In this document: positions 1-64,000 of the stretch, piece after piece | How positions within the stretch are numbered: position 1 is the first letter of the stretch | Layout of the letters: every line of letters starts with the position of its first letter | From: Ktedonobacterales bacterium | Lineage (GTDB): Bacteria > Chloroflexota > Ktedonobacteria > Ktedonobacterales > DATBGS01 | DNA: 64,000 nt | Assembly: GCA_036557285.1 (NCBI GenBank) | Contig: DATBHW010000018.1 | Coordinates: 1-64,000 of the forward strand | Direction of reading: 5' to 3' | Translations under genes and position numbers: made by a program | Notes under the pieces: generated by a model | What the model was told of the DNA's origin: nothing | The model's input: the letters and a program-made list of their open reading frames with translations, nothing else | The model's database searches: none

Positions 1-693
1 CACTTTCCAGCGACCTACTCCTGCCGGATACCTTTGAGTAGTATCAGCAGTGCCCAGGCATCGCCAGGTCCAGGGCCAGCAACGGTCAGGTTGGCATTGA
101 TCAAGGCCGGCTGTGAATTATTTGGCAGACAGTACGTGCAACATGTGCTGTTTCCAATCCTTCGGGCCGCTCCTGTGCGGATTCGGCCACCAGAGCGCGT
201 GGCGCTTTCGCAGCAGGTGCAGCGGCTGTATAAAGGACGAAGCAGTGGGCAAACAATCCAGATGGTGGAGTCGGTGGGTTTGCGGGAAGTGGCGCAGGCG
301 CAGGGCCTGCTGACCGTGTATGTGCACGTTCCCGTGATAACCACCGATGACTTTCGAGAGTCGTTAAAGATGATTGGGTATTGGGGCCAAACCGATTCAT
401 TCGCAACCTGTGTAGCTGTCGAGGAAGCGGTCCCTTTGGAGGAAGAATGCATCCTTCCTTTACGAACCCTTCCCTGGCGAGCGCCCATTGGAGCGTTTTT
501 TAGCTGTGTCTTGACCGAGTTTCGCCACACAAATCTCTCCTGGGAAGAAGTGGTACCTGAGGAGCAGACTGTCGAGGAAGATCCCCTTTTGAGAGAACTC
601 TATGTATGGCCTATGCTCCTCGCAGAACATCGTGCAGGAAATAAACTGCTTGTTCGCAAATCGTTCAAGGAGAGAACAGTATCAGATAGATAG
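1..693 (+). CDS. Cas5-like CRISPR effector subunit, 5' end cut by window edge
   Basis: The reading frame is open from the first base, so the gene starts before the window; the in-frame TTG at 34 is probably not the start. The visible 230 residues include a segment rich in Pro and Gly followed by ATVRLALIKAG and FGRQY near the amino end, which looks like the N-terminal part of Cas5-type Cascade subunits. The gene ends 264 bases before a CRISPR array in the same orientation, which supports a Cas role. Cas5 proteins hold the 5' handle of the crRNA in the surveillance complex. No other cas gene is visible. The family call rests on weak similarity plus location; another repeat-associated RAMP protein is possible. 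Confidence 0.4.
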   Translation, partial: HFPATYSCRIPLSSISSAQASPGPGPATVRLALIKAGCELFGRQYVQHVLFPILRAAPVRIRPPERVALSQQVQRLYKGRSSGQTIQMVESVGLREVAQAQGLLTVYVHVPVITTDDFRESLKMIGYWGQTDSFATCVAVEEAVPLEEECILPLRTLPWRAPIGAFFSCVLTEFRHTNLSWEEVVPEEQTVEEDPLLRELYVWPMLLAEHRAGNKLLVRKSFKERTVSDR

Positions 694-957
694 ACCCGGA
701 AGGAGACCCACGGGGAAAGCAGTTGAGATGACCAATTCCAAAAGATCTGTCTCCAGGGTAGTGAGAGCGCAGAGCTTGGCGACGGGAGTGATGGACACAA
801 GAGGTTCTCCTTGGAGAACGTGTTGAGCTTTCGTTTGCTGGAGAGTAACCTATTATAACTGCCTGAGAAGCAGAGAGAGTTTGAAAATAATTCAAGCAAA
901 CTTCATAAAAATGTGCATAAAAACCGTTCGGTTGGAGAAACGGTATATTTGACTGCG
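694..957 (+). promoter_or_regulatory. Probable CRISPR leader
   Basis: This non-coding stretch lies between the Cas5-like gene and the first intact CRISPR repeat. Its last 100 bases are clearly AT-richer than the surroundings, with runs such as GAAAATAATTC and CATAAAAATGTGCAT, as is usual for leaders. The repeats decay at the opposite end of the array, which also puts the leader on this side. No specific promoter could be fixed. Confidence 0.45.
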
Positions 958-1362
958 GTTGCAATGGCCTCTATTCCAGAGATGGATTTGAAACGCGCGG
1001 GGAAGTCTGGATGGCGTGCCAGCCAGGAAAGTTGCAATGGCCTCTATTCCAGAGATGGATTTGAAACCTGCGCGCGCCGCGCAATCAGCAGCCAGAGGCC
1101 ATCGTTGCAATGGCCTTTATTCCAGAGATGGATTTGAAACATGGTGTAGCAGTACCATTCTCGGAACGCTTCTGGTAGTTGCAGTGGCCTCTATTCCAGA
1201 GATGGATTTGAAACTACGCTTTGCCATGCCCAATGCCCGCTTCTACAGCGCGTTGCAGTGGCCTCTATTCCAGAGATGGATTTGAAGGGCCCCCACCAGT
1301 GCGACGACCATCCGCGGGTTCAGGATTTACAATGACCGCCATTCCATAGATGGATTTGGAGG
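958..1362 (+). CRISPR. CRISPR array, 6 repeats and 5 spacers
   Basis: The 37-base repeat begins GTTGCAATGGCCTCTATTCC and ends AGAGATGGATTTGAAAC. Copies start at 958, 1031, 1104, 1178, 1252 and 1326. Spacers are 36, 36, 37, 37 and 37 bases and are unrelated to each other. The first two repeats are identical; the third and fourth carry single changes (CTTTATT, GCAGTGG), the fifth has lost its AAAC end, and the sixth has about nine changes. Decay at the right end implies transcription from left to right. The GAAAC 3' end is typical of repeats used by type I and type III systems. Confidence 0.93.
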
Positions 1363-1643
1363 TTTTACAGGCCTCTGCAATATTGCAAGTTTGATGAGGA
1401 AGAGTAATTGTTGAATTTCAAGCTATGCTTCCAGCACACGCAAGCAAAGATGTAACTCTTCTCAATGCCTTTTCCGGTTTCTGATCGAGTGAACGGAAAT
1501 GGGATGAGGCTGTCCAGGCAGTGCATTCCTCATTCCAAGGCGAGCGGGGGGTTTTGAGGTGCTATTTTGCAGTAGGATTCAAAGCAAGCGGTATTGTTAT
1601 GACTACAGGAGAAATAGGCTCTCAGCAGCGCTAAATTTGCTCA
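1363..1643. other. Intergenic stretch with no recognised gene
   Basis: I see no convincing coding region. The only notable item is an inverted ACTGCAAAA (read TTTTGCAGT, 1565-1573), which matches the core of the direct repeats that follow and may be an outlying binding site. Confidence 0.5.
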
Positions 1644-1731
1644 CTGCACTGCAAAACTGCTATTACTGCACTACAAAAATGCACCTACTGCACTGCAAAG
1701 TCACACCCAATGCACTGCAAAATCAGCGGTT
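1644..1731 (+). repeat. Four direct repeats with exact 22-bp period, probable operator array
   Basis: The core CTGCACTGCAAAA occurs at 1644-1656, then with one change at 1666-1678, 1688-1700 and 1710-1722. The start-to-start distance is 22 bp every time, about two turns of the helix, so all copies face the same side of the DNA. The last copy ends 28 bp before the yqeC start codon. Because 22 is not a multiple of three, the pattern is not a protein repeat. The layout fits cooperative binding by a regulator of yqeC; which protein binds is unknown. Confidence 0.75.
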
Positions 1732-1750
1732 ACAAATTAGCTGAGGAGCC

Positions 1751-2503
1751 ATGCTGAGTGAACTGCTTCCACTGAAGCCTGGGATGATCGTTGCGCTGAT
1801 CGGGGCTGGCGGCAAAACAACCACTATGTTTCGGCTGGCAGCAGAGCAGGCGGCTCGCGGCCTGCGGGTCATCACCACCACCACCACCTATATCTTCCCG
1901 CCGGGCGCAGAGCAGACGGGAACGCTCGTGCTGGAGACAGACCGCGCAGCCTTACTGGCGGGAGTCGCCGCTGCGCTGGCGAGGCAGCTTCACATCACAG
2001 CAGCCACAGCGGCTACCCCTGAAGGCAAACTGCGCGGCGTGCCGCCAGAGTGGGTAGCTGATCTGCTCAGCCTTCCAAAAGTGGACTTCGTGCTGGTAGA
2101 GGCCGATGGCGCAAAGGGGCGCATGCTGAAAGCTCCGGCGGAGCATGAGCCAGCGATTCCCTCCACAGTACATCTCGTCTTATTGCTGGCGAGCGCCGAG
2201 GCGCTGGGGATGCCGCTGAGCGACGCTATCGCGCATCGGCTGGACCGTGTAGAAGCTATCACGAGCTTGAAGGCTGGCGAAATCTTGACACCCCAGGCGC
2301 TTGCCAGATTGGCAGCACACCAGGAAGGGTTATTGAAAGGCGTACCACAGGGGGTACCCGCCGTCCTGGCGCTGACACACGTAGATGAGCGCAACCTGGA
2401 CAGCGCAGAGAAGACCGCCCGGCATGCCCTCGCCTCCGGGCGTCTGGCTGGCGTATTACTTTGCTCATTGGAGTGGGCGCAATTCAGGAAGAACGGGGCA
2501 TAG
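1751..2503 (+). CDS. yqeC: YqeC-family accessory protein for selenium-dependent molybdenum hydroxylases
   Basis: This 250-residue protein has a clear Walker A motif, GAGGKTT, at residues 18-24, followed by a Thr-rich strand and VLVEADGAKGR, the layout of the YqeC family. YqeC is linked by comparative genomics to selenium-dependent molybdenum hydroxylases, probably in maturation of the labile selenium cofactor; its exact reaction is not settled. The ATG is preceded by GAGGAG at good spacing. It is monocistronic and ends 20 bp inside the end of the convergent GAF gene. The 22-bp operator array lies directly upstream. The partner YqeB is encoded at 10547-11356. Confidence 0.85.
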   Translation: MLSELLPLKPGMIVALIGAGGKTTTMFRLAAEQAARGLRVITTTTTYIFPPGAEQTGTLVLETDRAALLAGVAAALARQLHITAATAATPEGKLRGVPPEWVADLLSLPKVDFVLVEADGAKGRMLKAPAEHEPAIPSTVHLVLLLASAEALGMPLSDAIAHRLDRVEAITSLKAGEILTPQALARLAAHQEGLLKGVPQGVPAVLALTHVDERNLDSAEKTARHALASGRLAGVLLCSLEWAQFRKNGA

Positions 2504-3557
2504 CTCCTGAGAGTTGATAATCCATTGCCACCGCCACGATATTGCTCATGTTGAGCATGGCGCGCAATTCGCTGGTATCGAAGGGCGTAGAACGCGCCAG
2601 GATAACCACTCCACGAAGCTGGTCCCTTGAAAGCAGCGGAACACCGAGCAGCGCCAGGTCATCTTCCCCAAGCAGTTCTTCTGTGACGCGCCCAACAAAG
2701 ACTCGCCCCCCTGGCGCGTGTAAGATGGGGCGGCGCTTTTGGGCGACCCAGGCGGCAACCGATTGCTTATCGCTGGCCGGAATGCGCAGTTTCTCAAGTT
2801 GAGTATCGTGCGCGCCCAGCCGGGCCACCGCCCTTAGCTCCTGCGCCTCCTCTACATAGCCAAAAATGACCGCCTCATCACAAGGCACTAAGCGGCGGAG
2901 CATGGCGACAATCGCCCGCAAAATCTGCGGCGTCCCCATCATACTCGTCATAGCCCGCGCCACATCCAGAAACGCGGCCAGTTGCTGCGCCTGTCGGTGT
3001 GACGCTTCTGCCTGGCGCGCTCTGGAAATTGCCAGAATAGCCTGGTCGGCCAGCGCCTGAAGCATCCTGAGCGCCTGCTGGTTGAACATCCTGGGAGACG
3101 GGCTTGAGACGGTAATCGCGCCAAGCAATTGCTCGCCCGAAAGCAGGGGTACACACAGCATCGAGCCGCGCACAGGGGCGCCAGACCCCTGGCAGCGCGG
3201 ATCGCTCGAAACATCGTTAATCAGGGCGGGGGCACGGTTGGCCGTCACCCAACCCGCGACACGTTGTTGCATAGGCGCGCGGACGCGGCTTGATTCGGGA
3301 GCATCTTGAGAAAGAGCGGCTATCGAGATAAGCTGATTGCTGGCAAGGTCTACCCCCGTAATCCAACAATGGCGCGCTCCCAGCAACGCCAGCGCGTTTA
3401 CCATGATCTGTTTGAGCGTTTCAGCCAGATCGCTCACCGACTGGGTATGATGGGCAGCGCGATAAATCGGTCTGGTGGGCCTGGGGCCAGCCGGATCATA
3501 CCCAAAGCGAGCGCCTTCCTGGTTGCTGTCCTTCATTGTCGGCGCTGAAGCGTTCAT
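2484..3557 (-). CDS. Tandem GAF-domain protein
   Basis: The protein (357 residues from this start) carries two GAF domains, roughly residues 45-180 and 195-345, joined by a helical linker. Typical GAF features are LCVPLLSGEQLLGAITVSSP in the first and LLGVPLLSRDQLRGVVILAR in the second. GAF domains bind small ligands or mediate dimerisation. There is no attached kinase, cyclase or DNA-binding domain, so it is probably a soluble sensor or adaptor. The start is uncertain: ATG at 3557 or at 3536 both lack a strong ribosome-binding site, and a TTG at 3662 seems too far upstream. The gene converges on yqeC with a 20-bp overlap of the two reading frames. Confidence 0.75.
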   Translation of the reverse strand: MNASAPTMKDSNQEGARFGYDPAGPRPTRPIYRAAHHTQSVSDLAETLKQIMVNALALLGARHCWITGVDLASNQLISIAALSQDAPESSRVRAPMQQRVAGWVTANRAPALINDVSSDPRCQGSGAPVRGSMLCVPLLSGEQLLGAITVSSPSPRMFNQQALRMLQALADQAILAISRARQAEASHRQAQQLAAFLDVARAMTSMMGTPQILRAIVAMLRRLVPCDEAVIFGYVEEAQELRAVARLGAHDTQLEKLRIPASDKQSVAAWVAQKRRPILHAPGGRVFVGRVTEELLGEDDLALLGVPLLSRDQLRGVVILARSTPFDTSELRAMLNMSNIVAVAMDYQLSGAMPRSS

Positions 3558-3664
3558 AATCTTTTGGGCGCGGATACCCACGCGCTTGCGGCGTGGGAGG
3601 AAGCGCCCCCTCCTCTCGATTTCTGGTTTTGCTTGCCTCTGGTAGAATAGATCACGGTGCAAGG

Positions 3665-3863
3665 CACTCTGGCGAGGCAGCTACCAGAGCAACGGTCACG
3701 CACCTTTCCACTCAGGCGTAGGGGGTTCCGGCGAGTAGGCACCGTCGCCGGGTAAAACGCTGGCGGCATCTGCCTACACGGCTGATGTCAAGCAGCCGAT
3801 GGTAGCCACGACGCTTGCGCGTCGTGAGTTACAAGCTCCCGCCTAAAGGCGGGGGTACTTGAC
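3665..3863 (+). ncRNA. Omega-RNA-like right end of an IS200/IS605-type element, no TnpB
   Basis: About 200 bases form a series of perfect stems on the plus strand: GTAGGCA (3735-3741) with TGCCTAC (3771-3777) around an inner GC-rich stem, CGGCTG (3779-3784) with CAGCCG (3793-3798), CACGACGC with GCGTCGTG (3807-3826), and CCCGCC with GGCGGG (3838-3853), then TACTTGAC. The order ending in an AAGCTCCCGCC hairpin and TTGAC resembles the omega-RNA and right end of IS605-type elements. A tnpB gene would be expected upstream on this strand, but that position holds the GAF gene on the other strand. It is either a remnant, a TnpB-less mobile palindromic element, or a solo guide RNA. Confidence 0.45.
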
Positions 3864-4166
3864 AGTATCTCCCCTTCGTTCAATCTGAGCATCTTCGCTC
3901 ATATCATCCGCTTCCAGCCGTTGCTCACAGGGCAGCCTGCCAGATTCAACCGCCCTTGCTGCCTGGAGCTTACCCACCAGGCAGCAAAAAGCATGCCAAC
4001 TTGCCGCTGCCTGTACCGCCAGCCTCCGTGCTGGCGCAACGTTGGCCTGTTGATACGTTGTCCTTGAGAGCGGGCGTCCGCGCTAGCGAGCCGTCTCGCC
4101 GCCAGGGACGGCGGCGGTACACGCGACGGCCTCTTGCTCATATTGTCGGGAGGGGTGGCTGTGCTG
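3864..4166. other. Intergenic stretch rich in short hairpins
   Basis: No gene was recognised. It holds several perfect inverted repeats: GCTGCCTGG (3958-3966) with CCAGGCAGC (3977-3985), and CGCCAGC (4017-4023) with GCTGGCG (4030-4036). A GC-rich palindromic block near 4090-4115 may be a decayed copy of the dispersed repeat described elsewhere. These may act as 3' structures for xdhC, which ends at 4167. Confidence 0.45.
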
Positions 4167-5357
4167 TCACTCGTGGCTGAAGGTATCGTCTGAAACAGCC
4201 TCGGCGGCATCCAGCTTTGCCAGACGCGCCAGATAACGCTCGCGCAGCCGATCAGAGAGCGGCACGCCGCTGCCAGCCCGGCGCAGCATCACGATCTCCG
4301 CCATAATACAGAGGGCAATCTCCGCCGGGGTGCTGCCGCCCAGGTCGAGGCCAATGGGCGCGCGCACGCGGGCCAACTTCTCGGCTGACACGCCCTCATC
4401 ATGCAGCAACTTATAGACCGCCCAGATACGGCGCTGGCTGCCAATCATCCCGATATAGGCCGCTTCGGAATCAATCACTGCCCGCAGCGCCTCTACGTCG
4501 TGGCTGTGAGCGCGAGTCACCAGCACCAGATGGCTGCGCGGCGTGATGCGCAACCCCCGCAGCGTTGGCTCGGCGCCGCCAACGAAAATCTGGCTGGCCT
4601 GGGGAAAACGATCTTTGTTCGCAAACGAGGCCCGGTCATCAATCACCGTCACCTCAAAATCAAGCGAAGCGGCAAGTCGCGCCAGCGGAACGGCGATATG
4701 CCCCGCGCCAACAATAAGCAGGTCAGGGCGCGGCAAGAAGGGGTCGAAGAACACTTCTGCTATGCTGCCCTCAGAGCCAGCATACTCTACAACGCCCGGC
4801 TCGCTCGCGCGTATCGCGGCAAGCGCGGCCTCGCGGATGGTCGGCTCAAGAGCAGGCTCCAGGTCAAGCGTACCAGTAACCGCGCTGTCTTCGCGCACCA
4901 ACACCTGAGCGCCCAACCGCTGATGCCAGGCTCCGGTAGCATGAATCACCGTGACCAGCACAGCAGCCTGATTTGCCGCCAGCGCCTCCTCAGCCGCGCG
5001 AGCATACTGGCCCATTGGCAGGTCGAGCGGCGCCAGGCGCGGGCTATTTGACCAGGGCTGTACAAACACCTCGTATGTGCCGCCACAGACGCCCTGGCTG
5101 CTCAGCGCAATCTCTTCCGTCAGATCGACATAGACCGACTGTGGGCGTCCGCTCTCAATCGCCAGGAGCGCGCTGCGCCAGATTTCAGCCTCGCCGCAGC
5201 CGCCGCCAACCGTACCCGTAATCGCGCCGCCAGGATGTACGATCATCTTCGCGCCCACTTCGCGTGGCACAGAACCACGCCGCTTGACGATGGTCGCCAG
5301 CGCAACCGTCTCCCCTTTTTCCAGCGATTCAGCTAATTCTTGAAAGAAGGCGCGCAT
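4167..5357 (-). CDS. xdhC: XdhC-family molybdenum hydroxylase maturation factor
   Basis: This 396-residue protein has the N-terminal XdhC/CoxI domain, with GSVPRE at 28-33 and GGGCGEAE at 51-58, and a C-terminal Rossmann-type XdhC_C domain with VGAGHIAVPLA and IGMIGSQRR. XdhC proteins bind the molybdenum cofactor, help its terminal sulfuration (or selenation) and insert it into xanthine dehydrogenase-type enzymes. It is the last gene of the leftward operon that starts with iclR, 276 bp downstream of the molybdenum subunit, with a palindromic repeat and an inverted repeat in the gap. Length and motifs are normal for the family. Confidence 0.93.
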   Translation of the reverse strand: MRAFFQELAESLEKGETVALATIVKRRGSVPREVGAKMIVHPGGAITGTVGGGCGEAEIWRSALLAIESGRPQSVYVDLTEEIALSSQGVCGGTYEVFVQPWSNSPRLAPLDLPMGQYARAAEEALAANQAAVLVTVIHATGAWHQRLGAQVLVREDSAVTGTLDLEPALEPTIREAALAAIRASEPGVVEYAGSEGSIAEVFFDPFLPRPDLLIVGAGHIAVPLARLAASLDFEVTVIDDRASFANKDRFPQASQIFVGGAEPTLRGLRITPRSHLVLVTRAHSHDVEALRAVIDSEAAYIGMIGSQRRIWAVYKLLHDEGVSAEKLARVRAPIGLDLGGSTPAEIALCIMAEIVMLRRAGSGVPLSDRLRERYLARLAKLDAAEAVSDDTFSHE

Positions 5358-5376
5358 GGATGCTCTCCTGTTGTCA

Positions 5377-5435
5377 CTTGTAGCGCCGCCATCTTGGCGG
5401 CCAACGGCGAGCCGCCTGGAAGGCGGCGCTACAAG
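5377..5435. repeat. Dispersed palindromic repeat, complete copy
   Basis: The ends are perfect inverted repeats, CTTGTAGCGCCGCC and GGCGGCGCTACAAG, with an inner palindromic segment. Related copies occur at 8045-8077, 31863-31910 and 34492-34601, and decayed ends near 59936 and 61011. This looks like a REP or MITE-type element. It lies between xdhC and the molybdenum-subunit gene inside the same operon. Confidence 0.8.
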
Positions 5436-5478
5436 GGTACGCTCCTGTGTGATTTCAGCCTCGTTTTCCCCACACCCG

Positions 5479-5566
5479 TAAATTCTGTAAATTCTATGAA
5501 CTCGATATACACCATCTTCTTAAATAAAAAATCATCGTCAAGAATTTACGGAATTTACAGAATTTA
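5479..5566. repeat. 16-bp inverted repeat built from 9-bp units
   Basis: TAAATTCTGTAAATTC (5479-5494) is matched by its exact complement GAATTTACAGAATTTA (5551-5566) across a 56-base AT-rich loop. Each arm is a 9-bp direct repeat of GAATTTAC-like units. It sits inside the leftward xdh operon, between the molybdenum subunit and xdhC, and differs strongly in base composition from its surroundings. It could be an RNA stem that separates expression of the two genes, or a regulator site. Confidence 0.6.
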
Positions 5567-5633
5567 TGGTATTCCCCCTTTGGAGCCATTTTCCATCTCC
5601 AGCTTTCGGCTCCTCAAGGTACATCATTACGCA

Positions 5634-8012
5634 TCATAGCCCGCCCTGCTCATCCAGCGCCGCCAGAATCTTTTCGGGCGTAATCGGCAAGTCGCGGATA
5701 CGCACGCCAATCGCGTCGAAGATGGCGTTGGCGATGGCAGGCGCTGGCCCATTGATAGGCACTTCGCCCGCTGATTTCGCCCCAAACGGGCCGGTTGGCT
5801 CCGGGTCTTCTATCAGAAGCGTCGTCATCTGGGGCATATCCAACGTCGTGAACAGTTTGTAGTCCACAAACCCCGGATTGCGCACCCGCCCCCGCTCATC
5901 CAGCTTGATCTCCTCACTCAGCGCGTAGCCCAGGCCCATCGTCACCGCGCCTTCCACCTGGCCGCTGGCAAGCGTTGGATTGATCGCCCGGCCCAGGTCC
6001 AGCGCGTTCACCAGCCGCGTCACGCGCACCTGCCCCGTCTCAATATCCACCTCCACCTCAGCAAACTGCGCGTAAAAGGGCGCGGGCGAATCGTGAATCG
6101 AGAAATCGCCCTTACCCATGATCTGCTGGCGATGGTTCCCATAGAGCGTCTCAATGGCAATGTCGGCAATCGTCAGCCTGGTGGGCGCATCAGCCGACCA
6201 GATCACGCCATCGTGAATAGCGAGTTGATCGGCTGGGGTGGTCAAGAGATCGGCGGCCACCTCCAAAATCTGGCGGCGCACCTCTCTGGCTGCCAACTCC
6301 ACCCCTTTGCCGCTGATATAGGTCGTCGAAGAAGCATACGAGCCGTAATCGAAGACGCTGATGTCGGTATCTGCGCTGTGCATCAGAATCTTTTCCAGCC
6401 CCACTCCCAGCGCCTCAGCGGCAATCTGCGCCAACACCGTATCGCTGCCCTGGCCGATGTCAGTTGCGCCCGTCATCACATTGAACGAGCCGTCTTCATT
6501 CAGCTTGATCGAAGCGCCGCCCAACTCGAAGCCAGCGACACCGCTGCCCTGCATCGCCGTCGCCATTCCTCGTCCCCGCCGGATGGGGCCAGTGACGCGG
6601 GCGCGCTCGAAGGGCTGCCCCCAGCCAATCGCCGCCGCGCCACGCTCCAGGCATTCCGCCAGCCCGCATGAGTTGAACCGGCGATGATGAATAGTAATGC
6701 CGTCAATCACCTCAGTATCAATCGGATCGTAATCGCCCTTCTGTACATGGTTCTTGCGGCGAAACGCGAGCGGGTCCATGCCAACGGCGCGGGCGCATTC
6801 ATCAACATGACTTTCCAGCGCAAAGAAGCCCTGCGGCGCGCCATAGCCGCGCATCGCCCCGGCAATCGGGCTGTTGGTATAGGCGACATCGGCTTGAAAA
6901 CGATAGGCGCGGGCACGATAGAGGCACAGCGTCTTGTGGCCGCTGCTGCGCACAACGGTAAAGCCATGCGTGCCATACGCGCCGGTATTACCGATGCTGT
7001 GCATATCAATCGCCAGAATGGTCCCATCGCGCTTGAGACCGGTACGCATCCGCATAATGATGGGATGCCGGAACCGCCCGGCGCTGAACTCCTCGCTGCG
7101 CGAATAATCCACCCGCACCGGACGCCGTGTCGCCAGGGCTAACGCGCCCGCTACTGGCTCCAAAAGCATCTCCTGCTTGCTGCCAAAGCCCCCGCCCACG
7201 CGCGGCTTGATAATACGTATTCGGGCAATCGGCAGCGCCAGCGCCTCAGCAAGCTGCCTGCGGGTATGGTAGGGAACCTGGGTGCTGCTGACCACGTTCA
7301 GCCGCTCATACGGGTCCAGGTATGCGATGCTGATATGCGGTTCGAGCGCGCAGTGCGCAATCCGCTGCACCCGATATTCCCCCTCGACCACCAGTTCCGC
7401 CTCGGCCATAGCCGCGTCAACATCACCGCGCACCAGCAGTTCATGAGCAGATATATTATGGGTGGCGTCATATATCTCCCCATTATGCGTCCCATAATTG
7501 GGGTGGTGGGTATCCGGCTCGTGCAGTTGCGGCGCGCCGTCCTTCATCGCCTCCAGCGGATCAAAGACAGCGGGCAGCGCTTCATAGCTCACATCAATCA
7601 GCCCCAGCGCCTCTTCGGCAAGCTCCACCGTCTCAGCAGCGGCAAACGCCACCCAATCGCCGACATAGCGCACCCGGTTATCGAGCAGATACATATCATA
7701 GGGTGAAAGTTCAGGATAGGGCTGACCAGCCGTCGTATGGCGCACACGCGGCACATCGCGCCACGTCAGCACAGCATGCACTCCTGGCAGCGCCAGCGCC
7801 CGGCTCGCGTCAATATGCAGGATATTAGCATGCGCGTGGGGCGAGTGCAGGATGCGTCCGTAGAGCATATCGGGCATCTCATACTCGGAGGCATAGACCG
7901 GAGCGCCAGCCACCAGCGGGCGCGCGTCTACCCGCCGCTCGGCGCGACCCACAACAGCAAGGTCATGCGATGTGATCGTTGGCGAGTTTTTTTCAGAAGT
8001 GCTGGTACTCAT
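5634..8012 (-). CDS. Xanthine dehydrogenase-type molybdenum-binding subunit
   Basis: This 792-residue protein is the large, molybdopterin-binding chain of a three-subunit molybdenum hydroxylase. Visible cofactor motifs are GGGFGSKQE, AMRGYGAPQG, GATDIGQGSDT (with the usual Gln next to the Mo centre) and FGAKSAGEVP, whose Glu is the catalytic base position. It would hydroxylate a purine such as hypoxanthine or xanthine, passing electrons through the 2Fe-2S and FAD subunits encoded upstream in the same operon. The ATG at 8012 has AGAGGG upstream; reading further upstream would translate the palindromic repeat at 8045-8077 and is rejected. Substrate is inferred from the neighbouring purine genes. 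Confidence 0.9.
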   Translation of the reverse strand: MSTSTSEKNSPTITSHDLAVVGRAERRVDARPLVAGAPVYASEYEMPDMLYGRILHSPHAHANILHIDASRALALPGVHAVLTWRDVPRVRHTTAGQPYPELSPYDMYLLDNRVRYVGDWVAFAAAETVELAEEALGLIDVSYEALPAVFDPLEAMKDGAPQLHEPDTHHPNYGTHNGEIYDATHNISAHELLVRGDVDAAMAEAELVVEGEYRVQRIAHCALEPHISIAYLDPYERLNVVSSTQVPYHTRRQLAEALALPIARIRIIKPRVGGGFGSKQEMLLEPVAGALALATRRPVRVDYSRSEEFSAGRFRHPIIMRMRTGLKRDGTILAIDMHSIGNTGAYGTHGFTVVRSSGHKTLCLYRARAYRFQADVAYTNSPIAGAMRGYGAPQGFFALESHVDECARAVGMDPLAFRRKNHVQKGDYDPIDTEVIDGITIHHRRFNSCGLAECLERGAAAIGWGQPFERARVTGPIRRGRGMATAMQGSGVAGFELGGASIKLNEDGSFNVMTGATDIGQGSDTVLAQIAAEALGVGLEKILMHSADTDISVFDYGSYASSTTYISGKGVELAAREVRRQILEVAADLLTTPADQLAIHDGVIWSADAPTRLTIADIAIETLYGNHRQQIMGKGDFSIHDSPAPFYAQFAEVEVDIETGQVRVTRLVNALDLGRAINPTLASGQVEGAVTMGLGYALSEEIKLDERGRVRNPGFVDYKLFTTLDMPQMTTLLIEDPEPTGPFGAKSAGEVPINGPAPAIANAIFDAIGVRIRDLPITPEKILAALDEQGGL

Positions 8013-8044
8013 GAGACGCTGCCCTCTTAATGATACTGACGCCA

Positions 8045-8077
8045 CTTGTAGCGCCGCCTGGAAGGCGGCGCTACAAG
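8045..8077. repeat. Dispersed palindromic repeat, compact hairpin copy
   Basis: A 33-base copy in which CTTGTAGCGCCGCC and GGCGGCGCTACAAG are separated by only five bases, giving a very stable hairpin. It lies between the DinB gene and the molybdenum-subunit gene in the operon. Confidence 0.85.
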
Positions 8078-8091
8078 TCAAACGCTCCTCT

Positions 8092-8577
8092 TCATGCAGA
8101 TGTAGTCTGATACGCCTTCAGGTTGCTTTCAATCTGCCGCAGGTGAACGCTGTCATGCTCCGCCCAATGCCCTAGCCATTCCTCGCCGGTAAAGACGCCA
8201 TATTCAGGCTGATGGCCCTGGCGCGCCCAATCCGACTCGCGCAGTATCTTGATAATGCCCAGGCTGGCAGCGCGCTGAAGGTTGAAATCGGCCAGCAGTT
8301 CATCTACATGGTCACGGGTGGTATTGCGGTTGGCATACCACTTCTGCTCATCATGCGGTGTCAGATGCGGGTGATCCTCTTTCACGATCCGCTCCAGACG
8401 CAGCCGCATCACGTACATCTCATCATCCACCAGATGCGCCAGAATTTCCCGAATGCTCCATTCGCCCTGGCCCGGATGAAAATCAAGCGCCTCATCCGCC
8501 AGGCCAGCCGTTAAGCGCGCTAACGCTGGCCCGGTTTGTTCAAGCACTGCGATGAGTTCAGTACGGGTAGTTGTCAT
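8092..8577 (-). CDS. DinB-like metal-binding protein
   Basis: This 161-residue protein has the DinB/YfiT four-helix-bundle pattern, with candidate metal-binding histidines in ILAHLVDDEMYV and in HWAEHDSVHLRQIE. DinB-like proteins are often thiol-dependent transferases or hydrolases, but most have no known substrate. A good ribosome-binding site (GGAGATAT) precedes the ATG. It sits between the Nudix gene and the molybdenum subunit of the leftward xdh operon. A link to hydroxylase function is not established; it may be a co-transcribed passenger. Confidence 0.8.
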   Translation of the reverse strand: MTTTRTELIAVLEQTGPALARLTAGLADEALDFHPGQGEWSIREILAHLVDDEMYVMRLRLERIVKEDHPHLTPHDEQKWYANRNTTRDHVDELLADFNLQRAASLGIIKILRESDWARQGHQPEYGVFTGEEWLGHWAEHDSVHLRQIESNLKAYQTTSA

Positions 8578-8604
8578 ATATCTCCTGCTTCAGAAACAAT
8601 GAAA

Positions 8605-9132
8605 TCAGGCGTTCATTTCGACCATCACACATTCTGGTAACAGGCGCACACTTACACCTATTAATAAGCCAGCCCGATAATCACAATAATACTCCTGCGG
8701 ACGCCTTTGGGAGAACATCTGCGGCAGAAAATGGGGAATATTCTCAACCACAGCAGTATTCTGAGGATCGCAAACCCACGCGAGAGGCTTCCAGCATAAC
8801 CGCCCCTCCGGCGTGACCCATTCTCTTTCCCACGTCTCAGCCCCAGGCGACAGTTCCGCCAGAAAAGCATACATACCTTTGCTGGGTCCAGTGGGGTCAG
8901 TGCCATTCGGCCAGGTGACGATACCTGCAAAGCGGCAAGTTAACGACCTGCTGAGATCAATTCCCGCTTCCTCTAACATCTCGCGCTGTACACAGGCAAA
9001 TGGCGTCTCATTCGGCTGAATCTTCCCGCCCAGCCCGTTCCAAAGCCCCTGGTTGGGTGGACGGTTCCGGTAGAGCATCAGAACGAGATCGCCCCGATAA
9101 CAGAAGCAGATCGTGTACGAGAGCGTCATCAT
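8605..9132 (-). CDS. Nudix hydrolase
   Basis: A complete Nudix box is visible: Gly-Gly-Lys followed by PNETPFACVQREMLEEAGI, with the REMLEE metal-binding core. The 175-residue protein resembles MutT-type 8-oxo-(d)GTP diphosphatases in overall layout. Its start ATG overlaps the stop codon of the 2Fe-2S subunit gene (ATGA), so the two are translationally coupled. Its presence inside a purine-oxidation operon suggests clean-up of oxidised nucleotides, but this is inference. Confidence 0.88.
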   Translation of the reverse strand: MMTLSYTICFCYRGDLVLMLYRNRPPNQGLWNGLGGKIQPNETPFACVQREMLEEAGIDLSRSLTCRFAGIVTWPNGTDPTGPSKGMYAFLAELSPGAETWEREWVTPEGRLCWKPLAWVCDPQNTAVVENIPHFLPQMFSQRRPQEYYCDYRAGLLIGVSVRLLPECVMVEMNA

Positions 9133-9635
9133 ACCCGCTCCTCCAGCGAACGCTGCTCCCTCAGCAGCGCAGCCGCTCGCAGCGCCGCTTCAATCGGCTT
9201 GACATAGCCGGTGCAGCGGCAAATACTGCCCGCAAAGCCCGCGCGCACCTCCTCTTCGGTTGGATCAGGATTTTCTTGCAGCAGCGCGTAGGCGCGAATG
9301 ATAAAGCCAGGCGTGCAATAGCCGCACTGCGCCGCGCCAGCCTCGGCAAAGGCTTCCTGAATCGGATGAAGCTTCGCGCCGTTCGCCAGCCCCTCCACCG
9401 TCACCACCTCTACGCCGTCAGCCTGAGCCGCCAGCATACAGCAGGCGTTGATCGCCGCGCCATTGAATATGACACCACAGGCGGAGCAATCCCCCGTCCC
9501 ACAGACCAGCTTTGGCCCCTTGATATTGTGATGCTGAAGCGCCTCCAGCAGCGTTTCCCCTGGCTGAACGCGCCAGCTTTGCGCTCGCCCGTTGACGGTT
9601 AGCGTCATGTCGAGCGCCGTATCATTCTCAGGCAT
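9129..9635 (-). CDS. Molybdenum hydroxylase 2Fe-2S subunit
   Basis: The 168-residue protein has both iron-sulfur domains of the family: a plant-ferredoxin-like cluster with Cys45, Cys50, Cys53 and Cys65, and the all-helical CGYC/CRC domain with Cys104, Cys107, Cys139 and Cys141. It carries electrons from the molybdenum site to the FAD subunit. The gene overlaps the end of the FAD-subunit gene by 8 bp and couples to the Nudix gene at its own end. Length is normal for small subunits such as CoxS or XdhC-type YagT/XdhB partners. Confidence 0.93.
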   Translation of the reverse strand: MPENDTALDMTLTVNGRAQSWRVQPGETLLEALQHHNIKGPKLVCGTGDCSACGVIFNGAAINACCMLAAQADGVEVVTVEGLANGAKLHPIQEAFAEAGAAQCGYCTPGFIIRAYALLQENPDPTEEEVRAGFAGSICRCTGYVKPIEAALRAAALLREQRSLEERV

Positions 9636-10524
9636 GATGCCACTCCTCTGGCTGAGGCGCGCGTCCGGCTGCCTGGCGCAGTGCCCGCAGCGCAGCGACG
9701 CCGCTCATCCTGCGCCGATAATCGGCGGATGCGCGATGATCGCTGATGGGCCGCGCCGCTTCCACTGCAAATGACGCCGCCTGCTGAAAGACCGCTTCAG
9801 AGGGCTGCTGGCCCTCCAACGCCGCTTCAGCCGCGCTGGCCCGTATAGGCGTCGGGGCCACCGCGCCAAGCATTACGCGCGCCTGCACAATGATTCCATC
9901 GCGCACGACCAGTGTAACAGTAGCGTTCACCATCGCAATATCGTCAGAGACGCGCCCAATCTTATAAAAGCCGCCGCGCATGGCAGCGTCAGGTTGGGGA
10001 ATCTGAAACTCCGTGATGATCTCCCCAGGTTGGCGGATGCTGCGGGCCGGGCCGGTAAAAAACTCGCTCAGCGGCACAATGCGCCTGCCCTGCGGCCCCG
10101 CCAGAACGACCAGCGCGTCCAGCGCCAGCAGCGGCGGCGGCGTATCAGCCGAAGGCAGCGCCGAAGCTGTGTTTCCGCCAAGCGTCGCCATATTGCGAAT
10201 ATTGGGCGAAGCACAGACCGCCGCGCTGCGCGCCAGAATACCAGACGCCAGCCCCTGGATCAGCGGGGAGCGCGCTACCTGGCGCATCGTCGCGCACGCG
10301 CCGATCACTATCATGCTCGTACTGGGATCATCTTCCAGGCCAGAGATAAAAGCCAGGCCCAGATCGCGCAGGTCCACCACCTCACGCACGCCAACCATAT
10401 AGCGCGGATTCACCAGCAGATCGGTCCCACCAGCAATCACCGTCCGGCCCGCGTCCGGTTCGCTCAGCAGGCTGATCGCCTCGTCAATATGTTTGGGGCG
10501 ATGATACGCCCGAATCTTTAACAT
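9628..10524 (-). CDS. Molybdenum hydroxylase FAD-binding subunit
   Basis: This 298-residue protein is the medium, FAD-binding chain. It has AGGTDLLVN and NMATLGGNTASALPSADTPP, the two FAD-contact motifs of the PCMH/CO-dehydrogenase flavoprotein family, and a C-terminal CoxM-type domain. The ATG at 10524 gives the usual amino end (MLKIRAYHRP); the longer frame to 10599 would overlap yqeB. With the genes at 9129 and 5634 it forms a complete three-subunit enzyme. Confidence 0.92.
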   Translation of the reverse strand: MLKIRAYHRPKHIDEAISLLSEPDAGRTVIAGGTDLLVNPRYMVGVREVVDLRDLGLAFISGLEDDPSTSMIVIGACATMRQVARSPLIQGLASGILARSAAVCASPNIRNMATLGGNTASALPSADTPPPLLALDALVVLAGPQGRRIVPLSEFFTGPARSIRQPGEIITEFQIPQPDAAMRGGFYKIGRVSDDIAMVNATVTLVVRDGIIVQARVMLGAVAPTPIRASAAEAALEGQQPSEAVFQQAASFAVEAARPISDHRASADYRRRMSGVAALRALRQAAGRAPQPEEWHHA

Positions 10525-10546
10525 ACCAGGACGCTCCGAGAATATC

Positions 10547-11356
10547 TTATGCAGATGCTCCCAATAAATACAGCAAGGCTTCCAGCGCGCCACCCGCAAT
10601 CGCCCGCGACTTATCTGAAATGCTAAAGCAATGTTCGCGCCGCGCGCGGGGGTCTATATCGCCAACTTTCATGCCCTGGCGAACCACCAGCCCATCATGC
10701 GCCAGGCCACGCAGCACGCCGCCAATCTGAGCATACATCGGCGTCCCGCCAACGGTAGCGATGACCTCGCCCGCCTTCACCACATCAGCAATAGCGTGCT
10801 GGGCCATCAATGAGCCATTAGCTGGCGCGCGCAGCAGCCGTTCCGACGTAAAGCCAGCAATATCGCCAGGGACGCCGGTATCTGGCTCAGCGCAGCCGCT
10901 CAGATAGACGCGCCCCAGGTTATGGCCGCGATTCGTTTCAATCACGGCATGCGTGTCAACTCCGGCCTCAAATCCTGGCCCCAGCGCCAGTGTCACCTGA
11001 GCATCGGTAAGCTGCATGCCGATATTACGCTTGGCAAGCCTCGCATCAATGAGCGCCGTTGGGTGCAGCGCCCGCAGCAGCGCCCCATCCTGGTCAATCA
11101 ACACCGGCATTTGGCCCCGCGCCAGCGCCGCGCGCGCGCCATCCAGGCTATCCACGCGCACGCCAGTAAGCCCCTCGATCTCGATGGAGCCGGTATAGAC
11201 CGCTTCAGCAAACGCCACCGTGCGCCGCAGCGCCAACGGTTGTGGCAATTCGGTTGCCACCACCGCAAAGCCAGCGCGGCTCAAACGATGGATGGTTCCG
11301 CTGGCAAGATCGCCAGCGCCTTTGACGCCCACCAGCATATGCCGAAACACGGTCAT
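10547..11356 (-). CDS. yqeB: YqeB-family selenium-dependent molybdenum hydroxylase maturation protein
   Basis: This 269-residue protein begins with GVKGAGDLASGTIHRL and matches the EF2563/YqeB family, including VIDTRG-like HAVIETNRGHNLGRV and the C-terminal SISDKSRAIAGGALEALL. Comparative genomics links YqeB with YqeC and SelD to insertion of labile selenium into molybdenum hydroxylases; the biochemistry is not settled. The ATG overlaps the iclR stop codon (ATGA), so it is translated with the regulator. The longer frame to 11407 would lie inside iclR and is less likely. Confidence 0.87.
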   Translation of the reverse strand: MTVFRHMLVGVKGAGDLASGTIHRLSRAGFAVVATELPQPLALRRTVAFAEAVYTGSIEIEGLTGVRVDSLDGARAALARGQMPVLIDQDGALLRALHPTALIDARLAKRNIGMQLTDAQVTLALGPGFEAGVDTHAVIETNRGHNLGRVYLSGCAEPDTGVPGDIAGFTSERLLRAPANGSLMAQHAIADVVKAGEVIATVGGTPMYAQIGGVLRGLAHDGLVVRQGMKVGDIDPRARREHCFSISDKSRAIAGGALEALLYLLGASA

Positions 11357-12129
11357 CTCCAACCGCTCAGGCGCATGGCCTGCGTAATGCGCTGCCCAGC
11401 CTCGCATACCGCCCGAATAAACTCAGCCTGGCGTGGGTGGCAGCGTTCGCTCGGCCCACCTACCGAAACGGCGGCAGTAACAGCGCCCGTTTGATCGAAG
11501 ATCGGCGCGGCTACCGCTTCCACTCCCACCTCTAACTCTCCGCAAGAGACCGCATAGCCCCGCGCGCGCACCTGGCGCAGTTCTTCGAGAAGCCGACGCG
11601 GATCAGTAATCGTCTGCCCGGTATAACGCTTCAGAGACATCTCCGAGAGCAAGTCTCGCAGACGGCCCTCCCACTGATACGCCAGCAGTGCTTTCCCAGT
11701 TGAAACAGCATGGGCCGGAAGGTGCTGGCCGGGTACATTCACTTCGCGCACAAAATAATAAGAATCTTCGGTATCAATGATAACAACATCCAGGTGTTCC
11801 AGCACCGCCAGATGCACAGACTCGTGCGTCTGATCGCGCAGGTCCAGCAAGATCGGTCTGGCCGCACGACGAACCGTATTGGTACTGAGGAGGCCCGCGC
11901 CAAGTTCGGCTACCCGCAGGCTCAGTTGATATTTGTGGCTGTCCTCGTCCTGAATGAGCAAGCCCTCAGCAACGAGCGCGCTGACGATACGATGAACCGT
12001 TGATTTTGGCAAGCCGGTCAGTTCCGCCAGTTCGGTAATGCGCAGCAATCCCCGGCTCTGGAACGCAGAAAACACGGAGGCAACCCGGCGCACCGTCTGA
12101 ACTGTGCCATTGCTCTCACCGTGCCGCAT
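11353..12129 (-). CDS. IclR-family transcriptional regulator
   Basis: The 258-residue protein has an N-terminal winged helix (RVASVFSAFQSRGLLRITELAELTGLPKSTVHRIVSAL in sequence order, residues about 14-50) and a C-terminal IclR ligand-binding domain ending in VSVGGPSERCHPRQAEFIRAV. IclR proteins often control aromatic or purine catabolism. The ATG at 12129 has a nearby GAGG and leaves the operator at 12159-12173 outside the gene; an upstream ATG at 12174 would put the operator inside the coding region. It heads the leftward xdh operon and is divergent from adenine deaminase, so it probably controls both. Confidence 0.88.
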   Translation of the reverse strand: MRHGESNGTVQTVRRVASVFSAFQSRGLLRITELAELTGLPKSTVHRIVSALVAEGLLIQDEDSHKYQLSLRVAELGAGLLSTNTVRRAARPILLDLRDQTHESVHLAVLEHLDVVIIDTEDSYYFVREVNVPGQHLPAHAVSTGKALLAYQWEGRLRDLLSEMSLKRYTGQTITDPRRLLEELRQVRARGYAVSCGELEVGVEAVAAPIFDQTGAVTAAVSVGGPSERCHPRQAEFIRAVCEAGQRITQAMRLSGWR

Positions 12130-12148
12130 GGCCTGCCTCGCATTTCTG

Positions 12149-12197
12149 TTCCGTCCAGTGGAATTTTGTTCCATTATCGGTGTGAACAGAGTATACT
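12149..12197 (+). promoter_or_regulatory. IclR-type operator and adenine deaminase promoter
   Basis: TGGAATTTTGTTCCA (12159-12173) is a palindrome with 5-bp arms, and an overlapping TTCC/GGAA pair lies at 12150-12163. Such spaced TGGAA/TTCCA palindromes are typical of IclR-family sites. A plus-strand -10 box TATACT is at 12192-12197 with TTCCAT 17 bp before it, so the palindrome overlaps the -35 region. Binding there could repress or activate the divergent operons; the sense is unknown. Confidence 0.6.
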
Positions 12198-12241
12198 TGC
12201 GGGCAAAGCTGCTGTCAAGAGTTCCTGGGAGGTGTTTCGTC

Positions 12242-13960
12242 ATGGGCATCGCGCGCCGGATTCGCGTAGCGCGGGGTGAAGAGGCTGGTGATCTGATTCT
12301 TCGGAATGGTCAGCTTGTCAACGTCTGCTCTGGTGAAATCTATCCAGCCGATGTTGTCATCGTCGAAGGTGCTATCGCGGCCATTGGAGAGCCAGGGCAG
12401 TACGACGCTCCCGACTCCCGTGATCTCGGCGGGCGTTTTCTCGTGCCTGGCTTGATTGACGGGCATATGCACATCGAAAGCACAATGCTGACGCTTGCGC
12501 AGTTCGCGCAAGTTGTTGTCCCGCACGGCACCACCACAATCATCATAGATCCTCATGAATATGCCAATGTGATGGGCGTGGAGGGCATTCGCTACGCTCT
12601 GGCATCCGGGCGCAACCTCCCGCTTACCGTCTACGCGGTCCTCTCCTCCTGTGTGCCCGCTTCTCCGCTGGAAAGCCCACGTCAGGCGCTTTCCGCCGCC
12701 GATCTCTTGCCGCTCCTCGATGATGATCGGGTGCTGGGCCTGGCTGAGATGATGGATGTGCCAGGCGTCCTGCACGCTGAGCCGCAGGTACTGGCGAAAA
12801 TTGAGGCGAGCAGAGCGCGCGGGCGCGTCGTGGATGGTCACGCGCCCGGTGTGCGCGGGCGCGACCTCAACGCCTATGCGGCTGCGGGGATCATGTCCGA
12901 TCACGAAAGTACCGCGCTCGATGAGGCGCGTGAGAAACTGCGCCTGGGCATGTGGCTGATGGTCCGTGAAGGCTCAGCCGCCCGCAACCTGGAAGCCTTG
13001 CTCCCTCTGATCAAAGAACTCACCCCACCGCGCGCCTGCTTTGTCACCGATGACCGCGACCCGGTAGACCTGGTGAAGCGCGGTCATATTGATTCGATGG
13101 TACGCATGGCAATCGCTGGCGGCCTCAGCCCGATGCAGGCTATCCGCATGGGGTCGCTCAACACTGCGCAGTATTTCCGCATGGATGATCGCGGCGCGCT
13201 GGCGCCCGGCTACGTGGCCGACATCCTGGTCATAGATGATCTGGAGAGCTTTACCATTCAGGAAGTGTATAAAGAGGGCGTTCTGGTGGCGCAGGCTGGC
13301 AAGGCGCTCTTTACCGCGCCCGCCACCGAGGCCATGACAGCCAGCACTGTCCACACTGGCGCCATTCGCCCGGAACAGTTGCGTATCTCAGGCCACGAAG
13401 GCGATGTAGCCGTGATTGGCATTGAGCCAGGGCAGATCACCACGCTGCGCCTTACCGAAGCAGCGCCGCTGGCCGATGGGCAGCTTGTGAGCGATGTCTC
13501 GCGTGATCTGCTCAAGCTCGTCGTAGTAGAGCGCCATCATGCCAGCGGCCAGGTCGGCCTGGCGCTGGTCAAAGGCTTTGGACTGAAGAAGGGAGCCATT
13601 GCTTCCACCGTCGCCCACGACGCCCATAATCTGGTGATTGCTGGCACAAACGATGCTGACATTCTGCGGGCCATCGAAGCCATCAATGAGCTTGGGGGTG
13701 GCTTCGCGCTGGTCGTCGAGGGGGAGGTGCGCGCCAGTGTGCCGCTGCCGCTGGGCGGGCTGGTTTCGCCGCTGCCAGTCGCTGAACTTGTCAGCCAATT
13801 GCAAGCCCTCGACGCCGCTGCCGCCGAACTAGGCTGCGCCCTGGAACACCCCTTCATGACGCTCAGCTTCTTAAGCCTATCGGTCATACCATCGCTCAAG
13901 CTCACTGATCAAGGTTTGATTGATGTCACCGCCGCGCAGGTCGTGCCGCTGCAACAATAA
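12242..13960 (+). CDS. ade: Adenine deaminase
   Basis: This 572-residue amidohydrolase has the family's metal-binding HMHIES (75-80) and DPHEYANV (103-110), plus a C-terminal domain with GLKKGAIASTVAHDAHN that is specific to bacterial adenine deaminases. It converts adenine to hypoxanthine and ammonia, feeding the xanthine dehydrogenases encoded on either side. The ATG at 12242 is preceded by GGGAGGTG; the frame extends further upstream but into the operator region. It is first in the rightward purine operon and is separated from the next gene by only 13 bp. Confidence 0.95.
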   Translation: MGIARRIRVARGEEAGDLILRNGQLVNVCSGEIYPADVVIVEGAIAAIGEPGQYDAPDSRDLGGRFLVPGLIDGHMHIESTMLTLAQFAQVVVPHGTTTIIIDPHEYANVMGVEGIRYALASGRNLPLTVYAVLSSCVPASPLESPRQALSAADLLPLLDDDRVLGLAEMMDVPGVLHAEPQVLAKIEASRARGRVVDGHAPGVRGRDLNAYAAAGIMSDHESTALDEAREKLRLGMWLMVREGSAARNLEALLPLIKELTPPRACFVTDDRDPVDLVKRGHIDSMVRMAIAGGLSPMQAIRMGSLNTAQYFRMDDRGALAPGYVADILVIDDLESFTIQEVYKEGVLVAQAGKALFTAPATEAMTASTVHTGAIRPEQLRISGHEGDVAVIGIEPGQITTLRLTEAAPLADGQLVSDVSRDLLKLVVVERHHASGQVGLALVKGFGLKKGAIASTVAHDAHNLVIAGTNDADILRAIEAINELGGGFALVVEGEVRASVPLPLGGLVSPLPVAELVSQLQALDAAAAELGCALEHPFMTLSFLSLSVIPSLKLTDQGLIDVTAAQVVPLQQ

Positions 13961-13973
13961 AGAGGGACCAGAA

Positions 13974-14915
13974 ATGCTCCTCAATGTCACTGAATATCAT
14001 CGGCCAGAAACGATTGCCGAGGCGGTGCGCCTGCTGGCGCGGCCAGGCATCAAGACGGCTGCTCTTGCCGGAGGCACGCTGCTAGTTGGGCAGCGCGACG
14101 ATGAACTTCGGGCGCTGGTAGACTTGCGCGCCCTCGGATTAAACACGATCAGCGAGCAAGGCTCACAAATGCGATTCGGCGCGATGCTGACGCTGCAAGC
14201 TCTGGTTGATTCACCGCTGGCACGCGCGATGGTCGGTGGCATCCTGGTGCAAGCCGCCGGAACATCGGCAGCACGCCTGATTCGTAACGCCGCCACGATT
14301 GGCGGCACGCTCGCCTCTGGCCCAGCCGCCAACGCCGACCTGCCCGTTGCCCTGGCCGCGCTGGATGCCCAGGCCCGTCTGATAGGCCAGGCAGAGCGCC
14401 TGGTTCCGGCAGAAACCGTCTTCGAGGAACGCCAGCCTGGAGAACTGCTGGTTGAAATCATCATCGAACGGCCCCCTGCCCATGCCGAAGGCGCGGGTGC
14501 GCGAGCGACCATCGGGAGCGAGACTGCGGGAACTGGGTTCCCGCAAGCGCCCGCCGCCGAAGGCGCGTTTGTGCGCGTGGCTCGCGCGCCCGACGACGTA
14601 GCCCTGGTTCACGCAGCGGCATTCTTGCTGATCCAGAGCGGCATCTGCCAGCAAGCGCGTGTAGCGGTTGGCGGCGCTGGCATGGCTTCTGCGCGTCTTC
14701 ACGCAGCCGAGAGCCTGTTAGCAGGCCAGAGCATCACCCAGGAGCACATTGCCGCAGCCGTAGTGGCTGGCATAGATGCGTTTGCGCCTCCGCCTGATTT
14801 TCGCGCCAGCCCGGCCTACCGCCGCGATGTCGCCGCCACGTTGGCGCGCCGGGCGCTGGAACAATGCGCCGACGCTGCGCGCTGGAAGCAGTTGATGGGC
14901 AACAACAAAGCATAG
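13974..14915 (+). CDS. Molybdenum hydroxylase FAD-binding subunit (YgfM-like)
   Basis: This 313-residue protein has the FAD motifs AGGTLLVGQ and RNAATIGGTLASGPAANADLP and a CoxM-type C-terminal domain. It is the FAD partner expected for the fused iron-sulfur/molybdenum protein at 15886-18840, as ygfM is for xdhD in E. coli. The ATG at 13974 has AGAGGGA upstream and gives the standard amino end. It contains a low-complexity insert near residues 165-195 compared with the other FAD subunit in this window. Two small genes lie between it and its partner. Confidence 0.9.
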   Translation: MLLNVTEYHRPETIAEAVRLLARPGIKTAALAGGTLLVGQRDDELRALVDLRALGLNTISEQGSQMRFGAMLTLQALVDSPLARAMVGGILVQAAGTSAARLIRNAATIGGTLASGPAANADLPVALAALDAQARLIGQAERLVPAETVFEERQPGELLVEIIIERPPAHAEGAGARATIGSETAGTGFPQAPAAEGAFVRVARAPDDVALVHAAAFLLIQSGICQQARVAVGGAGMASARLHAAESLLAGQSITQEHIAAAVVAGIDAFAPPPDFRASPAYRRDVAATLARRALEQCADAARWKQLMGNNKA

Positions 14916-14932
14916 TCGGAGGAACGCCAGGC

Positions 14933-15316
14933 ATGTCTCTCGAAGAGAACAAAGCCATCATTCGCCGTGTCATTGAAGAGGTGGTCAACCTGGGAAACTT
15001 GAGTATCATCAACGAGATATTTACTGCTTCATTCGTTGATCGCTCTTCTCCCGACCAGCCAGCAGGCCCGGAGGGTGTCAGGGCTTTTATTTCATCGGTT
15101 CGCACCGGCTTCCCTGATCTTTCTGTCAAGATTGATGATCTGATTGCCGAGGGAGACAAAGTGGTCATTCGCACGACCTGGCAGGGGACGCATCAAGACA
15201 CTTACGCGAAGAATGCGCCAACTGGCAAGCAGGTGTCACGAACTATGATCCAGATTTTCCGGCTGGCGGATGGCAAGATTGTCGAGGAGTGGAACGAAGG
15301 AACAGCATTATTATGA
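14933..15316 (+). CDS. SnoaL-like ester cyclase-family protein
   Basis: This 127-residue protein has the small alpha-beta-barrel pattern of SnoaL/NTF2-like polyketide cyclases: EENKAIIRRVIEEVVNLGN at the start, FVDRSSPDQPAGPEGVRAF, TTWQGTH and a C-terminal FRLADGKIVEEWNE. The family contains cyclases, isomerases and many proteins of unknown role. CGGAGGAA precedes the ATG. It is in the purine operon and its stop overlaps the ATG of the next acetyltransferase gene. No link to purine metabolism can be shown. Confidence 0.82.
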   Translation: MSLEENKAIIRRVIEEVVNLGNLSIINEIFTASFVDRSSPDQPAGPEGVRAFISSVRTGFPDLSVKIDDLIAEGDKVVIRTTWQGTHQDTYAKNAPTGKQVSRTMIQIFRLADGKIVEEWNEGTALL

Positions 15317-15858
15317 TGACTCGCCTTGAAACCGCCCGCCTCTCACTCAGGCGGCCAACCGAAGACGATATACCAGTGCTGAGCGGCCTCTGGCGCGACG
15401 AACGGGTCCAGCAATATCTTGGAAGGGTACTCACCCAGGAGGCAGCGGAAGAGAGGGTTGCCAGGCTCCTCCAATCGTGGGATGAGCAGAACTTTGGCCT
15501 CTGGGCTGTCTACGAGCGAAACGCCAATATAGCTATTGGCCTTTGCGGCCTCTCCCCCTTGGAGGAGGTGGTTGAACTTTCCTACAAATTTGCTCCCGAC
15601 TTTTGGGGGCGGGGATATGCGACAGAAGCAGCCACAGCCAGCCTTGATGAAGGCTTTCGCCGACTGGCCCTGGAGCGCATTGTAGGAATGACACAAAGCG
15701 CAAATACAGGCTCCCAGCGCGTCTTGGAAAAGCTCGGTATGCGCTTTGAGCGGTCCCTGCGAGCCTGGGATGCAGAACAGTATTTTTATCGCTTGAACCG
15801 GGACTATTGGCTACGCGATAGGCCGCAATCAACGCCAGCCCATAAGCAATCAAGTTAG
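15313..15858 (+). CDS. GNAT acetyltransferase, RimJ/RimL type
   Basis: The 181-residue protein opens with TARLSLRRPTEDDIP and has the acetyl-CoA signature region FWGRGYATEAATASLDEGF and TQSANTGSQRVLEKLGM, typical of RimJ/RimL-like N-acetyltransferases. Substrate cannot be read from sequence. It starts within the stop codon of the SnoaL-like gene (ATGA) and precedes the XdhD-like gene by 27 bp. It may be a passenger in the operon. Confidence 0.88.
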   Translation: MMTRLETARLSLRRPTEDDIPVLSGLWRDERVQQYLGRVLTQEAAEERVARLLQSWDEQNFGLWAVYERNANIAIGLCGLSPLEEVVELSYKFAPDFWGRGYATEAATASLDEGFRRLALERIVGMTQSANTGSQRVLEKLGMRFERSLRAWDAEQYFYRLNRDYWLRDRPQSTPAHKQSS

Positions 15859-15885
15859 TGAATCTCATAGCAAGGGGTAGCAGAT

Positions 15886-18840
15886 ATGCGCATCGGCTTG
15901 AATATAAATGGCGCGCGCCGCTCACTAGAAGTCGCGCCGGGCGCGCGCTTGCTAGAAGTCTTGCGCAGCGAAGGGCTGTTCAGCGTCAAATATGGGTGTG
16001 ATACCGGCGAATGTGGCGTATGCGCTGTGCTGGTGGATGGCGTCCCTCGGAACACCTGCGTCATGCTGGCGGCACAGGCCGATGGCGCCGCGATCACGAC
16101 GGTAGAAGGGTTGGGTACGCCGCGCCAGATGCACCCGCTGCAACAGGCGCTGGCCGATAACGGCTCTGTGCAGTGTGGCTACTGTATTCCGGCGATGGTT
16201 GTTGCTGCCCAGGCGCTCTTGAAAGAGACGCCCGATCCCACTGAGGAGCAGATTCGAGACGCCATCTCCGGCAATCTCTGCCGCTGTACTGGCTACCTCA
16301 AGCCCGTGCAGGCCATCCAGCGCGCCGCCGCTATCCTGCGCGGCGAAGCGCCGCCGCCCGCGTTTGGCGATAACGAAATATGGTCGCCTGGCCGATCAGC
16401 AGAACATGGTGAACACGAAGAAGGCAAACACAGCAGCGGCGAGAGCAGCCCTACCCATGACCCGCGCCGCGCCGCGCCAGATGATCTGGAGACAGAAGCA
16501 GCAGCCAGCGTCTCTACCCTGGCGCAGCCGAAAACATCGCTGCGAACAGTGGGCAAGGCCGAACGCAAAGTTGATGCGATAAAGCTGGCAACCGGCAAGC
16601 CCTGCTTTGTAGACGACATAGAACTGCGTGGCATGCTGCACGCAGCCCTGCTGACCAGTCCCCACGCCCACGCGCTCATTCGCCATATCAACGCCGCGAA
16701 AGCCAGGGCGCTCCCTGGCGTCCACGCTGTCCTGACACACAAAGACCTGCCGCGCATCCCATACACCACCGCAGGCCAATCCTGGCCGGAGCCGGGGCCA
16801 CATGACCAGTACAGCCTGGATAACGTCGTGCGCTTCGTCGGTGATCGCGTTGCCATCGTTGCCGCCGAGACACCCGAAATTGCACAGCAGGCGCTTGATC
16901 TGATTGACGTAGACTACGATGTCTTGCCTGCCCTGCTGGACCCGCGCCGCGCAATGGACACAGATGCCCCTTGCATCCATCCTGAGCCAGACTCGTACCG
17001 GATTCACGACCCCTCTCGCAACCTGGCGGCGCGCATTGAGGCAAACGTTGGCAGCGTTGAGCAGGGCTTTGCTGAGGCTGATCTGGTCGTCGAGGGCGAA
17101 TACATTGTCCCCCAGGTGCAGCAGACGCCGCTGGAGCCACATATCGTCATCACCTATTGGGACGAGGACGAGCGCCTGATCGTGCGCACCAGCACCCAGG
17201 TACCTTTTCACGTTCGGCGCATCATCGCCCCGATCATCGGTCTGCCGCCCCGGCGCATTCGCGTCATCAAGCCGCGCATCGGCGGCGGCTTTGGCGTTAA
17301 GCAAGAGGTTCTGATCGAAGACCTGGCTGCCCACCTGACTATTGCTACCGGCAGGCCCGTTCGCTTCGAGTATAGCCGCGCGCAAGAGTTTCGCAGCAGC
17401 CGCTCGCGCCACCCGCAGATTCTGAAGATGCGTACCGGCGTCAAGCTCGACGGCACGATGACCGCTAACGAGATGGTCGTGCTGGCAAACACCGGTGCAT
17501 ATGGCACGCACGCGCTGACCGTCCAGAGCAACACCGGCTCCAAGTCGCTGCCGCTCTATCGCGCGCCGAATATCCGCTTCGTGGCCGATGTGGTCTATAC
17601 GAACCTGCCCCCGCCAGGGGCGTTTCGGGGCTACGGCGTGCCGCAGGGCATCTTTGCCCTGGAAAGCCACATGGATGAGGTTGCCAAAGCGTTGGGCATG
17701 GACGTGATTGCCTTCCGGCAGAAAAACTGGATACGCCAGGGCGATGAGAACCCGCTCTCTGTCGCGCTGGGCGAAGGCAAAGAGGGTCTGGCGCAGGTGA
17801 TTCAGAGCTGCGGCCTGCCGGGCTGCATCGAAAAGGGCAAAGCGGCCATCGGCTGGGACGAGAAGCGCGGCCATCCGGGCGAAGGGCGCATCAAGCGCGG
17901 CGTTGGCGTCGCCATCGCCATGCACGGCACAGCTATTGCCGGGCTGGATATGGGCGGGGCCAGCATCAAGCTCAACGACGATGGCTCCTTTAACGTCCTG
18001 GTGGGCGCAACCGACCTGGGTACCGGCTCGGATACGGTGCTGGCGCAGATCGGCGCCGAAGTGCTGGGCGTCCCCATCTCCGACATTATCATTCACTCGT
18101 CTGATACCGACTTCACGCCCTTTGATACCGGCGCCTATGCCTCCAGCACCACCTACATCTCAGGCGGCGCAGTTAAGAAAGCGGCAGAGCAGGTACGCGA
18201 GCAAATCTGCGAAGTGGCCGGGCGCATGCTCAACGCTCCGCCAGCCATGCTGCGACTAGAGAACCGGCGCATCTATGCGCCCGATGGCCGCAGCGTCAGT
18301 ATCTCCGATGTGGCGCTGCATTCGCTGCATGTCGAAAATCAGCATCAGATCATGGCAACCGCCTCCACCATGAGCTACGATTCGCCGCCGCCCTTTGCCG
18401 CGCAGTTCGCCGAAGTCGAAGTTGACAGCGAGACTGGCGCGGTGCGTGTCGTCAAGATGATCTCAGCCGTTGACTGTGGGCGTGCCATCAATCCCGCGAC
18501 GGCTGAAGGCCAGATTGAAGGCGGCGCAACGCAGGCGCTCGGCTACGGTGTCTGCGAAGAGATGCGCTATGACGACCAGGGCGCGCTGCTGACCACCGAC
18601 TTCACCACCTACCACATCTTCCGCGCCGACGAGATGCCCGCGATGGAAACCTATCTGGTGGAAACCAGCGACCCCTACGGCCCCTATGGAGCCAAGGCTG
18701 TCGCGGAAATCCCTATTGACGGCATGGCCCCGGCCATCGCCAACGCCGTCGCCGATGCCTTGGGAGTGCGCGTGCGTGAAGCCCCGCTGACGCCGGAACG
18801 AGTGTGGCAGGCAATGAGAGAGGGCGCTGGCGATAAATGA
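15886..18840 (+). CDS. xdhD: XdhD-like fused 2Fe-2S and molybdenum-binding hydroxylase
   Basis: The 984-residue chain joins a 2Fe-2S module (Cys38, 43, 46, 58 and Cys97, 100, 132, 134) through a charged linker (about 155-220) to a full molybdenum-binding chain with GGGFGVKQE, GAFRGYGVPQG and YGAKAVAEIP. E. coli XdhD, implicated in purine hydroxylation, has the same fusion and similar length. FAD would be supplied by the protein at 13974. The usual Gln of the GQG motif is Thr here (GATDLGTGSDT), unlike the other large chain in this window. The linker is Glu/His-rich and probably flexible. AAGGGG precedes the ATG. Confidence 0.9.
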   Translation: MRIGLNINGARRSLEVAPGARLLEVLRSEGLFSVKYGCDTGECGVCAVLVDGVPRNTCVMLAAQADGAAITTVEGLGTPRQMHPLQQALADNGSVQCGYCIPAMVVAAQALLKETPDPTEEQIRDAISGNLCRCTGYLKPVQAIQRAAAILRGEAPPPAFGDNEIWSPGRSAEHGEHEEGKHSSGESSPTHDPRRAAPDDLETEAAASVSTLAQPKTSLRTVGKAERKVDAIKLATGKPCFVDDIELRGMLHAALLTSPHAHALIRHINAAKARALPGVHAVLTHKDLPRIPYTTAGQSWPEPGPHDQYSLDNVVRFVGDRVAIVAAETPEIAQQALDLIDVDYDVLPALLDPRRAMDTDAPCIHPEPDSYRIHDPSRNLAARIEANVGSVEQGFAEADLVVEGEYIVPQVQQTPLEPHIVITYWDEDERLIVRTSTQVPFHVRRIIAPIIGLPPRRIRVIKPRIGGGFGVKQEVLIEDLAAHLTIATGRPVRFEYSRAQEFRSSRSRHPQILKMRTGVKLDGTMTANEMVVLANTGAYGTHALTVQSNTGSKSLPLYRAPNIRFVADVVYTNLPPPGAFRGYGVPQGIFALESHMDEVAKALGMDVIAFRQKNWIRQGDENPLSVALGEGKEGLAQVIQSCGLPGCIEKGKAAIGWDEKRGHPGEGRIKRGVGVAIAMHGTAIAGLDMGGASIKLNDDGSFNVLVGATDLGTGSDTVLAQIGAEVLGVPISDIIIHSSDTDFTPFDTGAYASSTTYISGGAVKKAAEQVREQICEVAGRMLNAPPAMLRLENRRIYAPDGRSVSISDVALHSLHVENQHQIMATASTMSYDSPPPFAAQFAEVEVDSETGAVRVVKMISAVDCGRAINPATAEGQIEGGATQALGYGVCEEMRYDDQGALLTTDFTTYHIFRADEMPAMETYLVETSDPYGPYGAKAVAEIPIDGMAPAIANAVADALGVRVREAPLTPERVWQAMREGAGDK

Positions 18841-19340
18841 TTGTACGTTTACTCACAGAAGAAGATATAGAAGCGCTTTGGAGTGTCCGCTTGCGCTCCC
18901 TTCAAGATAATCCAGAAGCATTTGGCTCAACCTATGAGGAAACGCTTGGGCGGGGCAAAGAGAATATGCGTCAACGGCTGCTGAAGCCGCATGCAGAAAC
19001 CTTTTATATCGGCGCGTTTGAGGAAAGCCTGGTGGGTATCGTCGGCTACTTTCGTGAATCAGGAGTAAAAGGCCAGCACAAGGGCTACATCATCAGCATG
19101 TATGTGACCCCTGAGCAGCGTGGGCATGGCATTGGCAAGGCTCTGGTAGCTGAAGCTATCGCTCAGGCGCGCAAGGTAACCGGACTTGAACAACTCCTAC
19201 TCGCTGTCGTCACCAGCAATACAGCCGCTCGCCGATTGTATCTATCCCTTGGCTTTCAACCCTATGGTCTGGAACCACGCGCGCTGAAACGCGGCGAGCA
19301 GTATTGGGATGAAGAACTGATGATCTTGCCCTTGCAGTGA
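18837..19340 (+). CDS. GNAT acetyltransferase
   Basis: This 167-residue protein has the GNAT core: IGAFEESLVGIVGYF, then ISMYVTPEQRGHGIGKALV with the acetyl-CoA-binding RGHGIGKAL, and VVTSNTAARRLYLSLGFQPYG. It starts inside the stop codon of the xdhD-like gene (ATGA), so it is translationally coupled. Substrate is unknown. It is the second acetyltransferase in this operon but belongs to a different GNAT branch from the first. Confidence 0.9.
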   Translation: MIVRLLTEEDIEALWSVRLRSLQDNPEAFGSTYEETLGRGKENMRQRLLKPHAETFYIGAFEESLVGIVGYFRESGVKGQHKGYIISMYVTPEQRGHGIGKALVAEAIAQARKVTGLEQLLLAVVTSNTAARRLYLSLGFQPYGLEPRALKRGEQYWDEELMILPLQ

Positions 19341-19365
19341 CCTCTACGTACAGGAAGAACGGGCC

Positions 19366-20736
19366 ATGCCAGATACGCTTATCGTCAACGCAACTATCGC
19401 CACGCTCGGCCAGCCCAGCGAACTCATCGAGGATGGGGCGCTGCTCGTGCGTGATGGGTTGATCGCGGCTATCGGCAAGACGGCTGATTTGCACGCGCAG
19501 CACCCCGAAGCTGACTTCGTGGATGAGCGCGGCGGGCTGGTGCTGCCTGGGTTTCTCTGCGCCCATACCCATTTTTATGGCGCGTTTGCGCGCGGCATGG
19601 CAGTTCCAGGCGAGCCGCCCAAAAACTTCCCTGAGATTCTGGAGCGGCTCTGGTGGCGGCTGGATAAGCTGCTCACACTCGAAGATACTCGCGCCAGCGC
19701 CGACATCTTCATGGCCGATGCCATCCGACACGGCACAACCTGCGTCATTGACCACCATGCCAGCCCCAACGCCGTTGATGGCAGCCTGGATGTGATTGCC
19801 GAGTCGGTTGAGCAGGCGGGCATCCGCGCCTGCCTGGCCTATGAGGTTTCTGACCGCGATGGGCCAGTTATCACCGAGGCAGGCATCCGCGAAAACGAAC
19901 GCTTCATTCGCTCACTGCACGAACGCCCATCCGGCAGGCGAGCCATGCTTGCTGGCAGCTTTGGCCTGCACGCTTCGTTCACCCTCAGCCCAAAATCGCT
20001 GGAACGCTGCGCCGCGCTGGGGCTGGCCCTGGGCGTGGGCTTTCATATCCATGTCGCTGAAGACGCCTGCGACGAAGAAGACAGCCTGGCAACGTATGGC
20101 GTGCGCACAGTAGAGCGCCTGGAACGCAGCGATATTCTAGGGCCGCTGAGCATCGCCGCGCATTGCGTGCATGTCAACAGTGGCGAAATCAGGCGGTTGG
20201 CGCACACACGAACCCATGTCGTACATAACGCGCGCTCGAATATGAACAACGCGGTGGGCGTGGCTCCCGTACAGCAGATGCGCGAAGCTGGCGTCAATGT
20301 TGGGCTGGGCAACGACGGCTTCAGCATGAATATGCTGCAAGAAATGAAGACCGCCTATCTCATGCCAAAGCTGGCCGGGCGCGATCCGCGCCTGATGGGC
20401 GGCGATGTTGTCATGGATATGGCTTTTGCCAGCAGCGCGCGCATCGCTGAATCCGTCTTCCGGCCCTTTGCAGAGACGCCGGAGCATTTCTTCGGCGAAC
20501 TGCGCCCTGGCGCGGCGGCTGATCTGGTAATTCTGGACTATAACGCGCCCACACCGCTGACGGCTGGCAATCTGCCCTGGCACCTGATATTTGGCGCAGA
20601 CGGAACCCATGTCCGCGATACGATGGTCGCTGGCCGCTGGCTGATGCGTGACCGGCGCTTGCTAACGCTCGACGAAGAGCGCATCATGGCCCGCGCCCGC
20701 GAATTATCGGCAAAGCTGTGGGCAAGGATGGAATGA
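19366..20736 (+). CDS. ssnA: SsnA-like amidohydrolase
   Basis: The 456-residue metal-dependent hydrolase has the first metal motif AHTHFYGAFARGM (His67, His69), then FHIHVAED, AAHCVHV, and HNARSNMNNAVGVAPV followed by LGNDGFSMNMLQEM. This pattern matches SsnA, the putative aminohydrolase of the E. coli xdhD region. COG0402 relatives deaminate guanine and other purines, so a purine or ring-opened purine substrate is likely. It lies between the xdhD-like gene and ygeY, as expected for this pathway. Confidence 0.85.
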   Translation: MPDTLIVNATIATLGQPSELIEDGALLVRDGLIAAIGKTADLHAQHPEADFVDERGGLVLPGFLCAHTHFYGAFARGMAVPGEPPKNFPEILERLWWRLDKLLTLEDTRASADIFMADAIRHGTTCVIDHHASPNAVDGSLDVIAESVEQAGIRACLAYEVSDRDGPVITEAGIRENERFIRSLHERPSGRRAMLAGSFGLHASFTLSPKSLERCAALGLALGVGFHIHVAEDACDEEDSLATYGVRTVERLERSDILGPLSIAAHCVHVNSGEIRRLAHTRTHVVHNARSNMNNAVGVAPVQQMREAGVNVGLGNDGFSMNMLQEMKTAYLMPKLAGRDPRLMGGDVVMDMAFASSARIAESVFRPFAETPEHFFGELRPGAAADLVILDYNAPTPLTAGNLPWHLIFGADGTHVRDTMVAGRWLMRDRRLLTLDEERIMARARELSAKLWARME

Positions 20737-20750
20737 AGGAGGAGTGCTGC

Positions 20751-21233
20751 ATGAATGGGTGGGAAAACTTTTTCATCGCTGAGGTTGGCGCGTCGGCGGC
20801 CCTGACGGGGCTGATCTTCGTTGGGGTCTCAATCAACCTGGCGAAGATCATCGCCTATCCAGGGCTGCCAGGCCGCGCCTCTGAGGCTCTGGTGGTGCTG
20901 CTGGCGGTGCTTATCACGTCTTCGCTGCTGCTAGTTCCCAGCCAATCATTGACACTTGTTGGCATCGAGGTACTGGCGGTCGGTCTGGTTGCCTGGGGAG
21001 CAACTATCGCACTCCAACAGCATAGCTGGCGGCAGTTCGAGGCCCAATACCGGCGACCTTTCATCATGCAGGTTGCTCTGAATCAAATTGCGACAGTGCC
21101 ATTGATAATCTCAGGCATTGTGATATTGACCAAGGGGGCGAGCGGTCTTTACTGGCTTGTTTTTGGCTTCATATTCTGCTTCCTCGCTGCGCTTTTGGAC
21201 GCCTGGGTGCTGCTGGTTGAGATCAATCGCTAA
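20751..21233 (+). CDS. Small four-helix membrane protein of unknown function
   Basis: This 160-residue protein has about four hydrophobic segments: roughly residues 8-28, 43-60, 68-88 and 110-155 in two spans. The segment FFIAEVGASAALTGLIFVGVSINL is seen in a family of uncharacterised bacterial membrane proteins. The ATG at 20751 follows a strong AGGAGG, while the longer frame overlaps ssnA. It could take part in transport of purines, but nothing in the sequence shows this. Confidence 0.8.
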   Translation: MNGWENFFIAEVGASAALTGLIFVGVSINLAKIIAYPGLPGRASEALVVLLAVLITSSLLLVPSQSLTLVGIEVLAVGLVAWGATIALQQHSWRQFEAQYRRPFIMQVALNQIATVPLIISGIVILTKGASGLYWLVFGFIFCFLAALLDAWVLLVEINR

Positions 21234-21273
21234 AAACAAATAACCATAAAACCTAAGAAAAAAGGAGCATACA

Positions 21274-22488
21274 ATGGCTCTGGCGAGCGATATTGACAAG
21301 ATCAAGCATGAACTGGCAAAACACCAGGATGACATGATCACCTTTCTGCGCGAAATTATCAGAATCCCCAGTTATGATAGCCAGCTTGGCCCAATAACAG
21401 ATGTCGTTGGCGCGCGCATGCGCGAACTGGGCTTTGACGAAGTGCGACGCGATACGATGGGCAATATTCTTGGCCGCGTGGGCTATGGGCCGCGCGTGAT
21501 GGTCTACGACAGCCATATTGATACGGTGGGCATCGCAGACCGCAGCCAATGGCAGTGGGATCCCTTTGAGGGCAAGGTGGAAGATGGCATTATCTATGGC
21601 CTGGGGGCAGGCGACGAGAAATGCTCCACGCCGCCGATGATCTACGCGCTGGCCGTTCTCAAACGCCTGGGGCTGGCGAAAGATTGGTCGCTCTATTACT
21701 TCGGCAACATGGAAGAGTGGTGCGACGGCATTGCCCCCAATGCCCTGGTGGAGCATGAGGGCATCCGGCCAGAGTTCGCGGTCATCGGCGAATCCACCAG
21801 CATGCAGATTTATCGCGGCCATCGCGGGCGCATCGAGGTCAGCGTGACGTTCAAGGGCCGCACCTGCCACGCCAGCGCACCGGAGCGCGGCGTCAACGCC
21901 ATGTACCGCGCCCTGCCCTTCATTGAAGGCGTGCAGCGCCTCCACGAAGAACTGAAGACACGCGGCGACCCGTTCCTTGGCCCTGGCTCCGTTGCCGTCA
22001 CCAATGTCACCACTAAGACCCCCTCGCTGAACGCCATACCCGATGAATGCAATATCTACCTGGACCGACGCATCACTGTTGGCGAAAGCAAAGAGAGCGT
22101 CATTGCCGAATTGCGGGCGCTGCCTGGGGGCGACGAGGCCAGCATCGAAATCCCCATGTACGAGGAGCCGAGCTATACCGACTTCACGTTTCCGGTGGAA
22201 AAGGTCTATCCTGCCTGGTCGCTCCACGAAGAGCATCTGCTCATTCAAGCGGCCAAAGAGACGACCAGAGCCGTCTATGGCAAAGCGGCCCCCGTCAGCA
22301 AGTGGGTCTTCTCCACCAACGCCACCTACTGGATGGGCAAAGCGGGCATACCCTCGGTTGGCTTTGGCCCTGGCATCGAAACCTTCGCCCACACCGTTCT
22401 CGATCAGGTACCTATCGAAGAAGTGACGCAGTGCGCTGATTTTTACGCAGCCTTACCGCTGGTAGTAAGCGAAATGGGGCGGGGATAA
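21274..22488 (+). CDS. ygeY: YgeY-family M20 metallohydrolase
   Basis: The 404-residue protein fits the YgeY selenium-metabolism-linked hydrolase family in length and motifs: MVYDSHIDTVG (metal His/Asp), GLGAGDEKCSTPP, NMEEWCDGI with the catalytic Glu pair, and FAVIGEST followed by GHRGRIEV at the dimerisation domain. M20 enzymes cleave amide bonds; in the E. coli pathway YgeY acts with YgeW and YgeX on ring-opened purine products. AAGGAG precedes the ATG. Its neighbours carbamate kinase and YgeW support this assignment. Confidence 0.9.
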   Translation: MALASDIDKIKHELAKHQDDMITFLREIIRIPSYDSQLGPITDVVGARMRELGFDEVRRDTMGNILGRVGYGPRVMVYDSHIDTVGIADRSQWQWDPFEGKVEDGIIYGLGAGDEKCSTPPMIYALAVLKRLGLAKDWSLYYFGNMEEWCDGIAPNALVEHEGIRPEFAVIGESTSMQIYRGHRGRIEVSVTFKGRTCHASAPERGVNAMYRALPFIEGVQRLHEELKTRGDPFLGPGSVAVTNVTTKTPSLNAIPDECNIYLDRRITVGESKESVIAELRALPGGDEASIEIPMYEEPSYTDFTFPVEKVYPAWSLHEEHLLIQAAKETTRAVYGKAAPVSKWVFSTNATYWMGKAGIPSVGFGPGIETFAHTVLDQVPIEEVTQCADFYAALPLVVSEMGRG

Positions 22489-22520
22489 AAATACTACGTT
22501 CTCCTAAAGAGGTTGTCGTT

Positions 22521-23513
22521 ATGACACAGCTTGCAGTGGTAGCCATCGGAGGCAATTCGCTGATTAAAGACAGCGCCCATCAGACCGTACCGGATCAGTG
22601 GAACGCCGTATGCGAAACAGCCGCCCATATTGCTGCGATGATTGGGCAGGGCTGGAATGTCGTTATCACGCATGGCAACGGCCCACAGGTTGGCTTCATC
22701 CTGCTTCGTTCCGAGCTATCGCGGCATCAGCTTCATCCGGTCCCGCTGGATTCCTGCGGCGCCGATACACAGGGCGCTATTGGCTATATGATTCAACTGG
22801 CGTTGCACAACGAGTTTCGTAGGCGCGGCATCAACCGCCAGGCTGTTACTCTGGTGACACAGGTGCTGGTTGAGGCTAATGACCCTGCCATCCAGCGACC
22901 CAGCAAGCCCATTGGGCCATTCTATACCGAAGAGCAGGCAAAGAACCTTCAGGCCAAAGATGGCTGGGCGATGGCTGAAGACGCCGGGCGCGGCTGGCGG
23001 CGCGTCGTTGCTTCCCCGCGACCAAAAGAGATTATCGAGCAAGCTGCCATCCAGACCATGATCGAGAACCACTTTATCGTCGTGGCCGTTGGTGGCGGTG
23101 GCATTCCCGTCGTCCGCAACGAAGCGGGCAATCTGCGTGGCATCGAAGCGGTCATTGATAAAGACCTGGCTTCCAGCCTGCTCGCCTCATCCCTCAAAGC
23201 CGATCTGCTCTTAATCTCCACTGCCGTTGAAAAGATCGCCCTGAACTACCGCAAGCCGGACCAGCGCGATCTGGATAGGCTTTCGGCCTCAGAGGCAAAG
23301 CACTACTTCGGCGAAGGTCAGTTCGCCAAAGGCAGCATGGGGCCAAAGGTGCAGGCCGCCCTGGAATATCTGGAACGCGGCGGCAAAGCCGCGCTGATTA
23401 CCACGCCGGAAAGTATCGAGCGCGCCCTGACAGGCGAAACCGGCACCTGGATTCTGCCAGATGGCGCCGAGCTACCGGCCTATATCAAGAAAGCATCCCA
23501 TATAACACCATAA
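22521..23513 (+). CDS. Carbamate kinase
   Basis: The 330-residue protein has all the usual marks of carbamate kinase: AIGGNSLIK, THGNGPQVGF, DSCGADTQGAIGYMIQ and VVAVGGGGIPVV. It transfers phosphate from carbamoyl phosphate to ADP, making ATP, carbon dioxide and ammonia. In this operon it would harvest the carbamoyl group released by the YgeW-like enzyme, as the E. coli paralogue YqeA is thought to do. It is followed 26 bp later by ygeW. AAGAGG lies upstream of the ATG. Confidence 0.95.
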   Translation: MTQLAVVAIGGNSLIKDSAHQTVPDQWNAVCETAAHIAAMIGQGWNVVITHGNGPQVGFILLRSELSRHQLHPVPLDSCGADTQGAIGYMIQLALHNEFRRRGINRQAVTLVTQVLVEANDPAIQRPSKPIGPFYTEEQAKNLQAKDGWAMAEDAGRGWRRVVASPRPKEIIEQAAIQTMIENHFIVVAVGGGGIPVVRNEAGNLRGIEAVIDKDLASSLLASSLKADLLLISTAVEKIALNYRKPDQRDLDRLSASEAKHYFGEGQFAKGSMGPKVQAALEYLERGGKAALITTPESIERALTGETGTWILPDGAELPAYIKKASHITP

Positions 23514-23539
23514 GATCAGGCACAGAAGGATAGTAAACG

Positions 23540-24526
23540 ATGAAAACCAACCTGCGCGGCAAAGATTTTATCAGTACCCAGGAATGGACGAAAGAAGAAC
23601 AGGAAACCGTCCTGCAACTGGCAGACGATCTCAAGATGAAGTGGGCGCTCGATGAGCCAACACCCTATCTACGCGATAAGACGCTTTTCATGCTCTTCTT
23701 CTTCTCCTCCACGCGCACTCGTAATTCCTTTGAGGCGGGCATGACTCGCCTGGGCGGCCATGCCATCTTTCTAGAGCCAGACAAAATGCAAATCTCGCAT
23801 GGCGACACGCCGAAAGAAATTGGCAAGATTCTCGGCTCCTACGGGCATGGCATTGCCATTCGCCACTGCGATTGGGGCGAAGGCAACCAGTATCTACGGG
23901 CAGTAGCCGAACACGCTCCTATTCCGGTTATTAACATGCAGTGCGACTGGTTTCACCCCTGCCAGGCAATGGCCGATCTGATGACAGTGCGCGAGAAGAA
24001 GGGCCACGATCTGCGTGGGAAAAAAGTGGTGATGTCCTGGGCCTACGCCAAGAGCTATACCAAACCGCTCTCGCTGCCGGTCTCGGTAGTGCAGCTTTTC
24101 TCTCAATTTGGCGCGGATGTTACCCTGGCGCATCCCCCTGGCTTTGAGCTGATGCCGGAAATCCTGCAAGACGCTGAGGAAAACGCGCGCAGAAGCGGCG
24201 GCAGCTTCAAGATCGTCAACGATATGGATGAAGCCTTCGTCGGCGCTGATGTTGTCTATCCCAAGAGTTGGGGGCCGCTCTATTCCATTCCCGACCCGCA
24301 AGCGTCGGCTGAGGCCATCAAGCGTTACGCTAATTGGATTTGCGACGAACGCCGCATGCGCCTGGCCCAGGCAGACGCGATCTATATGCACTGCCTCCCG
24401 GCTGATCGCGGTGTGGAAGTAACCGACGCGGTGATTGATGGCCCACAATCAGTCGTTTACGATCAGGCCGAAAACCGTATGCATGTCCAGAACGCGATTA
24501 TGGCGCTGACAATGGGGGGACGCTAA
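23540..24526 (+). CDS. ygeW: YgeW-like carbamoyltransferase
   Basis: This 328-residue protein belongs to the aspartate/ornithine carbamoyltransferase superfamily: STRTR at 57-61 binds carbamoyl phosphate, HPCQ at 139-142 and HCLPADRG near 285 complete the site. The combination FFFSSTRTRNSFEAGMTRLGG in order and its place next to ygeY and carbamate kinase point to YgeW rather than ArgF. The likely direction is phosphorolysis, giving carbamoyl phosphate for the kinase. It is shorter than E. coli YgeW (396 residues), so the knot region or an N-terminal extension may differ. Substrate is inferred. Confidence 0.87.
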   Translation: MKTNLRGKDFISTQEWTKEEQETVLQLADDLKMKWALDEPTPYLRDKTLFMLFFFSSTRTRNSFEAGMTRLGGHAIFLEPDKMQISHGDTPKEIGKILGSYGHGIAIRHCDWGEGNQYLRAVAEHAPIPVINMQCDWFHPCQAMADLMTVREKKGHDLRGKKVVMSWAYAKSYTKPLSLPVSVVQLFSQFGADVTLAHPPGFELMPEILQDAEENARRSGGSFKIVNDMDEAFVGADVVYPKSWGPLYSIPDPQASAEAIKRYANWICDERRMRLAQADAIYMHCLPADRGVEVTDAVIDGPQSVVYDQAENRMHVQNAIMALTMGGR

Positions 24527-24589
24527 CCCGTTCCTGCTCAGAAACAATTGGTCTGGCAAGCGAGCAAAACCGGCCCTGGAGGGTTTTCA

Positions 24590-24799
24590 ATGCAACAATG
24601 GCAATACTGTACGGTAGAATGGCTATGGGATGTGCGGTCCATTCGTGTAAATATGCCGGATGGTAGCGAAAATCTTCATTCAGGCAGCTACCCCGAAGTG
24701 GTCATGGCGTTGACCCAGCTTGGCGGCGCTGGATGGGAAGTTGTCAGTTGCGTGGGCGTTTCCAACTGGCTGTTCTGGACATTGAAACGCCCGGCCTAG
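24590..24799 (+). CDS. Small DUF4177-like protein
   Basis: This 69-residue protein starts MQQWQYCTVEW and has ALTQLGGAGWEVVSCVGV near the end, the pattern of small DUF4177-like proteins with an LN..G..GWE core. The ATG at 24590 follows GGAGGG. It lies between ygeW and the amidohydrolase gene in the purine operon. Function is unknown. Confidence 0.7.
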   Translation: MQQWQYCTVEWLWDVRSIRVNMPDGSENLHSGSYPEVVMALTQLGGAGWEVVSCVGVSNWLFWTLKRPA

Positions 24800-24838
24800 C
24801 CCTCTTGGGAACAAGAGCAAGCACAAAAAGGAGAAACC

Positions 24839-26221
24839 ATGCTCCTGTACCATACGACTATCATCAGCATGGACCCGCAGCGCCGCATCATCACCGACGG
24901 CGCGCTGGTCATCCAGCAAGACCGTATCGCGGCCATAGGCAAAGCGGCGGAACTGATTGAACGCTACCCGGCTGAAGATCGCGCGGACCTGGGCGGCAAG
25001 CTCATCATCCCTGGATTGGTGGATACCCACGTACATCTGGCGCAGGCGCTCATTCGCGGCTGCGCCGATGATATGGCGCTGATCGAATGGCTCTGTGATC
25101 GCGTCTGGGTACTTCAGGGCAATTTTACTGAAGATGATGGCCGAGTCAGCGCCCAGTTGTGCATAGCTGAGATGCTCAAATCGGGTACGACCACCTTCCT
25201 TGAGTCCGGTCTGGCTGATCGCTACGGTTACAGCGGCATTGCTGAAGTTGTGCGCGACAGCGGCATCCGCGCCTGCCTGGGCAAAATCGTCATGGACATC
25301 GGAACATACGCCACGCAAAACAACTCGATGTACCCTGGCATGCGCGAAACCCGCGAGCAAAGCCTGCTGGGCACGCTCAAGATGTACGACCAGTGGCACA
25401 ACAAGGCTGATGGGCGCATTCGCGTCTGGTTCGGCCCGCGCACGCCCGGAGGTGTGACGCCCGAACTCTACCGCGAGATGGTCGGAGAAGCGCGCAAGCG
25501 CGGCATGGGCATCACCATGCACCTTGCCGAAGTGGAGGCTGACAAAATCTACCTCAACGAAACCTATGGCCTGACGCCCGTTGATTTCGCCGAAAGTGTG
25601 GGCCTGCTGGGGCCAGATGTCGTGCTGGTGCATATGGTCTGGCTCACCCAGCCGGAACTGGAAAAGCTGGCGCGTACTGGCACGCATGTCTCGCACAATC
25701 CCTCTTCTAATAGCAAACTGGCCTCCGGCGTCTGCAAGGTTCCGCAAATGCTGACAACCGGCGTCAATGTCGCGCTGGGCTGCGATGGCGGCCCAAGCAA
25801 CAACGACTATGATCTGATCCGCGAGATGAAACTGGCGGCTATTCTGCACAAAGGCATCTCGCTCGACCCGCTGACCGTACCAGCCGAAACGGTGCTGGAG
25901 ATGGCGACCATCAACGGAGCGAAAGCCGTTGGCATGGCCGACGACATCGGTTCACTGGAGGTTGGCAAGAAGGCTGATCTGGTCGTCATTGATCTGGACC
26001 GGCTACACACCACGCCCAACATGAACCCTGTCTCCACATTAGTCTATGCGGCAACAGGCGGCGAAGTGGATTCGGTCATGATTGATGGCAAATGGATTGT
26101 GCGCGGCCAGCAGTTGCTGACGCTGGACGAAGAGCGCGTTAAAGTTGAGGCACGCGAGCATGCGCCGACGCTTTACCAGCGCGCAGGCATTGAACTGAAG
26201 CCGAGATGGCCGGTGATCTAA
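24839..26221 (+). CDS. Amidohydrolase of the TrzN/AtzA-guanine deaminase group
   Basis: The 460-residue protein has VDTHVHLAQALIRG (His64, His66), MHLAEVEAD, VLVHMVWL and a final metal Asp in LGCDGGPSNNDYDLIREM. This is the COG0402 layout of deaminases that act on purines, pterins or triazines. Guanine or 8-oxoguanine deamination would fit the operon, but the substrate-binding residues cannot be assigned from sequence. AAGGAG precedes the ATG. It differs clearly from the SsnA-like protein, so the operon has two distinct aminohydrolases besides adenine deaminase. Confidence 0.87.
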   Translation: MLLYHTTIISMDPQRRIITDGALVIQQDRIAAIGKAAELIERYPAEDRADLGGKLIIPGLVDTHVHLAQALIRGCADDMALIEWLCDRVWVLQGNFTEDDGRVSAQLCIAEMLKSGTTTFLESGLADRYGYSGIAEVVRDSGIRACLGKIVMDIGTYATQNNSMYPGMRETREQSLLGTLKMYDQWHNKADGRIRVWFGPRTPGGVTPELYREMVGEARKRGMGITMHLAEVEADKIYLNETYGLTPVDFAESVGLLGPDVVLVHMVWLTQPELEKLARTGTHVSHNPSSNSKLASGVCKVPQMLTTGVNVALGCDGGPSNNDYDLIREMKLAAILHKGISLDPLTVPAETVLEMATINGAKAVGMADDIGSLEVGKKADLVVIDLDRLHTTPNMNPVSTLVYAATGGEVDSVMIDGKWIVRGQQLLTLDEERVKVEAREHAPTLYQRAGIELKPRWPVI

Positions 26222-26263
26222 AGCCTGTCCATCTTTCATGAGCAGCAGAGGAGGAGCGCGGCA

Positions 26264-27646
26264 ATGTCCCAAACGCTGATTCGCGGAGGCCATCTAGTGA
26301 CAGCCTCCGATGACTATACCGCAGACATCCTGATCGATGGCGAACGCATTGCCGCCATCGGCCAGGACTTGAGCGCCTTTGCCGAAGGTGTCCACGTGAT
26401 CAACGCGGCGGGCAAATATGTCTTCCCTGGCGCGGTGGATGTACATACCCATCTGGATTTGCCGCTGCCCCTCACCAACTCCTCAGATGATTTCGAGACC
26501 GGCACAATTGCGGCGGCCTGCGGCGGCACGACCACGATCATTGACTTTGCCAACCAGTATCGCGGGCAAACGCTGGCTTACGCGCTGGAAACCTGGCACG
26601 CCAAGGCGCAGGGCAAAGCCGCCATTGATTACGGCTTTCATATCACTATCACCGATCTGATGAGCGCGCCGGAAAGGGCGCTGGCCGATATGATACGCGA
26701 AGGCGTCACGAGCTTCAAGCTGCTGATGGCCTACCCGAACACCTTCATGGTTGATGACGAAACTATCTATAAGGTGCTGCGCCGCTCGGCAGACCTGGGC
26801 GCGCTGGTCTGCGTCCATGCAGAGAATGGCTGTGTGATTGATCTACTGGTCCGCGAGGCCGTAGCCGCTGGACAAACCGGACCGGCGCACCATGCCCATA
26901 CTCGCCCGGCGCTGCTGGAGGGCGAAGCCACCGAGCGAGCCATTGCGCTGGCGAAACTGGCGGGCGCGCCGGTCTATATCGTTCATGTGAGCTGCGCGGC
27001 AGCCCTGAACAAGATCATCGAGGCACGCGCGCGCGGCGAACCTGTCTGGGCGGAGACCTGCCCGCAGTACCTCTTCCTCTCCGAAGAAAAATACGACCTG
27101 CCGGATTTTGAGGCGGCGAAATACGTCTGCACACCACCGCTGCGCAAACAGACGGACAGCGCGGCGCTCTGGGCCGCTTTAGAACGTGGTGATCTCGATG
27201 CCGTCTCCACCGATCACTGCCCGTTCTTCTTCAAAGGCCAGAAAGACCTTGGGCGCGACGACTTTACGAAGATTCCCAACGGCCTGCCAGGGATTGAGAC
27301 GCGCGTGGGGTTGATCTACAGCGGCGGCGTCGGTGGCAAGCGCTTCGACCTACAACACTTCGTTGATCTGGTAGCAACCAGACCGGCCAAACTCTTTGGC
27401 CTCTATCCACGCAAAGGGACCATTGCCGTCGGCAGCGACGCCGACCTGGCGCTCTTCGACCCCAACCGCGAAGAGGTTTTGAGCGCAGCTTCCCATCATA
27501 TGCACGTTGATTACAACCCGTATGAAGGCACGCGCATCAAAGGTTCGGTACGCACCGTCTTGCTGCGTGGGCAAGTGATTGTCGAAGAGGGCGCTTTTAT
27601 CGGGCATGCCGGACAAGGCCATTTCCTGAAAAGAGCAACCCTCTAG
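26264..27646 (+). CDS. Dihydropyrimidinase/hydantoinase-family cyclic amidohydrolase (HyuA/YgeZ-like)
   Basis: The 460-residue protein is close in length to E. coli HyuA (YgeZ, 461). It has DVHTHLDLPLPLTNS (His61, His63), the lysine expected to be carboxylated in SFKLLMAYP (Lys152), CVHAENG (His185), IVHVSCAA and STDHCPFF. Such enzymes open cyclic ureides such as hydantoin, dihydropyrimidine or allantoin. In this operon it is the best candidate for purine ring opening after hydroxylation. AGGAGGAG precedes the ATG and a PLP-enzyme gene follows by 15 bp. Confidence 0.93.
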   Translation: MSQTLIRGGHLVTASDDYTADILIDGERIAAIGQDLSAFAEGVHVINAAGKYVFPGAVDVHTHLDLPLPLTNSSDDFETGTIAAACGGTTTIIDFANQYRGQTLAYALETWHAKAQGKAAIDYGFHITITDLMSAPERALADMIREGVTSFKLLMAYPNTFMVDDETIYKVLRRSADLGALVCVHAENGCVIDLLVREAVAAGQTGPAHHAHTRPALLEGEATERAIALAKLAGAPVYIVHVSCAAALNKIIEARARGEPVWAETCPQYLFLSEEKYDLPDFEAAKYVCTPPLRKQTDSAALWAALERGDLDAVSTDHCPFFFKGQKDLGRDDFTKIPNGLPGIETRVGLIYSGGVGGKRFDLQHFVDLVATRPAKLFGLYPRKGTIAVGSDADLALFDPNREEVLSAASHHMHVDYNPYEGTRIKGSVRTVLLRGQVIVEEGAFIGHAGQGHFLKRATL

Positions 27647-27661
27647 AAAAAGAGGCAAGCG

Positions 27662-28909
27662 ATGATTGAGACCAGAACTAACGTGACCGGGCTGCGCTGT
27701 GTCAAGTGCGGCGCGCACTATGAAGAACGCCCCGATCTCTATACCTGCCCGACTTGCGGCATGGCAGGCATCCTTGACGTTGAGTATGACTATGACCTGG
27801 CCCGACGCGAGTTAAATAAAGAGACGCTGGCAAATGATAGGCGGCAAAACATCTGGCGCTATCTGCCGGTCTTGCCAATCGGACGCAATGCCCGGCTGCC
27901 AACGCTGCAACTGGGCATGACCCCCATTTACGATGTCCCGCAGTTCGCCCGCGAGCTTGGCCTGAGCGGCCTGCTCATCAAAGACGATACCCGCAACCCC
28001 ACCGGCTCATTCAAGGACCGCGCCTCAGCCATTGGCGTCACTAAAGCGGCTGAATTGGGGCGCGATACTATCAGCGTCGCTTCCACTGGCAACGCGGCCT
28101 CATCGCTGGCAGGCTTTGCGGCAAACATGGGGCTGCGCGCCTTTATCTTCGTTCCCGAAACCGCGCCAGAGGCCAAAGTCACGCAGCTACTGGTCTATGG
28201 CGCAACCGTCTTTACCGTTCGCGGCTCCTACGACCAGGCATACTATCTGGCGATGGACGCCGCTGCCGAGTTCGGCTGGTACAATCGCAACTGCGCCATC
28301 AATGCCTATCTGGTGGAAGGCAAAAAGACCTGTGGGCTGGAGGTCGGCGAACAACTTCAGGACCATATGGCCGATTGGCTGGCGGTAGCGGTGGGCGACG
28401 GCTGCACCATCGCGGGTATCTGGAAAGGTCTGGTAGAGATGCAGAAGCTCGGCGTACTCAGCCACCTGCCCCGGCTGCTGGGCGTCCAGGCTGAAGGCGC
28501 TGCGCCCATCTATGAGTGCTTCCGCACCGGCGAGCCGTTGCAGCCCGTGACGGCGAACACGCTGGCCGATAGCATCGCTGTGGGCCAGCCGCGTAACAGC
28601 GCCAAAGCGTTGCGCGCTGTCCAGGCATCAGGCGGCGCATATGTACAGGTGAGCGACGAGGCCATCCTGTCGGCTATTCCGCGCCTGGCGCGCGCCACCG
28701 GCGTCTTTGCCGAACCAGCCGGTGTGACCTCGCTGGCAGGCGTGATCGCCGCGCGCGAATCTGGCCTGATTGGGCCACGTGAGCGAGTAATCGTAGTCGC
28801 CACCGGCAACGGCCTCAAAGACATCAAGGGCGCGCGGCGCTCAGTCGGTCAACCATTCTCCATCGCCCCCACGCTTGATGACGTGCGGGCAGCCTTAAAA
28901 CGCGCATAA
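27662..28909 (+). CDS. Threonine synthase-like PLP enzyme at the ygeX position
   Basis: The 415-residue fold-type II enzyme has an N-terminal zinc ribbon (Cys13, Cys16, Cys29, Cys32), PLP lysine in NPTGSFKDRAS (Lys118), and the phosphate loop ASTGNAASSLAG. By sequence it is a threonine synthase with the zinc-ribbon extension seen in many bacteria. Its place as last gene of the purine operon is where other ygeW-type clusters keep YgeX, a 2,3-diaminopropionate ammonia-lyase of the same fold type. It may therefore do beta-elimination here. No homoserine kinase or dehydrogenase is nearby, which would be expected for threonine synthesis. Confidence 0.85.
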   Translation: MIETRTNVTGLRCVKCGAHYEERPDLYTCPTCGMAGILDVEYDYDLARRELNKETLANDRRQNIWRYLPVLPIGRNARLPTLQLGMTPIYDVPQFARELGLSGLLIKDDTRNPTGSFKDRASAIGVTKAAELGRDTISVASTGNAASSLAGFAANMGLRAFIFVPETAPEAKVTQLLVYGATVFTVRGSYDQAYYLAMDAAAEFGWYNRNCAINAYLVEGKKTCGLEVGEQLQDHMADWLAVAVGDGCTIAGIWKGLVEMQKLGVLSHLPRLLGVQAEGAAPIYECFRTGEPLQPVTANTLADSIAVGQPRNSAKALRAVQASGGAYVQVSDEAILSAIPRLARATGVFAEPAGVTSLAGVIAARESGLIGPRERVIVVATGNGLKDIKGARRSVGQPFSIAPTLDDVRAALKRA

Positions 28910-29147
28910 CCCATCATATCTATGCCAGACACAGCTAGGCGCAAAGAAATCAGGGGCGCCTTCTTGCGAGGGGCCATTCGTGTGGGGTAGGCTACACACA
29001 GAGTTTGGCCTCTTATGCTATGCTGTTAGCGAGTTTGCGCTACCAGCCGCATAGGGGTCAAGCGCGCTACGAACCACCGTTGAGAAGAAAGGGGTAGGGC
29101 GATCTGCCGCCGCTGGAAACGCGGCAGGTGAGAGTGCCCGACTGTTC

Positions 29148-30542
29148 ATGATCGTTTGGAATCCTCTACCCGTCAGGCGGTTTTTTTTCTCTACTCCCTG
29201 GCAAATCATGGCGCTGCTGGCAGGGCTGCTCGCCCTCTCTTCATGCGCCCTCAACACCCCTGTGTCTGAGGGCACAAAAACACCCGCGCCAACCAGCTCT
29301 ACCTCGCCATCACAGGCAGGCAGCCCCTTCAAGCCTGGCCCACAGGCGGCTCGTATCCTCAATGATTGTAGTATCGTGGCAGCAGCGGGTGGATGCTTTA
29401 GCCCGGAGCAGGTACAGACCTTTTATAATCTGAACCCGCTCTATGCCCAGGGGTTCACCGGCAAGGGGCAAACTATCGTTATTATTGACTCGTTTGGCAG
29501 CCCAACTATTAAGCAGGACTTACACACCTTTGACCAGACCTTCGGGCTGCCTGATCCCCCAAAGTTTGATGTCATCGCCCCCCTCGGCCAACCATCGTTT
29601 AATTCTGGCTGGGCCGTAGAAACCACCCTCGATGTAGAGTGGTCTCACGCAATTGCCCCGGAGGCGAATATTGTCCTGCTGGTCAGCCCGGTAGATGAGA
29701 CTGAGGGCGTTCAGGGATTTCCTGAGTTCGAGCAACTTTCCATCTACGCAATGGACCACCACCTGGGCCAGGTGTTCACCATGAGCTTCGGGGCCACAGA
29801 GGCAACGCTTGTCGGCGACGCCTGCAACGAAAACCTGGGGAATGGCGAAGATTTGCTCAGGGAATACGACCAGAAGGTATTTCAACGAGCAGTGACCGAA
29901 CATATCACGATGCTTGCTTCATCAGGTGACGATGGCGCGACTGACGCAACTTGCGATACGTCAAAAACCTATAATTTCCGGGCAGTTGGCTGGCCCGCCT
30001 CTGACCCTCTGGTCACAGCCATTGGCGGCACCGAGCCTTCCTTGAAAGATAAGGCGGGCCATTTTGGGAGCGAGAGTGTCTGGAACGATGATACTGGAGC
30101 AGGCGGCGGTGGCATCAGCCAGTTCTATACCCAGCCCGACTGGCAGAAAAACCTCCCCAACCAGGGCGATCTGAACGGCAAGCGAGCTATCCCTGATGTC
30201 TCCTGGGGCGCGGCTGGCAACTTTCCCGTTTATCAGTCCTTCGCGGGCAATTCGAGCGGCTGGATTCCCGTTGCCGGAACGAGCGCCAGTTCGCCACAAT
30301 GGGCAGGAGTCATTGCCATTGCCAATCAGATGGCTGGCGAGCCTTTAGGATTCTTGAATCCCGCCCTCTATCAACTGGCTGGCAAAGGGTTCCACGACAT
30401 TACCGACGGCGATAACAGCGCGCGGGGCGTCTCAGGGTTTCCGGCAAGTCCAGGCTGGGATCTGGCAACCGGCTGGGGAACGCCCGATGTAGCCGTTCTG
30501 GCGCCGCTCCTGGTTACTGCTGTGCAGCAGACCGCTGGCTGA
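29148..30542 (+). CDS. Lipoprotein sedolisin (S53 peptidase), pro-domain missing
   Basis: The 464-residue protein has a signal sequence with a lipobox (LALSSC, Cys about 34), then a Thr/Pro-rich linker and an S53 domain. Catalytic residues are visible as Glu158 and Asp162 in WAVETTLDVEW, the Asp in SSGDDGATDA, and Ser379 in GTSASSPQWAG; a calcium site lies near ITDGDN. Sedolisins are acid-active serine peptidases, usually made with a pro-domain of about 180 residues. Here only about 50 residues separate signal and catalytic domain. The ATG has no strong ribosome-binding site. It is monocistronic. Confidence 0.9.
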   Translation: MIVWNPLPVRRFFFSTPWQIMALLAGLLALSSCALNTPVSEGTKTPAPTSSTSPSQAGSPFKPGPQAARILNDCSIVAAAGGCFSPEQVQTFYNLNPLYAQGFTGKGQTIVIIDSFGSPTIKQDLHTFDQTFGLPDPPKFDVIAPLGQPSFNSGWAVETTLDVEWSHAIAPEANIVLLVSPVDETEGVQGFPEFEQLSIYAMDHHLGQVFTMSFGATEATLVGDACNENLGNGEDLLREYDQKVFQRAVTEHITMLASSGDDGATDATCDTSKTYNFRAVGWPASDPLVTAIGGTEPSLKDKAGHFGSESVWNDDTGAGGGGISQFYTQPDWQKNLPNQGDLNGKRAIPDVSWGAAGNFPVYQSFAGNSSGWIPVAGTSASSPQWAGVIAIANQMAGEPLGFLNPALYQLAGKGFHDITDGDNSARGVSGFPASPGWDLATGWGTPDVAVLAPLLVTAVQQTAG

Positions 30543-30544
30543 TA

Positions 30545-30585
30545 CCAAATCCGCCTGAATGCCGCGAGCAGTCAGGCGGATTTGG
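30545..30585. terminator. Bidirectional hairpin terminator
   Basis: CCAAATCCGCCTGA (30545-30558) pairs perfectly with TCAGGCGGATTTGG (30572-30585), a 14-bp stem with a 13-base loop. It lies between the converging sedolisin and HNH genes and has AAA/TTT at the stem base in both directions. Confidence 0.8.
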
Positions 30586-30599
30586 CGGTATACCTCCCG

Positions 30600-31712
30600 C
30601 TACCCGAAATGAATCCCGAAAAGAGTAAAGCCGTGACGATGCTCGGCTAAGCGGTGGCGCCGATGCTCCGCTGGTGGGGCTGAAGCAGCCGGGGCAGGCG
30701 TCGAGACAGGCACAAGATGTAGTGATCCCAATTTTTTCAACACATGGCCGACATCTTTCGTAATAGAAAAACCCGTCTTGGCCGCGCCCTGCGCCAGCCA
30801 GATGGGCATCGGCGTAAAGTGAATGCCCGACATCGCAGCCTTGCCCGGCTTGCCGATATGGCAGGTCTCGTGGAGCAGCATCAAATTGGCAATATCGTCA
30901 GGATCATTGACCGGCTGACCAGAATATGGATTGGCTTTGATGAGGCTGGTCATCTTTGTCACCCGCGCCGGGTCGGCATCGTTCCACTCGCTCCACTCCA
31001 CCAGGTGATGCGCTTCCAGCGGCCCTCGGCCTTGCGGGTGATGATGAAACTGGCAGAGCCAGCAGAACCCTGCCTCTTTCAGCAGCTTCTCACGATTGGC
31101 GCGAAACTTCTCCGTCTCTTTCCGCTGAGGGTGCGCCGGATCATCCACCACCACAGTGAATTGTTCAACCACCTCATGCCCCACAGTTGTTTCTGTGACT
31201 TCTGGCTGCGCGGCTTTACTGCCTGCGCCCATGCGATCAAGCAGGTGGTCAACATCGCCTGCAATCTCCACGCCATCTTTAGCCGCGCCCTGCGCAAACC
31301 AGATAGGCATCGGCGTGGTATGCGCTCCCGACATCTTTGCCTGGCCCGGCAGCCCACGATGGCAGGACTCGTGCAGCACCACCAGATTCGCCAGATCATC
31401 AGGATCATGCACCGGCTGGCCGGAATACTTGTGAAGGATAAAGCAGCCCAGGAGTTTTGTTGCCAACTCTGAATCAACATCGCTCCACTCTGTCCATTCG
31501 ATCATATGATGGACTTCCAACGGCCCCGTACCAAGCGGGCGCCGCTGGAATTGGCAAAGCCAGCAGCCCAGTTTCAAATCCTCAAGCAAATGATGCGCGT
31601 TCTTATGGAACTTTGGGGTCTCTTCTTTGGGCATATGGGAGGGCAATTCATTGATCGTGACCGTCAGATGTTCCACCAACTCATGGGCAACAACAATCGG
31701 CTCTTTTGCCAT
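30600..31712 (-). CDS. Protein with two tandem HNH-like zinc units
   Basis: The 370-residue protein is an internal duplication: residues about 4-160 and 172-330 align along their length. Each unit has a CWLCQF zinc pair (Cys50/53, Cys217/220), GPLEVHH or GPLEAHH (His68-69, His235-236), an Asn in DPDD-ANL, and LHESCH or LHETCH (His114, Cys117, His118; His281, Cys284, His285). This order fits a beta-beta-alpha HNH fold with its zinc ligands. Both units end in TPMPIW-AQGAAK-G. A short His/Arg-rich tail follows. Substrate is unknown; nuclease activity is inferred from the motif. It lies downstream of ribXY on the same strand. Confidence 0.7.
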   Translation of the reverse strand: MAKEPIVVAHELVEHLTVTINELPSHMPKEETPKFHKNAHHLLEDLKLGCWLCQFQRRPLGTGPLEVHHMIEWTEWSDVDSELATKLLGCFILHKYSGQPVHDPDDLANLVVLHESCHRGLPGQAKMSGAHTTPMPIWFAQGAAKDGVEIAGDVDHLLDRMGAGSKAAQPEVTETTVGHEVVEQFTVVVDDPAHPQRKETEKFRANREKLLKEAGFCWLCQFHHHPQGRGPLEAHHLVEWSEWNDADPARVTKMTSLIKANPYSGQPVNDPDDIANLMLLHETCHIGKPGKAAMSGIHFTPMPIWLAQGAAKTGFSITKDVGHVLKKLGSLHLVPVSTPAPAASAPPAEHRRHRLAEHRHGFTLFGIHFG

Positions 31713-32010
31713 AGCAATCTCCTTCGTCTTCTACCAGGCTGCATTGCCAGGCTTGGCGCCTGACTCTACAGCGTGAGGCGGCATACAACTGGGATAAACC
31801 CTTCCGTTGCCGATAGTAACACCGATTGGATGTGCTTGCAAGGGGGGTGCGAGAGGAAGGAACTTGTAGCGCCGCCTTCCAGGCGGCTAGCGGCTAGCCA
31901 CCTGGAAGGGACGCGCGAGCGACCCTGCCCTCAAAGGAGCCGAATACTTTTACAGAACACCTGCCTGGCAAGAAAGAATGCGGGATGCCTCATGTCCCAA
32001 GCGCCTGACT
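31713..32010. other. Intergenic stretch with repeat copy and 13-bp direct repeat
   Basis: GCGCCTGACTCTA occurs at 31756-31768 and again at 32001-32013, bracketing about 232 bases that include a half-decayed copy of the dispersed palindromic repeat (31863-31910). This may be a target-site duplication around an old insertion. No gene was recognised. Confidence 0.5.
31863..31910. repeat. Dispersed palindromic repeat, right end decayed
   Basis: The left end CTTGTAGCGCCGCC is intact; the right half is changed to CTAGCCACCTGGAAG. It belongs to the same family as copies at 5377, 8045 and 34492. Confidence 0.65.
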
Positions 32011-33036
32011 CTAAGGCAGGTAAGCGTTGCTATAGGCTTTGCTCACATCAGGCGAGCCGCTGAGCAGCCCATAGGCTGGCATAAAGCTCGCCATCGCCTG
32101 CCAGGTCTTCGGATCATTATAGCCAGCTCTGGTTCCGCTGCTTTCCCAGAGGGGCAGGGTCGCTTGCAGCACCGCCAGCGCAGTAGCCGCGTTCTTTGGA
32201 TCGCTCAGCCCTGGCACTTGCTTCTTGCTTATATCAAGCGCCTGCTGAGGATGCGCAACAGTATACTCCACCCCACGCAGCGTCGCCGCCACCAGCGCTT
32301 TGATGTCGTCGCCATGCGCATCAAGCTCGCTCTGTAACGCGCCCAGCCCATTCGACACCAGCGGCAACTGCGAAACCACATCCGCCAGCGACAGCGTGCG
32401 CACCGCAAAGTTCGCCTGCTGGAAATGGATTGGCTCATTATTGACATAGCCCATCACAGCATCCACTTTATGCCCTAGCAGCGCCGCCTGCTGAGTAAAG
32501 CCGATATTCTGAATGGTCACATCAGACTTGCTCAGCCCGGCGCTTTGCAGCAGCGCCAGCAAACCAAAATACGTCTCGCCGTATGGCCCAGGCGTACCAA
32601 TCGTGTGACCGCGCAAATCCGCCGCCGTCTGAATCGGCGAATCCGCAGGCACAATCAGCGCCACCGGATATTTGGCATAGACGTTTGCCACGTAAACGAG
32701 CGGTATGTTATGGTCGCGCGCCTGAAGCATCTCATCGCCGCCGCCAAAAACAGCGTCCTCTTTGCCGGTAGAAACGGCGCCAAACTCATCCTCTGCAAAC
32801 GCATGATGGCGCAGCGTCACACTTAGCCCGGCATCCTTGTAGTAGCCAAGCGAATCAGCCACATAGAAAGGCGCGAACTGGATGTCGGGAATATAGGTCA
32901 GGCCAACCGTCAGATGATGCGGCGGTCCGCTTGCGCCCGTCGGGCCACAGGCCGCGAAAAACGTCAGCGCCAGCGAAGCCAGCAGCAGCACTCCGGCTGC
33001 GCGCAGCCGGAGTCGAAACACAGAAATATGACGCAT
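32011..33036 (-). CDS. ribY: RibY-like riboflavin-binding lipoprotein of an ABC transporter
   Basis: The 341-residue protein has a lipoprotein signal (FFAAC) and the NMT1/THI5-like binding-protein fold, with LTVGLTYIPDIQFAPFYVADSLGYY near the start and IGTPGPYGETY. NMT1-like proteins often carry thiamine precursors, but this gene and its permease lie behind an FMN riboswitch. In Chloroflexota that arrangement marks the RibXY riboflavin transporter. It is the second gene of the pair, 9 bp after ribX. No ATPase gene is present in the operon. Confidence 0.85.
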   Translation of the reverse strand: MRHISVFRLRLRAAGVLLLASLALTFFAACGPTGASGPPHHLTVGLTYIPDIQFAPFYVADSLGYYKDAGLSVTLRHHAFAEDEFGAVSTGKEDAVFGGGDEMLQARDHNIPLVYVANVYAKYPVALIVPADSPIQTAADLRGHTIGTPGPYGETYFGLLALLQSAGLSKSDVTIQNIGFTQQAALLGHKVDAVMGYVNNEPIHFQQANFAVRTLSLADVVSQLPLVSNGLGALQSELDAHGDDIKALVAATLRGVEYTVAHPQQALDISKKQVPGLSDPKNAATALAVLQATLPLWESSGTRAGYNDPKTWQAMASFMPAYGLLSGSPDVSKAYSNAYLP

Positions 33037-33045
33037 AAAACGTTA

Positions 33046-33960
33046 TCAAGCCTCCACATATGAAAGCCGACGCTCCAGCAGCCGCGCCAGCCCATAGAGC
33101 AGGGCGGCCAGCAGCGCCAGCGTCAGCAGCGTTGCAAAAACTCCGGCAGGATCAGCATAACTGCGCTCAACGAGCAACAACTCTCCAAGCCCCGGCGTGC
33201 CAAGGACGAATTCGCCAACCACCGCGCCGGTAATCGAGAGCGTCAGACTGGTGCGCACCCCGGCAAGAATACTGGGCAAGGCCAGGGGAAACTCGATATA
33301 CCGCAGCAGCGCCCACCAGCCAGCGCCTTCGGTGCGCGCGGCGTCAAGCACATCGCGGTCCAGCAGGCGTAGCCCCAGCACCGTCGTAATCACCATCGGG
33401 AAGAACACGATCAGCGCGCACAACGCTATTACAGGCGAGAGACCATAGCCCATCCAGAGCGCAATCAGCGGCGCAATAGCGATGGCTGGCATCGCCTGGC
33501 TTGCCGCCAGATAAGGCTGGATCGCGCTCGCCGCCAGGCGGCTATGCACAATGGCATAGCCCAGCGGCAGCGCCACCAGAGCGCCGAGCGCGCAACCGCC
33601 CAGGCTCTCGATCAACGTTGTCTGCGCGTAGCTCAGCAAGGAATCGCTGGTCAGCAAACCCCACAACGAACGCAGCACATCCGCTGGCAGAGGCAGGAAG
33701 AACGCCGACACCATGCCAGTCTGCACGACAACCTGCCACGCGATCAGCAGCGCAATGCCCAGCAGAACCGGCGCGAGAATACCCAGGCTTCGACTGTCGC
33801 GCAAGCGGCGCAAGCGGCGCGAGCGGCTGGTGAAGCGCCTTTCGTTGGTCAGCGATGTGAGAGGCGAGGGAGATACATCCGCCGGACGAGCCGCCTGGCG
33901 TCCCGGCGGGCCAAGCGCGTCAGCAGGCGGTTTGGGGGGTGAAATAGACCTGATACCCAT
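33046..33960 (-). CDS. ribX: RibX-like ABC transporter permease
   Basis: The 304-residue protein has a charged N-terminal stretch, about six membrane segments and the ABC permease EAA loop ARTEGAGWWALLRYIEFPLA. It belongs to the SsuC/ThiX-like permease family. The FMN riboswitch directly upstream and the RibY-like partner support riboflavin uptake. The ATG is preceded by GAGGAGG, which is the part of the leader that can be hidden by a hairpin. An ATP-binding subunit must be encoded elsewhere or shared. Confidence 0.85.
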   Translation of the reverse strand: MGIRSISPPKPPADALGPPGRQAARPADVSPSPLTSLTNERRFTSRSRRLRRLRDSRSLGILAPVLLGIALLIAWQVVVQTGMVSAFFLPLPADVLRSLWGLLTSDSLLSYAQTTLIESLGGCALGALVALPLGYAIVHSRLAASAIQPYLAASQAMPAIAIAPLIALWMGYGLSPVIALCALIVFFPMVITTVLGLRLLDRDVLDAARTEGAGWWALLRYIEFPLALPSILAGVRTSLTLSITGAVVGEFVLGTPGLGELLLVERSYADPAGVFATLLTLALLAALLYGLARLLERRLSYVEA

Positions 33961-34240
33961 TGCAAGCCTCCTCGGAGTATCCGGCTGAGGAGGCGCATAA
34001 AGAAAACCGCCTCAGCCGACATTACCGACCTGGGGCGGCACGCAGGAGAACACGCCAGCGCACAGCCCTGATACGGGCGTGCGCTCACGATTCGACCTTC
34101 TCCCATCCAGACTGTAACTGTCGGCTCCGGCCTCACACCGGATCTGCCACGCAGAAGCGCGGCTCGCGGGCTTGGCGTCAGCCATCTGAGCGGACGCCAT
34201 ACCGCCGGTCGGGGATTTCACCCTGCCCCGAAGGTCACGT
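33961..34240 (-). promoter_or_regulatory. FMN riboswitch with expression platform
   Basis: On the minus strand about 34236-34093 matches the FMN (RFN) aptamer: GGGGCAGGGTGAAATCCCCG, CCGGCGGT, AAGCCCGCGAG, GGCCGGAGCCGACAGT and GATGGGAGAAGGTC, closed by pairing of GACCTT with AAGGTC. Downstream, GAGGAGG (33973-33967), the ribX ribosome-binding site, can pair with CCTCCTC (33993-33987). That same strand can instead pair through CCTCAGCCG (33990-33982) with CGGCTGAGG (34018-34010). The two hairpins exclude each other, as expected for translational control by FMN. Confidence 0.93.
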
Positions 34241-34301
34241 TATCTGCCAGAGACCGCAGACAGCGCAGATTGTGGCTGTTGCTGTGGCCCTCTGCTCTAT
34301 A

Positions 34302-34331
34302 ACCATACCTCTTGCCTGCAAAGTTTGTCAA
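34302..34331 (-). promoter_or_regulatory. Promoter of the FMN riboswitch-ribXY transcript
   Basis: On the minus strand a perfect -35 box TTGACA (34331-34326) is followed after 18 bp by TATGGT (34307-34302). Transcription would start near 34295, about 60 bases before the aptamer. Confidence 0.65.
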
Positions 34332-34491
34332 GAGTAGCCGCGCAAAGCAAGGGACTTGACAGGCTTGATAAGCTATAACAGGTGTATAGGGGCGTAGAAA
34401 GTTATCTCTCGATGGAACGACCGATCATACCCCTTTTCAGGATTCTTGCATAGTGCAGCCCTACAGCAGGTTCTGCCAAAAAGCGGGGCCA

Positions 34492-34601
34492 CTTGTAGCG
34501 CCGCCGTCCCGGCGGCCAGCGTTGGCCTGCTGGCGCCGTGGCCCGGAGGGCGAACGCTCGCCCTGGCGCAGCGTCCAGCCGCCGGGACGGCGGCGCTACA
34601 G
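34492..34601. repeat. Dispersed palindromic repeat, long copy
   Basis: A 110-bp element whose arms CTTGTAGCGCCGCCGTCCCG and its complement are inverted at the two ends, with a palindromic GC-rich centre. It is the longest copy of the family in the window and lies between the ribX leader and the methyltransferase gene. Confidence 0.8.
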
Positions 34602-34662
34602 GTGGCAGCCCCCGATAATTGGTGGAACCCTACAGCAGTCAAGGGAGGGAGAGGAAAGGGTC

Positions 34663-35712
34663 ATGAAATGGTTCAGGCGGGGTAATCAAGACGCTGGGGA
34701 TGACAACAACGCGCAAGGCCCCCATACCAATGCCAGAGATTCAGAAGGGCGCGAGTTCTTCTTGCCTGGCGGAGTCGCCGATGAGTCGGTGAATTCGGAA
34801 GGGCGCGGCTTTTTTATCCTGGGCGGCTCTCCGAAAACTGGCAAGTTTCACCACGTCACCGTTGATGAAGAGGGGCATGCCTTTATCGAAGTCGGGGGCC
34901 GTCGCCTGATGGCGGATATTCCCGATATTCTGCCAAAAGACGAGCAAGAGATCAACCGCCTCGACTTCCAACACTTTTTGCTCCATCATGCCCTGGGCGC
35001 TAATTACGCGGCGCCCATTACCCAACCGGGCAGCATTCTGGACGTGGGCTGTGGCACCGGGCGCTGGGCTATTGAATTAGCAAGACAATTTCCCAGAGCC
35101 AATGTCATTGGCCTTGATATTGTTCCTCCTGATACGCTTACTGGGTCTGCCGCAGAATACTTACCAGATAACTATCTATTCACGCCTGGCAACCTTCTTG
35201 ACGGTTTGCCGTTTGCCACTGCCAGTTTTGATGTTGTACATATGCGCCTGCTGTTCATGGCAATCCCGGCAAATCGCTGGTCTTTTGCTGTTCGTGAACT
35301 GGTACGTGTCACTCGTCCTGGCGGCTGGATCGAATTAGTAGAAGGTGATCTGCCCAAAAATGGCGGCCCGGCGCTGGAAGCCCTGTCGCGCTGGGCAAAC
35401 GAAGGGAGCCAACATCGCGGCATTGATCTGCATCTTGGCGCGCAGATCGGCAAATTCCTCTACGACGCCAGGGCGCGGAACATAGTAACGCAAGACATCA
35501 AATTTCCCGTAGGCCGCTATGGCGGACGCATCGGCCAGATGACCTCCGTTGATGCCATAGCCATGATCGAGAGCCTGCGGGCGCTGGTGGTCATGCAAGG
35601 CATCGCCACTCCTAAACAGTATGATCAGGCGCTCGCCAGCGCCCGCAGTTACATCTCGCTCAGCCAGGCGCAGTGCTTCCTCCCATTCTACCTCGCCTAT
35701 GGGCAACGCTAA
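34663..35712 (+). CDS. SAM-dependent methyltransferase with N-terminal triple repeat
   Basis: The 349-residue protein has a class I methyltransferase core: ILDVGCGTGRWAIELAR, NVIGLDIVPP, and ASFDVVHMRLLFMAI followed by RVTRPGGWIEL. Before it, residues 26-79 hold three short related units, SEGREFFLPGG, SEGRGFFILGG and EEGHAFIEVGG. The ATG at 34663 follows GAGAGGAAAGGG; the longer frame would translate the palindromic repeat. Substrate is unknown. It converges with the MFS gene. Confidence 0.85.
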   Translation: MKWFRRGNQDAGDDNNAQGPHTNARDSEGREFFLPGGVADESVNSEGRGFFILGGSPKTGKFHHVTVDEEGHAFIEVGGRRLMADIPDILPKDEQEINRLDFQHFLLHHALGANYAAPITQPGSILDVGCGTGRWAIELARQFPRANVIGLDIVPPDTLTGSAAEYLPDNYLFTPGNLLDGLPFATASFDVVHMRLLFMAIPANRWSFAVRELVRVTRPGGWIELVEGDLPKNGGPALEALSRWANEGSQHRGIDLHLGAQIGKFLYDARARNIVTQDIKFPVGRYGGRIGQMTSVDAIAMIESLRALVVMQGIATPKQYDQALASARSYISLSQAQCFLPFYLAYGQR

Positions 35713-35817
35713 CTATGCTGCACAGGCGAAAACCCCGCATACCTGTAGGGCATCCAGGGTTCTCACCTGTATTTCACAGCCTCGACGACTCAGCCCCGAT
35801 GAACGCTACATGCGCCA

Positions 35818-37296
35818 TTACGGAGAGACAATATCCAACCGCTTGCCACGAGTATCAATGCCAAATTGGGCGATCAGGGCTGCGACAACCAGGAACGCGC
35901 TAATCAACAGGAACGATTGCATGGCACCAAGCCCTGGAATGAGGGGCGCAATAATCAGCAACCCCACACTGCCGCCAAGATGTCCGATGCCGTCCACCAA
36001 TCCAAAGCCGGTAGTCCGCGCGCGGGTTGGATAATTCTCGGTTGACCAGGAATAGGTCATCGGAACCCAGATGTTAAAGCCAAAAAACACGATCATCGCG
36101 CCGATAAAGGCCATAACCGGGGCCGCAGTTGGCGAGGACGCCGAGAATTGGCCCGCTGCGGCAACCAGCACACCACCAAGCACCGTGAGAACTGCGGCAA
36201 TGGGCAGCCAGAGTTTCCGCTCCAGGCGCTCGCTAAAGAAGTAGGCAAAGACAGCGGAGATGACAAATCCGATGACCCCCACAGCCACAATCAGGCCGGC
36301 TTCAGGCGGCGGATAGTGCAACGACGCCAGGATCGTGGTAAAGCCAGCGCCAAACGAGTAGACCGTCACGTAGCCGATGAACCAGACCAGGAACAAGAGG
36401 ATGGTGCGCCGCAGGTAGAGCGCGTTGCTAAAGATCTGGGTATAGGGGATACCTTTTATCTGTGGTGGCGTTGGCAACTCATCCATTGCCTTGGGCAGCG
36501 GGTTCCGTTGGGACGCGCGGGCTTCCATTCGTCGAACGACGGCATCGGCGTCTTCAATGCGTCCCTGCGAAATCAGCCAGCGCGGCGACTCAGGAAGCTG
36601 GAACCGCAGCAGCACACCAATCAACGCCAGTGCGCCGCCAATACCGTACATGATGCGCCACCCCGGCCCCTGGAACGCCTCGCCTGCCAGGGCAAAAGAG
36701 AGGCCCAGCGGAAATGATTCTGGAGGAGTCGTCAGAAGCAGCCCAAGCCAGACCGCAACCAATGCCCCCAACGACGACATAATGAAAATCAGCGAGGTAT
36801 ACCTGGCCCGTCCATAGCGGGGGGCCACCTCATTGATATAGGTGTTGACAATCGCCAGGTCAGCGCCGATACCAATGCCGGTCAGCGTGCGCGCAACGAT
36901 GAACATCGTATAATCGTTCACGAACGCGGTAAACACAGAACCAATGCCAGTCAGAAGCATCGTCACAAGCAGCATATCTCGTCGTCCGAAGCGATCTGCC
37001 AGCGGGCTGAGAATGAGCGCCCCCACAACATAGCCAATAAGATTCCACAGGACCGGCAAGCCCAGCTTATCTGACGCCACAACAGAGCCTGGCGGCCCAC
37101 CCGGCACGCAATTGGGTACGATCTGCACACAGGTCTGGATGAAAGACACGTTGATGTCGAAGATGTCATAGAACGTGAATAGGAAACCAAGACCAATGAC
37201 GATGACGAATAGGTAGGGAAGCGACCAGACCTGAATCCGATCCTGGCGCGCGATCACTGCGCCAGCACTGACTGTTCTGGATAGATTCGATGACAT
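35818..37296 (-). CDS. MFS transporter, sugar/organic-acid porter type
   Basis: The 492-residue protein has 12 predicted membrane spans and MFS signatures: ADRFGRRDMLL between spans 2 and 3, LTGIGIGADLAIVNTYINE, and LPESPRWLISQGR before the central loop. This pattern is shared by sugar porters and by aromatic or organic acid symporters. The ATG at 37296 has GAGGGGAAG upstream; the longer frame is not needed. Substrate cannot be assigned. An XRE-TPR regulator gene lies just upstream on the same strand. Confidence 0.87.
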   Translation of the reverse strand: MSSNLSRTVSAGAVIARQDRIQVWSLPYLFVIVIGLGFLFTFYDIFDINVSFIQTCVQIVPNCVPGGPPGSVVASDKLGLPVLWNLIGYVVGALILSPLADRFGRRDMLLVTMLLTGIGSVFTAFVNDYTMFIVARTLTGIGIGADLAIVNTYINEVAPRYGRARYTSLIFIMSSLGALVAVWLGLLLTTPPESFPLGLSFALAGEAFQGPGWRIMYGIGGALALIGVLLRFQLPESPRWLISQGRIEDADAVVRRMEARASQRNPLPKAMDELPTPPQIKGIPYTQIFSNALYLRRTILLFLVWFIGYVTVYSFGAGFTTILASLHYPPPEAGLIVAVGVIGFVISAVFAYFFSERLERKLWLPIAAVLTVLGGVLVAAAGQFSASSPTAAPVMAFIGAMIVFFGFNIWVPMTYSWSTENYPTRARTTGFGLVDGIGHLGGSVGLLIIAPLIPGLGAMQSFLLISAFLVVAALIAQFGIDTRGKRLDIVSP

Positions 37297-37557
37297 AATA
37301 ACTTCCCCTCTCTTGCTGGCGCCAACAAACACGATACGCGCCAGCACAGCAGGTATGTTCTGGATGGTTACATCGCTCGGTTGGATACGAAGCTGCTGAG
37401 GCCAGCAGCGCATACACCTCCTTTCAGGCAGCGCAGCGGATGAGCGAAGAACAAAGTTGATGCGCGCCTGGAGAGAGTTCTCCAGAGCGCATCCAGGGAT
37501 AGCCGGTGTGGGAAGAAGAGGGCGGGTGTGCGCTACAACTGGGGCCGCCCGCCGGAA

Positions 37558-39054
37558 TTAAGCAGATTCACCCGTCCCGATGGCCGTTTTCCGGGCCAGA
37601 ACCGCCTGGGCAAGACCTATCTGCTCATAGGCTTCCTCAAATCGCCCCTGCGAGGCCAGGAAGCTTCCATAGCGATCATGGACCCGGCCAATGAACTCGC
37701 CATCCTCGGTCTGCGCCAGAGTGGTAATCGCATCTTTGTATGCCTGTCCCGCCGCTGAGACATCTTGCCTGGCTTCGTATGCCTCGGCCAACGTCTGATA
37801 GATTTGCCCCTCGATTCGGGGGTCTTTGCTCTGGCTTACCGCACTCAGCCCCTCTTGGGCAGCTTTGATCGCCTCATCAGGATTGCTTTGCGCCAGGCGC
37901 AAGATAGCAACGTTTCCCAGCGCCACTTGACGAGCATAGGCATCGTTGATACGCTCGGCAGCTTCCAGAGCCAGCCGAAGATGCTGCTCGGCTGCTTTAT
38001 ACTCTTTGAGTTCGATCAACACCACCCCCAACACCGCGTGTAGCCGCGACGTCAGCAACGTGTCTTCCAATTCGCCAAAGATGCTCAGTGCTTCGCCAAA
38101 AGCGTTCTTGGCGCGGAACAGATCACCACTCGCCTTGTAGGTCAAGCCCAGCCCCCAATAGGCCAGTCCTCGTTGGCGGGGTTCATTCATATCTTCAGCC
38201 AGCTTGCACGCTCGCTGATAAAAGAGGATGGCCTCGTCATGCCGGCCCAGCACCATGTTGTCATTGCCCAATGCTTTATAGATCAGCAGCTTCAGTTCTG
38301 GATCAGTCACCACCCCATCGGTGATTGCGATCAGGCACTGAAGATGGTGTTCCAGCGCCCTGGCTGGTTGGCCCTGGTCATAATAACACCCGCCCAGGAG
38401 TTCCCGCATCCTCTCAGCCATCTCACCAAGCTGCGCCTTCTGAGCCGATGGAGCCTGAGTGCGCAACGTCTCAACCAGACCTAATCCGCTCTCCAGCCAG
38501 TTTATCGCTTCTGGAAACTTCCGCGCGAGAAGCGATGCCCAGCCAGCCAGCCGATACCAGCGTGGCTGCTCATAGGTGGGAAGATCGGCTGGTGGCGCAT
38601 CCGCCGATACATGCAGCGCCTCCAGAGCTTTGTCTGGCTGACTCTTCACGAGCCATTCCTCCGCCTCTTTCAGCATCTGCTTGGCTCTCTCTTCGCGCCG
38701 CTGTCGTTCCCCATCCGGTAAGACGCCCGTTGCCGCGCCGCTCTCCGCTGGTGTTCCCAGGGGCGCCTCGCCCTCGCCAAAAAAGAACGAAAGGGATCGG
38801 CCCAGTCGGTCTGCCAGAATACGCAGCGCCTGGAAGGATGGGGTCATTTTGCCACGCTCCACAGCAGAAATATAGCTTTTAGAATAGGTCTCTCCAGCAA
38901 GCTCTTGCTGAGTCATATTGGCTGCAATACGAGCCTGGCGTACACGTTCGCCAATGATTACGCGGCTGACAAGAGCCTCCGTCGGGCCGACCTTGAGGCC
39001 AGCGGGCGCCTCCTGCACCACTTCTGATGATGTGAGATACAAATGCTTGTTCAT
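37558..39054 (-). CDS. XRE-family regulator with C-terminal TPR repeats
   Basis: The 498-residue protein has an N-terminal XRE helix-turn-helix (IGERVRQARIAANMTQQELAG, then YISAVERGKMTPSFQALRILA) and about seven tetratricopeptide repeats from residue 150 on. The architecture is that of RRNPP-type peptide-sensing regulators such as PlcR and Rap/NprR relatives, though many Actinobacteria and Chloroflexota XRE-TPR proteins have no known ligand. The start is uncertain: ATG at 39054 lacks a good ribosome-binding site and a TTG at 39099 is possible. It may control the MFS gene downstream. Confidence 0.87.
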   Translation of the reverse strand: MNKHLYLTSSEVVQEAPAGLKVGPTEALVSRVIIGERVRQARIAANMTQQELAGETYSKSYISAVERGKMTPSFQALRILADRLGRSLSFFFGEGEAPLGTPAESGAATGVLPDGERQRREERAKQMLKEAEEWLVKSQPDKALEALHVSADAPPADLPTYEQPRWYRLAGWASLLARKFPEAINWLESGLGLVETLRTQAPSAQKAQLGEMAERMRELLGGCYYDQGQPARALEHHLQCLIAITDGVVTDPELKLLIYKALGNDNMVLGRHDEAILFYQRACKLAEDMNEPRQRGLAYWGLGLTYKASGDLFRAKNAFGEALSIFGELEDTLLTSRLHAVLGVVLIELKEYKAAEQHLRLALEAAERINDAYARQVALGNVAILRLAQSNPDEAIKAAQEGLSAVSQSKDPRIEGQIYQTLAEAYEARQDVSAAGQAYKDAITTLAQTEDGEFIGRVHDRYGSFLASQGRFEEAYEQIGLAQAVLARKTAIGTGESA

Positions 39055-39492
39055 CGGTTTGTGTGCTTGTCCTGCCCTTCCCCTCCCAAGAACAGGCAAG
39101 GACGGCTCCTTTCATGTGGTGATGGCGCTAGAGGGTCGAGTATGTGTATTCAACCTTCAACAACTAAACCCGGCATCATTTTATTAAACGAATGAGGATT
39201 GAAGAGGAACGTCATATACCCTCTGGAAACCGAGAATGGCGCAGAGATACGGAGCAGGTTAGGAGTATCAATGACCTCACACAGCTTACCTTAAACTGCA
39301 CCGCCTTGCAACCCCATAATTACGAGGAGTCATGCACAAGTCCGCCAGCCTCCAGCCGCCAGCGAACTTGTATATAGCCCGGCGCAAGCCTACACGCGCC
39401 TCGCAAAACCTCAGCGGATGCGGTAGACTAGAGGCAAACCGATTATAGCGCCAGCTAGGCACTAACTATGTAGGAGCGGAGATAACAAGCCC
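39055..39492. other. Divergent intergenic region, nothing specific seen
   Basis: This region separates the XRE-TPR gene from the aminotransferase gene. I found no RNA gene, repeat or convincing promoter pair. A GGAGCGGAG ribosome-binding site for the aminotransferase lies at its right end. Confidence 0.4.
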
Positions 39493-40611
39493 ATGAGAAA
39501 TCGAGCGCCTTTCACTCGCCTGGTCGCCGAACTGCCTGCAACTGTGCCATTCGTCGCGCCCGAAGCCCTGGAGCGCCAGAGTGGGCGTCCCATCAAGCTC
39601 AGGCTGGGGGCCAACGAAAGTACATTCGGCCCATCGCCGCGCGCCAGAGAAGCGATGCGGGCAGCCGCCGATCAGGTTGCCTGGTACGGCGACCCGGAAA
39701 GCTATGTCCTGCGTGAAGCTCTTGCCAGGCATCACCGCGTCAGCATGGATCAGATCGTAGTTGGCAGCGGCATTGATGATCTCCTGGGTTTGATCGTGCG
39801 CGCCTTTCTTGAACACGGCGAAGTGGCAGTCACATCGCTGGGCGCGTACCCTACCTTCAACTACCACGTCGCTGGCTACGGTGGCAGCCTGGAGCGCGTG
39901 CCCTATCGAAACAACACAAACGACCTGCAAGCCCTGGCAGCAGCGGCTTCGCGCGTAAAAGCGCGCCTCGTCTATCTGGCGAATCCCGATAATCCGACAG
40001 GCTCCTGGCACAGCGCGCATGACCTGCAAGCCTTCCTTGAGAGCCTGCCTGATGATTGTCTGCTGCTGCTGGACGAGGCATATAGTGATTTTGCTCCAGC
40101 CGAGGCCATCGCTCAGATCGACGCCGACGACCCTCGCATGCTGCGCCTGCGCACCTTCTCGAAAGCACACGGCATGGCCGGAGCCAGAATCGGCTACGCC
40201 ATCGGCAGCGCCGAAACCATCAGCGCCTTCGAGAAGATCCGCCTGCACTTTGGCGTGAATCTCGTTGCTCAGGCGGGCGCGCTGGCCTCGCTGGAAGATA
40301 CCGACTATCTGCAAGCGGTGATGGCAGAGGTGAGCAAAGGGCGACAGGACTACGAGAAGCTGGCCCACAGTTTGGGGCTGCCCACGATCCCATCGGCGAC
40401 AAACTTTGTCTCGCTTGATGTCGGCGGGCCAGAACGGGCGAGCGCCCTCCTGGCTGCGCTCGCTGAGCACGATGTCTTCGTGCGCGTGCCTGGCGTATCG
40501 CCGCTGAATCGCTGTATTCGCGTGACTGTCGGCAGGCCAGAGGAGCGCGCCGCGTTTGCAGCGGTGCTGCGCGAGGTATGGCCGACCATCGCCTCAGTTG
40601 GCGGCGCCTGA
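39493..40611 (+). CDS. HisC-like PLP aminotransferase
   Basis: The 372-residue protein has the fold-type I pattern of histidinol-phosphate aminotransferases: LGANESTFGPSP near the start, YLANPDNPTGSW, DEAYSDFAP and the PLP lysine in TFSKAHGMAGARIGYA. Closely related enzymes also act on aromatic amino acids or cobalamin intermediates. No other histidine-synthesis gene is near; the following genes encode an FAD oxidase and a nucleoside hydrolase, so a catabolic role is possible. It starts a rightward run of four genes. Confidence 0.85.
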   Translation: MRNRAPFTRLVAELPATVPFVAPEALERQSGRPIKLRLGANESTFGPSPRAREAMRAAADQVAWYGDPESYVLREALARHHRVSMDQIVVGSGIDDLLGLIVRAFLEHGEVAVTSLGAYPTFNYHVAGYGGSLERVPYRNNTNDLQALAAAASRVKARLVYLANPDNPTGSWHSAHDLQAFLESLPDDCLLLLDEAYSDFAPAEAIAQIDADDPRMLRLRTFSKAHGMAGARIGYAIGSAETISAFEKIRLHFGVNLVAQAGALASLEDTDYLQAVMAEVSKGRQDYEKLAHSLGLPTIPSATNFVSLDVGGPERASALLAALAEHDVFVRVPGVSPLNRCIRVTVGRPEERAAFAAVLREVWPTIASVGGA

Positions 40612-40697
40612 CAACAACGGCCTCCTTGCCACATGGCCGCTCTTCTGCTAAGCGGCTTCCATAACACTATCGTTTCTCCGAAAGGGAGTCAGATAAT

Positions 40698-42029
40698 ATG
40701 GCGCCTGGTTCTGCTTCACCACAGCGCAACCGCAGCGGCTCGGTGATCATCATCGGCGGCGGCTCCACCGCCGCCCTGAGCGCCGTCCGACTTGCCGAGC
40801 AAGGATTTCAGGTCACAGTTCTTGAAAAAGCCAGACGAGGAAACGGCTCCTCCTCGCGCTCGGCGGCGGGCATCCGCGCGCAATTTGGCGTGGAAGAGAC
40901 CATTATTGGCATGCGCTATTCCGAGTGGTGGTACGCCCACTTCCATGACCACTTACAGACGCCCCCGGAGCGGCGGCATCCCGTCATGCGCCAGAATGGC
41001 TATCTCTTCCTGTATGAAGACCCGCCGCAGGCGGAAAATCACGCCTTGCGCCTGGAAGCGGCGAGCGCCTGGCAGCGAGCGCAGAAAGACGCCGCGATGC
41101 AGCGGCGGCTGGGCCATCCGGTTGAACTGCTGACTCCCACCCAGGCGCAGGAGCGCTGGCCGCATCTAGACGCAGAGCGATTGATTGGCGCAGCCTGGTG
41201 CGCGGAAGATGGCTTTCTCATTCCCGATATGATCTATGGCGAAGGGTTCCGCCGGGCGCAGGAATTGGGCGTCACTATACGCGAACAGACAGAGGTGCTT
41301 GGCGCAGCCATCCAGGGAGAACGCATTGTCGCGCTCCAAACAAGCGCGGGCAAACTCGAAGCCGACTGGATCGTTAACGCCACCAACGCCTGGGCGCCGC
41401 GAGTCAGCAAGCGCCTCCAGGGGATGGACCTGGCAATTTCGCCCCAAAAGCGTTATCTCTATTTCTGGAAGCCGACGCAGCCGATCATGGAACAGGAACG
41501 CTGGCGACAGTTACCCATGACCATCTACGGCATGGGCAAGGGCCGGGGCGCGCACTCGCGCCCGGAGGGCGAACTGCTGCTGCTGGCCTGGGCGCGCGAA
41601 ACCCCGCCAGAGCCAGATTTCACCGACGCCGACCAGGACGCGATTCGGCCCGGCTTTTCGCACCGCGAAGGCGTTGAAAACTTCGGTTACGCAGTACTGG
41701 AACAGGCGGCAGCCTTTGCGCCGCGCCTGGTAGACGCAGGCGGATTAGTCGCTACCACTTCCGGCTTTTATGGCATGACGCCAGACGCCAACCCGCTGAT
41801 CGGCTTCGATACGCGCCTGGCTAACCTGGTGCATGCGGCGGGCTTCTCCGGGCATGGCTTGATGCATGCGCCGATCACAGCAACGCTGGTTGCAGCGTTA
41901 ATCAGCGGCAGCATCAAAAACGGTCAGGCGCAGCTACTGCCGCCCTTTGAGGCATACTCTATCAACCTGGCAACCTTCGACCCTGGCCGCGACTTCAGCC
42001 GCTCGCACAAGGAAACGCACGTTCTGTGA
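40698..42029 (+). CDS. FAD-dependent amine/amino-acid oxidase (DAO family)
   Basis: The 443-residue protein has an N-terminal dinucleotide-binding motif, VIIIGGGSTAALSAVRLAEQ followed by VTVLEK, and the DAO/sarcosine-oxidase pattern including SSSRSAAGIRAQFG and, near the end, GFYGMTPDANPLIG and GFSGHGLMHAP. Such enzymes oxidise secondary amines or amino acids and transfer electrons to oxygen or a dehydrogenase partner. Substrate is not predictable. GGGAG precedes the ATG and the gene lies 87 bp after the aminotransferase. Confidence 0.88.
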   Translation: MAPGSASPQRNRSGSVIIIGGGSTAALSAVRLAEQGFQVTVLEKARRGNGSSSRSAAGIRAQFGVEETIIGMRYSEWWYAHFHDHLQTPPERRHPVMRQNGYLFLYEDPPQAENHALRLEAASAWQRAQKDAAMQRRLGHPVELLTPTQAQERWPHLDAERLIGAAWCAEDGFLIPDMIYGEGFRRAQELGVTIREQTEVLGAAIQGERIVALQTSAGKLEADWIVNATNAWAPRVSKRLQGMDLAISPQKRYLYFWKPTQPIMEQERWRQLPMTIYGMGKGRGAHSRPEGELLLLAWARETPPEPDFTDADQDAIRPGFSHREGVENFGYAVLEQAAAFAPRLVDAGGLVATTSGFYGMTPDANPLIGFDTRLANLVHAAGFSGHGLMHAPITATLVAALISGSIKNGQAQLLPPFEAYSINLATFDPGRDFSRSHKETHVL

Positions 42030-42067
42030 TACCGTCAACGTTGTCTATTCCGAGAGAAGAGAGAAAG

Positions 42068-42991
42068 ATGCCGCGCATACTCCTTGATACCGACCCAGGC
42101 ATTGATGATGCCCTGGCGCTCTTTCTGGCGCTGGCTTCGCCAGAGGTTCAGCTAGAGGCTATCACAACGGTACATGGCAATGTCCCGGTTGAGTTGACCA
42201 CCCGCAACGCGCTGAGCCTGCTCGAAGTCGCCGGACGCGCCGATATACCCGTGGCTCGCGGCAGCGCCCAGCCCCTGGTTCGCTCGCCGGTAGACGCCAA
42301 ACACGTGCATGGCCCCACCGGCCTGGGAACGCTCACACTCCCTGAGCCGCAGATTAACGTCGTCAAACCATCTGCCCCCGACCTGATCATCGAGCGCGTG
42401 CTGGCCGCGCCAGGAGAATTGACGCTTGTACCTATTGGCCCGCTGACCAATCTGGCGCTGGCACTGCGGCGCGAGCCAGCCATCGTCTCCCAGGTCCGCG
42501 AGGTCGTCATCATGGGCGGCGCCTTGCGTGTACCTGGCAACATCACACCCGCCGCCGAATTCAACATCTACGCCGACCCGCACGCCGCCCATATCGTCTT
42601 CAAGGCAGGCTGGCCGATCCGCCTGGTATCGCTCGATGCCACCAACCTGACCGTCATTACCCGCGAGCAGACACGCCAGCTTGCCCGGAATGGCAGCCCA
42701 ATCACCCGCTGCATCGAGCAGATGCTTGAATATTACTTCGATGCCTTTGCCCCAAAGTTTGGAAATAATGTGCTGCGCCTGCACGATCCCCTCTACCTGG
42801 CAGCCGCATTCCGTCCAGACTTTATTCAGTGGGAACCAGCCTATGTGGATGTTGAACTGAACGGCACGCTCACGCTGGGCGAAACAGTAGCCTTCTTCCA
42901 GCGCCCTGACGCGCCCGCGCCCAATGTGCAGGCGTCCGTTGGAGTCGACGCCGAACGCTTTGTCGCCTGGTTTCTGGAGAGACTCGCATAA
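42068..42991 (+). CDS. Inosine-uridine-type nucleoside hydrolase
   Basis: The 307-residue protein begins with LLDTDPGIDDALAL, the calcium- and ribose-binding signature of this family, and has VPIGPLTNLALAL, VVIMGGALRVPGN and a HDPLYLA motif near the end. It cleaves ribonucleosides to ribose and base, which would supply free purines for the island upstream. A GTG at 42026 overlapping the oxidase stop codon is a possible alternative start; the ATG at 42068 gives the normal amino end. Confidence 0.93.
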   Translation: MPRILLDTDPGIDDALALFLALASPEVQLEAITTVHGNVPVELTTRNALSLLEVAGRADIPVARGSAQPLVRSPVDAKHVHGPTGLGTLTLPEPQINVVKPSAPDLIIERVLAAPGELTLVPIGPLTNLALALRREPAIVSQVREVVIMGGALRVPGNITPAAEFNIYADPHAAHIVFKAGWPIRLVSLDATNLTVITREQTRQLARNGSPITRCIEQMLEYYFDAFAPKFGNNVLRLHDPLYLAAAFRPDFIQWEPAYVDVELNGTLTLGETVAFFQRPDAPAPNVQASVGVDAERFVAWFLERLA

Positions 42992-43071
42992 GCTCTTCTC
43001 GCCGGTAAAGTTCGTGTGGGCGATTGGAACGCCTTATGCGAGGAGACGAGCAAGGAGTTAGGAGACGCATC

Positions 43072-43797
43072 ATGATCGCGCAAGAGATTTTTCGCCTGCT
43101 TGCCGCTGCCGTTCTAGGCGCTGTGATCGGTTTCGAGCGCGAGCGCCTGGATCGTGGCGCTGGCCTGCGCACGCATGCCCTGGTATCCACGGCGTCGGCG
43201 CTGGTGATGATCGTGTCGTCCTATGGCTTTACCGATGTCATCACAGCAGACCGCACTATCGTGCTAGACCCTTCGCGTATCGCGGCGCAGGTCATCAGTG
43301 GCATTGGCTTTCTGGGCGCGGGGCTTATTATTCTGCGCAAGAACACGGTCTATGGCCTGACTACCGCTGCCAGCATCTGGGCCGTTGCTGCTATTGGCCT
43401 GGCTGCCGGGGCAGGTCTCTATATCCCTGCCGCCATCACGACAGGCATTCTACTCCTCATCCTTTCAGGGCTAAGACCTGTGGAGCAGCGTCTGTTCGCC
43501 CACAAACGCATAGCGCCTTTCACCGTTCGCATCTCGCGTCAGCAAGCTTCGATTGGCGCCATTGAAGCCAGTGTGCGCGACTTCGGGATGGACATCTGGC
43601 AGATTCAGCTTCGACCAGGCAAGAAGGCAAGCGAAAGCCTCATCATTTTAGAACTACACGGAGGGCGCGCCGACAGCTTCTCGCAGCTTGCCGAGCGTCT
43701 GCATGGCCTCCCTGGAGTGCGGGAAGTCTCCTATGGCAGGCAGAAGCAGGTGGTTCAGCATACGGAGTTAGGCGAGGAAGAACAGGACTCCGGCTGA
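43072..43797 (+). CDS. MgtC/SapB-family membrane protein
   Basis: The 241-residue protein has the MgtC N-terminal membrane domain, AAAVLGAVIGFERERLDRGAGLRTHALV, then GIGFLGAGLIIL and GLTTAASIWAVAAIGLAAG, and a C-terminal ACT-like cytoplasmic domain. MgtC proteins are tied to growth at low magnesium and regulation of ATP synthase or other membrane functions. The ATG at 43072 follows GGAG. It ends 3 bp from the end of the converging DUF35 gene. Confidence 0.92.
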   Translation: MIAQEIFRLLAAAVLGAVIGFERERLDRGAGLRTHALVSTASALVMIVSSYGFTDVITADRTIVLDPSRIAAQVISGIGFLGAGLIILRKNTVYGLTTAASIWAVAAIGLAAGAGLYIPAAITTGILLLILSGLRPVEQRLFAHKRIAPFTVRISRQQASIGAIEASVRDFGMDIWQIQLRPGKKASESLIILELHGGRADSFSQLAERLHGLPGVREVSYGRQKQVVQHTELGEEEQDSG

Positions 43798-43800
43798 GCA

Positions 43801-44202
43801 TCAGTTTAGTTGAAAATAGGGCAGCGTCACGCCCTCATCGGCTTCCACAAAGACCACCCGCACCGGCGCGCCAATGCGCACAGCGTCCTGTTCGCTTCCC
43901 GTAATCCTGGTCATCATGCGCACCCCTTCCGCCAGCTCAACGATTGCCACCACATAAGGCGCCTGATCGGCAAATGGGCCAAACGCGCGATGAACAACCG
44001 TATAGGAATAGATCGTCCCGGTCCCCTGCGCTTCGACCCAGGCAAGCGAGTCAGAGAAACAGTGCGGGCAAAGAAATCGTGGGTAAAAAATGAACTGTTG
44101 GCAGGCATCGCAGCGTTGAATCAACAATTTCCCCTGCGCCACGCCTTCCCAAAACACCCTGGAATCGCCATCAGGCACAGGGACCGGAATATGCTCAGCC
44201 AT
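43801..44202 (-). CDS. DUF35 zinc-ribbon/OB-fold partner of a thiolase-like protein
   Basis: The 133-residue protein has a rubredoxin-like zinc ribbon (Cys31, Cys34, Cys45, Cys48) and an OB fold, the DUF35 pattern. DUF35 proteins form complexes with thiolases, HMG-CoA synthases and the Ltp2-type aldolases of steroid side-chain breakdown. Its ATG is one base from the thiolase-like stop region, so the pair is co-translated. GGGAGG lies upstream. Confidence 0.9.
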   Translation of the reverse strand: MAEHIPVPVPDGDSRVFWEGVAQGKLLIQRCDACQQFIFYPRFLCPHCFSDSLAWVEAQGTGTIYSYTVVHRAFGPFADQAPYVVAIVELAEGVRMMTRITGSEQDAVRIGAPVRVVFVEADEGVTLPYFQLN

Positions 44203-44203
44203 C

Positions 44204-45352
44204 TTATGCGTCCCTCCCCAAAATAATCGTCGCCGACGACGAAAGCACGCCGCCCGTCCCATGCGCCAGCGCAATTTTCGCGTCTGGAACCTGGCGCGGT
44301 CCACACTCCCCCCGCAGTTGGCGCGTAGCCTCGATCAGCAAAAAGATACCATACATACCGGGATGGCAGTAGGACAGGCCGCCGCCGTTCGTATTCATGG
44401 GGAAGGCTCCGCCTGGCGCGGTCCGCTGATCGCTGGCGAACGCGCCGCCCTCGCCAGGCTGGCAAAAGCCAAGCGCCTCCAGGGTCAGCAGAACAGTGAT
44501 CGTAAACGAATCGTAGATTTCAACCACATCAATATCTTCATGCCGCACCCCGGCCATAGCAAAGGCCGCCTGCCCCGACTGAACGGCTCCTGTCACGGTC
44601 AGATCAGGCATGTTCGTAATCCCATAGTGGGTCAGCATTTCGCCATGCCCCAGCACCCAGACAGGCTTTTTGCGTGTGCTGCCAACGCGGCGCGCCGAAG
44701 CGACGACGACCGCGCCGCCGCCATCGGTCACAAGACAGCAATCGAGCAGATGCAGCGGTTCGGCAATCCAGCGCGAACTCAACACATCTTCAATAGTGAT
44801 TGGCGTGCGCATCATCGCCTTTTCATTCATCATCGCCCATTTGCGCGTCGCCACAGCAATCTCCGCTAGCTGCTCGCTGGTCGTGCCATATTGATACATA
44901 TGGCGCATGGCTGCCAGCGCATACGCGCCAACCGGAGCAGGCAGCCCATAAGGACGCTCGAACTGCTCAACTAACGTCGCGTGGTTTGCGGGCCGATTAC
45001 GCGATTGATCCGAGCGTTGAGTGCTCCCATATGTAATGAGGGCTACCTCAAAGCGACCCGCCTCAATACCCGCCAGCGCGTGTCCCAGATGCGCCTCAAA
45101 TGAGGAGCCACCGATATTGGTCCCATCTGCATAGCGGGGCTGAATACCCAGGTACTCCGCCAGCATCAGGTTCGGCGACCACGCCCAATTGCCAGCGGTA
45201 AAAAGCGCGTCAACATCGTTCTTCTCTAATCCCGCATCGGCCAGCGCGGCTTTTGCCGCCTGCGCCTGAAGTTGAAGGGCCGTCTTCCCTGGCGTTACGC
45301 CCAGGTCTGATTCTGCCACGCCCACAATGGCCGCGATACGATCAGGTCTCAT
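44204..45352 (-). CDS. Thiolase-superfamily protein without catalytic Cys, Ltp2-like
   Basis: The 382-residue protein has the thiolase fold pattern of the SCP-x/lipid-transfer branch, with NTNGGGLSYCHPGMYG and HGTGGVLSSSATIIL near the end. At the site where true thiolases have the nucleophilic Cys it reads GGSSFEAHLGHA (81-92), with no Cys. The same feature is found in Ltp2-type aldolases, which work with a DUF35 partner, and such a partner is encoded directly downstream. A retro-aldolase on an acyl-CoA is therefore more likely than thiolysis. The ATG at 45352 is preferred over an upstream TTG. Confidence 0.85.
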   Translation of the reverse strand: MRPDRIAAIVGVAESDLGVTPGKTALQLQAQAAKAALADAGLEKNDVDALFTAGNWAWSPNLMLAEYLGIQPRYADGTNIGGSSFEAHLGHALAGIEAGRFEVALITYGSTQRSDQSRNRPANHATLVEQFERPYGLPAPVGAYALAAMRHMYQYGTTSEQLAEIAVATRKWAMMNEKAMMRTPITIEDVLSSRWIAEPLHLLDCCLVTDGGGAVVVASARRVGSTRKKPVWVLGHGEMLTHYGITNMPDLTVTGAVQSGQAAFAMAGVRHEDIDVVEIYDSFTITVLLTLEALGFCQPGEGGAFASDQRTAPGGAFPMNTNGGGLSYCHPGMYGIFLLIEATRQLRGECGPRQVPDAKIALAHGTGGVLSSSATIILGRDA

Positions 45353-45410
45353 GCCAGCAATCTCACTCCCTTTGTACAATAGCGAAAGATGGTTCGTATT
45401 AGAATTAAAA

Positions 45411-45465
45411 GTTCTTGCTCATAACCTAATAGTTCTTGCTCATATTTAAAATATCTTGCACAACC
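45411..45465 (-). promoter_or_regulatory. Direct repeats with 21-bp period upstream of the thiolase-like operon
   Basis: GTTCTTGCTCATA occurs at 45411-45423 and 45432-45444, with a partial copy (ATCTTGCACA) in phase near 45453. The 21-bp spacing, about two helical turns, and the position 60-110 bp before the thiolase-like gene suggest a regulator binding array. The region is unusually AT-rich. Confidence 0.5.
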
Positions 45466-45638
45466 AACGGACCAGTATTCAGTCGACTTTGTTTTTCTGG
45501 ACATTTACCTTACCTTACAGAGATAACCAGTACGTGATGTACGTCCAGCGTTTTCAAACGAGAGATGTATCTCCAGTCCCCAGCTTTGCGATCCAACGCT
45601 ATCACATTCCTTGACGCTTGAAAAGAGGTTCGGGTGTT

Positions 45639-45773
45639 CCCTAGAGTCTGTTATGCACTTTTGCGCGGACTCGCTTTTCACCAAGCTTTGCAGCAACCAT
45701 GTCAAACTGCGATCCATTGCTGTTAGCCCGGACGTGAACTGCCTTCGTAAAAGTGCATAACACGCTCTAGGGT
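45639..45773. mobile_element. MITE-like element with 27-bp inverted ends
   Basis: CCCTAGAGTCTGTTATGCAC (start of the left end, 45639) and the complement of the right end, CCCTAGAGCGTGTTATGCAC, match over 27 bases with three differences. The ends enclose about 80 bases with no gene, and both ends carry CTAG. Size and structure fit a non-autonomous element moved by a transposase from elsewhere. Its right end overlaps the left end of the neighbouring ISAs1-like element by a few bases. Confidence 0.65.
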
Positions 45774-47062
45774 CTGAAAATTATCGCGGGGGATTGCGCT
45801 GGTGGAGGATCAAATAGAGCGCGTGGCGCGGGTGGAAGGCCAGATAGCGCCGAGTCGCAGCAATCTGGGTAGAGCCAGTCCGATGAATTAGCGTAATCGC
45901 CAGGTTGCGTAAGCTTGCCATCACCTGCGGGGCATTGCCCGTGCGCAGTTGCGAGCGATCTTCGCCAAAGGTCACATCACGCACATAATGCAAGCCGTTC
46001 TCAATGTGCCAATGGCCTCGGATGAGGTCCAGCAAGCGCTGCGGGGGAGCTTGAGCAGGGGTGAGGCTGGTGATAAGGTAGACCACCTCCTGGCGGGTCT
46101 GCCCTTGCTTGGTCACGCAGCGGGTGAGTTGGGCCACTTGGGCCACATAAGGCCAGGTGGCAGCCAGATAGGTCGTCATTTCGGTGCTGACTTTGATGCG
46201 GCGCACTTCGATACGCCCCCGATGGCAGTCCCAGGTTTCGGCCTGCTGGTAACAGGCAGCGGAATCGGCGAAATAGGTGATCAGGTCGGCCAACAGACTG
46301 GGCTGATTCTCCTTGACCGTCAGCACGGTTTCTGCCTGCGCCTCATGGAGCACCCGCATCAAGGCGACCTGGGTATGCAGCGCATCGGCCGTGCATACCC
46401 GCCCGCGCAGCGGCAAGGTCGGCAGGAGGGTTTGGGCGACGGGAATCTCGTTCGTTTTCTCCTCCACCCGCACCTGGAGGAGCGTTTCATGACTGCGGTA
46501 CGTGCAAAAGCTGAGCAGATGCGGGGCAGCCTGGGTGCTGGTACGAGCGCCGCGCAGCGTCTTACCATCCAGGGCCACTGGCTCATTCGGATCAGCTACC
46601 AACGTGGCTTGCACCCAGGCTGCCAGCACCTGCTCCAAGGCGAGGGCATTCAGTTGGGGGAACAGCCAGCGATAGAGTGCTCCGGTAGGGGTGACAAACC
46701 GACGCGAGCCAAAGAGGCGGCGCAGGAGCCGAGGCTCCGCACGACACCACTGGCCCACTGCTTCACTATGGGTGCAATTGCACAACAGCGCGGCCACAAA
46801 GCAGGTGAGCAAGAACGGCAAGTCATAGCGCCGTCCATGACGAGAGCGGGGATCAGGGACGGCGGCAAACGCATCATGCAAACTGAGCAGGGCGGCATCG
46901 TAGAGTAGGTCGTGGCGTTGCGAGTCCGTCAAGGGAGGCAAGGTCACAGGCAGTACCGTAGAATACATAGCGAGAGGCTCCTTGCGGCTGAGATGAAATG
47001 TGGTAATTCCATCCTAGCAGCCTCTGGAGCCTCTCGCTCTCAGCAATCATTTTCAAGCCCTG
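45768..47062 (-). mobile_element. ISAs1-family insertion sequence, apparently complete
   Basis: The ends are imperfect inverted repeats: TAGGGTCTGAAAATTAT from 45768 and, on the other strand from 47062, CAGGGCTTGAAAATGAT. They enclose one full transposase gene. Length (about 1.3 kb) and end sequence fit ISAs1. I could not find a target-site duplication; the left flank is itself the end of a MITE. Confidence 0.8.
45781..46968 (-). CDS. ISAs1-family DDE transposase
   Basis: The 395-residue protein has an N-terminal DDE_Tnp_1-associated region (DAFAAVPDPRSRHGRRYDLPFLL) and a catalytic core with Asp in ALDGKTLRGA, Asp in CTADALHTQ and Glu in HWHIENGLHYVRDVTFGED. Length and motifs are those of intact ISAs1/H-repeat transposases. 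No frameshift or stop is seen, so it may be active. Confidence 0.93.
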   Translation of the reverse strand: MYSTVLPVTLPPLTDSQRHDLLYDAALLSLHDAFAAVPDPRSRHGRRYDLPFLLTCFVAALLCNCTHSEAVGQWCRAEPRLLRRLFGSRRFVTPTGALYRWLFPQLNALALEQVLAAWVQATLVADPNEPVALDGKTLRGARTSTQAAPHLLSFCTYRSHETLLQVRVEEKTNEIPVAQTLLPTLPLRGRVCTADALHTQVALMRVLHEAQAETVLTVKENQPSLLADLITYFADSAACYQQAETWDCHRGRIEVRRIKVSTEMTTYLAATWPYVAQVAQLTRCVTKQGQTRQEVVYLITSLTPAQAPPQRLLDLIRGHWHIENGLHYVRDVTFGEDRSQLRTGNAPQVMASLRNLAITLIHRTGSTQIAATRRYLAFHPRHALYLILHQRNPPR

Positions 47063-47165
47063 CCTACGCGCAATCCCCCTTGCCAGGAGAGGCGCACTGT
47101 GCTAGAGTTGAACCGCTACAACTCAGGCTTTTGATACGCAGAGCCTGGCTAGAGATGATGCAGAC

Positions 47166-48416
47166 ATGTCAAGGGAACAACCAGTAAAGAAGACCACCAC
47201 CCGGCTAACACCCGCGTATAACCTGGATGACGAGCGCCTGCCCAGGGCGCGATTGTTGAATATTCGTACTGTGGCAATTGCCGCGCTGATGGCCGTCACA
47301 GCCCTTGCCGCGCTTCTCCTTGGCCCCAACAGCCCGCTCACCACTTCCCAGGCATCCAACGCCCTCCCCGACAGTATCCAGCAGCCCACCACGCCGCCAT
47401 TGATTGCGCCCATCTGCCCCACGCTGCGGTCCGATCCGACCTTTGGCGTCAGTCTGATTGATACCCAAACCCGGCAGCCGCTCTGCGAACGCAACGCGGA
47501 AGGCATTGCCCAGCCAGCCTCCACCACCAAAGTCATGGCGGCTCTGCTCGTCGAAGAGTATCTGCAAGTGCAGCACCTGAGTCTGGATACCAAGGTGGTT
47601 GCGAAGCAAATTGATAAGCAAGTCGAATATGACGCCTCCGTCGCCTACCTTCAGGTCGGCCACGCCTACAGCGTTCGGCTCCTTCTCTATATGGTCTCCA
47701 TCAAGAGCGCAGCGGACGCCACGATGGCGCTGGCGCGGTTTGTCTCCGGGTCGCGCTCAGCCTTCCTGGGGCTGATGAATCAGCGCGCTCAGGCGCTGGG
47801 CATGCTCAATACGCACTACACCAGCCCATATGGCTATGCGAAAACCTCGTCGAAAAACTGGCAGAATGGCGAAAGCACATCGGTAGGAAATTTTTCCACC
47901 GCGCACGATATGGCAATCCTCATGCTAGAGTTTGCTCGACAGCCCGATCTCGTCACCATTTTTGGCGCTACGCAATATCACGAAGGCGACTCCTGGCTCT
48001 ATCGCTCGACCATCCACAGCCTGCCCGATAGCTGGACTGGCCTGCAAGCGCCCGGCGCTCCTTCAGCAAAGGCCGTCAAAAACTTACATCTGCCTTTCCA
48101 GGTTCTGGCCCAGAAAAAAGGCTGTATGTGGTGTGATAACACTAGCCACAAACTTTCCTATGTCTTATTAGTGCGTTTTCAGCAGCAAACTGTGGTGGCG
48201 GCTTTCCTATATACCAGCCAGGACTATTTTAACCCGCTGGTTGGTGACATGTTGCCCACCTTGCTCTGGGCATTCAATCAGTGTAATGTCCCGGCCTATT
48301 CCAGCTATTGTTATCCACCCGCGCCAACGCCAACACCCCATCCATCCCCGACACCGCAACCATCCCTGGCAGCGCCTGCCAAATCCGATCTCCCAGCCGG
48401 ACATTTCGGCTTTTAA
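47166..48416 (+). CDS. D-alanyl-D-alanine carboxypeptidase-like protein with altered active-site motifs
   Basis: The 416-residue protein has one membrane segment at residues 33-53 and a DacA-like penicillin-binding domain. The catalytic SxxK is present (STTK, 119-122). The second motif, normally SGN, reads Ser181-Ala-Ala, and the third, normally KTG, reads KKG at 317-319. Loss of the Asn and Thr may lower or change activity. A Pro/Thr-rich tail follows residue 385. Family members trim peptidoglycan stem peptides. The next gene starts 20 bp downstream. Confidence 0.82.
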   Translation: MSREQPVKKTTTRLTPAYNLDDERLPRARLLNIRTVAIAALMAVTALAALLLGPNSPLTTSQASNALPDSIQQPTTPPLIAPICPTLRSDPTFGVSLIDTQTRQPLCERNAEGIAQPASTTKVMAALLVEEYLQVQHLSLDTKVVAKQIDKQVEYDASVAYLQVGHAYSVRLLLYMVSIKSAADATMALARFVSGSRSAFLGLMNQRAQALGMLNTHYTSPYGYAKTSSKNWQNGESTSVGNFSTAHDMAILMLEFARQPDLVTIFGATQYHEGDSWLYRSTIHSLPDSWTGLQAPGAPSAKAVKNLHLPFQVLAQKKGCMWCDNTSHKLSYVLLVRFQQQTVVAAFLYTSQDYFNPLVGDMLPTLLWAFNQCNVPAYSSYCYPPAPTPTPHPSPTPQPSLAAPAKSDLPAGHFGF

Positions 48417-48436
48417 CAATAGAGGTCCATGACACG

Positions 48437-48841
48437 ATGAGAGCGCAGCATTCAACCAGATGGCCGCCCCAGCCGCCATCCCCTCGCCAACTGCCGACAG
48501 GCTGGCGGGCCTTGCTCATTGGCATCGCCTTTGGTTTTAGCGCCGGCTTCTTGTTCACTATCGGCATCATCTCGCTTATCAGCGCCAACAGCACCATCCA
48601 AACGCAGGCGCCAGTAGGCAACAGCGCCGCCAATGCCAATGCCACACCCACACCCACGCTCGCCCCAACAGTTGCAGCCACACTCAGCCCTTCGCCCATC
48701 CCCACGACTGCCCCCACAGCCGCTCCAACCCCTGCTAACAACGGCGGCCAACTCTTCGCGGCAGACGACCCACGCTTCTATATCATCGTTTTCATCATCT
48801 TCCTGATTCTTTCAGGGTTTCTCCTCCTCAGAAAAAGATAG
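48437..48841 (+). CDS. Small membrane protein with Thr/Pro/Ala-rich linker
   Basis: The 134-residue protein has a Pro-rich N-terminal tail, a membrane segment at about residues 27-50, a low-complexity Ala/Thr/Pro stretch (about 55-105) and a second membrane segment near the end followed by LLLRKR. It looks like a surface-exposed spacer or a modulator of the neighbouring cell-wall enzyme. AGAGG precedes the ATG. No family was recognised. Confidence 0.65.
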   Translation: MRAQHSTRWPPQPPSPRQLPTGWRALLIGIAFGFSAGFLFTIGIISLISANSTIQTQAPVGNSAANANATPTPTLAPTVAATLSPSPIPTTAPTAAPTPANNGGQLFAADDPRFYIIVFIIFLILSGFLLLRKR

Positions 48842-48890
48842 GCACAGTAGGCAAATAACAAGCCGGTCAAGTAATTTCCACCTCAACCAC

Positions 48891-48919
48891 TAGACAAGTT
48901 TAACTTATCATGGTATGAT
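48891..48919 (+). promoter_or_regulatory. Promoter of the ComX-like gene
   Basis: TAGACA (48891-48896) and TATGAT (48914-48919) are separated by 17 bp, a good sigma-70-type pair. It lies about 108 bp before the ComX-like start codon, so the peptide gene has its own promoter apart from the cell-wall genes upstream. Confidence 0.65.
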
Positions 48920-49026
48920 TGGTTGGGAAACGTGGCGCGCGTCCCCTGCACATCATGCTGGAGCGCGGCGCCGCACAGGAGTGAGCCTCTGGCTCCGCTT
49001 GCATTGAGACTGATAAGGAGAGTCGA

Positions 49027-49254
49027 ATGGACAACAAGAAACACGGATTGAGCTATGGCGTGCGGCAAGTGGTAGACCGGCTGTTTAGGGACGAAACCTT
49101 TAAGGAAGACGCGCTGGCAAATCCAGAACTGGCCTTTGCCAACTACAGCCTCGATGAAGAAGAGCGTCAAGCGATCAAGGGGCTGCTCGGCAATATGCGC
49201 CGCCGCAACTCGCTGTTCACAACGGAAGCCGAAGCTTTTAGCCAATGGTTCTAA
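49027..49254 (+). CDS. ComX-like prenyl-peptide pheromone precursor (candidate)
   Basis: The 75-residue protein has a helical amino part (YGVRQVVDRLFRDETFKEDA), a turn with NPELAFANYSLDEEERQAI and a basic then acidic tail ending FSQWF, with Trp74 next to last. Bacillus ComX precursors are of similar size, are poorly conserved and are prenylated on a Trp close to the C-terminus by ComQ. A strong AAGGAG lies upstream and a promoter at 48891-48919. The next genes encode an isoprenyl-transferase-like and a ComP-like protein. A ribosomally made peptide of another class is the main alternative. Confidence 0.6.
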   Translation: MDNKKHGLSYGVRQVVDRLFRDETFKEDALANPELAFANYSLDEEERQAIKGLLGNMRRRNSLFTTEAEAFSQWF

Positions 49255-49300
49255 GCAGAACGATTCTGTTGAGGTGGCAATAAAGCAAGTTGTAAGGGCT

Positions 49301-49332
49301 GGGCCGTCAGGGGAATCTTACCCTGACGGCCC
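49301..49332 (+). terminator. Attenuator-like hairpin after the ComX-like gene
   Basis: GGGCCGTCAGGG (49301-49312) pairs perfectly with CCCTGACGGCCC (49321-49332) across an 8-base loop. It lies between the peptide gene and the prenyltransferase gene. The stem is followed by AATTT rather than a long T run, so it may stop only part of the transcripts or protect the peptide mRNA. Confidence 0.65.
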
Positions 49333-49373
49333 AATTTCACTCTACAACAGTTTAGGAATAGGGAAGAAAAAGC

Positions 49374-50432
49374 ATGGCAGTTTCTCATATCACAGGGCTG
49401 CTGAGTGAACTTCCTACCCGTCTTCTGTTCAGTGATCAATTACAAGCGGTTGGACGGCTGATGCTCTCCGAGATACGCGCCAGACATTTTCCTCCTGGCT
49501 TCGCGCGCCGGATAACAGAGGCTCTCCGCGAACCTGGCAAGCTGCTTGGCCGCCCCGTCATGCAGGGAGAGCCGCTGGATGCCCGTGATCTGCGCGGGTG
49601 GGGGTTGCCCGTGTTACTCACCGCCGCTGCCGCCTCTGGCGCGCAAAGCTCCTCGCTCGCTCGCCTTCCTCCATCGTTCTGGAGACGAGCGCGTGCTGCG
49701 GCAGCCGCCTCTGAGTTCCTGGGCGCAGCCCTGGATATCATTGACGATGTGCAGGATGGCGACAGCGCCTTTGTTCAACGGCTAGGCATGCCCCTGGCCT
49801 TGAACACAGGGATCGCGCTTCTGGAGCTTGTCCCCATTGCGCTCAATCGGGCGCGGTCTACAGAGTGGTCCGATGCCCAGATGCATGCCGCACTGGAGAC
49901 GCTTCATGCCAGCATCCTCACCAGCCTGGGCGGGCAATACCTGGACTTGCGCTTTGAGCAGATGAGCGCCGTCAATGAAACTCAGGTCATGGAGATGACC
50001 GAGAAAAAATCGGGAACCTTGCTGGCCCTCATCTGCCGACTGGGGGCAATGGCGGGGGCGACGTATCGGCAAGAGAGGCCATTCTCCTATTTCGAGACAG
50101 TGAGCCTGTTTGGCTGGCATTTGGGGGTATGGTTCCAGCTTCTTAATGATCTGCACGATGCCGAAGAAGCACAGACGCAGGCTGCAAAAAGTGACCGTCA
50201 GCGACAGAAAAAAACGCTGCCCCTGGTACTTGAACAGCGCGGTATGATAGAGGGCACAGACAGAGGAAAACAGGATCGGTCACTGGATGCTCAGACAGCA
50301 TTGTCCTATACCTACGCTGTTGCCGAAACCTTTCGTTTACGCGCCCAGAACGCTCTCCAGGCGCTGGAGGAGCAATTTGGGCCGCATCCGCTCCTCTGGC
50401 CGTTAACGCTCCCGACCTGGGAAGGGTCTTAA
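49374..50432 (+). CDS. ComQ-like isoprenyl diphosphate synthase homologue
   Basis: The 352-residue protein has the trans-prenyltransferase fold pattern. The first metal motif is DDVQD (124-128); the second is NDLHD (258-262), with Asn in place of the first Asp, and a KKTLPLVLEQR segment follows. KKSGTLLALICRLGAM fits the pyrophosphate-binding lysine region. ComQ, the enzyme that attaches a prenyl group to ComX, belongs to this superfamily. The gene follows a small Trp-ending peptide gene and precedes a ComP-like kinase by 35 bp. An ordinary prenyl diphosphate synthase is the alternative, but no isoprenoid gene is nearby. Confidence 0.78.
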   Translation: MAVSHITGLLSELPTRLLFSDQLQAVGRLMLSEIRARHFPPGFARRITEALREPGKLLGRPVMQGEPLDARDLRGWGLPVLLTAAAASGAQSSSLARLPPSFWRRARAAAAASEFLGAALDIIDDVQDGDSAFVQRLGMPLALNTGIALLELVPIALNRARSTEWSDAQMHAALETLHASILTSLGGQYLDLRFEQMSAVNETQVMEMTEKKSGTLLALICRLGAMAGATYRQERPFSYFETVSLFGWHLGVWFQLLNDLHDAEEAQTQAAKSDRQRQKKTLPLVLEQRGMIEGTDRGKQDRSLDAQTALSYTYAVAETFRLRAQNALQALEEQFGPHPLLWPLTLPTWEGS

Positions 50433-50467
50433 TTGACCGATACCACCATCAAGCACAGGAGGCGCCG

Positions 50468-53263
50468 ATGCGTGATAGCCAAGATGTTCAGTATACCCTT
50501 GCCCAACCCCGCCGCCAGCATCCAACAGCGCATGTACGAGCGCGCCGCACCCTGTTTATCCTTCTGGCGGTTCTGCTCTATCTCCCGGCAGTAACTGTCA
50601 GCATCATGGCCCTAATTAGCAGCAATCACTGGTGGGGCCTCGGTGCCCAGCCCATGAATAACGCATCAGGAGCCTGGCAAATCACCTGGAGTGATCGTGG
50701 ATTATCGAGTGACTTCAACATCCAGGCTGGCGACCAGATTCTGGCGGCAGACGGCCAGCCCCCCCAAAATGAGAACCAGATCAACCAGACAAGCGAGCTA
50801 ACTATCTTCTCGCCAGGAGACGCGAAAGCCCATACCGTCCGATGGTCAGCCCCCGACCAGCTTGCTACCCTCCTCTCGCTCAGTTGGTTCGTCCTGGGGC
50901 TGGTTTCACTCTTGCTGGGTCTACTCGTGTTCCTGCACGCCACAGATCGGGTGTTGGCGCTCCGTTTCTTTCTGCTGTGGACCGCTCTGGCGCTCGCCAG
51001 TTCTTTAGTGCCAGCGGCATCCTTCGGAAATCTGCTGGCAGTGCATATCTCTGGCATCGTCTATGCTGGGCTGGCTCCCGGGCTGCTGGCAACCTTCCTC
51101 TGGCGCTTGCTGTTTCCAAGTCCGGCGGCGCGTCCCATCTCCAACAGCAATCGGCCCCTCACTTCAGGAAGAGGAGGGCGGCGCTCAAGATACCGCTGGC
51201 TGCCAGAGATCCCGGTCGTGATTGGCCTGATCTCTATTACCCCCTATCTCGTTGCCATCACTCTGAAAGAGCCAGATGTGCTTGAGCGGGCAGTAGTGCT
51301 CGGCTCTGCCCAAACCGTACTTGCGCTCAGTTTATCTTTGTATTTGATTATGCGAGCGGCCATATCCCATCGGGTGGGAGTAACACGCGAGCGGGCGCGT
51401 ACCCTGCTCGTCGGCATGCTGCTTGGGCTGTTACCACCATTGGCCTTGACTATTATTCCCCAAGTTATCACCCGCCAGCAGCTAGTGCCGGGCACAGTCA
51501 GCGATCTGGCTATTATCGTCCTGCCGTTCTCGTTTGCCTATGCCATTGTGCGCCGCGAACTGCTGCGGCTCGATTCGCTCATTCGCAATACCGCTGTATT
51601 CCTGCTCACCTTCATCGGCATGGGCATTGTTGCTATCTTGCTGGCTGAAGCACTGAGAGTGCTGCCCCCTACGCCAGCCCTGGTGATCGGCATCATCACC
51701 GGAGCCGTACTCGCGCCCTTTATCCTGGCCGCTGCGCGCTGGATCACCGAAGCGTGGCTCTTCCCACAAGTGCGCCGCTACCGGCGGCTCATCGCTCAGG
51801 GCGAAACCATTGAGCGCACCGGCCTGGACCCGCAGCGCATCGTCGGCCAACTGATCGGCGAAGTCCATCTGGCCCTGCCTGTCAGGCAAGTCGCTGTGTT
51901 TGTGCCTGACAAAACCACCGGGCACCTGCTAGAAATCTCCGTTCCGCACGCGAGCGCACGAACCGGCGAACCGAGCACCGCCTCACCATCGCCCGGAAGC
52001 GCCGTCGCGCTCGCGCCCTCTCCGCAGACGCCACAACCGCCCAGCGCCCTCTTCGTTGATGAGAGCCTCTCCGTCCGGCTCGCCAGGGAGGGCGGCCCCC
52101 TCCTGGTGGAGCCTGCGCCAACAAGCACGCGGGCTGGCGAATCCCCCCAGGCGCACGCGCACCAGGGCAACACATCATCTTCCATCACCGGAGCCATCCA
52201 GACCGAACTCGCGCCGCCGGACCTGGATAGCTGGCATTTGCTGACGCCCATGCGCGTGCGCGGGCGGCTGGTCGGCCTGCTCGCGCTCTCTCGACGCGAG
52301 GACGACCAGATGTACTCCGACACCGACCTGCGTTTGCTGCGCTTTCTGGCCGGACGCCGCGCGCTGGCGCTGGATTACGCGCTGCTCTATGCCGACCTGC
52401 ATACTGCCTATGAGCGCCGACAAGAACTGGATCACCTGAAAGATCGATTCATCGTCACCGCCCACCACGAACTACGCACCCCGCTCACCGGCGTGCAGGG
52501 GTATCTGGAGCTTCTGCGCGACCTGGGATCAGAAGGGCGCGCCTTGCGCCCCCAAGAAGTCGAGTTGTTCATCGAACGCGCCTGCGAACAAACCGAAGTG
52601 CTGCATGAGCAACTCAACAGCTTACTCGTCGCTGCCGAAACCAATCTCACCCAGGAACAACTGAAGCCTCGGCCAGTAGAACTATACACTGTCGCCCAGC
52701 GAACCATTCAATCTATGGAGGCTCTGGCCCAGCGCGGCCACCATCGGATTCGCAACCAGATACCACTCGACCTCATTGCCATTGGCGACGAAGAAGCCCT
52801 CTACCGCATTTTTCTGAACCTGCTCTCCAATGCCCTGAAATACAGCCCCGAAGGTCGCCCGATCCTCTTTGATGGGCGCACCCGTCTCATTCAAGCGCCC
52901 TATCCCTCAGGAACCAGCGGGCCAATCCACACCAACCGCTATCCCGCTGGCGCAGCGCCCGTAGCCGAAATGATCGTGCGTGATTGGGGCGTTGGCATCG
53001 CCAAAAGCGACCAGGATAAAATCTTCGAGCGCTTCACCCGCCTCGAACGCGACCTCAACAGTCCTGTGCGCGGCAGCGGCCTGGGTCTGGCGATCTGCAA
53101 AGAATTGATTGAAGCCATGAGCGGAACCATCTGGGTTGAAAGTGACGGGATTCCCGGATCAGGAAGCGCCTTTTTTGTGCAGCTTCCCCTGGCCGAAACG
53201 CCGGTTACGAGCAAGCTCTTCGCTGGATGGGAAGATGCGCCTGGTAATATCACATCCTGCTGA
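50468..53263 (+). CDS. ComP-like multi-pass sensor histidine kinase
   Basis: The 931-residue protein has a membrane segment at 28-50, an outside PDZ-like domain at about 70-127 (IQAGDQILAADGQ at 85-97), then about nine more membrane segments to residue 425. A GAF-like region with a Pro/Ser-rich insert follows (about 440-640), then HisKA with His667 in AHHELRTPL and an HATPase with NLLSNALKYSP, DWGVGI and GSGLGLAICKE. Bacillus ComP has the same unusual order of one span, PDZ-like loop and many spans. Its kinase core is of a different type. AGGAGG precedes the ATG. No response regulator gene follows. Confidence 0.85.
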   Translation: MRDSQDVQYTLAQPRRQHPTAHVRARRTLFILLAVLLYLPAVTVSIMALISSNHWWGLGAQPMNNASGAWQITWSDRGLSSDFNIQAGDQILAADGQPPQNENQINQTSELTIFSPGDAKAHTVRWSAPDQLATLLSLSWFVLGLVSLLLGLLVFLHATDRVLALRFFLLWTALALASSLVPAASFGNLLAVHISGIVYAGLAPGLLATFLWRLLFPSPAARPISNSNRPLTSGRGGRRSRYRWLPEIPVVIGLISITPYLVAITLKEPDVLERAVVLGSAQTVLALSLSLYLIMRAAISHRVGVTRERARTLLVGMLLGLLPPLALTIIPQVITRQQLVPGTVSDLAIIVLPFSFAYAIVRRELLRLDSLIRNTAVFLLTFIGMGIVAILLAEALRVLPPTPALVIGIITGAVLAPFILAAARWITEAWLFPQVRRYRRLIAQGETIERTGLDPQRIVGQLIGEVHLALPVRQVAVFVPDKTTGHLLEISVPHASARTGEPSTASPSPGSAVALAPSPQTPQPPSALFVDESLSVRLAREGGPLLVEPAPTSTRAGESPQAHAHQGNTSSSITGAIQTELAPPDLDSWHLLTPMRVRGRLVGLLALSRREDDQMYSDTDLRLLRFLAGRRALALDYALLYADLHTAYERRQELDHLKDRFIVTAHHELRTPLTGVQGYLELLRDLGSEGRALRPQEVELFIERACEQTEVLHEQLNSLLVAAETNLTQEQLKPRPVELYTVAQRTIQSMEALAQRGHHRIRNQIPLDLIAIGDEEALYRIFLNLLSNALKYSPEGRPILFDGRTRLIQAPYPSGTSGPIHTNRYPAGAAPVAEMIVRDWGVGIAKSDQDKIFERFTRLERDLNSPVRGSGLGLAICKELIEAMSGTIWVESDGIPGSGSAFFVQLPLAETPVTSKLFAGWEDAPGNITSC

Positions 53264-53298
53264 ATGGTCGTTGTTACTTGTGGGACTTCCAGGCGGCC

Positions 53299-53338
53299 AG
53301 CGTTTCGCCATGCCTCCCTGGAGGCATGGCGAAACGCT
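53299..53338. terminator. 18-bp stem hairpin between convergent genes
   Basis: AGCGTTTCGCCATGCCTC (53299-53316) pairs exactly with GAGGCATGGCGAAACGCT (53321-53338) across a 4-base loop. It lies between the end of the kinase gene and the end of the converging small gene. The flanking ACTTG and GGCGGCCAGC resemble the dispersed palindromic repeat family, so it may be a derived copy used as a terminator. Confidence 0.7.
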
Positions 53339-53347
53339 GCCAGGCTC

Positions 53348-53851
53348 CTATCCATCATCCGACCAGACCCACCCCTGCTCCTTGAAAAACGCCTCAGCAA
53401 CTCCGCCGGGTTCATAAAAGTACGCGACACTCAGCAGCAGCAAATAGGCTTGCTCCACTTCCTTGCTTGTCATACCCACCAGATGCCAGCGATCACGATA
53501 CTCTTCCAGCGTATCCCGCAGGCAAATCCCTGCCCGATAGAAAGACCGCCACCACTCGCGCTCCAGCACAACCGATGGGATGGTTTCGTACTGGCGTGCC
53601 AGTTCCCGACAGCGCGCCACCACGCCTCGGATGTGTTCCGCTGTCGGCTGCTTATCCAGGTGGGCCGGAGGTTTGCTCGGCGCTTGAGTTTCCAAAAGCA
53701 GCGAGGCATGGGGCAGCGCGTTGAGGGAAGCCTTGTTTTGCTGTGTCTTCACCACTGAGGCGTCTCCTCCTACCGCCAATAGCTGGCTGGCGTTCATGAG
53801 AGCAAAAAAGCGCCTTATCCGCGATACACGGCTGCTTGTGTCGTGAATCAT
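53348..53851 (-). CDS. Hypothetical protein
   Basis: This 167-residue soluble protein was not recognised. Its C-terminal half is helical and aromatic (LEREWWRSFYRAGICLRDTLEEYRD in order, then EVEQAYLLLLSVAYFYEPGG). GGGAGGTAAG precedes the ATG, which supports a real gene. It lies between the ComP-like kinase (convergent) and the APC permease on the same strand. Confidence 0.65.
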   Translation of the reverse strand: MIHDTSSRVSRIRRFFALMNASQLLAVGGDASVVKTQQNKASLNALPHASLLLETQAPSKPPAHLDKQPTAEHIRGVVARCRELARQYETIPSVVLEREWWRSFYRAGICLRDTLEEYRDRWHLVGMTSKEVEQAYLLLLSVAYFYEPGGVAEAFFKEQGWVWSDDG

Positions 53852-53899
53852 GCCTTACCTCCCTCATCTGCGGAATGTCTTCTTGCCAGGAGCGCGCTG

Positions 53900-55846
53900 T
53901 TAAGTCACCCCAACAGCGGCTATCGGCCAGTTCTTGATGTAATGCGTGACCTGGCCCCCAGGCCCCCCGCTGTGCCGCACCAGATCAGGAGCGAGGAGCA
54001 TACCTTGAAGGTGTTCCTGGGGGCCAAAAATCGTATCGCGCGGGCGCAGCAGTTGCCAGTAATGGAAGACCGCATCGGGCGTCGGCAGCGCGTAGACCGC
54101 GCAATGGCGAACCCGCTGCTGACGCGCGATCTGTTCTGCCTCGGAAAAAGCCTGCCTGGCCTCTTCATCGTTGAGATAGGGGTCAGCATTCTCGAATAAC
54201 TCAGGCCGTCGCTTGCTGACCGGCGAACCCCGATACAGGAAGATCACCTCACCCTCCTGCCCTTCACGGCAGGCGGCGCGGATTACAGCCTCGCGCCCCT
54301 CAGTGGTGGTGGGCAGCACCGCCAGGGTCGAGCCAGGAACAGCCCCGTAGACCTGAATGGGAAAGACCATCCACTTGCCCCGTTTCGCCAGATAGCGCGC
54401 TGTCGTATACGCTGTCACCAGACCAACCACCGTAACAGCGCCGCCGAACGCGGTTGCCGGGGGCTTGAACACCAGATTCGTACCCCAGGCAATCATCACC
54501 AGTATCGTCGTAAGAATGCCCAACGCAAAAAGCCAGAGCGGCACAGGGGCCATAGATGATTGACCAGGCAGCGGAAGCTCCACCAATTCTCCCACCGTAG
54601 CATCAGCACCGTTGCCTGAGCGCACTTGTTTGAGCAGAACTTGCCGCTCGCGGTGATGGCGCCAATCGCGCCAGCGAGCCACGTCAATGCCCAGGCACGT
54701 TAAACTGAAAGCGCCCAACAGGCCAAAGGCATACATATCGCCCAGTAAAGCAATATCCCCGCGAACAAGCAGCAGAATTACGACAGGAATCCCGGTCGCC
54801 AGCACAATCGCATACTGTGGTGTGCCGCGCCAGGCGTTGCGTCGCTGCACCGCTGGCGGTAAAAAGTGCATCCGCGACAAAGCCAGCAACACATGGTAAC
54901 AGCCAATAATCGCGGTGTTGCTCGCAAAAATCAGCAGGGCCGAGGCGCTGATAGCCACCTCAATGCCCAGCAGCTTGCCCCCATAGGTACTGCCCAGCAA
55001 AGAAATAAACTGATTGGGGTTCGCCTGGCTCGCATCCAGCAGCGTCGTGGCAAACAACGTCAGCAGCGGACTCGTCACACCCACCGTCAGCACCACCACC
55101 AGCAAGGCGCGCCGACTGGTACGCTTGCGCGGAGTCTTCATCACAGGCGAAATCTGAGAAATGCTCTCCAACCCGGAAAAGGCCAGAAAAGAGCCTGCAA
55201 AGCCCGTCATCAGCGCGAGCGGCGTCAGAGGTCGGCCCTCAAACATCTCTGGAACGAGATGAAGCAGGGTAGACAGAGGAACATGGAGGACGACCTGAAT
55301 CAGAATAGCAATATCACTGGTGAAGGCGATCACAGCGCCAACCGCGCTGACGGCGGCGCTCTCACTTACCCCCCACCAGTTCAGCAGACCCAGCAAAACC
55401 AGAACGACCACTGTGATCACTACGAGAACCGAGAGATCATGCACCGGGACTACCACGCTCAAATAGGTCAACCCGGATAACGCGCTAATCGCAGCAGTTA
55501 AAAAATAATCCCCCAACTCCAGCATCCCACCGAGAGCGCCTGTCCAGGGCTTGAAGTTGCTGGCGGCAACGGTAACGACACCTCCACCCTGGGGATAGCG
55601 CGCGGTCACTTCTGCGTACTTCAGGGTCAGCAAGATGAACACAATCATCGTGAGCAAGACAAAGAACCCCGCCAGATTGCCCACCTGCCCATACAGAATG
55701 CCAGGAACGTAATAGACCGAGGTTCCGATGTCGGCAAACACCACCGCCCAGCATAAGAAGAAACCTAACCGACCACGCTGATGTTCCTCTGAGCCAGCAG
55801 TACTCGTAGAAGGTTCAACTGCGCGTTCTGACGTCTGCATCAACAT
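53900..55846 (-). CDS. APC-superfamily permease with C-terminal soluble domain
   Basis: The protein, about 648 residues, has 12 membrane spans in the first 480 residues, with FADIGTSVYYVPGILYGQVG and YPQGGGVVTVAASNF in the N-terminal part, followed by a cytoplasmic domain of about 160 residues. Amino-acid transporters and KimA-type potassium carriers share this layout. A KdpDE-like regulator pair lies upstream on the same strand, which hints at ion transport, but this is only context. The start may be ATG at 55846 or, better spaced from AGGAG, ATG at 55840. Confidence 0.85.
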   Translation of the reverse strand: MLMQTSERAVEPSTSTAGSEEHQRGRLGFFLCWAVVFADIGTSVYYVPGILYGQVGNLAGFFVLLTMIVFILLTLKYAEVTARYPQGGGVVTVAASNFKPWTGALGGMLELGDYFLTAAISALSGLTYLSVVVPVHDLSVLVVITVVVLVLLGLLNWWGVSESAAVSAVGAVIAFTSDIAILIQVVLHVPLSTLLHLVPEMFEGRPLTPLALMTGFAGSFLAFSGLESISQISPVMKTPRKRTSRRALLVVVLTVGVTSPLLTLFATTLLDASQANPNQFISLLGSTYGGKLLGIEVAISASALLIFASNTAIIGCYHVLLALSRMHFLPPAVQRRNAWRGTPQYAIVLATGIPVVILLLVRGDIALLGDMYAFGLLGAFSLTCLGIDVARWRDWRHHRERQVLLKQVRSGNGADATVGELVELPLPGQSSMAPVPLWLFALGILTTILVMIAWGTNLVFKPPATAFGGAVTVVGLVTAYTTARYLAKRGKWMVFPIQVYGAVPGSTLAVLPTTTEGREAVIRAACREGQEGEVIFLYRGSPVSKRRPELFENADPYLNDEEARQAFSEAEQIARQQRVRHCAVYALPTPDAVFHYWQLLRPRDTIFGPQEHLQGMLLAPDLVRHSGGPGGQVTHYIKNWPIAAVGVT

Positions 55847-56001
55847 GCTCCTTGCCACTCACCATTCAGATAGAAAGGATGAAGTTGACATAAAAATCAG
55901 CGTTCTCTGCGTAAAGGTATTATAAAGATTTTGCGGAAAAATATAAAGAGCTTATATGCAGAAGGGCAAAGGGGCAACACACAAGCTCACAAATGGGGGT
56001 A

Positions 56002-56031
56002 TCTCCAGCGCGCTAATCAGCGCGCTGGAGA
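56002..56031 (-). terminator. 13-bp hairpin at the end of the response regulator gene
   Basis: TCTCCAGCGCGCT (56002-56014) pairs perfectly with AGCGCGCTGGAGA (56019-56031) around a 4-base loop. The stop codon of the response regulator lies within the hairpin. No clear T run follows, so it may act as a weak terminator or mRNA end structure. Confidence 0.6.
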
Positions 56032-56807
56032 CGGTAGCCGATGCCGGGGTCCGTCAGGAGGTAACGGGGTCGGCTGGGGTCCGGTTCAATCTTGCGCCGC
56101 AGTTGGCCGATAAAGATGCGCAAATAATGCGCGTTCTGCTCGTACTGTGGCCCCCATACCGCGCGCAGCAAGGTGCGATGAGTGACCACTTTGCCCGCGT
56201 TCAGCGCCAGATATTTGAGTACTTCATACTGGGTGTGGGTCAAATGCACAACCACGCCATCTACCGTCAGTTGGCGGCGCTCAAAATCAATGACCAGTTC
56301 TCCAGTGCGGAAAAGCGCCTTGTCGGTGGCCTGGCCCGTAGCCTGGGCGCTATGCCGGAAGGCGACGCGAATGCGCGCCAGTAGTTCCCCCATACTGAAC
56401 GGCTTGGTCAGATAATCATCTGCTCCCAGTTCAAGCGCCGTAATTTTATCTTGATCGCTGGCCCGAACGGACAACACAATGATAGGCGTCGCTGACCACT
56501 GCCGTAATTGGCGCAGCACTTCCAGCCCATCCATATCCGGCAGGAACAGATCGAGAATGACCACATCGGGATGCCAGCGGCTCACAAGCTCCAGACCCTG
56601 CGAGCCAGTTGGCGCCCATTCCACCACCAGCGCCGCCCCGGCCAGCCCAGCCTGGATCGCGCGGCGAATCTCCGGCTCATCGTCAATCACCAGCACCCGC
56701 CCACCACCTGAGCCACGTCCAGACGAAGGCGCCTCTGACTTCGGGTCTGCCCTTTCTTCGGGAGCCTGTTCGGCGGGATGATCTCTGTATGATGGCTCCT
56801 GTGTCAT
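56013..56807 (-). CDS. KdpE-like response regulator
   Basis: The 264-residue protein has a receiver domain with Asp42-Asp43, phosphorylation site Asp86 in VVILDLFLPDMDG and Lys135 in YLTKPF, then an OmpR/PhoB winged helix ending THTQYEVLKYLALNAGKVV in order and GIGYRLQRAD. A charged 35-residue extension precedes the receiver. Its ATG overlaps the stop of the kinase gene, so the two form a pair. The closest family is KdpE, but no kdpFABC genes are visible. Confidence 0.92.
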   Translation of the reverse strand: MTQEPSYRDHPAEQAPEERADPKSEAPSSGRGSGGGRVLVIDDEPEIRRAIQAGLAGAALVVEWAPTGSQGLELVSRWHPDVVILDLFLPDMDGLEVLRQLRQWSATPIIVLSVRASDQDKITALELGADDYLTKPFSMGELLARIRVAFRHSAQATGQATDKALFRTGELVIDFERRQLTVDGVVVHLTHTQYEVLKYLALNAGKVVTHRTLLRAVWGPQYEQNAHYLRIFIGQLRRKIEPDPSRPRYLLTDPGIGYRLQRAD

Positions 56808-58525
56808 TGGCTGGCTCCAGTTAGCGCCTCCTCGGCAGGCTCATCAAGTTCAGGCAATACCCCTTCCGGGCCGTCAGCGGGAATCGGCAAGGTGAAATGG
56901 AACGTTGAACCCTTCCCCGGACAACTTTCAGCCCAGATGCGCCCATGATGCGCTCGTATAATACTGCTGCAAATAGCTAACCCAAGCCCGGCGCCAGGTG
57001 AAGGAGAGTTGGTCGCCCAGGGTATGGACGCCTGCGGCGCTCGATAGAACTTCTCAAAAATCGCCTCAAGCTCGCTCGCCGGAATACCAATACCCTCATC
57101 GCAGACAGCAACCTCCAGTTCAGGTGGGCTGCCTACTACGCTCGCTCGTACCTGAATAACGCTGTCGGGGGGCGAGTATTTCAGCGCATTTTCTATGAGA
57201 TTAGTCAGCACCCGCTCGATCTGTCCGTGATCCAGCGGAACCAACGGAATAGTTTCAGGAATATCTACCACTATGCGCCGATTGCGCAGCGGCCCCGCCA
57301 GATCAAGCTGCTCAAGTACCGGAGCAATAAGATCACCGATGAAGTGCCAATCACACGCTGGCTCAGCAGCGCCAGCCTCCAGGCGCGAGAGATCAAGCAG
57401 ATTCCTCACCAGATGGCTCAGCCGGTCAACGCTGGTATCAATCGCATAGATGAGTTCGCCGCGTTGTTCCTCATGCCAGATCATGCCTGGCTCCAGCAAG
57501 CTGCTGGTTGCGGCCTTGATAGCCGCCAGAGGCGTGCGCAGGTCATGCGTCACCGCATCAAGCAGCGCCTGTTTCAATCGGTCACTCTCGCGCAGCGCCT
57601 CCGTATGAATCGCCGCCTGGCGCAGCGCAACCTGTTCCAGAGCCAGCGCGATTTGCCCGCAAAAAGCCGCGAAAAACCTCGCTTCCGGCTCCACTGCTCT
57701 TTCTAATGGCGCCTGGGAGCTACCCTCCAGAGCAGGGCCGCTTACTCGAGGTACCAGACGACGCAGATCGGGTGTACCCGCGATACCGAGCGCGCCCACC
57801 ACGCTCTGCGCGCTCGAAAGCGGCACGTAGAGAATTATATCGCCTCTTCGCTTGCTCTGCTCCTCTGTACCAGCGGGCAGATCAGCAGGCGCGCCATACC
57901 GCAAAACCCGCTCAACCAGGGCTGTTTGCTCAGATTCTTCCAGACGGAATACATCCATTACCCGCTTCTTGGATGGAGCCGCCGCTCGTACCTGGGGACG
58001 ACTCTGCGCATCGGGTAAGACCAGTATGCAGGCGGATACTCCGCTACCTGCAAAGGACTGGACGACCTGCTGCGCCAGCGTTTGCAAGAGCGTTTCTTGA
58101 TCGGGGGTAGAGGCGATCAACTGCGCTAGTTGATAGAGCCGCGCCGTCTGCTGCTGACTGGCACGCGCCGCATCTGCATGCGCCTGGACAGTGGCAGTGA
58201 GATGGCCGATGACCAACGCCGTTGCCAGCAGCGCGAATAACGAGATCCATTCTGCCTGATCGTTTGTAACCAACTTACCAGTGGGTGGAACGAAGAAGAA
58301 ATCATAGGACAGGAACGCCAGAATGGAGGCCAGGATAGCCGGGCCGCGACCAAAGAAGACCGCAAGCCACAGCACGACCAGCAGATACGCCATCGAGAGG
58401 TTTTCGACATGAACCACCGTCTTGACCAGCCCGATACAGAGGGTGGTCAGTGCTGCGCCCAATATCGCAGCCCCATAGCCTATCATCAGGCGCAGGACAC
58501 GCCCGGAAACCGGCAAACGTTTCAC
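56804..58525 (-). CDS. KdpD-like sensor kinase lacking the N-terminal KdpD domain
   Basis: The 573-residue protein starts with the four-span DUF4118 membrane unit of KdpD, including YLLVVLWLAVFFGRGPAILASI and FFFVPPTGKLVTND, then a GAF-like region, HisKA with His327 in AVTHDLRTPLAA, and an HATPase with NLIENALKYSP and GAGLGLAICSS. Full KdpD has about 380 more N-terminal residues (KdpD and UspA domains) that sense potassium and c-di-AMP; they are absent here. It is co-translated with the response regulator. Confidence 0.92.
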   Translation of the reverse strand: MKRLPVSGRVLRLMIGYGAAILGAALTTLCIGLVKTVVHVENLSMAYLLVVLWLAVFFGRGPAILASILAFLSYDFFFVPPTGKLVTNDQAEWISLFALLATALVIGHLTATVQAHADAARASQQQTARLYQLAQLIASTPDQETLLQTLAQQVVQSFAGSGVSACILVLPDAQSRPQVRAAAPSKKRVMDVFRLEESEQTALVERVLRYGAPADLPAGTEEQSKRRGDIILYVPLSSAQSVVGALGIAGTPDLRRLVPRVSGPALEGSSQAPLERAVEPEARFFAAFCGQIALALEQVALRQAAIHTEALRESDRLKQALLDAVTHDLRTPLAAIKAATSSLLEPGMIWHEEQRGELIYAIDTSVDRLSHLVRNLLDLSRLEAGAAEPACDWHFIGDLIAPVLEQLDLAGPLRNRRIVVDIPETIPLVPLDHGQIERVLTNLIENALKYSPPDSVIQVRASVVGSPPELEVAVCDEGIGIPASELEAIFEKFYRAPQASIPWATNSPSPGAGLGLAICSSIIRAHHGRIWAESCPGKGSTFHFTLPIPADGPEGVLPELDEPAEEALTGASQ

Positions 58526-58853
58526 CAGAATACCCTCAATTTGTTCTTGAGCGAGCGTGACAGAGCCTTTCTTGAGCCTGTCAGATTCTTGACAGCACCA
58601 TAATGAGCAACATGATCAGAATATAGGCGCGCGGCTCTCTCACGTCAATGTTCTCGTGACCGGCAGCGGTGGCAGGCGAATAAAACCATCTGCGAGGGGA
58701 CCAGCGACCAGGAAAAAAGTCCTGGAAGCAGCCAATTTGTTTGACGGAAGCGTAACGCGCCTGTTATGCTCTAATCAATTGAGCGCGGCAGTGCGCGTAG
58801 CTCAATATTCAACTCTGGCGAAGAATGGCAATGGAGCAAAAGGATAAACCGTT
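58526..58853. other. Divergent intergenic region with promoter for the C39-like gene
   Basis: TTGACG (58741-58746) and TATGCT (58765-58770), 18 bp apart, form a good plus-strand promoter about 80 bp before the peptidase gene. On the other side, TTCTTGAG or TTCTTGAC occurs three times (58544, 58569, 58586) in front of the kinase gene, with irregular spacing. No gene was recognised. Confidence 0.55.
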
Positions 58854-59924
58854 ATGCGTCAACGGAGCGATTCCTATCAAGACGATGATTCCCTGAATCA
58901 TCAGCCTTCTCCCTTTGCCACGAACCCACATGTGAGCCGTCTCGGTTCTCGTCCCCACAACGTTGCGCCGCGCCTATCGCTCCCCCAGCATTCGGCAATC
59001 GTAGATTCAACGCGAGCCGAAGAGTCGTTGGAGGAAAAGGAGCCGCAGCCTGCTCGCAAGCAGAAACGCGCCACAAAGCCTTCCACGCGAGCAATAGCCG
59101 TTCACACTACAGCAACCAGCCCGCTTGGATTCTCAGAACCAGTCTCACCTGCTGATCTCCAACTCATTCCTCGCACATCACCTGCGGTCCCAGCCTCCAG
59201 AATCACACAAAGCTGGTTTCATAAATCCTCGCCTCGCATGACTATCATCAAACTCTTGTTGATCGTCGTCGTGGTTTTCAGCGTGCTGGCTGCTACATTT
59301 GCTACCGCTGGCGGCGGCGAGGTAGCGAGCTTCTTTAAGGCTCTTGAAAGCGTCATCCCCTACTCTGCCCCGGCACAGCCAGCCGCTCCCACCACCGTCG
59401 CCCAACGAGTGAGAGCCATCACCCAGGCAGACATCAACGCTGGCTATGACTCACGCGAGCAGCACGACATCTGGTGGAACTCGTCCTGTAGCGCAGCCGC
59501 CATGACAGAGATTCTGCATGCCTGGGGCGTGCAAGATGTCACCATCGGGCAACTCATAGACGTAATGAGCGCGCATAATCCACCCTACATCACCCCCTGG
59601 GGCGGCTTGATGAGCCAGAATGCCTGGCCTTATATGATGAGCAACTTTCACATGAAAGCTGTCGTTTATAATAACCGCTCGATGAGCTATGTTGACATCG
59701 TTCACATGACACGGGACCAGGGCATTCCTGTCGTCCTGGGCGTGCGCGATACTGGCGAACGGTACTACCCGGCCCTCGATGTCGGCCATTTCCTCGTTGT
59801 GGTTGGCGGCGACGGCTCCGGCCTGCGCATCGTTGATTCATCGCTCTACCGCATCACCTATCTCTCCTACGAGCAAGTGGACTACCTCTGGACCGGATTC
59901 ACCGTCGTCATTACCCCGGCCTAA
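58854..59924 (+). CDS. Membrane-anchored C39-like cysteine peptidase
   Basis: The 356-residue protein has a long polar N-terminal region (1-123), a membrane segment at about 129-150 and an outside C39-like domain. Candidate catalytic residues are Cys212 in NSSCSAAAMTEIL and His312 in DVGHFLVVVGGDG, with an Asp in RIVDSSLY. The type II topology places the enzyme outside the membrane. C39-like domains cleave double-glycine leaders or act as papain-like hydrolases; the substrate is unknown. It has its own promoter and does not share an operon. Confidence 0.8.
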   Translation: MRQRSDSYQDDDSLNHQPSPFATNPHVSRLGSRPHNVAPRLSLPQHSAIVDSTRAEESLEEKEPQPARKQKRATKPSTRAIAVHTTATSPLGFSEPVSPADLQLIPRTSPAVPASRITQSWFHKSSPRMTIIKLLLIVVVVFSVLAATFATAGGGEVASFFKALESVIPYSAPAQPAAPTTVAQRVRAITQADINAGYDSREQHDIWWNSSCSAAAMTEILHAWGVQDVTIGQLIDVMSAHNPPYITPWGGLMSQNAWPYMMSNFHMKAVVYNNRSMSYVDIVHMTRDQGIPVVLGVRDTGERYYPALDVGHFLVVVGGDGSGLRIVDSSLYRITYLSYEQVDYLWTGFTVVITPA

Positions 59925-59935
59925 CCTCTTCAGCC

Positions 59936-59961
59936 CGTAGCGCCGCCGTCCCTCGCGGCGC
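59936..59961. repeat. Decayed end of the dispersed palindromic repeat
   Basis: CCGTAGCGCCGCCGTCCC followed by TCGCGGCGCG matches one end of the long copy at 34492-34601. A similar fragment, CTGTAGCGCCGCC, lies at 61011-61023. Both are short remnants. Confidence 0.55.
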
Positions 59962-59980
59962 GTTCATCATCGTAACCTAC

Positions 59981-60829
59981 TTAGAAGGCGCGCGGCAGGC
60001 GCCAGTAGCGCCGATTCTCCAGCATATCTCCCGGCTGATTGGCAGTGGTGGCAACCCAGCCAACATGATGCAAGTGGAAGAGTGCTTCCAGCAGCAAATA
60101 GGGTCGAAGGTTGCGCGCGCTGACCTGGCGTTTGCCCAAATCATCGCGCAAGGCAGCCAGCGTCATGCCGTCTTGATCGGGCAAGACGCTGTAGACCAAC
60201 TCCGCCAGTTGGCGCTGCTCGCGTTGTCGCTGCTCCTGTGCTGCCGATTCCCGCCCGGCGGGAGCCGCTTCCAACGGCGGAGAGAATTGCATCTCGAAGC
60301 GGCAGACAGCCGCGCCACGCTTCATACAGCTTGCCTCGAACACCCACACCTCCTGGTGATAACGCGCTGCCGCGCCTTCAATCGCCCCTAGCAGCAGGGG
60401 GCATAACTGGCGGGGACTGTTATAGAGCAGATTTAGACCATGAGGATCATCGGCGTGTGTTTGATAAGTGAAAAGCGGAGGAGTCACGCTTGCCTCGACG
60501 CTGCCTAGCTGCTGATGTGCAGTGCGCATCGCAAGCAGTAAATCCCGCGCATTGTGTACCTGATCCAGCAGGTACGAGCAGAGGCGGCTGGTCAGTCCAT
60601 TGATCACAAAGTAGCGGCCATAGCCCCGCAGCAACGACTCAACGGAGGTCCGGGTCAGGGTCACGGCTGCCTCCACTCCCTTGAGCAAAGTAGCGTCATC
60701 ATAGACACGACTTGTCAGCGGTGTCTGCTCCCACGTCTCCCCAATAAGGGTGCGATACTTTTCGAGGAGTGCCGGGCTAAACTCTTCAGCCAGATACTTC
60801 TCCCAGGTCACAAAGATCAATCCGTGCAT
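59981..60829 (-). CDS. H-NOX haem sensor with C-terminal extra domain
   Basis: The 282-residue protein opens MHGLIFVTWEKYL, like H-NOX proteins. The proximal haem ligand is His92 in LLDQVHNARDLL, and the haem propionate motif YxSxR is intact as Tyr136, Ser138 and Arg140 in YNSPRQLCPLLLGAIEG. H-NOX domains bind NO or oxygen and pass the signal to a partner. After a charged helix (about 190-208) a further 75-residue domain follows, perhaps a winged helix (AALRDDLGKRQVSARNLRPYL). The ATG at 60829 is preferred to a GTG at 60868 because it gives the canonical amino end. Confidence 0.82.
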   Translation of the reverse strand: MHGLIFVTWEKYLAEEFSPALLEKYRTLIGETWEQTPLTSRVYDDATLLKGVEAAVTLTRTSVESLLRGYGRYFVINGLTSRLCSYLLDQVHNARDLLLAMRTAHQQLGSVEASVTPPLFTYQTHADDPHGLNLLYNSPRQLCPLLLGAIEGAAARYHQEVWVFEASCMKRGAAVCRFEMQFSPPLEAAPAGRESAAQEQRQREQRQLAELVYSVLPDQDGMTLAALRDDLGKRQVSARNLRPYLLLEALFHLHHVGWVATTANQPGDMLENRRYWRLPRAF

Positions 60830-61158
60830 GAACGCCCTCGTTCCATTGTTTGCTGTGTCTTTCTCCACCTATCGCTCGCAACAGCAGCGAGAGCATAATA
60901 CCCGCGAGGCTGCCGGGATGCAGTGAAATACCTACTCAGAGATATGTTACCCCATTTTCATCGTGACGCGACACTGGATGGTACTCCCTTCCTACAGACG
61001 CTCAGACAACCTGTAGCGCCGCCCTCGCGCGCATAGACAAGACACAGCAATTGTGCCACAATTGCGCTGTGGGTGATGGCTTTCCCATCTTCTTCTCCAG
61101 CAAGCAGAACGTCTGCCATACACCTGCCGCAGAGCGCAGTTGTCGAGGAGACCATCTC
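60830..61158. other. Divergent intergenic region with a perfect palindrome
   Basis: Apart from the operator-like palindrome at 61047-61065 and a repeat remnant at 61011-61023, nothing was recognised here. It separates the H-NOX gene from the hydantoinase gene. Confidence 0.5.
61047..61065. promoter_or_regulatory. Perfect 19-bp palindrome upstream of the hydantoinase gene
   Basis: GCAATTGTGCCACAATTGC has two perfect 9-bp arms around one base. The core TTGTGCCACAA resembles operators of GntR-type regulators. It is about 94 bp before the hydantoinase start and could also serve the divergent H-NOX gene. Confidence 0.65.
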
Positions 61159-63279
61159 ATGAGCGTTGATCCCCCGCGCTATCGGCTGGGCATTGATACC
61201 GGAGGCACCTTTACCGATGTTGTCGCCATCAATGAACACAGCGGCGCGATGGCAACCACCAAGACCCCCAGCACTCCCAGCGACCCATCGCGCGGTTTGC
61301 TCGATGGCATCAGCAAAGTGCTGCTCAAGATCGGAGCCGCCCCCGATCAAGTAGCAACCGTCGCGCATGGCACCACCGTCGCTACCAACGCCCTGCTGGA
61401 AGAGCGTTTCACCTCGCTGGGCTTGTTGGTCACGCGCGGCTTTCGCCACATTCTGGAAATCGCCCGCCAGAGCGTCCCCTCTGGCTACGGCAACTCGTAT
61501 TTCTGGGTCAAACCTGACCGCATCGTCCCATTGGAACGAGTGCGCGAAACCACCGAGCGCCTGAACTGGCGCGGCGAAGTCCTGACGCCGCTCGATGAAC
61601 AGGACGTGCGCCAGGCCGCCCGCTGGTTCAAGGCGCAGGGCATTCTCGCGGTCGGCATCTGCTTCATCCATGCCTATGCCAACCCGGCCCACGAGCAGCG
61701 CGCCCGCGAACTCTTTGCCGAAGAATACCCCGACGCCTTCCTCTCGCTTTCCTCGGATGTTCTGCCCGAATACCGCGAGTACGAGCGCGCCATGACCACC
61801 CTGGTAGATGCCTTCGTCAAGCCGCAGGTACGCGATTACATCAACGCCGCCGAAGGCCATCTCGCCGAAGCGTTGGACGGCGCGACGAGCGCCGCGATCA
61901 ACATTCCCTTCCTGATTATGAAATCCAACGGCGGGGTGGTGGCCGCCCGCGAAGTAGAGCGCCAGCCGATCACCACTGTGCTTTCCGGGCCAGCCGCCGG
62001 TGCGCTCGGCGCGAGCTATATTGCCAGCGCCGCCGGTTTCCCCGATGCCATCACCCTGGATGCTGGCGGCACTTCCACCGATGTTTGCCTGGTGAACACC
62101 GGCCAGCCGCGCCTGACGACCGAAGGCAAGATTGGCCGGTTCCCTGTGAAGACGCCAATGATTGATATTATTACCGTCGGCACAGGCGGCGGTTCTATCG
62201 CCTGGGTTGGCCCCGACGGCGGCTCACGTGTCGGCCCACGCAGCGCGGGCGCAGACCCTGGCCCCATCTGCTACGGCAAAGGCGGCGCAGAGCCTACCCT
62301 CACCGACGCCAATCTCGTGCTGGGGCGCATCCCACCGCATCTGCTCGGCGGAGAAGTTCCACTCGACGCCGAAGCAGCGCAGCGCGGCCTGGAGCCGCTT
62401 GCCGCAAAGCTGGGCCTGGATGTGCTGCGGTTGGCCGCTGGCATTCTGGAACTGGCAAACTGGAATCAGGCCAACGCCATTCGCCAGATCACCGTCAAGC
62501 AGGGCCGCGACCCCCGCGACTACGCCCTGGCCCCCTTCGGCGGCTCCGGGCCGTTGCAGGCGGGGCGGCTGCTCGATCTGCTCGGCATGCGCACTGCCAT
62601 TGTCCCACCCATCCCTGGCGTTACCTCCGCCTTTGGCCTGCTCGTCGTGGACCTACGCAACGATTACGTTATCACTAACGTGCAAAACGCCGACGCCTTC
62701 GACCCGTCCAGCGTCCAGGAACACTATCAGCGCCTGGAAGCCCTGGCGCTTGATGCTCTGGAGCGGCATGGCATCCCCCCGGAGCGGCGCGTCTTGCTGC
62801 GTTCCGCTGATATGCGCTATCATGGGCAAGCCTATGAGGTGCGCGTAGACATCCCAGCCAGATTGGTTGACGCTGCAATGGGTCGGCAAGCCGTGGAAGC
62901 TTTTCATCAGGCGCATCGCAGCGTCTATGGCTACGATTATCGGGGCAAACAGCAGGTCGAGTTCGTCAATCTGCGCGTCACCGGCCTGGGCCTGATTGAT
63001 AAACCCGCGCTGCGCGAAATCGAATCTGGCGGCCCCGACGCAGCAGCCGCGCGCAAAGGCGAGCGTGCCGTCTACTTCGAGGCAGCGGGAGCCTTTCAGC
63101 CCTGCCCGCTCTATGACCGCGCCAGCCTTCTGGCCGGGAACCTGATCAGCGGGCCAGCCATCATCGAAGAATATGGCTCAACTACCGTCGTCTTCCCCGG
63201 TCAGCAGGCAGCAGTAGATCGCTTTGGCAACCTGCTGCTCAGGGGCGTTCAGGCTATATCAGGTATTCAACAGCATTAG
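61159..63279 (+). CDS. HyuA-type hydantoinase/oxoprolinase A subunit
   Basis: The 706-residue protein has the ASKHA ATPase pattern of the N-methylhydantoinase A family: RLGIDTGGTFTDVV at the start, VAHGTTVATNALLE, TVLSGPAAGALGA and TLDAGGTSTDVCLV. Such proteins hydrolyse hydantoins or oxoproline with ATP, or carboxylate ketones, usually with a HyuB partner. No HyuB follows within the window. The ATG at 61159 follows GAGGAG. A link to ureide products of the purine island is possible but 32 kb separates them. Confidence 0.92.
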   Translation: MSVDPPRYRLGIDTGGTFTDVVAINEHSGAMATTKTPSTPSDPSRGLLDGISKVLLKIGAAPDQVATVAHGTTVATNALLEERFTSLGLLVTRGFRHILEIARQSVPSGYGNSYFWVKPDRIVPLERVRETTERLNWRGEVLTPLDEQDVRQAARWFKAQGILAVGICFIHAYANPAHEQRARELFAEEYPDAFLSLSSDVLPEYREYERAMTTLVDAFVKPQVRDYINAAEGHLAEALDGATSAAINIPFLIMKSNGGVVAAREVERQPITTVLSGPAAGALGASYIASAAGFPDAITLDAGGTSTDVCLVNTGQPRLTTEGKIGRFPVKTPMIDIITVGTGGGSIAWVGPDGGSRVGPRSAGADPGPICYGKGGAEPTLTDANLVLGRIPPHLLGGEVPLDAEAAQRGLEPLAAKLGLDVLRLAAGILELANWNQANAIRQITVKQGRDPRDYALAPFGGSGPLQAGRLLDLLGMRTAIVPPIPGVTSAFGLLVVDLRNDYVITNVQNADAFDPSSVQEHYQRLEALALDALERHGIPPERRVLLRSADMRYHGQAYEVRVDIPARLVDAAMGRQAVEAFHQAHRSVYGYDYRGKQQVEFVNLRVTGLGLIDKPALREIESGGPDAAAARKGERAVYFEAAGAFQPCPLYDRASLLAGNLISGPAIIEEYGSTTVVFPGQQAAVDRFGNLLLRGVQAISGIQQH

Positions 63280-63312
63280 GACATCTGCTTGTTTCTCCGA
63301 AAGGTAATTTCT

Positions 63313-63996
63313 ATGACATTCCCGCTCTATAGCGTCTATTTACTCCCGCCAACTGGCCTGGCTGCCAGCATTGATAGTTTGCGCGAGGAACTGGAGCAGC
63401 GTTATAATTGCCATGCAGCGCGCAGCTTCATGGTCCATTGCACGCTCAAAGGATTCTTCCGCCTGGACCCCGCGAAGACCGAAGAAGAACTTCAGCAGGC
63501 GCTCGACCCGCTGATCTCGCCTTGCCCGGCCTTTCAGATTCAGCCCAACGAGGTCACGCATCTGCTCGATTCGGTTATCATAGACCTCGCCTCGCTGCGC
63601 AACCCGCGCCTGCAAGACCTGCGTAACACCATCTATCATCACCTTGACCCCGACTTTGTGCATCCAGAATGCCCATTCACGCCCGATGAGCGCAAATATG
63701 GTTTCGCCGCGCATATTACCCTGGCGCTCAAAGACCTGGCCTTCGCCGACATCAGCGAAGCCGTAGACTATGCCCGCCAGCGGGCCAGCGAGCTAGGGCT
63801 GCTGCGCTCCTTCACCGCCCGCACCATCATCCTCTATCGCTTCACTACCGACGCAGCCACCTGGGAAGATCGCCACCGCTGGTGGGACAGCCTGCGCTAC
63901 GAACCGCTTCAGACCTGGCGTTTGCGCGGCGGCTGCCTGCCGCAAATCTTGCGTCGCACCCGCCAGCGCGGAAATATGCACGTTCACTACGCCTGA
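63313..63996 (+). CDS. 2H phosphoesterase (2'-5' RNA ligase superfamily)
   Basis: The 227-residue protein has the two HxT motifs of the 2H superfamily: His42-Cys-Thr44 in FMVHCTLKGFF and His134-Ile-Thr136 in FAAHITLAL. Members hydrolyse or join 2',5' bonds and cyclic phosphates in RNA or nucleotides. GAAAGGTAA precedes the ATG at 63313. It follows the hydantoinase gene by 33 bp and may be co-transcribed. Biological substrate is unknown. Confidence 0.87.
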   Translation: MTFPLYSVYLLPPTGLAASIDSLREELEQRYNCHAARSFMVHCTLKGFFRLDPAKTEEELQQALDPLISPCPAFQIQPNEVTHLLDSVIIDLASLRNPRLQDLRNTIYHHLDPDFVHPECPFTPDERKYGFAAHITLALKDLAFADISEAVDYARQRASELGLLRSFTARTIILYRFTTDAATWEDRHRWWDSLRYEPLQTWRLRGGCLPQILRRTRQRGNMHVHYA

Positions 63997-64000
63997 GCAT

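Follow-up and report, generated by a model that had tools for sequence, protein, structure and literature searches.

A putative guide-RNA-only element of IS200/IS605 type in a Ktedonobacterales genome, and related tnpB-less loci across Chloroflexota

Introduction

The nearest described relatives of the locus reported here are the TnpB systems of IS200/IS605 elements, in which the omega-RNA (reRNA) overlaps the 3′ end of tnpB. As far as the accessible parts of the two sources go, TnpB makes its guide from its own mRNA, trimming the 5′ side of that mRNA (PMC10278001), and the omega-RNA of ISDra2 comprises a stem 1, a pseudoknot from the loop of this stem to the last bases of the scaffold, and stems 2 to 4 (PMC10097598). 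Two other kinds of element are relevant, again from partial texts: standalone omega-RNAs that function with IscB are cited in PMC9581776, and PATEs, or ends-only IS605 elements, are short, have IS605 ends and are often moved by a transposase in trans (PMC7290912).

Here we describe a 306-bp element (3558-3863, plus strand) in the window, by which we mean the whole 64,000-nucleotide stretch of Ktedonobacterales DNA analysed. Its RNA resembles the omega-RNA of ISDra2 in the pairing of stem 1 with the 3′ end and in the terminal hairpin, and, as in IS200/IS605 TnpB systems, the predicted guide lies in the 3′ flank and the predicted TAM to the left of the left end. Unlike the published TnpB omega-RNAs, it overlaps no tnpB and has a start region of its own, and an extra 5′ domain of about 110 nt lies outside the 116-nt scaffold published for ISDra2. 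It is like the standalone IscB omega-RNAs, so far as the partial source describes them, in having no effector alongside, but the scaffold is of TnpB type whereas IscB/HEARO RNA is another family; it differs from PATEs, which are bare ends, in having a conserved RNA gene inside. A literature search of partial coverage found no title on TnpB-type standalone guides or on the 5′ domain.

The best explanation of the whole, to which we assign a probability of roughly 0.7, is a non-autonomous element of IS200/IS605 type that codes for a single RNA but for no protein and guides a borrowed TnpB. Evidence from sequence alone reaches as far as matching ends, a TAM-like flank, a complete scaffold that continues at its 3′ end into host DNA (the predicted guide), and a 5′ domain that recurs with this scaffold in tnpB-less elements, which we call solos.

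A TnpB-type scaffold without tnpB

The right part of the element, including its right end, is by sequence and structure a complete TnpB-type omega-RNA scaffold (3775-3863, plus strand). Our covariance model R1 was built, with the window left out, from 23 aligned right ends of tnpB genes related to the TnpB gene on contig C73 of the same genome, and it matches the window once only, at 3775-3863 (60.8 bits, E=3.1e-15). One of the 23 is C73 itself, so the genome of the window is represented in the set; the other 22 come from other genomes. In an alignment of 24 sequences, stem 1 (GGCTG/CAGCC, 3780-3797) is laid out as in the ISDra2 omega-RNA, and its loop contains GTCAAG (3787-3792), which by covariation is the 5′ strand of a pseudoknot with CTTGAC (3858-3863), the last bases of the element. 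Sequence and folding indicate a middle stem (CACGACGC/GCGTCGTG, 3807-3826), and folding and alignment a terminal hairpin, stem 4 (CTCCCGCC-TAAA-GGCGGGGG, 3836-3855). The pseudoknot helix is paired in 24/24 sequences, with 11 and 13 double changes at two of its pairs, and is intact in the window; the structure overall has 75 double-change cells in the 24 sequences, window included, versus 22.2 when shuffled.

An omega-RNA scaffold is recognized by sequence and structure, including the 3′ pseudoknot, and by its position at the 3′ end of a tnpB. The first holds here and the second does not: upstream is a GAF-domain gene on the opposite strand, and a PF01385 search gave no match on the contig of the window. 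We therefore describe the RNA as a standalone variant. Its assignment to the TnpB type, on the plus strand, is supported by the model match and the predicted pairing.

The first-pass annotation, made from the letters alone, had described a ladder of four perfect stems at 3665-3863, ending in a hairpin and TTGAC. That the stems are real is borne out by folding: 3660-3863 reaches -99.4 kcal/mol versus -77.0 (sd 4.1) for 200 dinucleotide shuffles, none of which was as good (z -5.5). They are not four independent stems, but two RNA domains and the long-range GTCAAG/CTTGAC pseudoknot, and of the extent only the right end at 3863 stands, the left end being at 3558. The terminal hairpin with TTGAC behind it, the resemblance to an IS200/IS605 guide-RNA end (the R1 match), the lack of tnpB within the element and the unrelated opposite-strand gene upstream (2484-3557) had all been read correctly.

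The right boundary of the element is set by the scaffold model and the left by a comparison of left ends, located in a second DNA search with 3560-3880 as the query in 41 genomes. The left end (3558-3618, plus strand), with its hairpin CCCACGC (3577-3583)/GCGTGGG (3591-3597), is 95% identical to the contig ends of C81 and C17, 96% to C3:105544 upstream of a tnpB, and 86 and 83% to two copies on C42. The first 141 bases of C81 and C17 are identical and were read as a left end and a short open frame, from which we infer that a multicopy element likely broke the assembly. At C42:69751 of genome G000, a left end has no PF01385 gene behind it and may mark another element without tnpB.

The features expected of an IS200/IS605-type element, subterminal hairpins at either end and a constant flank to the left of the left end, are both present, and there is no tnpA or tnpB inside 3558-3863. 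The Y1 TnpA is not encoded within the element, which is thus at most a non-autonomous IS200/IS605 derivative; six Y1 transposase matches lie elsewhere in the genome. An extended -10-like sequence, TGGTAGAAT (3640-3648, plus strand), was recognized by eye 7 nt 5′ of the first stem of the RNA, and at its position other solos have TGNTATACT or TTGACA-17-TATCCT; a promoter scan of the element passed no -35/-10 promoter. Rfam at gathering scores named nothing in the region of the element. Elsewhere in the window, Rfam finds an FMN riboswitch (34091-34239, minus strand; 110.6 bits), and a CRISPR-like array occupies 958-1367, with six repeats of ~37 nt (GTTGCARTGGCC at the start, TTTGAAAC at the end), a start-to-start spacing of 73-74 nt and a degenerate last copy.

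A second RNA domain between left end and scaffold

The interior between the left end and the scaffold is a second RNA domain and not a tnpB remnant. This 5′ domain (3655-3764, plus strand) is found by model R2, which we built from nine solos in three genomes of family f4 without the window, at 23.7 bits (E=4.2e-4 in 64 kb; next-best match in the window, 9.7 bits), and the match ends ten bases before that of the scaffold. Its helix P1 (GGTGC 3656-3660/GCACC 3700-3704, by folding) encloses the conserved AAGGCAC (3661-3667) and CAACGG (3690-3695) and the helix P2 (3667-3672/3684-3689); the P3 hairpin (CCGGCGA 3728-3734/TCGCCGG 3746-3752) is followed by GTAAAA. In the 34 sequences that were fitted to the model, pairing holds in 93.7% of cells, and the 175 double-change cells exceed both the shuffled value of 45.9 and the maximum of 36 reached by sliding; helix 1 has no double change and is uninformative. 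Rfam 15 gave no match at or above its gathering score to the 5′ domain in five loci or the window, and as far as Rfam 15 goes the domain is an undescribed RNA motif. The copy in the window, although significant in the 64-kb search, is absent from the genome-wide matches of R2 at E<=0.01; judged by the sequence of its 5′ domain, the window is a rather divergent member. A match of 3660-3691 to genome G010 (L045) is coding sequence and was discarded as chance.

Solos in other genomes

We searched R1 over 47 genomes and found matches in 43. Among 40 places that were fetched because they lie away from tnpB hits related to the C73 TnpB, 12 have tnpB sequence by tblastn, 26 have none and 2 contain masked stretches (L152, L158). 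Most of the tnpB-less places are alike across genomes from left end to scaffold: a promoter-like sequence, either a -10 alone or a full one, comes first, AAGGCAC and AACGG follow with a hairpin between them, and another hairpin and GTAAAA complete the order. Judged by motif, the 5′ domain is present in 21 of the 26 tnpB-less loci (5 are without it), and no intact copy occurs in the 12 that bear tnpB. False matches of the motif script were set aside by eye: in the window it had picked a wrong place, and in L155, L159, L163 and L166 it had picked coding DNA lying ~400 nt from the end.

R2 matches 20 places in 8 of the 47 genomes. A wider search, covering 400 genomes from the phylum, added 17 places (16 fetched), spread over 8 genomes that belong to other families (f15, f53), under a stricter limit at which the hits in G000 and G033 drop out, for a total of 37 places in 16 genomes, 36 of them fetched. 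An R1 scaffold lies downstream on the same strand in 35 of these 36, after a gap of 6-119 nt (10 in the window); it is partial and weak in L193 and L200, and L198 has none. In flanks of up to 1.5 kb a side, some of them shortened by contig ends, tblastn with TnpB queries found nothing at 35 of the 36 loci and a 39-residue trace at L176. Solos are of uniform length, the range in 21 of them being 258-354 bp. The window has what marks this family, a 5′ domain directly upstream of a TnpB-type scaffold and no tnpB, and the recurrence of this arrangement at the R2 loci makes it one member of a standalone family that has only a guide RNA. Guide-only elements with a common extra RNA domain probably borrow their enzyme from elsewhere in the genome. 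In the genome of the window, C25:35258-35462 is the sole further clear solo of the kind, so spread within that genome is not shown.

Searches of contig collections with 5′-domain patterns gave 16 matches among genome contigs, of which 10 come from Thermogemmatispora and 6 from other taxa. Those six were rejected as chance, as none has an R1 scaffold versus 9 of the 10 from Thermogemmatispora (all but L221). Among viral contigs there were 5 matches, with a scaffold in L227 only (IMG/VR 3300025030_000176); this contig carries a tnpB and scaffold at 7-1126 and, 10 kb away, a complete solo (11509-11769) whose scaffold is most similar to that of the same-contig tnpB.

Eight family f2 solos from Thermogemmatispora have in common AAGGCACTG, a hairpin and AACGGCTTC; NCBI taxonomy places Thermogemmatispora tikiterensis (G023) in Ktedonobacteria, Chloroflexota. 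A model built from the Thermogemmatispora solos, R3, ranks the window second in its list of matches, at 13.5 bits (E=0.26), which is not significant, and we dropped it as independent proof of the 5′ domain in the window. R2 in turn does not find the Thermogemmatispora solos, so the kinship of the two groups rests on motif and position.

Deletion derivatives and tnpB leaders

A standalone scaffold could also be what remains of a tnpB element that passively lost its gene and is decaying, its RNA inert, with ends and scaffold persisting because TnpA needs the ends. Such decay has precedents, both in the ends-only IS605 elements on record (PATEs; PMC7290912, seen in part) and in our own set, in which L161 is a plain internal deletion with left end, tnpB start and right part ~400 bp apart. 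The scaffold of the window also scores lower (60.8 bits) than most tnpB-linked ones (66-87 bits). We nevertheless consider this origin unlikely, because, in place of tnpB, the interior holds a domain whose stems show covariation across the phylum, because the window has kept its pseudoknot intact, and because the solos are uniform in length.

The 5′ domain might instead be the ordinary 5′ leader of a tnpB mRNA, and solos internal deletions that keep leader and right end. One locus, L155 of T. tikiterensis (G023), lends itself to this: a left end, a promoter and a 5′ domain with an 8-base core deletion (928-980) stand directly upstream of a tnpB. It is the one exception, lies outside the R2 set and came to light through R3. 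In the same genome, however, the tnpB leaders of L160, L164 and L165 have no 5′ domain and lie behind another gene, tnpB is found at none of the 20 R2 loci of the 47 genomes, and an intact domain at none of the 12 tnpB-bearing loci. We regard a leader origin as improbable and read L155 as a chimera of the left half of a solo and a tnpB, although the reverse order is not excluded.

Two genes found upstream of tnpB deserve mention in their own right. In L164 of G023, an open reading frame of 270 residues without a Pfam match (167-979) precedes tnpB, and similar sequence stands ahead of tnpB in L160 and L165. In L169 (G010:C1:2669500-2672100), a gene on the minus strand for a 274-residue sigma-70-type protein (Sigma70_r2, r4; 2565-1741) is separated by 135 nt from a downstream tnpB (1605-397) that looks intact and has a scaffold; a literature search of partial coverage found no paper on TnpB with a sigma factor.

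A candidate partner TnpB

On our preferred reading of a guide-only element, the nuclease comes from another locus. The genome has 32 PF01385 tnpB matches. In a DNA search of it with 3600-3900, the only match elsewhere was C73:17010-17094, 72% identical and forming the right end of a tnpB element that ends in AAGCTCCCGC..GCGGGGGTATTTGAC. This is the nearest tnpB-linked relative of the element, in the same genome, and its TnpB looks intact: aligned with two other TnpBs, it keeps four zinc-finger cysteines and D171, E253 and D338, which we take to be the catalytic residues, and it matches solved TnpB/Cas12f chains. C73 is thus a plausible partner and the best candidate, by inference, without RNP or cleavage data. 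A search for the same right end next to a tnpB, which the first-pass annotation had proposed as a check, finds such ends in this genome (C73, C3 and, at a contig edge, C7) and in relatives.

Solo scaffolds tend to resemble those of their own genome. The best tnpB-linked match of the window is C73 (0.71; next, 0.66), and the window is one of 10 among 22 solos for which the own-genome scaffold is best, compared with a mean of 1.6 under shuffled labels and no count as high in 5000 shuffles. The 22 are the solos with a tnpB-linked scaffold of their own genome or contig in the set, and genome kinship was not controlled for; without G023 the count is 6 of 18. For 12 of the 22, the best match is not that of the own genome. 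A solo of G032 (L176) is closest to a C3-type scaffold (0.55), which suggests that the 5′ domain has been joined to more than one scaffold type.

Predicted insertion between a Shine-Dalgarno sequence and its start codon

The left flank, TTCAT (3553-3557, plus strand), is the predicted TAM/target site; on the complementary strand it reads ATGAA, with which the GAF-domain gene (2484-3557, minus strand) starts, and the ATG of this gene (3557-3555) abuts the element. TCAY stands at the left flank in 14/14 of the f1/f4 solos among those listed, with boundaries set by eye, and the tnpB elements of C73 and C3 have TCAC and TTCAT there. From TnpB biology we infer that the guide is the host flank (3864-3883, plus strand); a genome search for a second TCAY-plus-guide target with <=3 mismatches over 20 positions found none but the site itself.

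The element separates the ATG of the GAF gene from its Shine-Dalgarno sequence, AAGGGGAG, on the far side, and the predicted empty site on the minus strand is GAACGAAGGGGAGATACT joined to ATGAACGCTTC, again with boundaries by eye. A search for an empty site through the GAF gene in the genome contig collection gave 26 pattern matches and no relative, so the junction is only predicted. Antisense insertion between a Shine-Dalgarno-like sequence and a start codon is found in 9/21 solos versus 16/270 control sites (Fisher P 8.7e-6). The controls include sites in genes, and selection against genic insertions may explain part of this excess.

TldR-like proteins are nuclease-dead TnpBs, and the element might be a domesticated regulator in which the RNA and such a protein repress or tune the GAF gene, given that guide and TAM span its Shine-Dalgarno sequence and start codon. 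The two sequences that flank the predicted junction, and the excess over control sites, fit this idea. It seems to us very improbable: those controls include coding DNA, from which purged insertions can account for part of the excess, and the element splits target from TAM, so that its own copy cannot be the target.

A further possibility, that the minus strand encodes an omega-RNA of IscB type (HEARO), a family in which the guide is at the 5′ end, is rejected by the scores and barely tenable. The weak Rfam match that suggests it (20.7 bits) is far below the RF02033 gathering score of 83 bits, no HEARO RNA in the genome passes the cut-off, and the plus strand fits the TnpB model (E=3e-15). Comparable antisense scores come from the C73 tnpB right end (22.4 bits) and the C25 solo (18.5 bits), so that the match reflects end hairpins that window and HEARO RNA have in common. 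An iscB-less HEARO RNA with nearly the same end does exist in G039 (L040, C1 around 2006969; 110.3 bits); tblastn of the 3 kb examined showed no iscB, and on sequence grounds it is a standalone IscB-type RNA.

Discussion

We favour a guide-only parasite of host TnpB elements, kept by homing of the kind that full elements use. In this scheme, each step of which is inferred, a promoter inside the left end would transcribe the RNA independently, and a TnpB from another element of the genome, with C73 as the best candidate, would take it up. The loaded TnpB would cut chromosomes in which TTCAT is joined to the guide, that is, sites that have lost the element, and repair would copy the element back, whereas a Y1 TnpA made elsewhere would move it. 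The 5′ domain would, at a guess, protect or fold the free-standing transcript, a role that the tnpB mRNA plays in full elements; as TnpB trims the 5′ side of its own mRNA according to the accessible part of PMC10278001, it might trim this domain too. Mobilisation and the guiding of TnpB in trans, both raised by the first-pass annotation, remain inferences without transcript, RNP, transposition or cleavage data.

For Chloroflexota as a whole, a wider reading is evenly poised between true and false: that the phylum carries RNA-only transposons of long standing that form a class apart. Their only gene would be that of a TnpB guide RNA, transcribed independently and with a 5′ domain of its own; they would parasitise TnpB elements, their scaffold would follow that of the host's TnpB, and they would rely for homing on TnpA and TnpB borrowed from others. 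Through the 5′ domain, it would become possible to test directly, in hosts that can be cultured such as Thermogemmatispora, whether TnpB acts in trans. If the guide-only family is real, guide and nuclease genes would be separable outside CRISPR, and a split of a similar kind has been proposed for the origin of tracrRNA (PMC10097598, from the part of that source available). It would also mean that TnpB acts in trans in nature and that its homing is open to parasites.

Follow-up and report, generated by a model that had tools for sequence, protein, structure and literature searches.

Loci resembling comQXPA were found only in Firmicutes in a 2014 census (PMC4008528), and a 2022 study mentions only a kinase-regulator pair for Chloroflexi (PMC8895600). 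The receptor ComP has ten membrane spans and a PDZ domain in its first loop (PMC9620489). Trp is prenylated both by ComQ and by PalQ, which are trans-IDS-like enzymes (PMC10853753, PMC13290415), and PalQ of Paenibacillus alvei prenylates Trp at C3 in vitro, accepting only a terminal Trp with no extension (PMC10853753).

Here we analyzed a stretch of 64,000 nucleotides from a Ktedonobacterales bacterium of the Chloroflexota (the window), in which an earlier note had proposed a ComX-ComQ-ComP-like signaling cassette. The three ORFs on which that proposal was built were recovered as described, all on the + strand, in the order peptide, enzyme, kinase (X-Q-P), and with short gaps of 119 nt (peptide-enzyme) and 35 nt (enzyme-kinase). 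Judged from its sequence, the trio probably encodes a secreted prenyl-peptide signal and a receptor that share descent with Bacillus comQXP. According to the published census (PMC4008528), a comQXP-like trio outside Firmicutes is new.

The window trio and its surroundings

The features of the trio are listed below, with the evidence for each in brackets.

48891-48919, + strand: promoter-like TAGACA-17-TATGAT with TG ahead of the -10 (consensus match only)
49015-49020, + strand: ribosome-binding site AAGGAG, 6 nt 5' of the peptide ATG (sequence)
49027-49254, + strand: precursor peptide gene (X), 75 aa (leader-profile match and invariant W74)
49060-49185, + strand: NHLP/Os1348-like leader, aa 12-53 (NF038399, E=3.5e-8)
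49246-49248, + strand: codon of Trp74 (sequence)
49300-49333, + strand: 13-bp perfect hairpin without a T run, between X and Q (z=-4.2)
49374-50432, + strand: ComQ-like prenyltransferase gene (Q), 352 aa (PF00348, ComQ-type motifs, tree, model)
49743-49763, + strand: first Asp-rich motif DDVQDGD, aa 124-130, with no RRxRP after it (sequence, motif comparison)
50136-50159, + strand: pseudo second motif QLLNDLHD, aa 255-262 (sequence, motif comparison)
50468-53263, + strand: ComP-like receptor histidine kinase gene (P), 931 aa (Pfam domains and receptor profile)
50552-50608, + strand: first transmembrane span, aa 29-47 (hydropathy)
50633-50848, + strand: extracytoplasmic PDZ-like domain, aa 56-127 (Pfam in relatives, model)
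50879-51733, + strand: nine-span membrane bundle, aa 138-422, ComP-homologous (hydropathy and profile)
51830-52375, + strand: GAF domain, aa 455-636 (Pfam)
52439-52627, + strand: HisKA domain with intact HHELRTP (Pfam and sequence)
52784-53194, + strand: HATPase_c domain, its N, G1 and G2 boxes intact (Pfam and sequence)

The promoter-like site lies ~107 nt upstream of the peptide gene, and such sites numbered two against 1.6 expected in shuffled sequences. The hairpin between X and Q is possibly an attenuator or a processing site, and it would fit a need for peptide in excess of enzyme. In the nearest relative, genome G041, the matching position holds a hairpin with T8 behind it.

No response regulator, protease or exporter adjoins the window trio, and the earlier remark that it has no adjacent ComA was correct. 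The nearest response regulator in the window (56013-56807) lies on the opposite strand and is paired with a DUF4118 (KdpD-like) histidine kinase; this pair, whose regulator is of the OmpR type, occupies 56013-58525 on the - strand. Other genes of the window include an amino acid permease with a long C-terminal extension (53900-55858, - strand), a 167-aa ORF beside it without a Pfam match (53348-53851), and a DDE transposase (DDE_Tnp_1 plus the associated N-terminal domain; 45781-46968, - strand).

Precursor peptide and prenyltransferase-like enzyme

The 75-residue peptide ends in AFSQWF, in agreement with the Ser-Gln-Trp-Phe end reported earlier. Trp74 is thus the penultimate residue, within the last 5-10 residues where ComX-type precursors carry their Trp. 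The leader scored 33.4 bits against NF038399, below the curated cut-off of 40, as did that of the L028 peptide (37 bits), and NHLP-like leaders were also found in the peptides of several relatives. The window peptide did not match PF05952 (ComX), a weak test in which the B. subtilis control also stayed under the cut-off; with a similarly weak control, a Pfam ComX search of 400 genomes of the phylum gave nothing above the cut-off. When the profiles of the NHLP-like leaders and of ComX were compared, a common origin found no significant support (E=0.045, probability 1.2%). The proposed likeness to ComX-ComQ-ComP held for the enzyme (motifs and tree) and the receptor (profile), but not for the leader, which resembles NHLP/Os1348 leaders below the curated cut-off.

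In an alignment of 17 divergent precursors, Trp (W74 in the window) was the sole invariant column. Because the aligned rows were partly picked for having Trp, a profile was built from the leaders only. Run against the small ORFs from every locus (n=4393), it gave 27 clear matches, each of which has Trp among its final nine residues. The matches include three divergent peptides absent from the profile (L105, L107, L154), and the window peptide was found at E=1.2e-9 with itself left out; one more weak match (E=0.003) was the end of an enzyme fragment. A looser test, which asked for a late Trp in any small ORF close by, gave 26 of 30 ComQ-type loci against 7 of 21 housekeeping loci (p=2e-4). Since many random small ORFs (12%) also carry a late Trp, this test is weak, and the leader-only profile was used in its stead.

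NHLP leaders typically belong to precursors of natural products, and PalX has been reported as a natural product whose role is not known (PMC10853753). The peptide could accordingly be a modified antimicrobial or another secreted product, with a kinase that autoregulates its production as for nisin and with communication not as the main role. We regard this as improbable, because the cassettes read contain no recognizable exporter, protease or immunity gene and the unit consists of peptide, enzyme and receptor only, as in comQXP. Furthermore, the c-di-GMP enzymes that form the output of some receptors (see below) would not transcribe the operon directly.

The distance of Trp from the C-terminus varies, from the penultimate position in the window to ~12-13 residues before the end in the L086, L089 and L094 peptides, and because PalQ takes terminal Trp only, the specificity of the cassette enzymes must differ from that of PalQ. 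This variation leaves a small chance that the enzyme alters Trp otherwise (other prenyl length plus cyclization, or reverse prenylation) or has another target, the peptide being only a regulator. However, all characterized trans-IDS-like transferases act on Trp (PMC13290415), and no residue other than Trp is invariant in the 17 aligned peptides.

The reading that we prefer is a signal peptide prenylated by a ComQ-like enzyme. The earlier identification of the enzyme as a prenyl-diphosphate-synthase homologue was confirmed (PF00348, E=3e-20), with Pfam and NCBIfam giving only the broad synthase family. As profile scores alone did not separate ComQ from housekeeping enzymes, this separation rests on motifs and a tree. 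The comparators were four plasmid-borne ComQ proteins (Anoxybacillus, Lysinibacillus, Priestia, B. velezensis) from real comQXPA or comQX loci found by tblastn of plasmids; B. subtilis 168 ComQ and ComP served solely to seed searches or for side comparisons, and conclusions were drawn from the real records.

The cassette enzymes retain DDxxD, have lost RRxRP, and carry QxxND in place of the housekeeping QxxDD, with Q255, N258 and D259 invariant across 12 of them. The second motif varies among real ComQ proteins as QIDND, QIKND, QLLND and QISGD. GKLLGRP of the window enzyme merely approximates the IPP-binding GKxxRP, and the enzyme does not show the motif set of housekeeping synthases (DDxxD...RRxRP, QxxDDxxD, GKxxRP). 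A maximum-likelihood tree of 58 enzymes, several of them with long branches or odd composition, was split by a 100/100 branch into a cassette side (30 cassette enzymes, the four ComQ and one Acaryochloris protein) and a housekeeping side (22 housekeeping enzymes together with a Streptomyces protein). The window enzyme thus stood apart from the housekeeping synthases; clustering with them would, according to the earlier note, have refuted the proposal. It was sister to the G041 enzyme (support 100/98), and the placement of ComQ among the cassette enzymes was weakly supported (92/68). The model of the enzyme (pLDDT 84.8) has the isoprenoid-synthase fold, and a scan of genome contigs with the window enzyme gave no match.

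The Streptomyces and Acaryochloris tblastn matches were rejected as cassettes. The latter is a polyprenyl synthetase homologue on Acaryochloris marina plasmid pREC3 (L048:4833-5780) whose very long branch falls with ComQ in the tree; neither ComX nor a kinase is annotated alongside.

Profile searches of 400 genomes, sampled evenly across the phylum, together with the regions read, placed cassettes in ~30-35 genomes of at least 13 families. The earlier statement that no such system was known from the phylum fits the Firmicutes-only census, but the window trio is not a one-off, with ~30 of the 400 genomes carrying a cassette. The order of the trio recurs in G041 (enzyme identity 40%), and synteny, which would have spoken against the proposal had it persisted without Trp, was kept across relatives with Trp present. 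Of the 27 ComQ-type enzymes that are followed by 3 kb of sequence or more, 26 adjoin a receptor, against 0 of 20 housekeeping synthases (Fisher p=2e-12). In the sole exception, L081, a reverse-transcriptase-like ORF of the group II intron type follows after position 6002 in place of the receptor, and this cassette looks disrupted. Given the recurrence in G041, the receptor linkage and the Trp of the leader-profile matches, the arrangement of the trio exceeds chance. An ordinary isoprenyl diphosphate synthase beside a chance peptide ORF is a very unlikely alternative: the broad family assignment and the late-Trp ORFs near 7 of 21 housekeeping loci under the loose rule would allow it, but two housekeeping copies in the same genome have RRxRP-like and QxxDD motifs that the window enzyme lacks, and the receptor adjacency, the leader homology across loci and the tree separation also speak against it.

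The gene order is Q-X-P in L093 and L152. In L149 (genome G186, 7225-8069), a peptide (...GPMGGWF) and a receptor are present with an enzyme ORF of only 214 aa, possibly reflecting a frameshift or a decaying cassette.

The receptor module and its outputs

Hydropathy gave ten spans for the window kinase, one at aa 29-47 and nine at aa 138-422, with a loop of ~90 residues between them; its Pfam domains are GAF, HisKA and HATPase_c, and the phospho-acceptor is probably His667. This layout agrees with the order of ComP that had been noticed in this protein. A receptor profile made from the N-terminal halves of 12 relatives with no ComP included found Anoxybacillus ComP (E=2.3e-20) and, in a separate run (Z=5000), Priestia ComP (E=3.3e-21). 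No background ORF (n=379) matched the profile unless it belonged to the receptor family.

The PDZ-like outer loop, also claimed earlier, scored weakly in the window protein (PDZ_6, E=0.16), but the aligned region passed Pfam cut-offs in three relatives: L089 (28.8 bits against 27), L150 (41.8 against 27) and L091 (PDZ_2, 27.2 against 27; PDZ, 25.4 against 23.2). This region shows mixed strands and helices in the receptor model, and the loop was lost in relatives of the same order belonging to family f3 (L031, L033, L080). A fold search with the receptor model returned seven-span receptor shapes with a best E of 0.04 and was judged uninformative. Elsewhere in the window genome (L156, G000:C34, ~32200-36100), two ComP-type PDZ-multispan receptors of 485 and 749 aa stand in tandem, with neither a prenyltransferase nor a Trp peptide seen alongside.

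The output attached to the sensor module differs between lineages. In the window and its order, the module is fused to HisKA kinases. L086 and L089 have a HisKA_3 kinase with a LuxR-type response regulator directly downstream, which gives the full four-gene comQXPA content, and a LuxR-type response regulator likewise follows the kinase in L094. Hybrid kinases with a receiver domain occur in small-genome lineages (L087, L088, L091, L101). In other loci, the module is joined to c-di-GMP enzymes: HD-GYP (L027, L034) and HD-GYP plus GGDEF (L028), all with intact catalytic motifs, and GGDEF plus EAL (L152). The genomes with such outputs are G270 and G194 (HD-GYP), G347 (HD-GYP+GGDEF) and G233 (GGDEF+EAL). 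A literature search on ComX with HD-GYP found no prenyl-peptide receptor with c-di-GMP enzymes, and we are not aware that one ending in them has been described.

Two further receptors have degenerate kinase parts, one with the His of the H-box replaced by Gln (L030:3417-6197) and one without a recognized kinase domain (L092:6163-8406), and pseudokinase signaling is possible for both.

We lean toward the view that these loci form a phylum-wide prenyl-peptide class, in which a ComP-type sensor has interchangeable outputs, some of them placing c-di-GMP turnover in one protein without phosphotransfer, and of which the comQXPA of Firmicutes is one branch. These receptors may couple the sensing of a lipid-modified peptide directly to c-di-GMP. 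The presence of the trio across another phylum, in small and large genomes, makes the origin of prenyl-peptide signaling testable; the cassettes also provide dozens of new candidate Trp-prenyltransferases with differing core sequences and connect NHLP-type precursors with ComX-type signaling.

Proposed pathway and comparison with known systems

Alongside the computed gene order, conserved Trp, enzyme relationship, motif changes, ComP homology and intact kinase motifs, we infer prenylation, cleavage, export, ligand binding, a partner regulator and density sensing, which would fit together as follows. The NHLP-like leader of the 75-aa precursor probably docks on the enzyme, while the short C-terminal core carries Trp74. 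Housekeeping synthases elsewhere in the genome would supply the prenyl diphosphate, which the ComQ-like enzyme would hold through its first Asp motif; chain elongation would be gone with the loss of the IPP-side motifs, and the prenyl group would be transferred to Trp74. The core would then be cut and exported by unlinked proteins, and the modified peptide sensed by the module of one span, PDZ and nine spans. The receptor is predicted to autophosphorylate on His667 and to pass the phosphate to an unlinked response regulator. The hairpin 3' of the peptide gene may hold enzyme and receptor below the peptide level.

Like Bacillus ComQ, with which it groups in the tree, the window enzyme keeps the first Asp motif, lacks RRxRP and has a QxxND pseudo second motif. 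The sensor module is homologous to that of ComP (one span, PDZ and 8-9 spans), and the peptide has its Trp near the C-terminus, like ComX. However, the window order is X-Q-P rather than Q-X-P, the leader is NHLP-like with no PF05952 match, and the kinase core is HisKA with GAF rather than HisKA_3, a difference that the earlier note had also pointed out. The window trio also has no adjacent ComA, whereas LuxR-type regulators adjoin in L086, L089 and L094.

The fold of the enzyme matches that of Ord1, a free-Trp farnesyltransferase (PDB 9v4g, E=7e-8), which also has a Gln before the second motif. However, the substrate of Ord1 is free Trp, and ordinary GGPP/FPP synthases fit the fold equally well or better. 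Similarity to NHLP/Os1348 precursors (NF038399) lies in the leader, under the curated 40 bits.

Compared by description, PalXQP (PMC10853753) is the closest known system in peptide type and gene content, sharing a precursor with a Trp near its C-terminal end and an apparently NHLP-type leader, a trans-IDS-like enzyme and a histidine kinase. It differs in that the window Trp is penultimate (...QWF) and not terminal as in PalX-type precursors, and in that PalXQP is described in the order kinase, peptide, enzyme rather than X-Q-P; a scan of genome contigs for the PalX core pattern gave no match. By sequence comparison, the cassette is related by descent to comQXP in its enzyme and sensor module; by analogy, it would work like comQXP and PalXQP, differing in leader, kinase class, gene order and, in other lineages, output.
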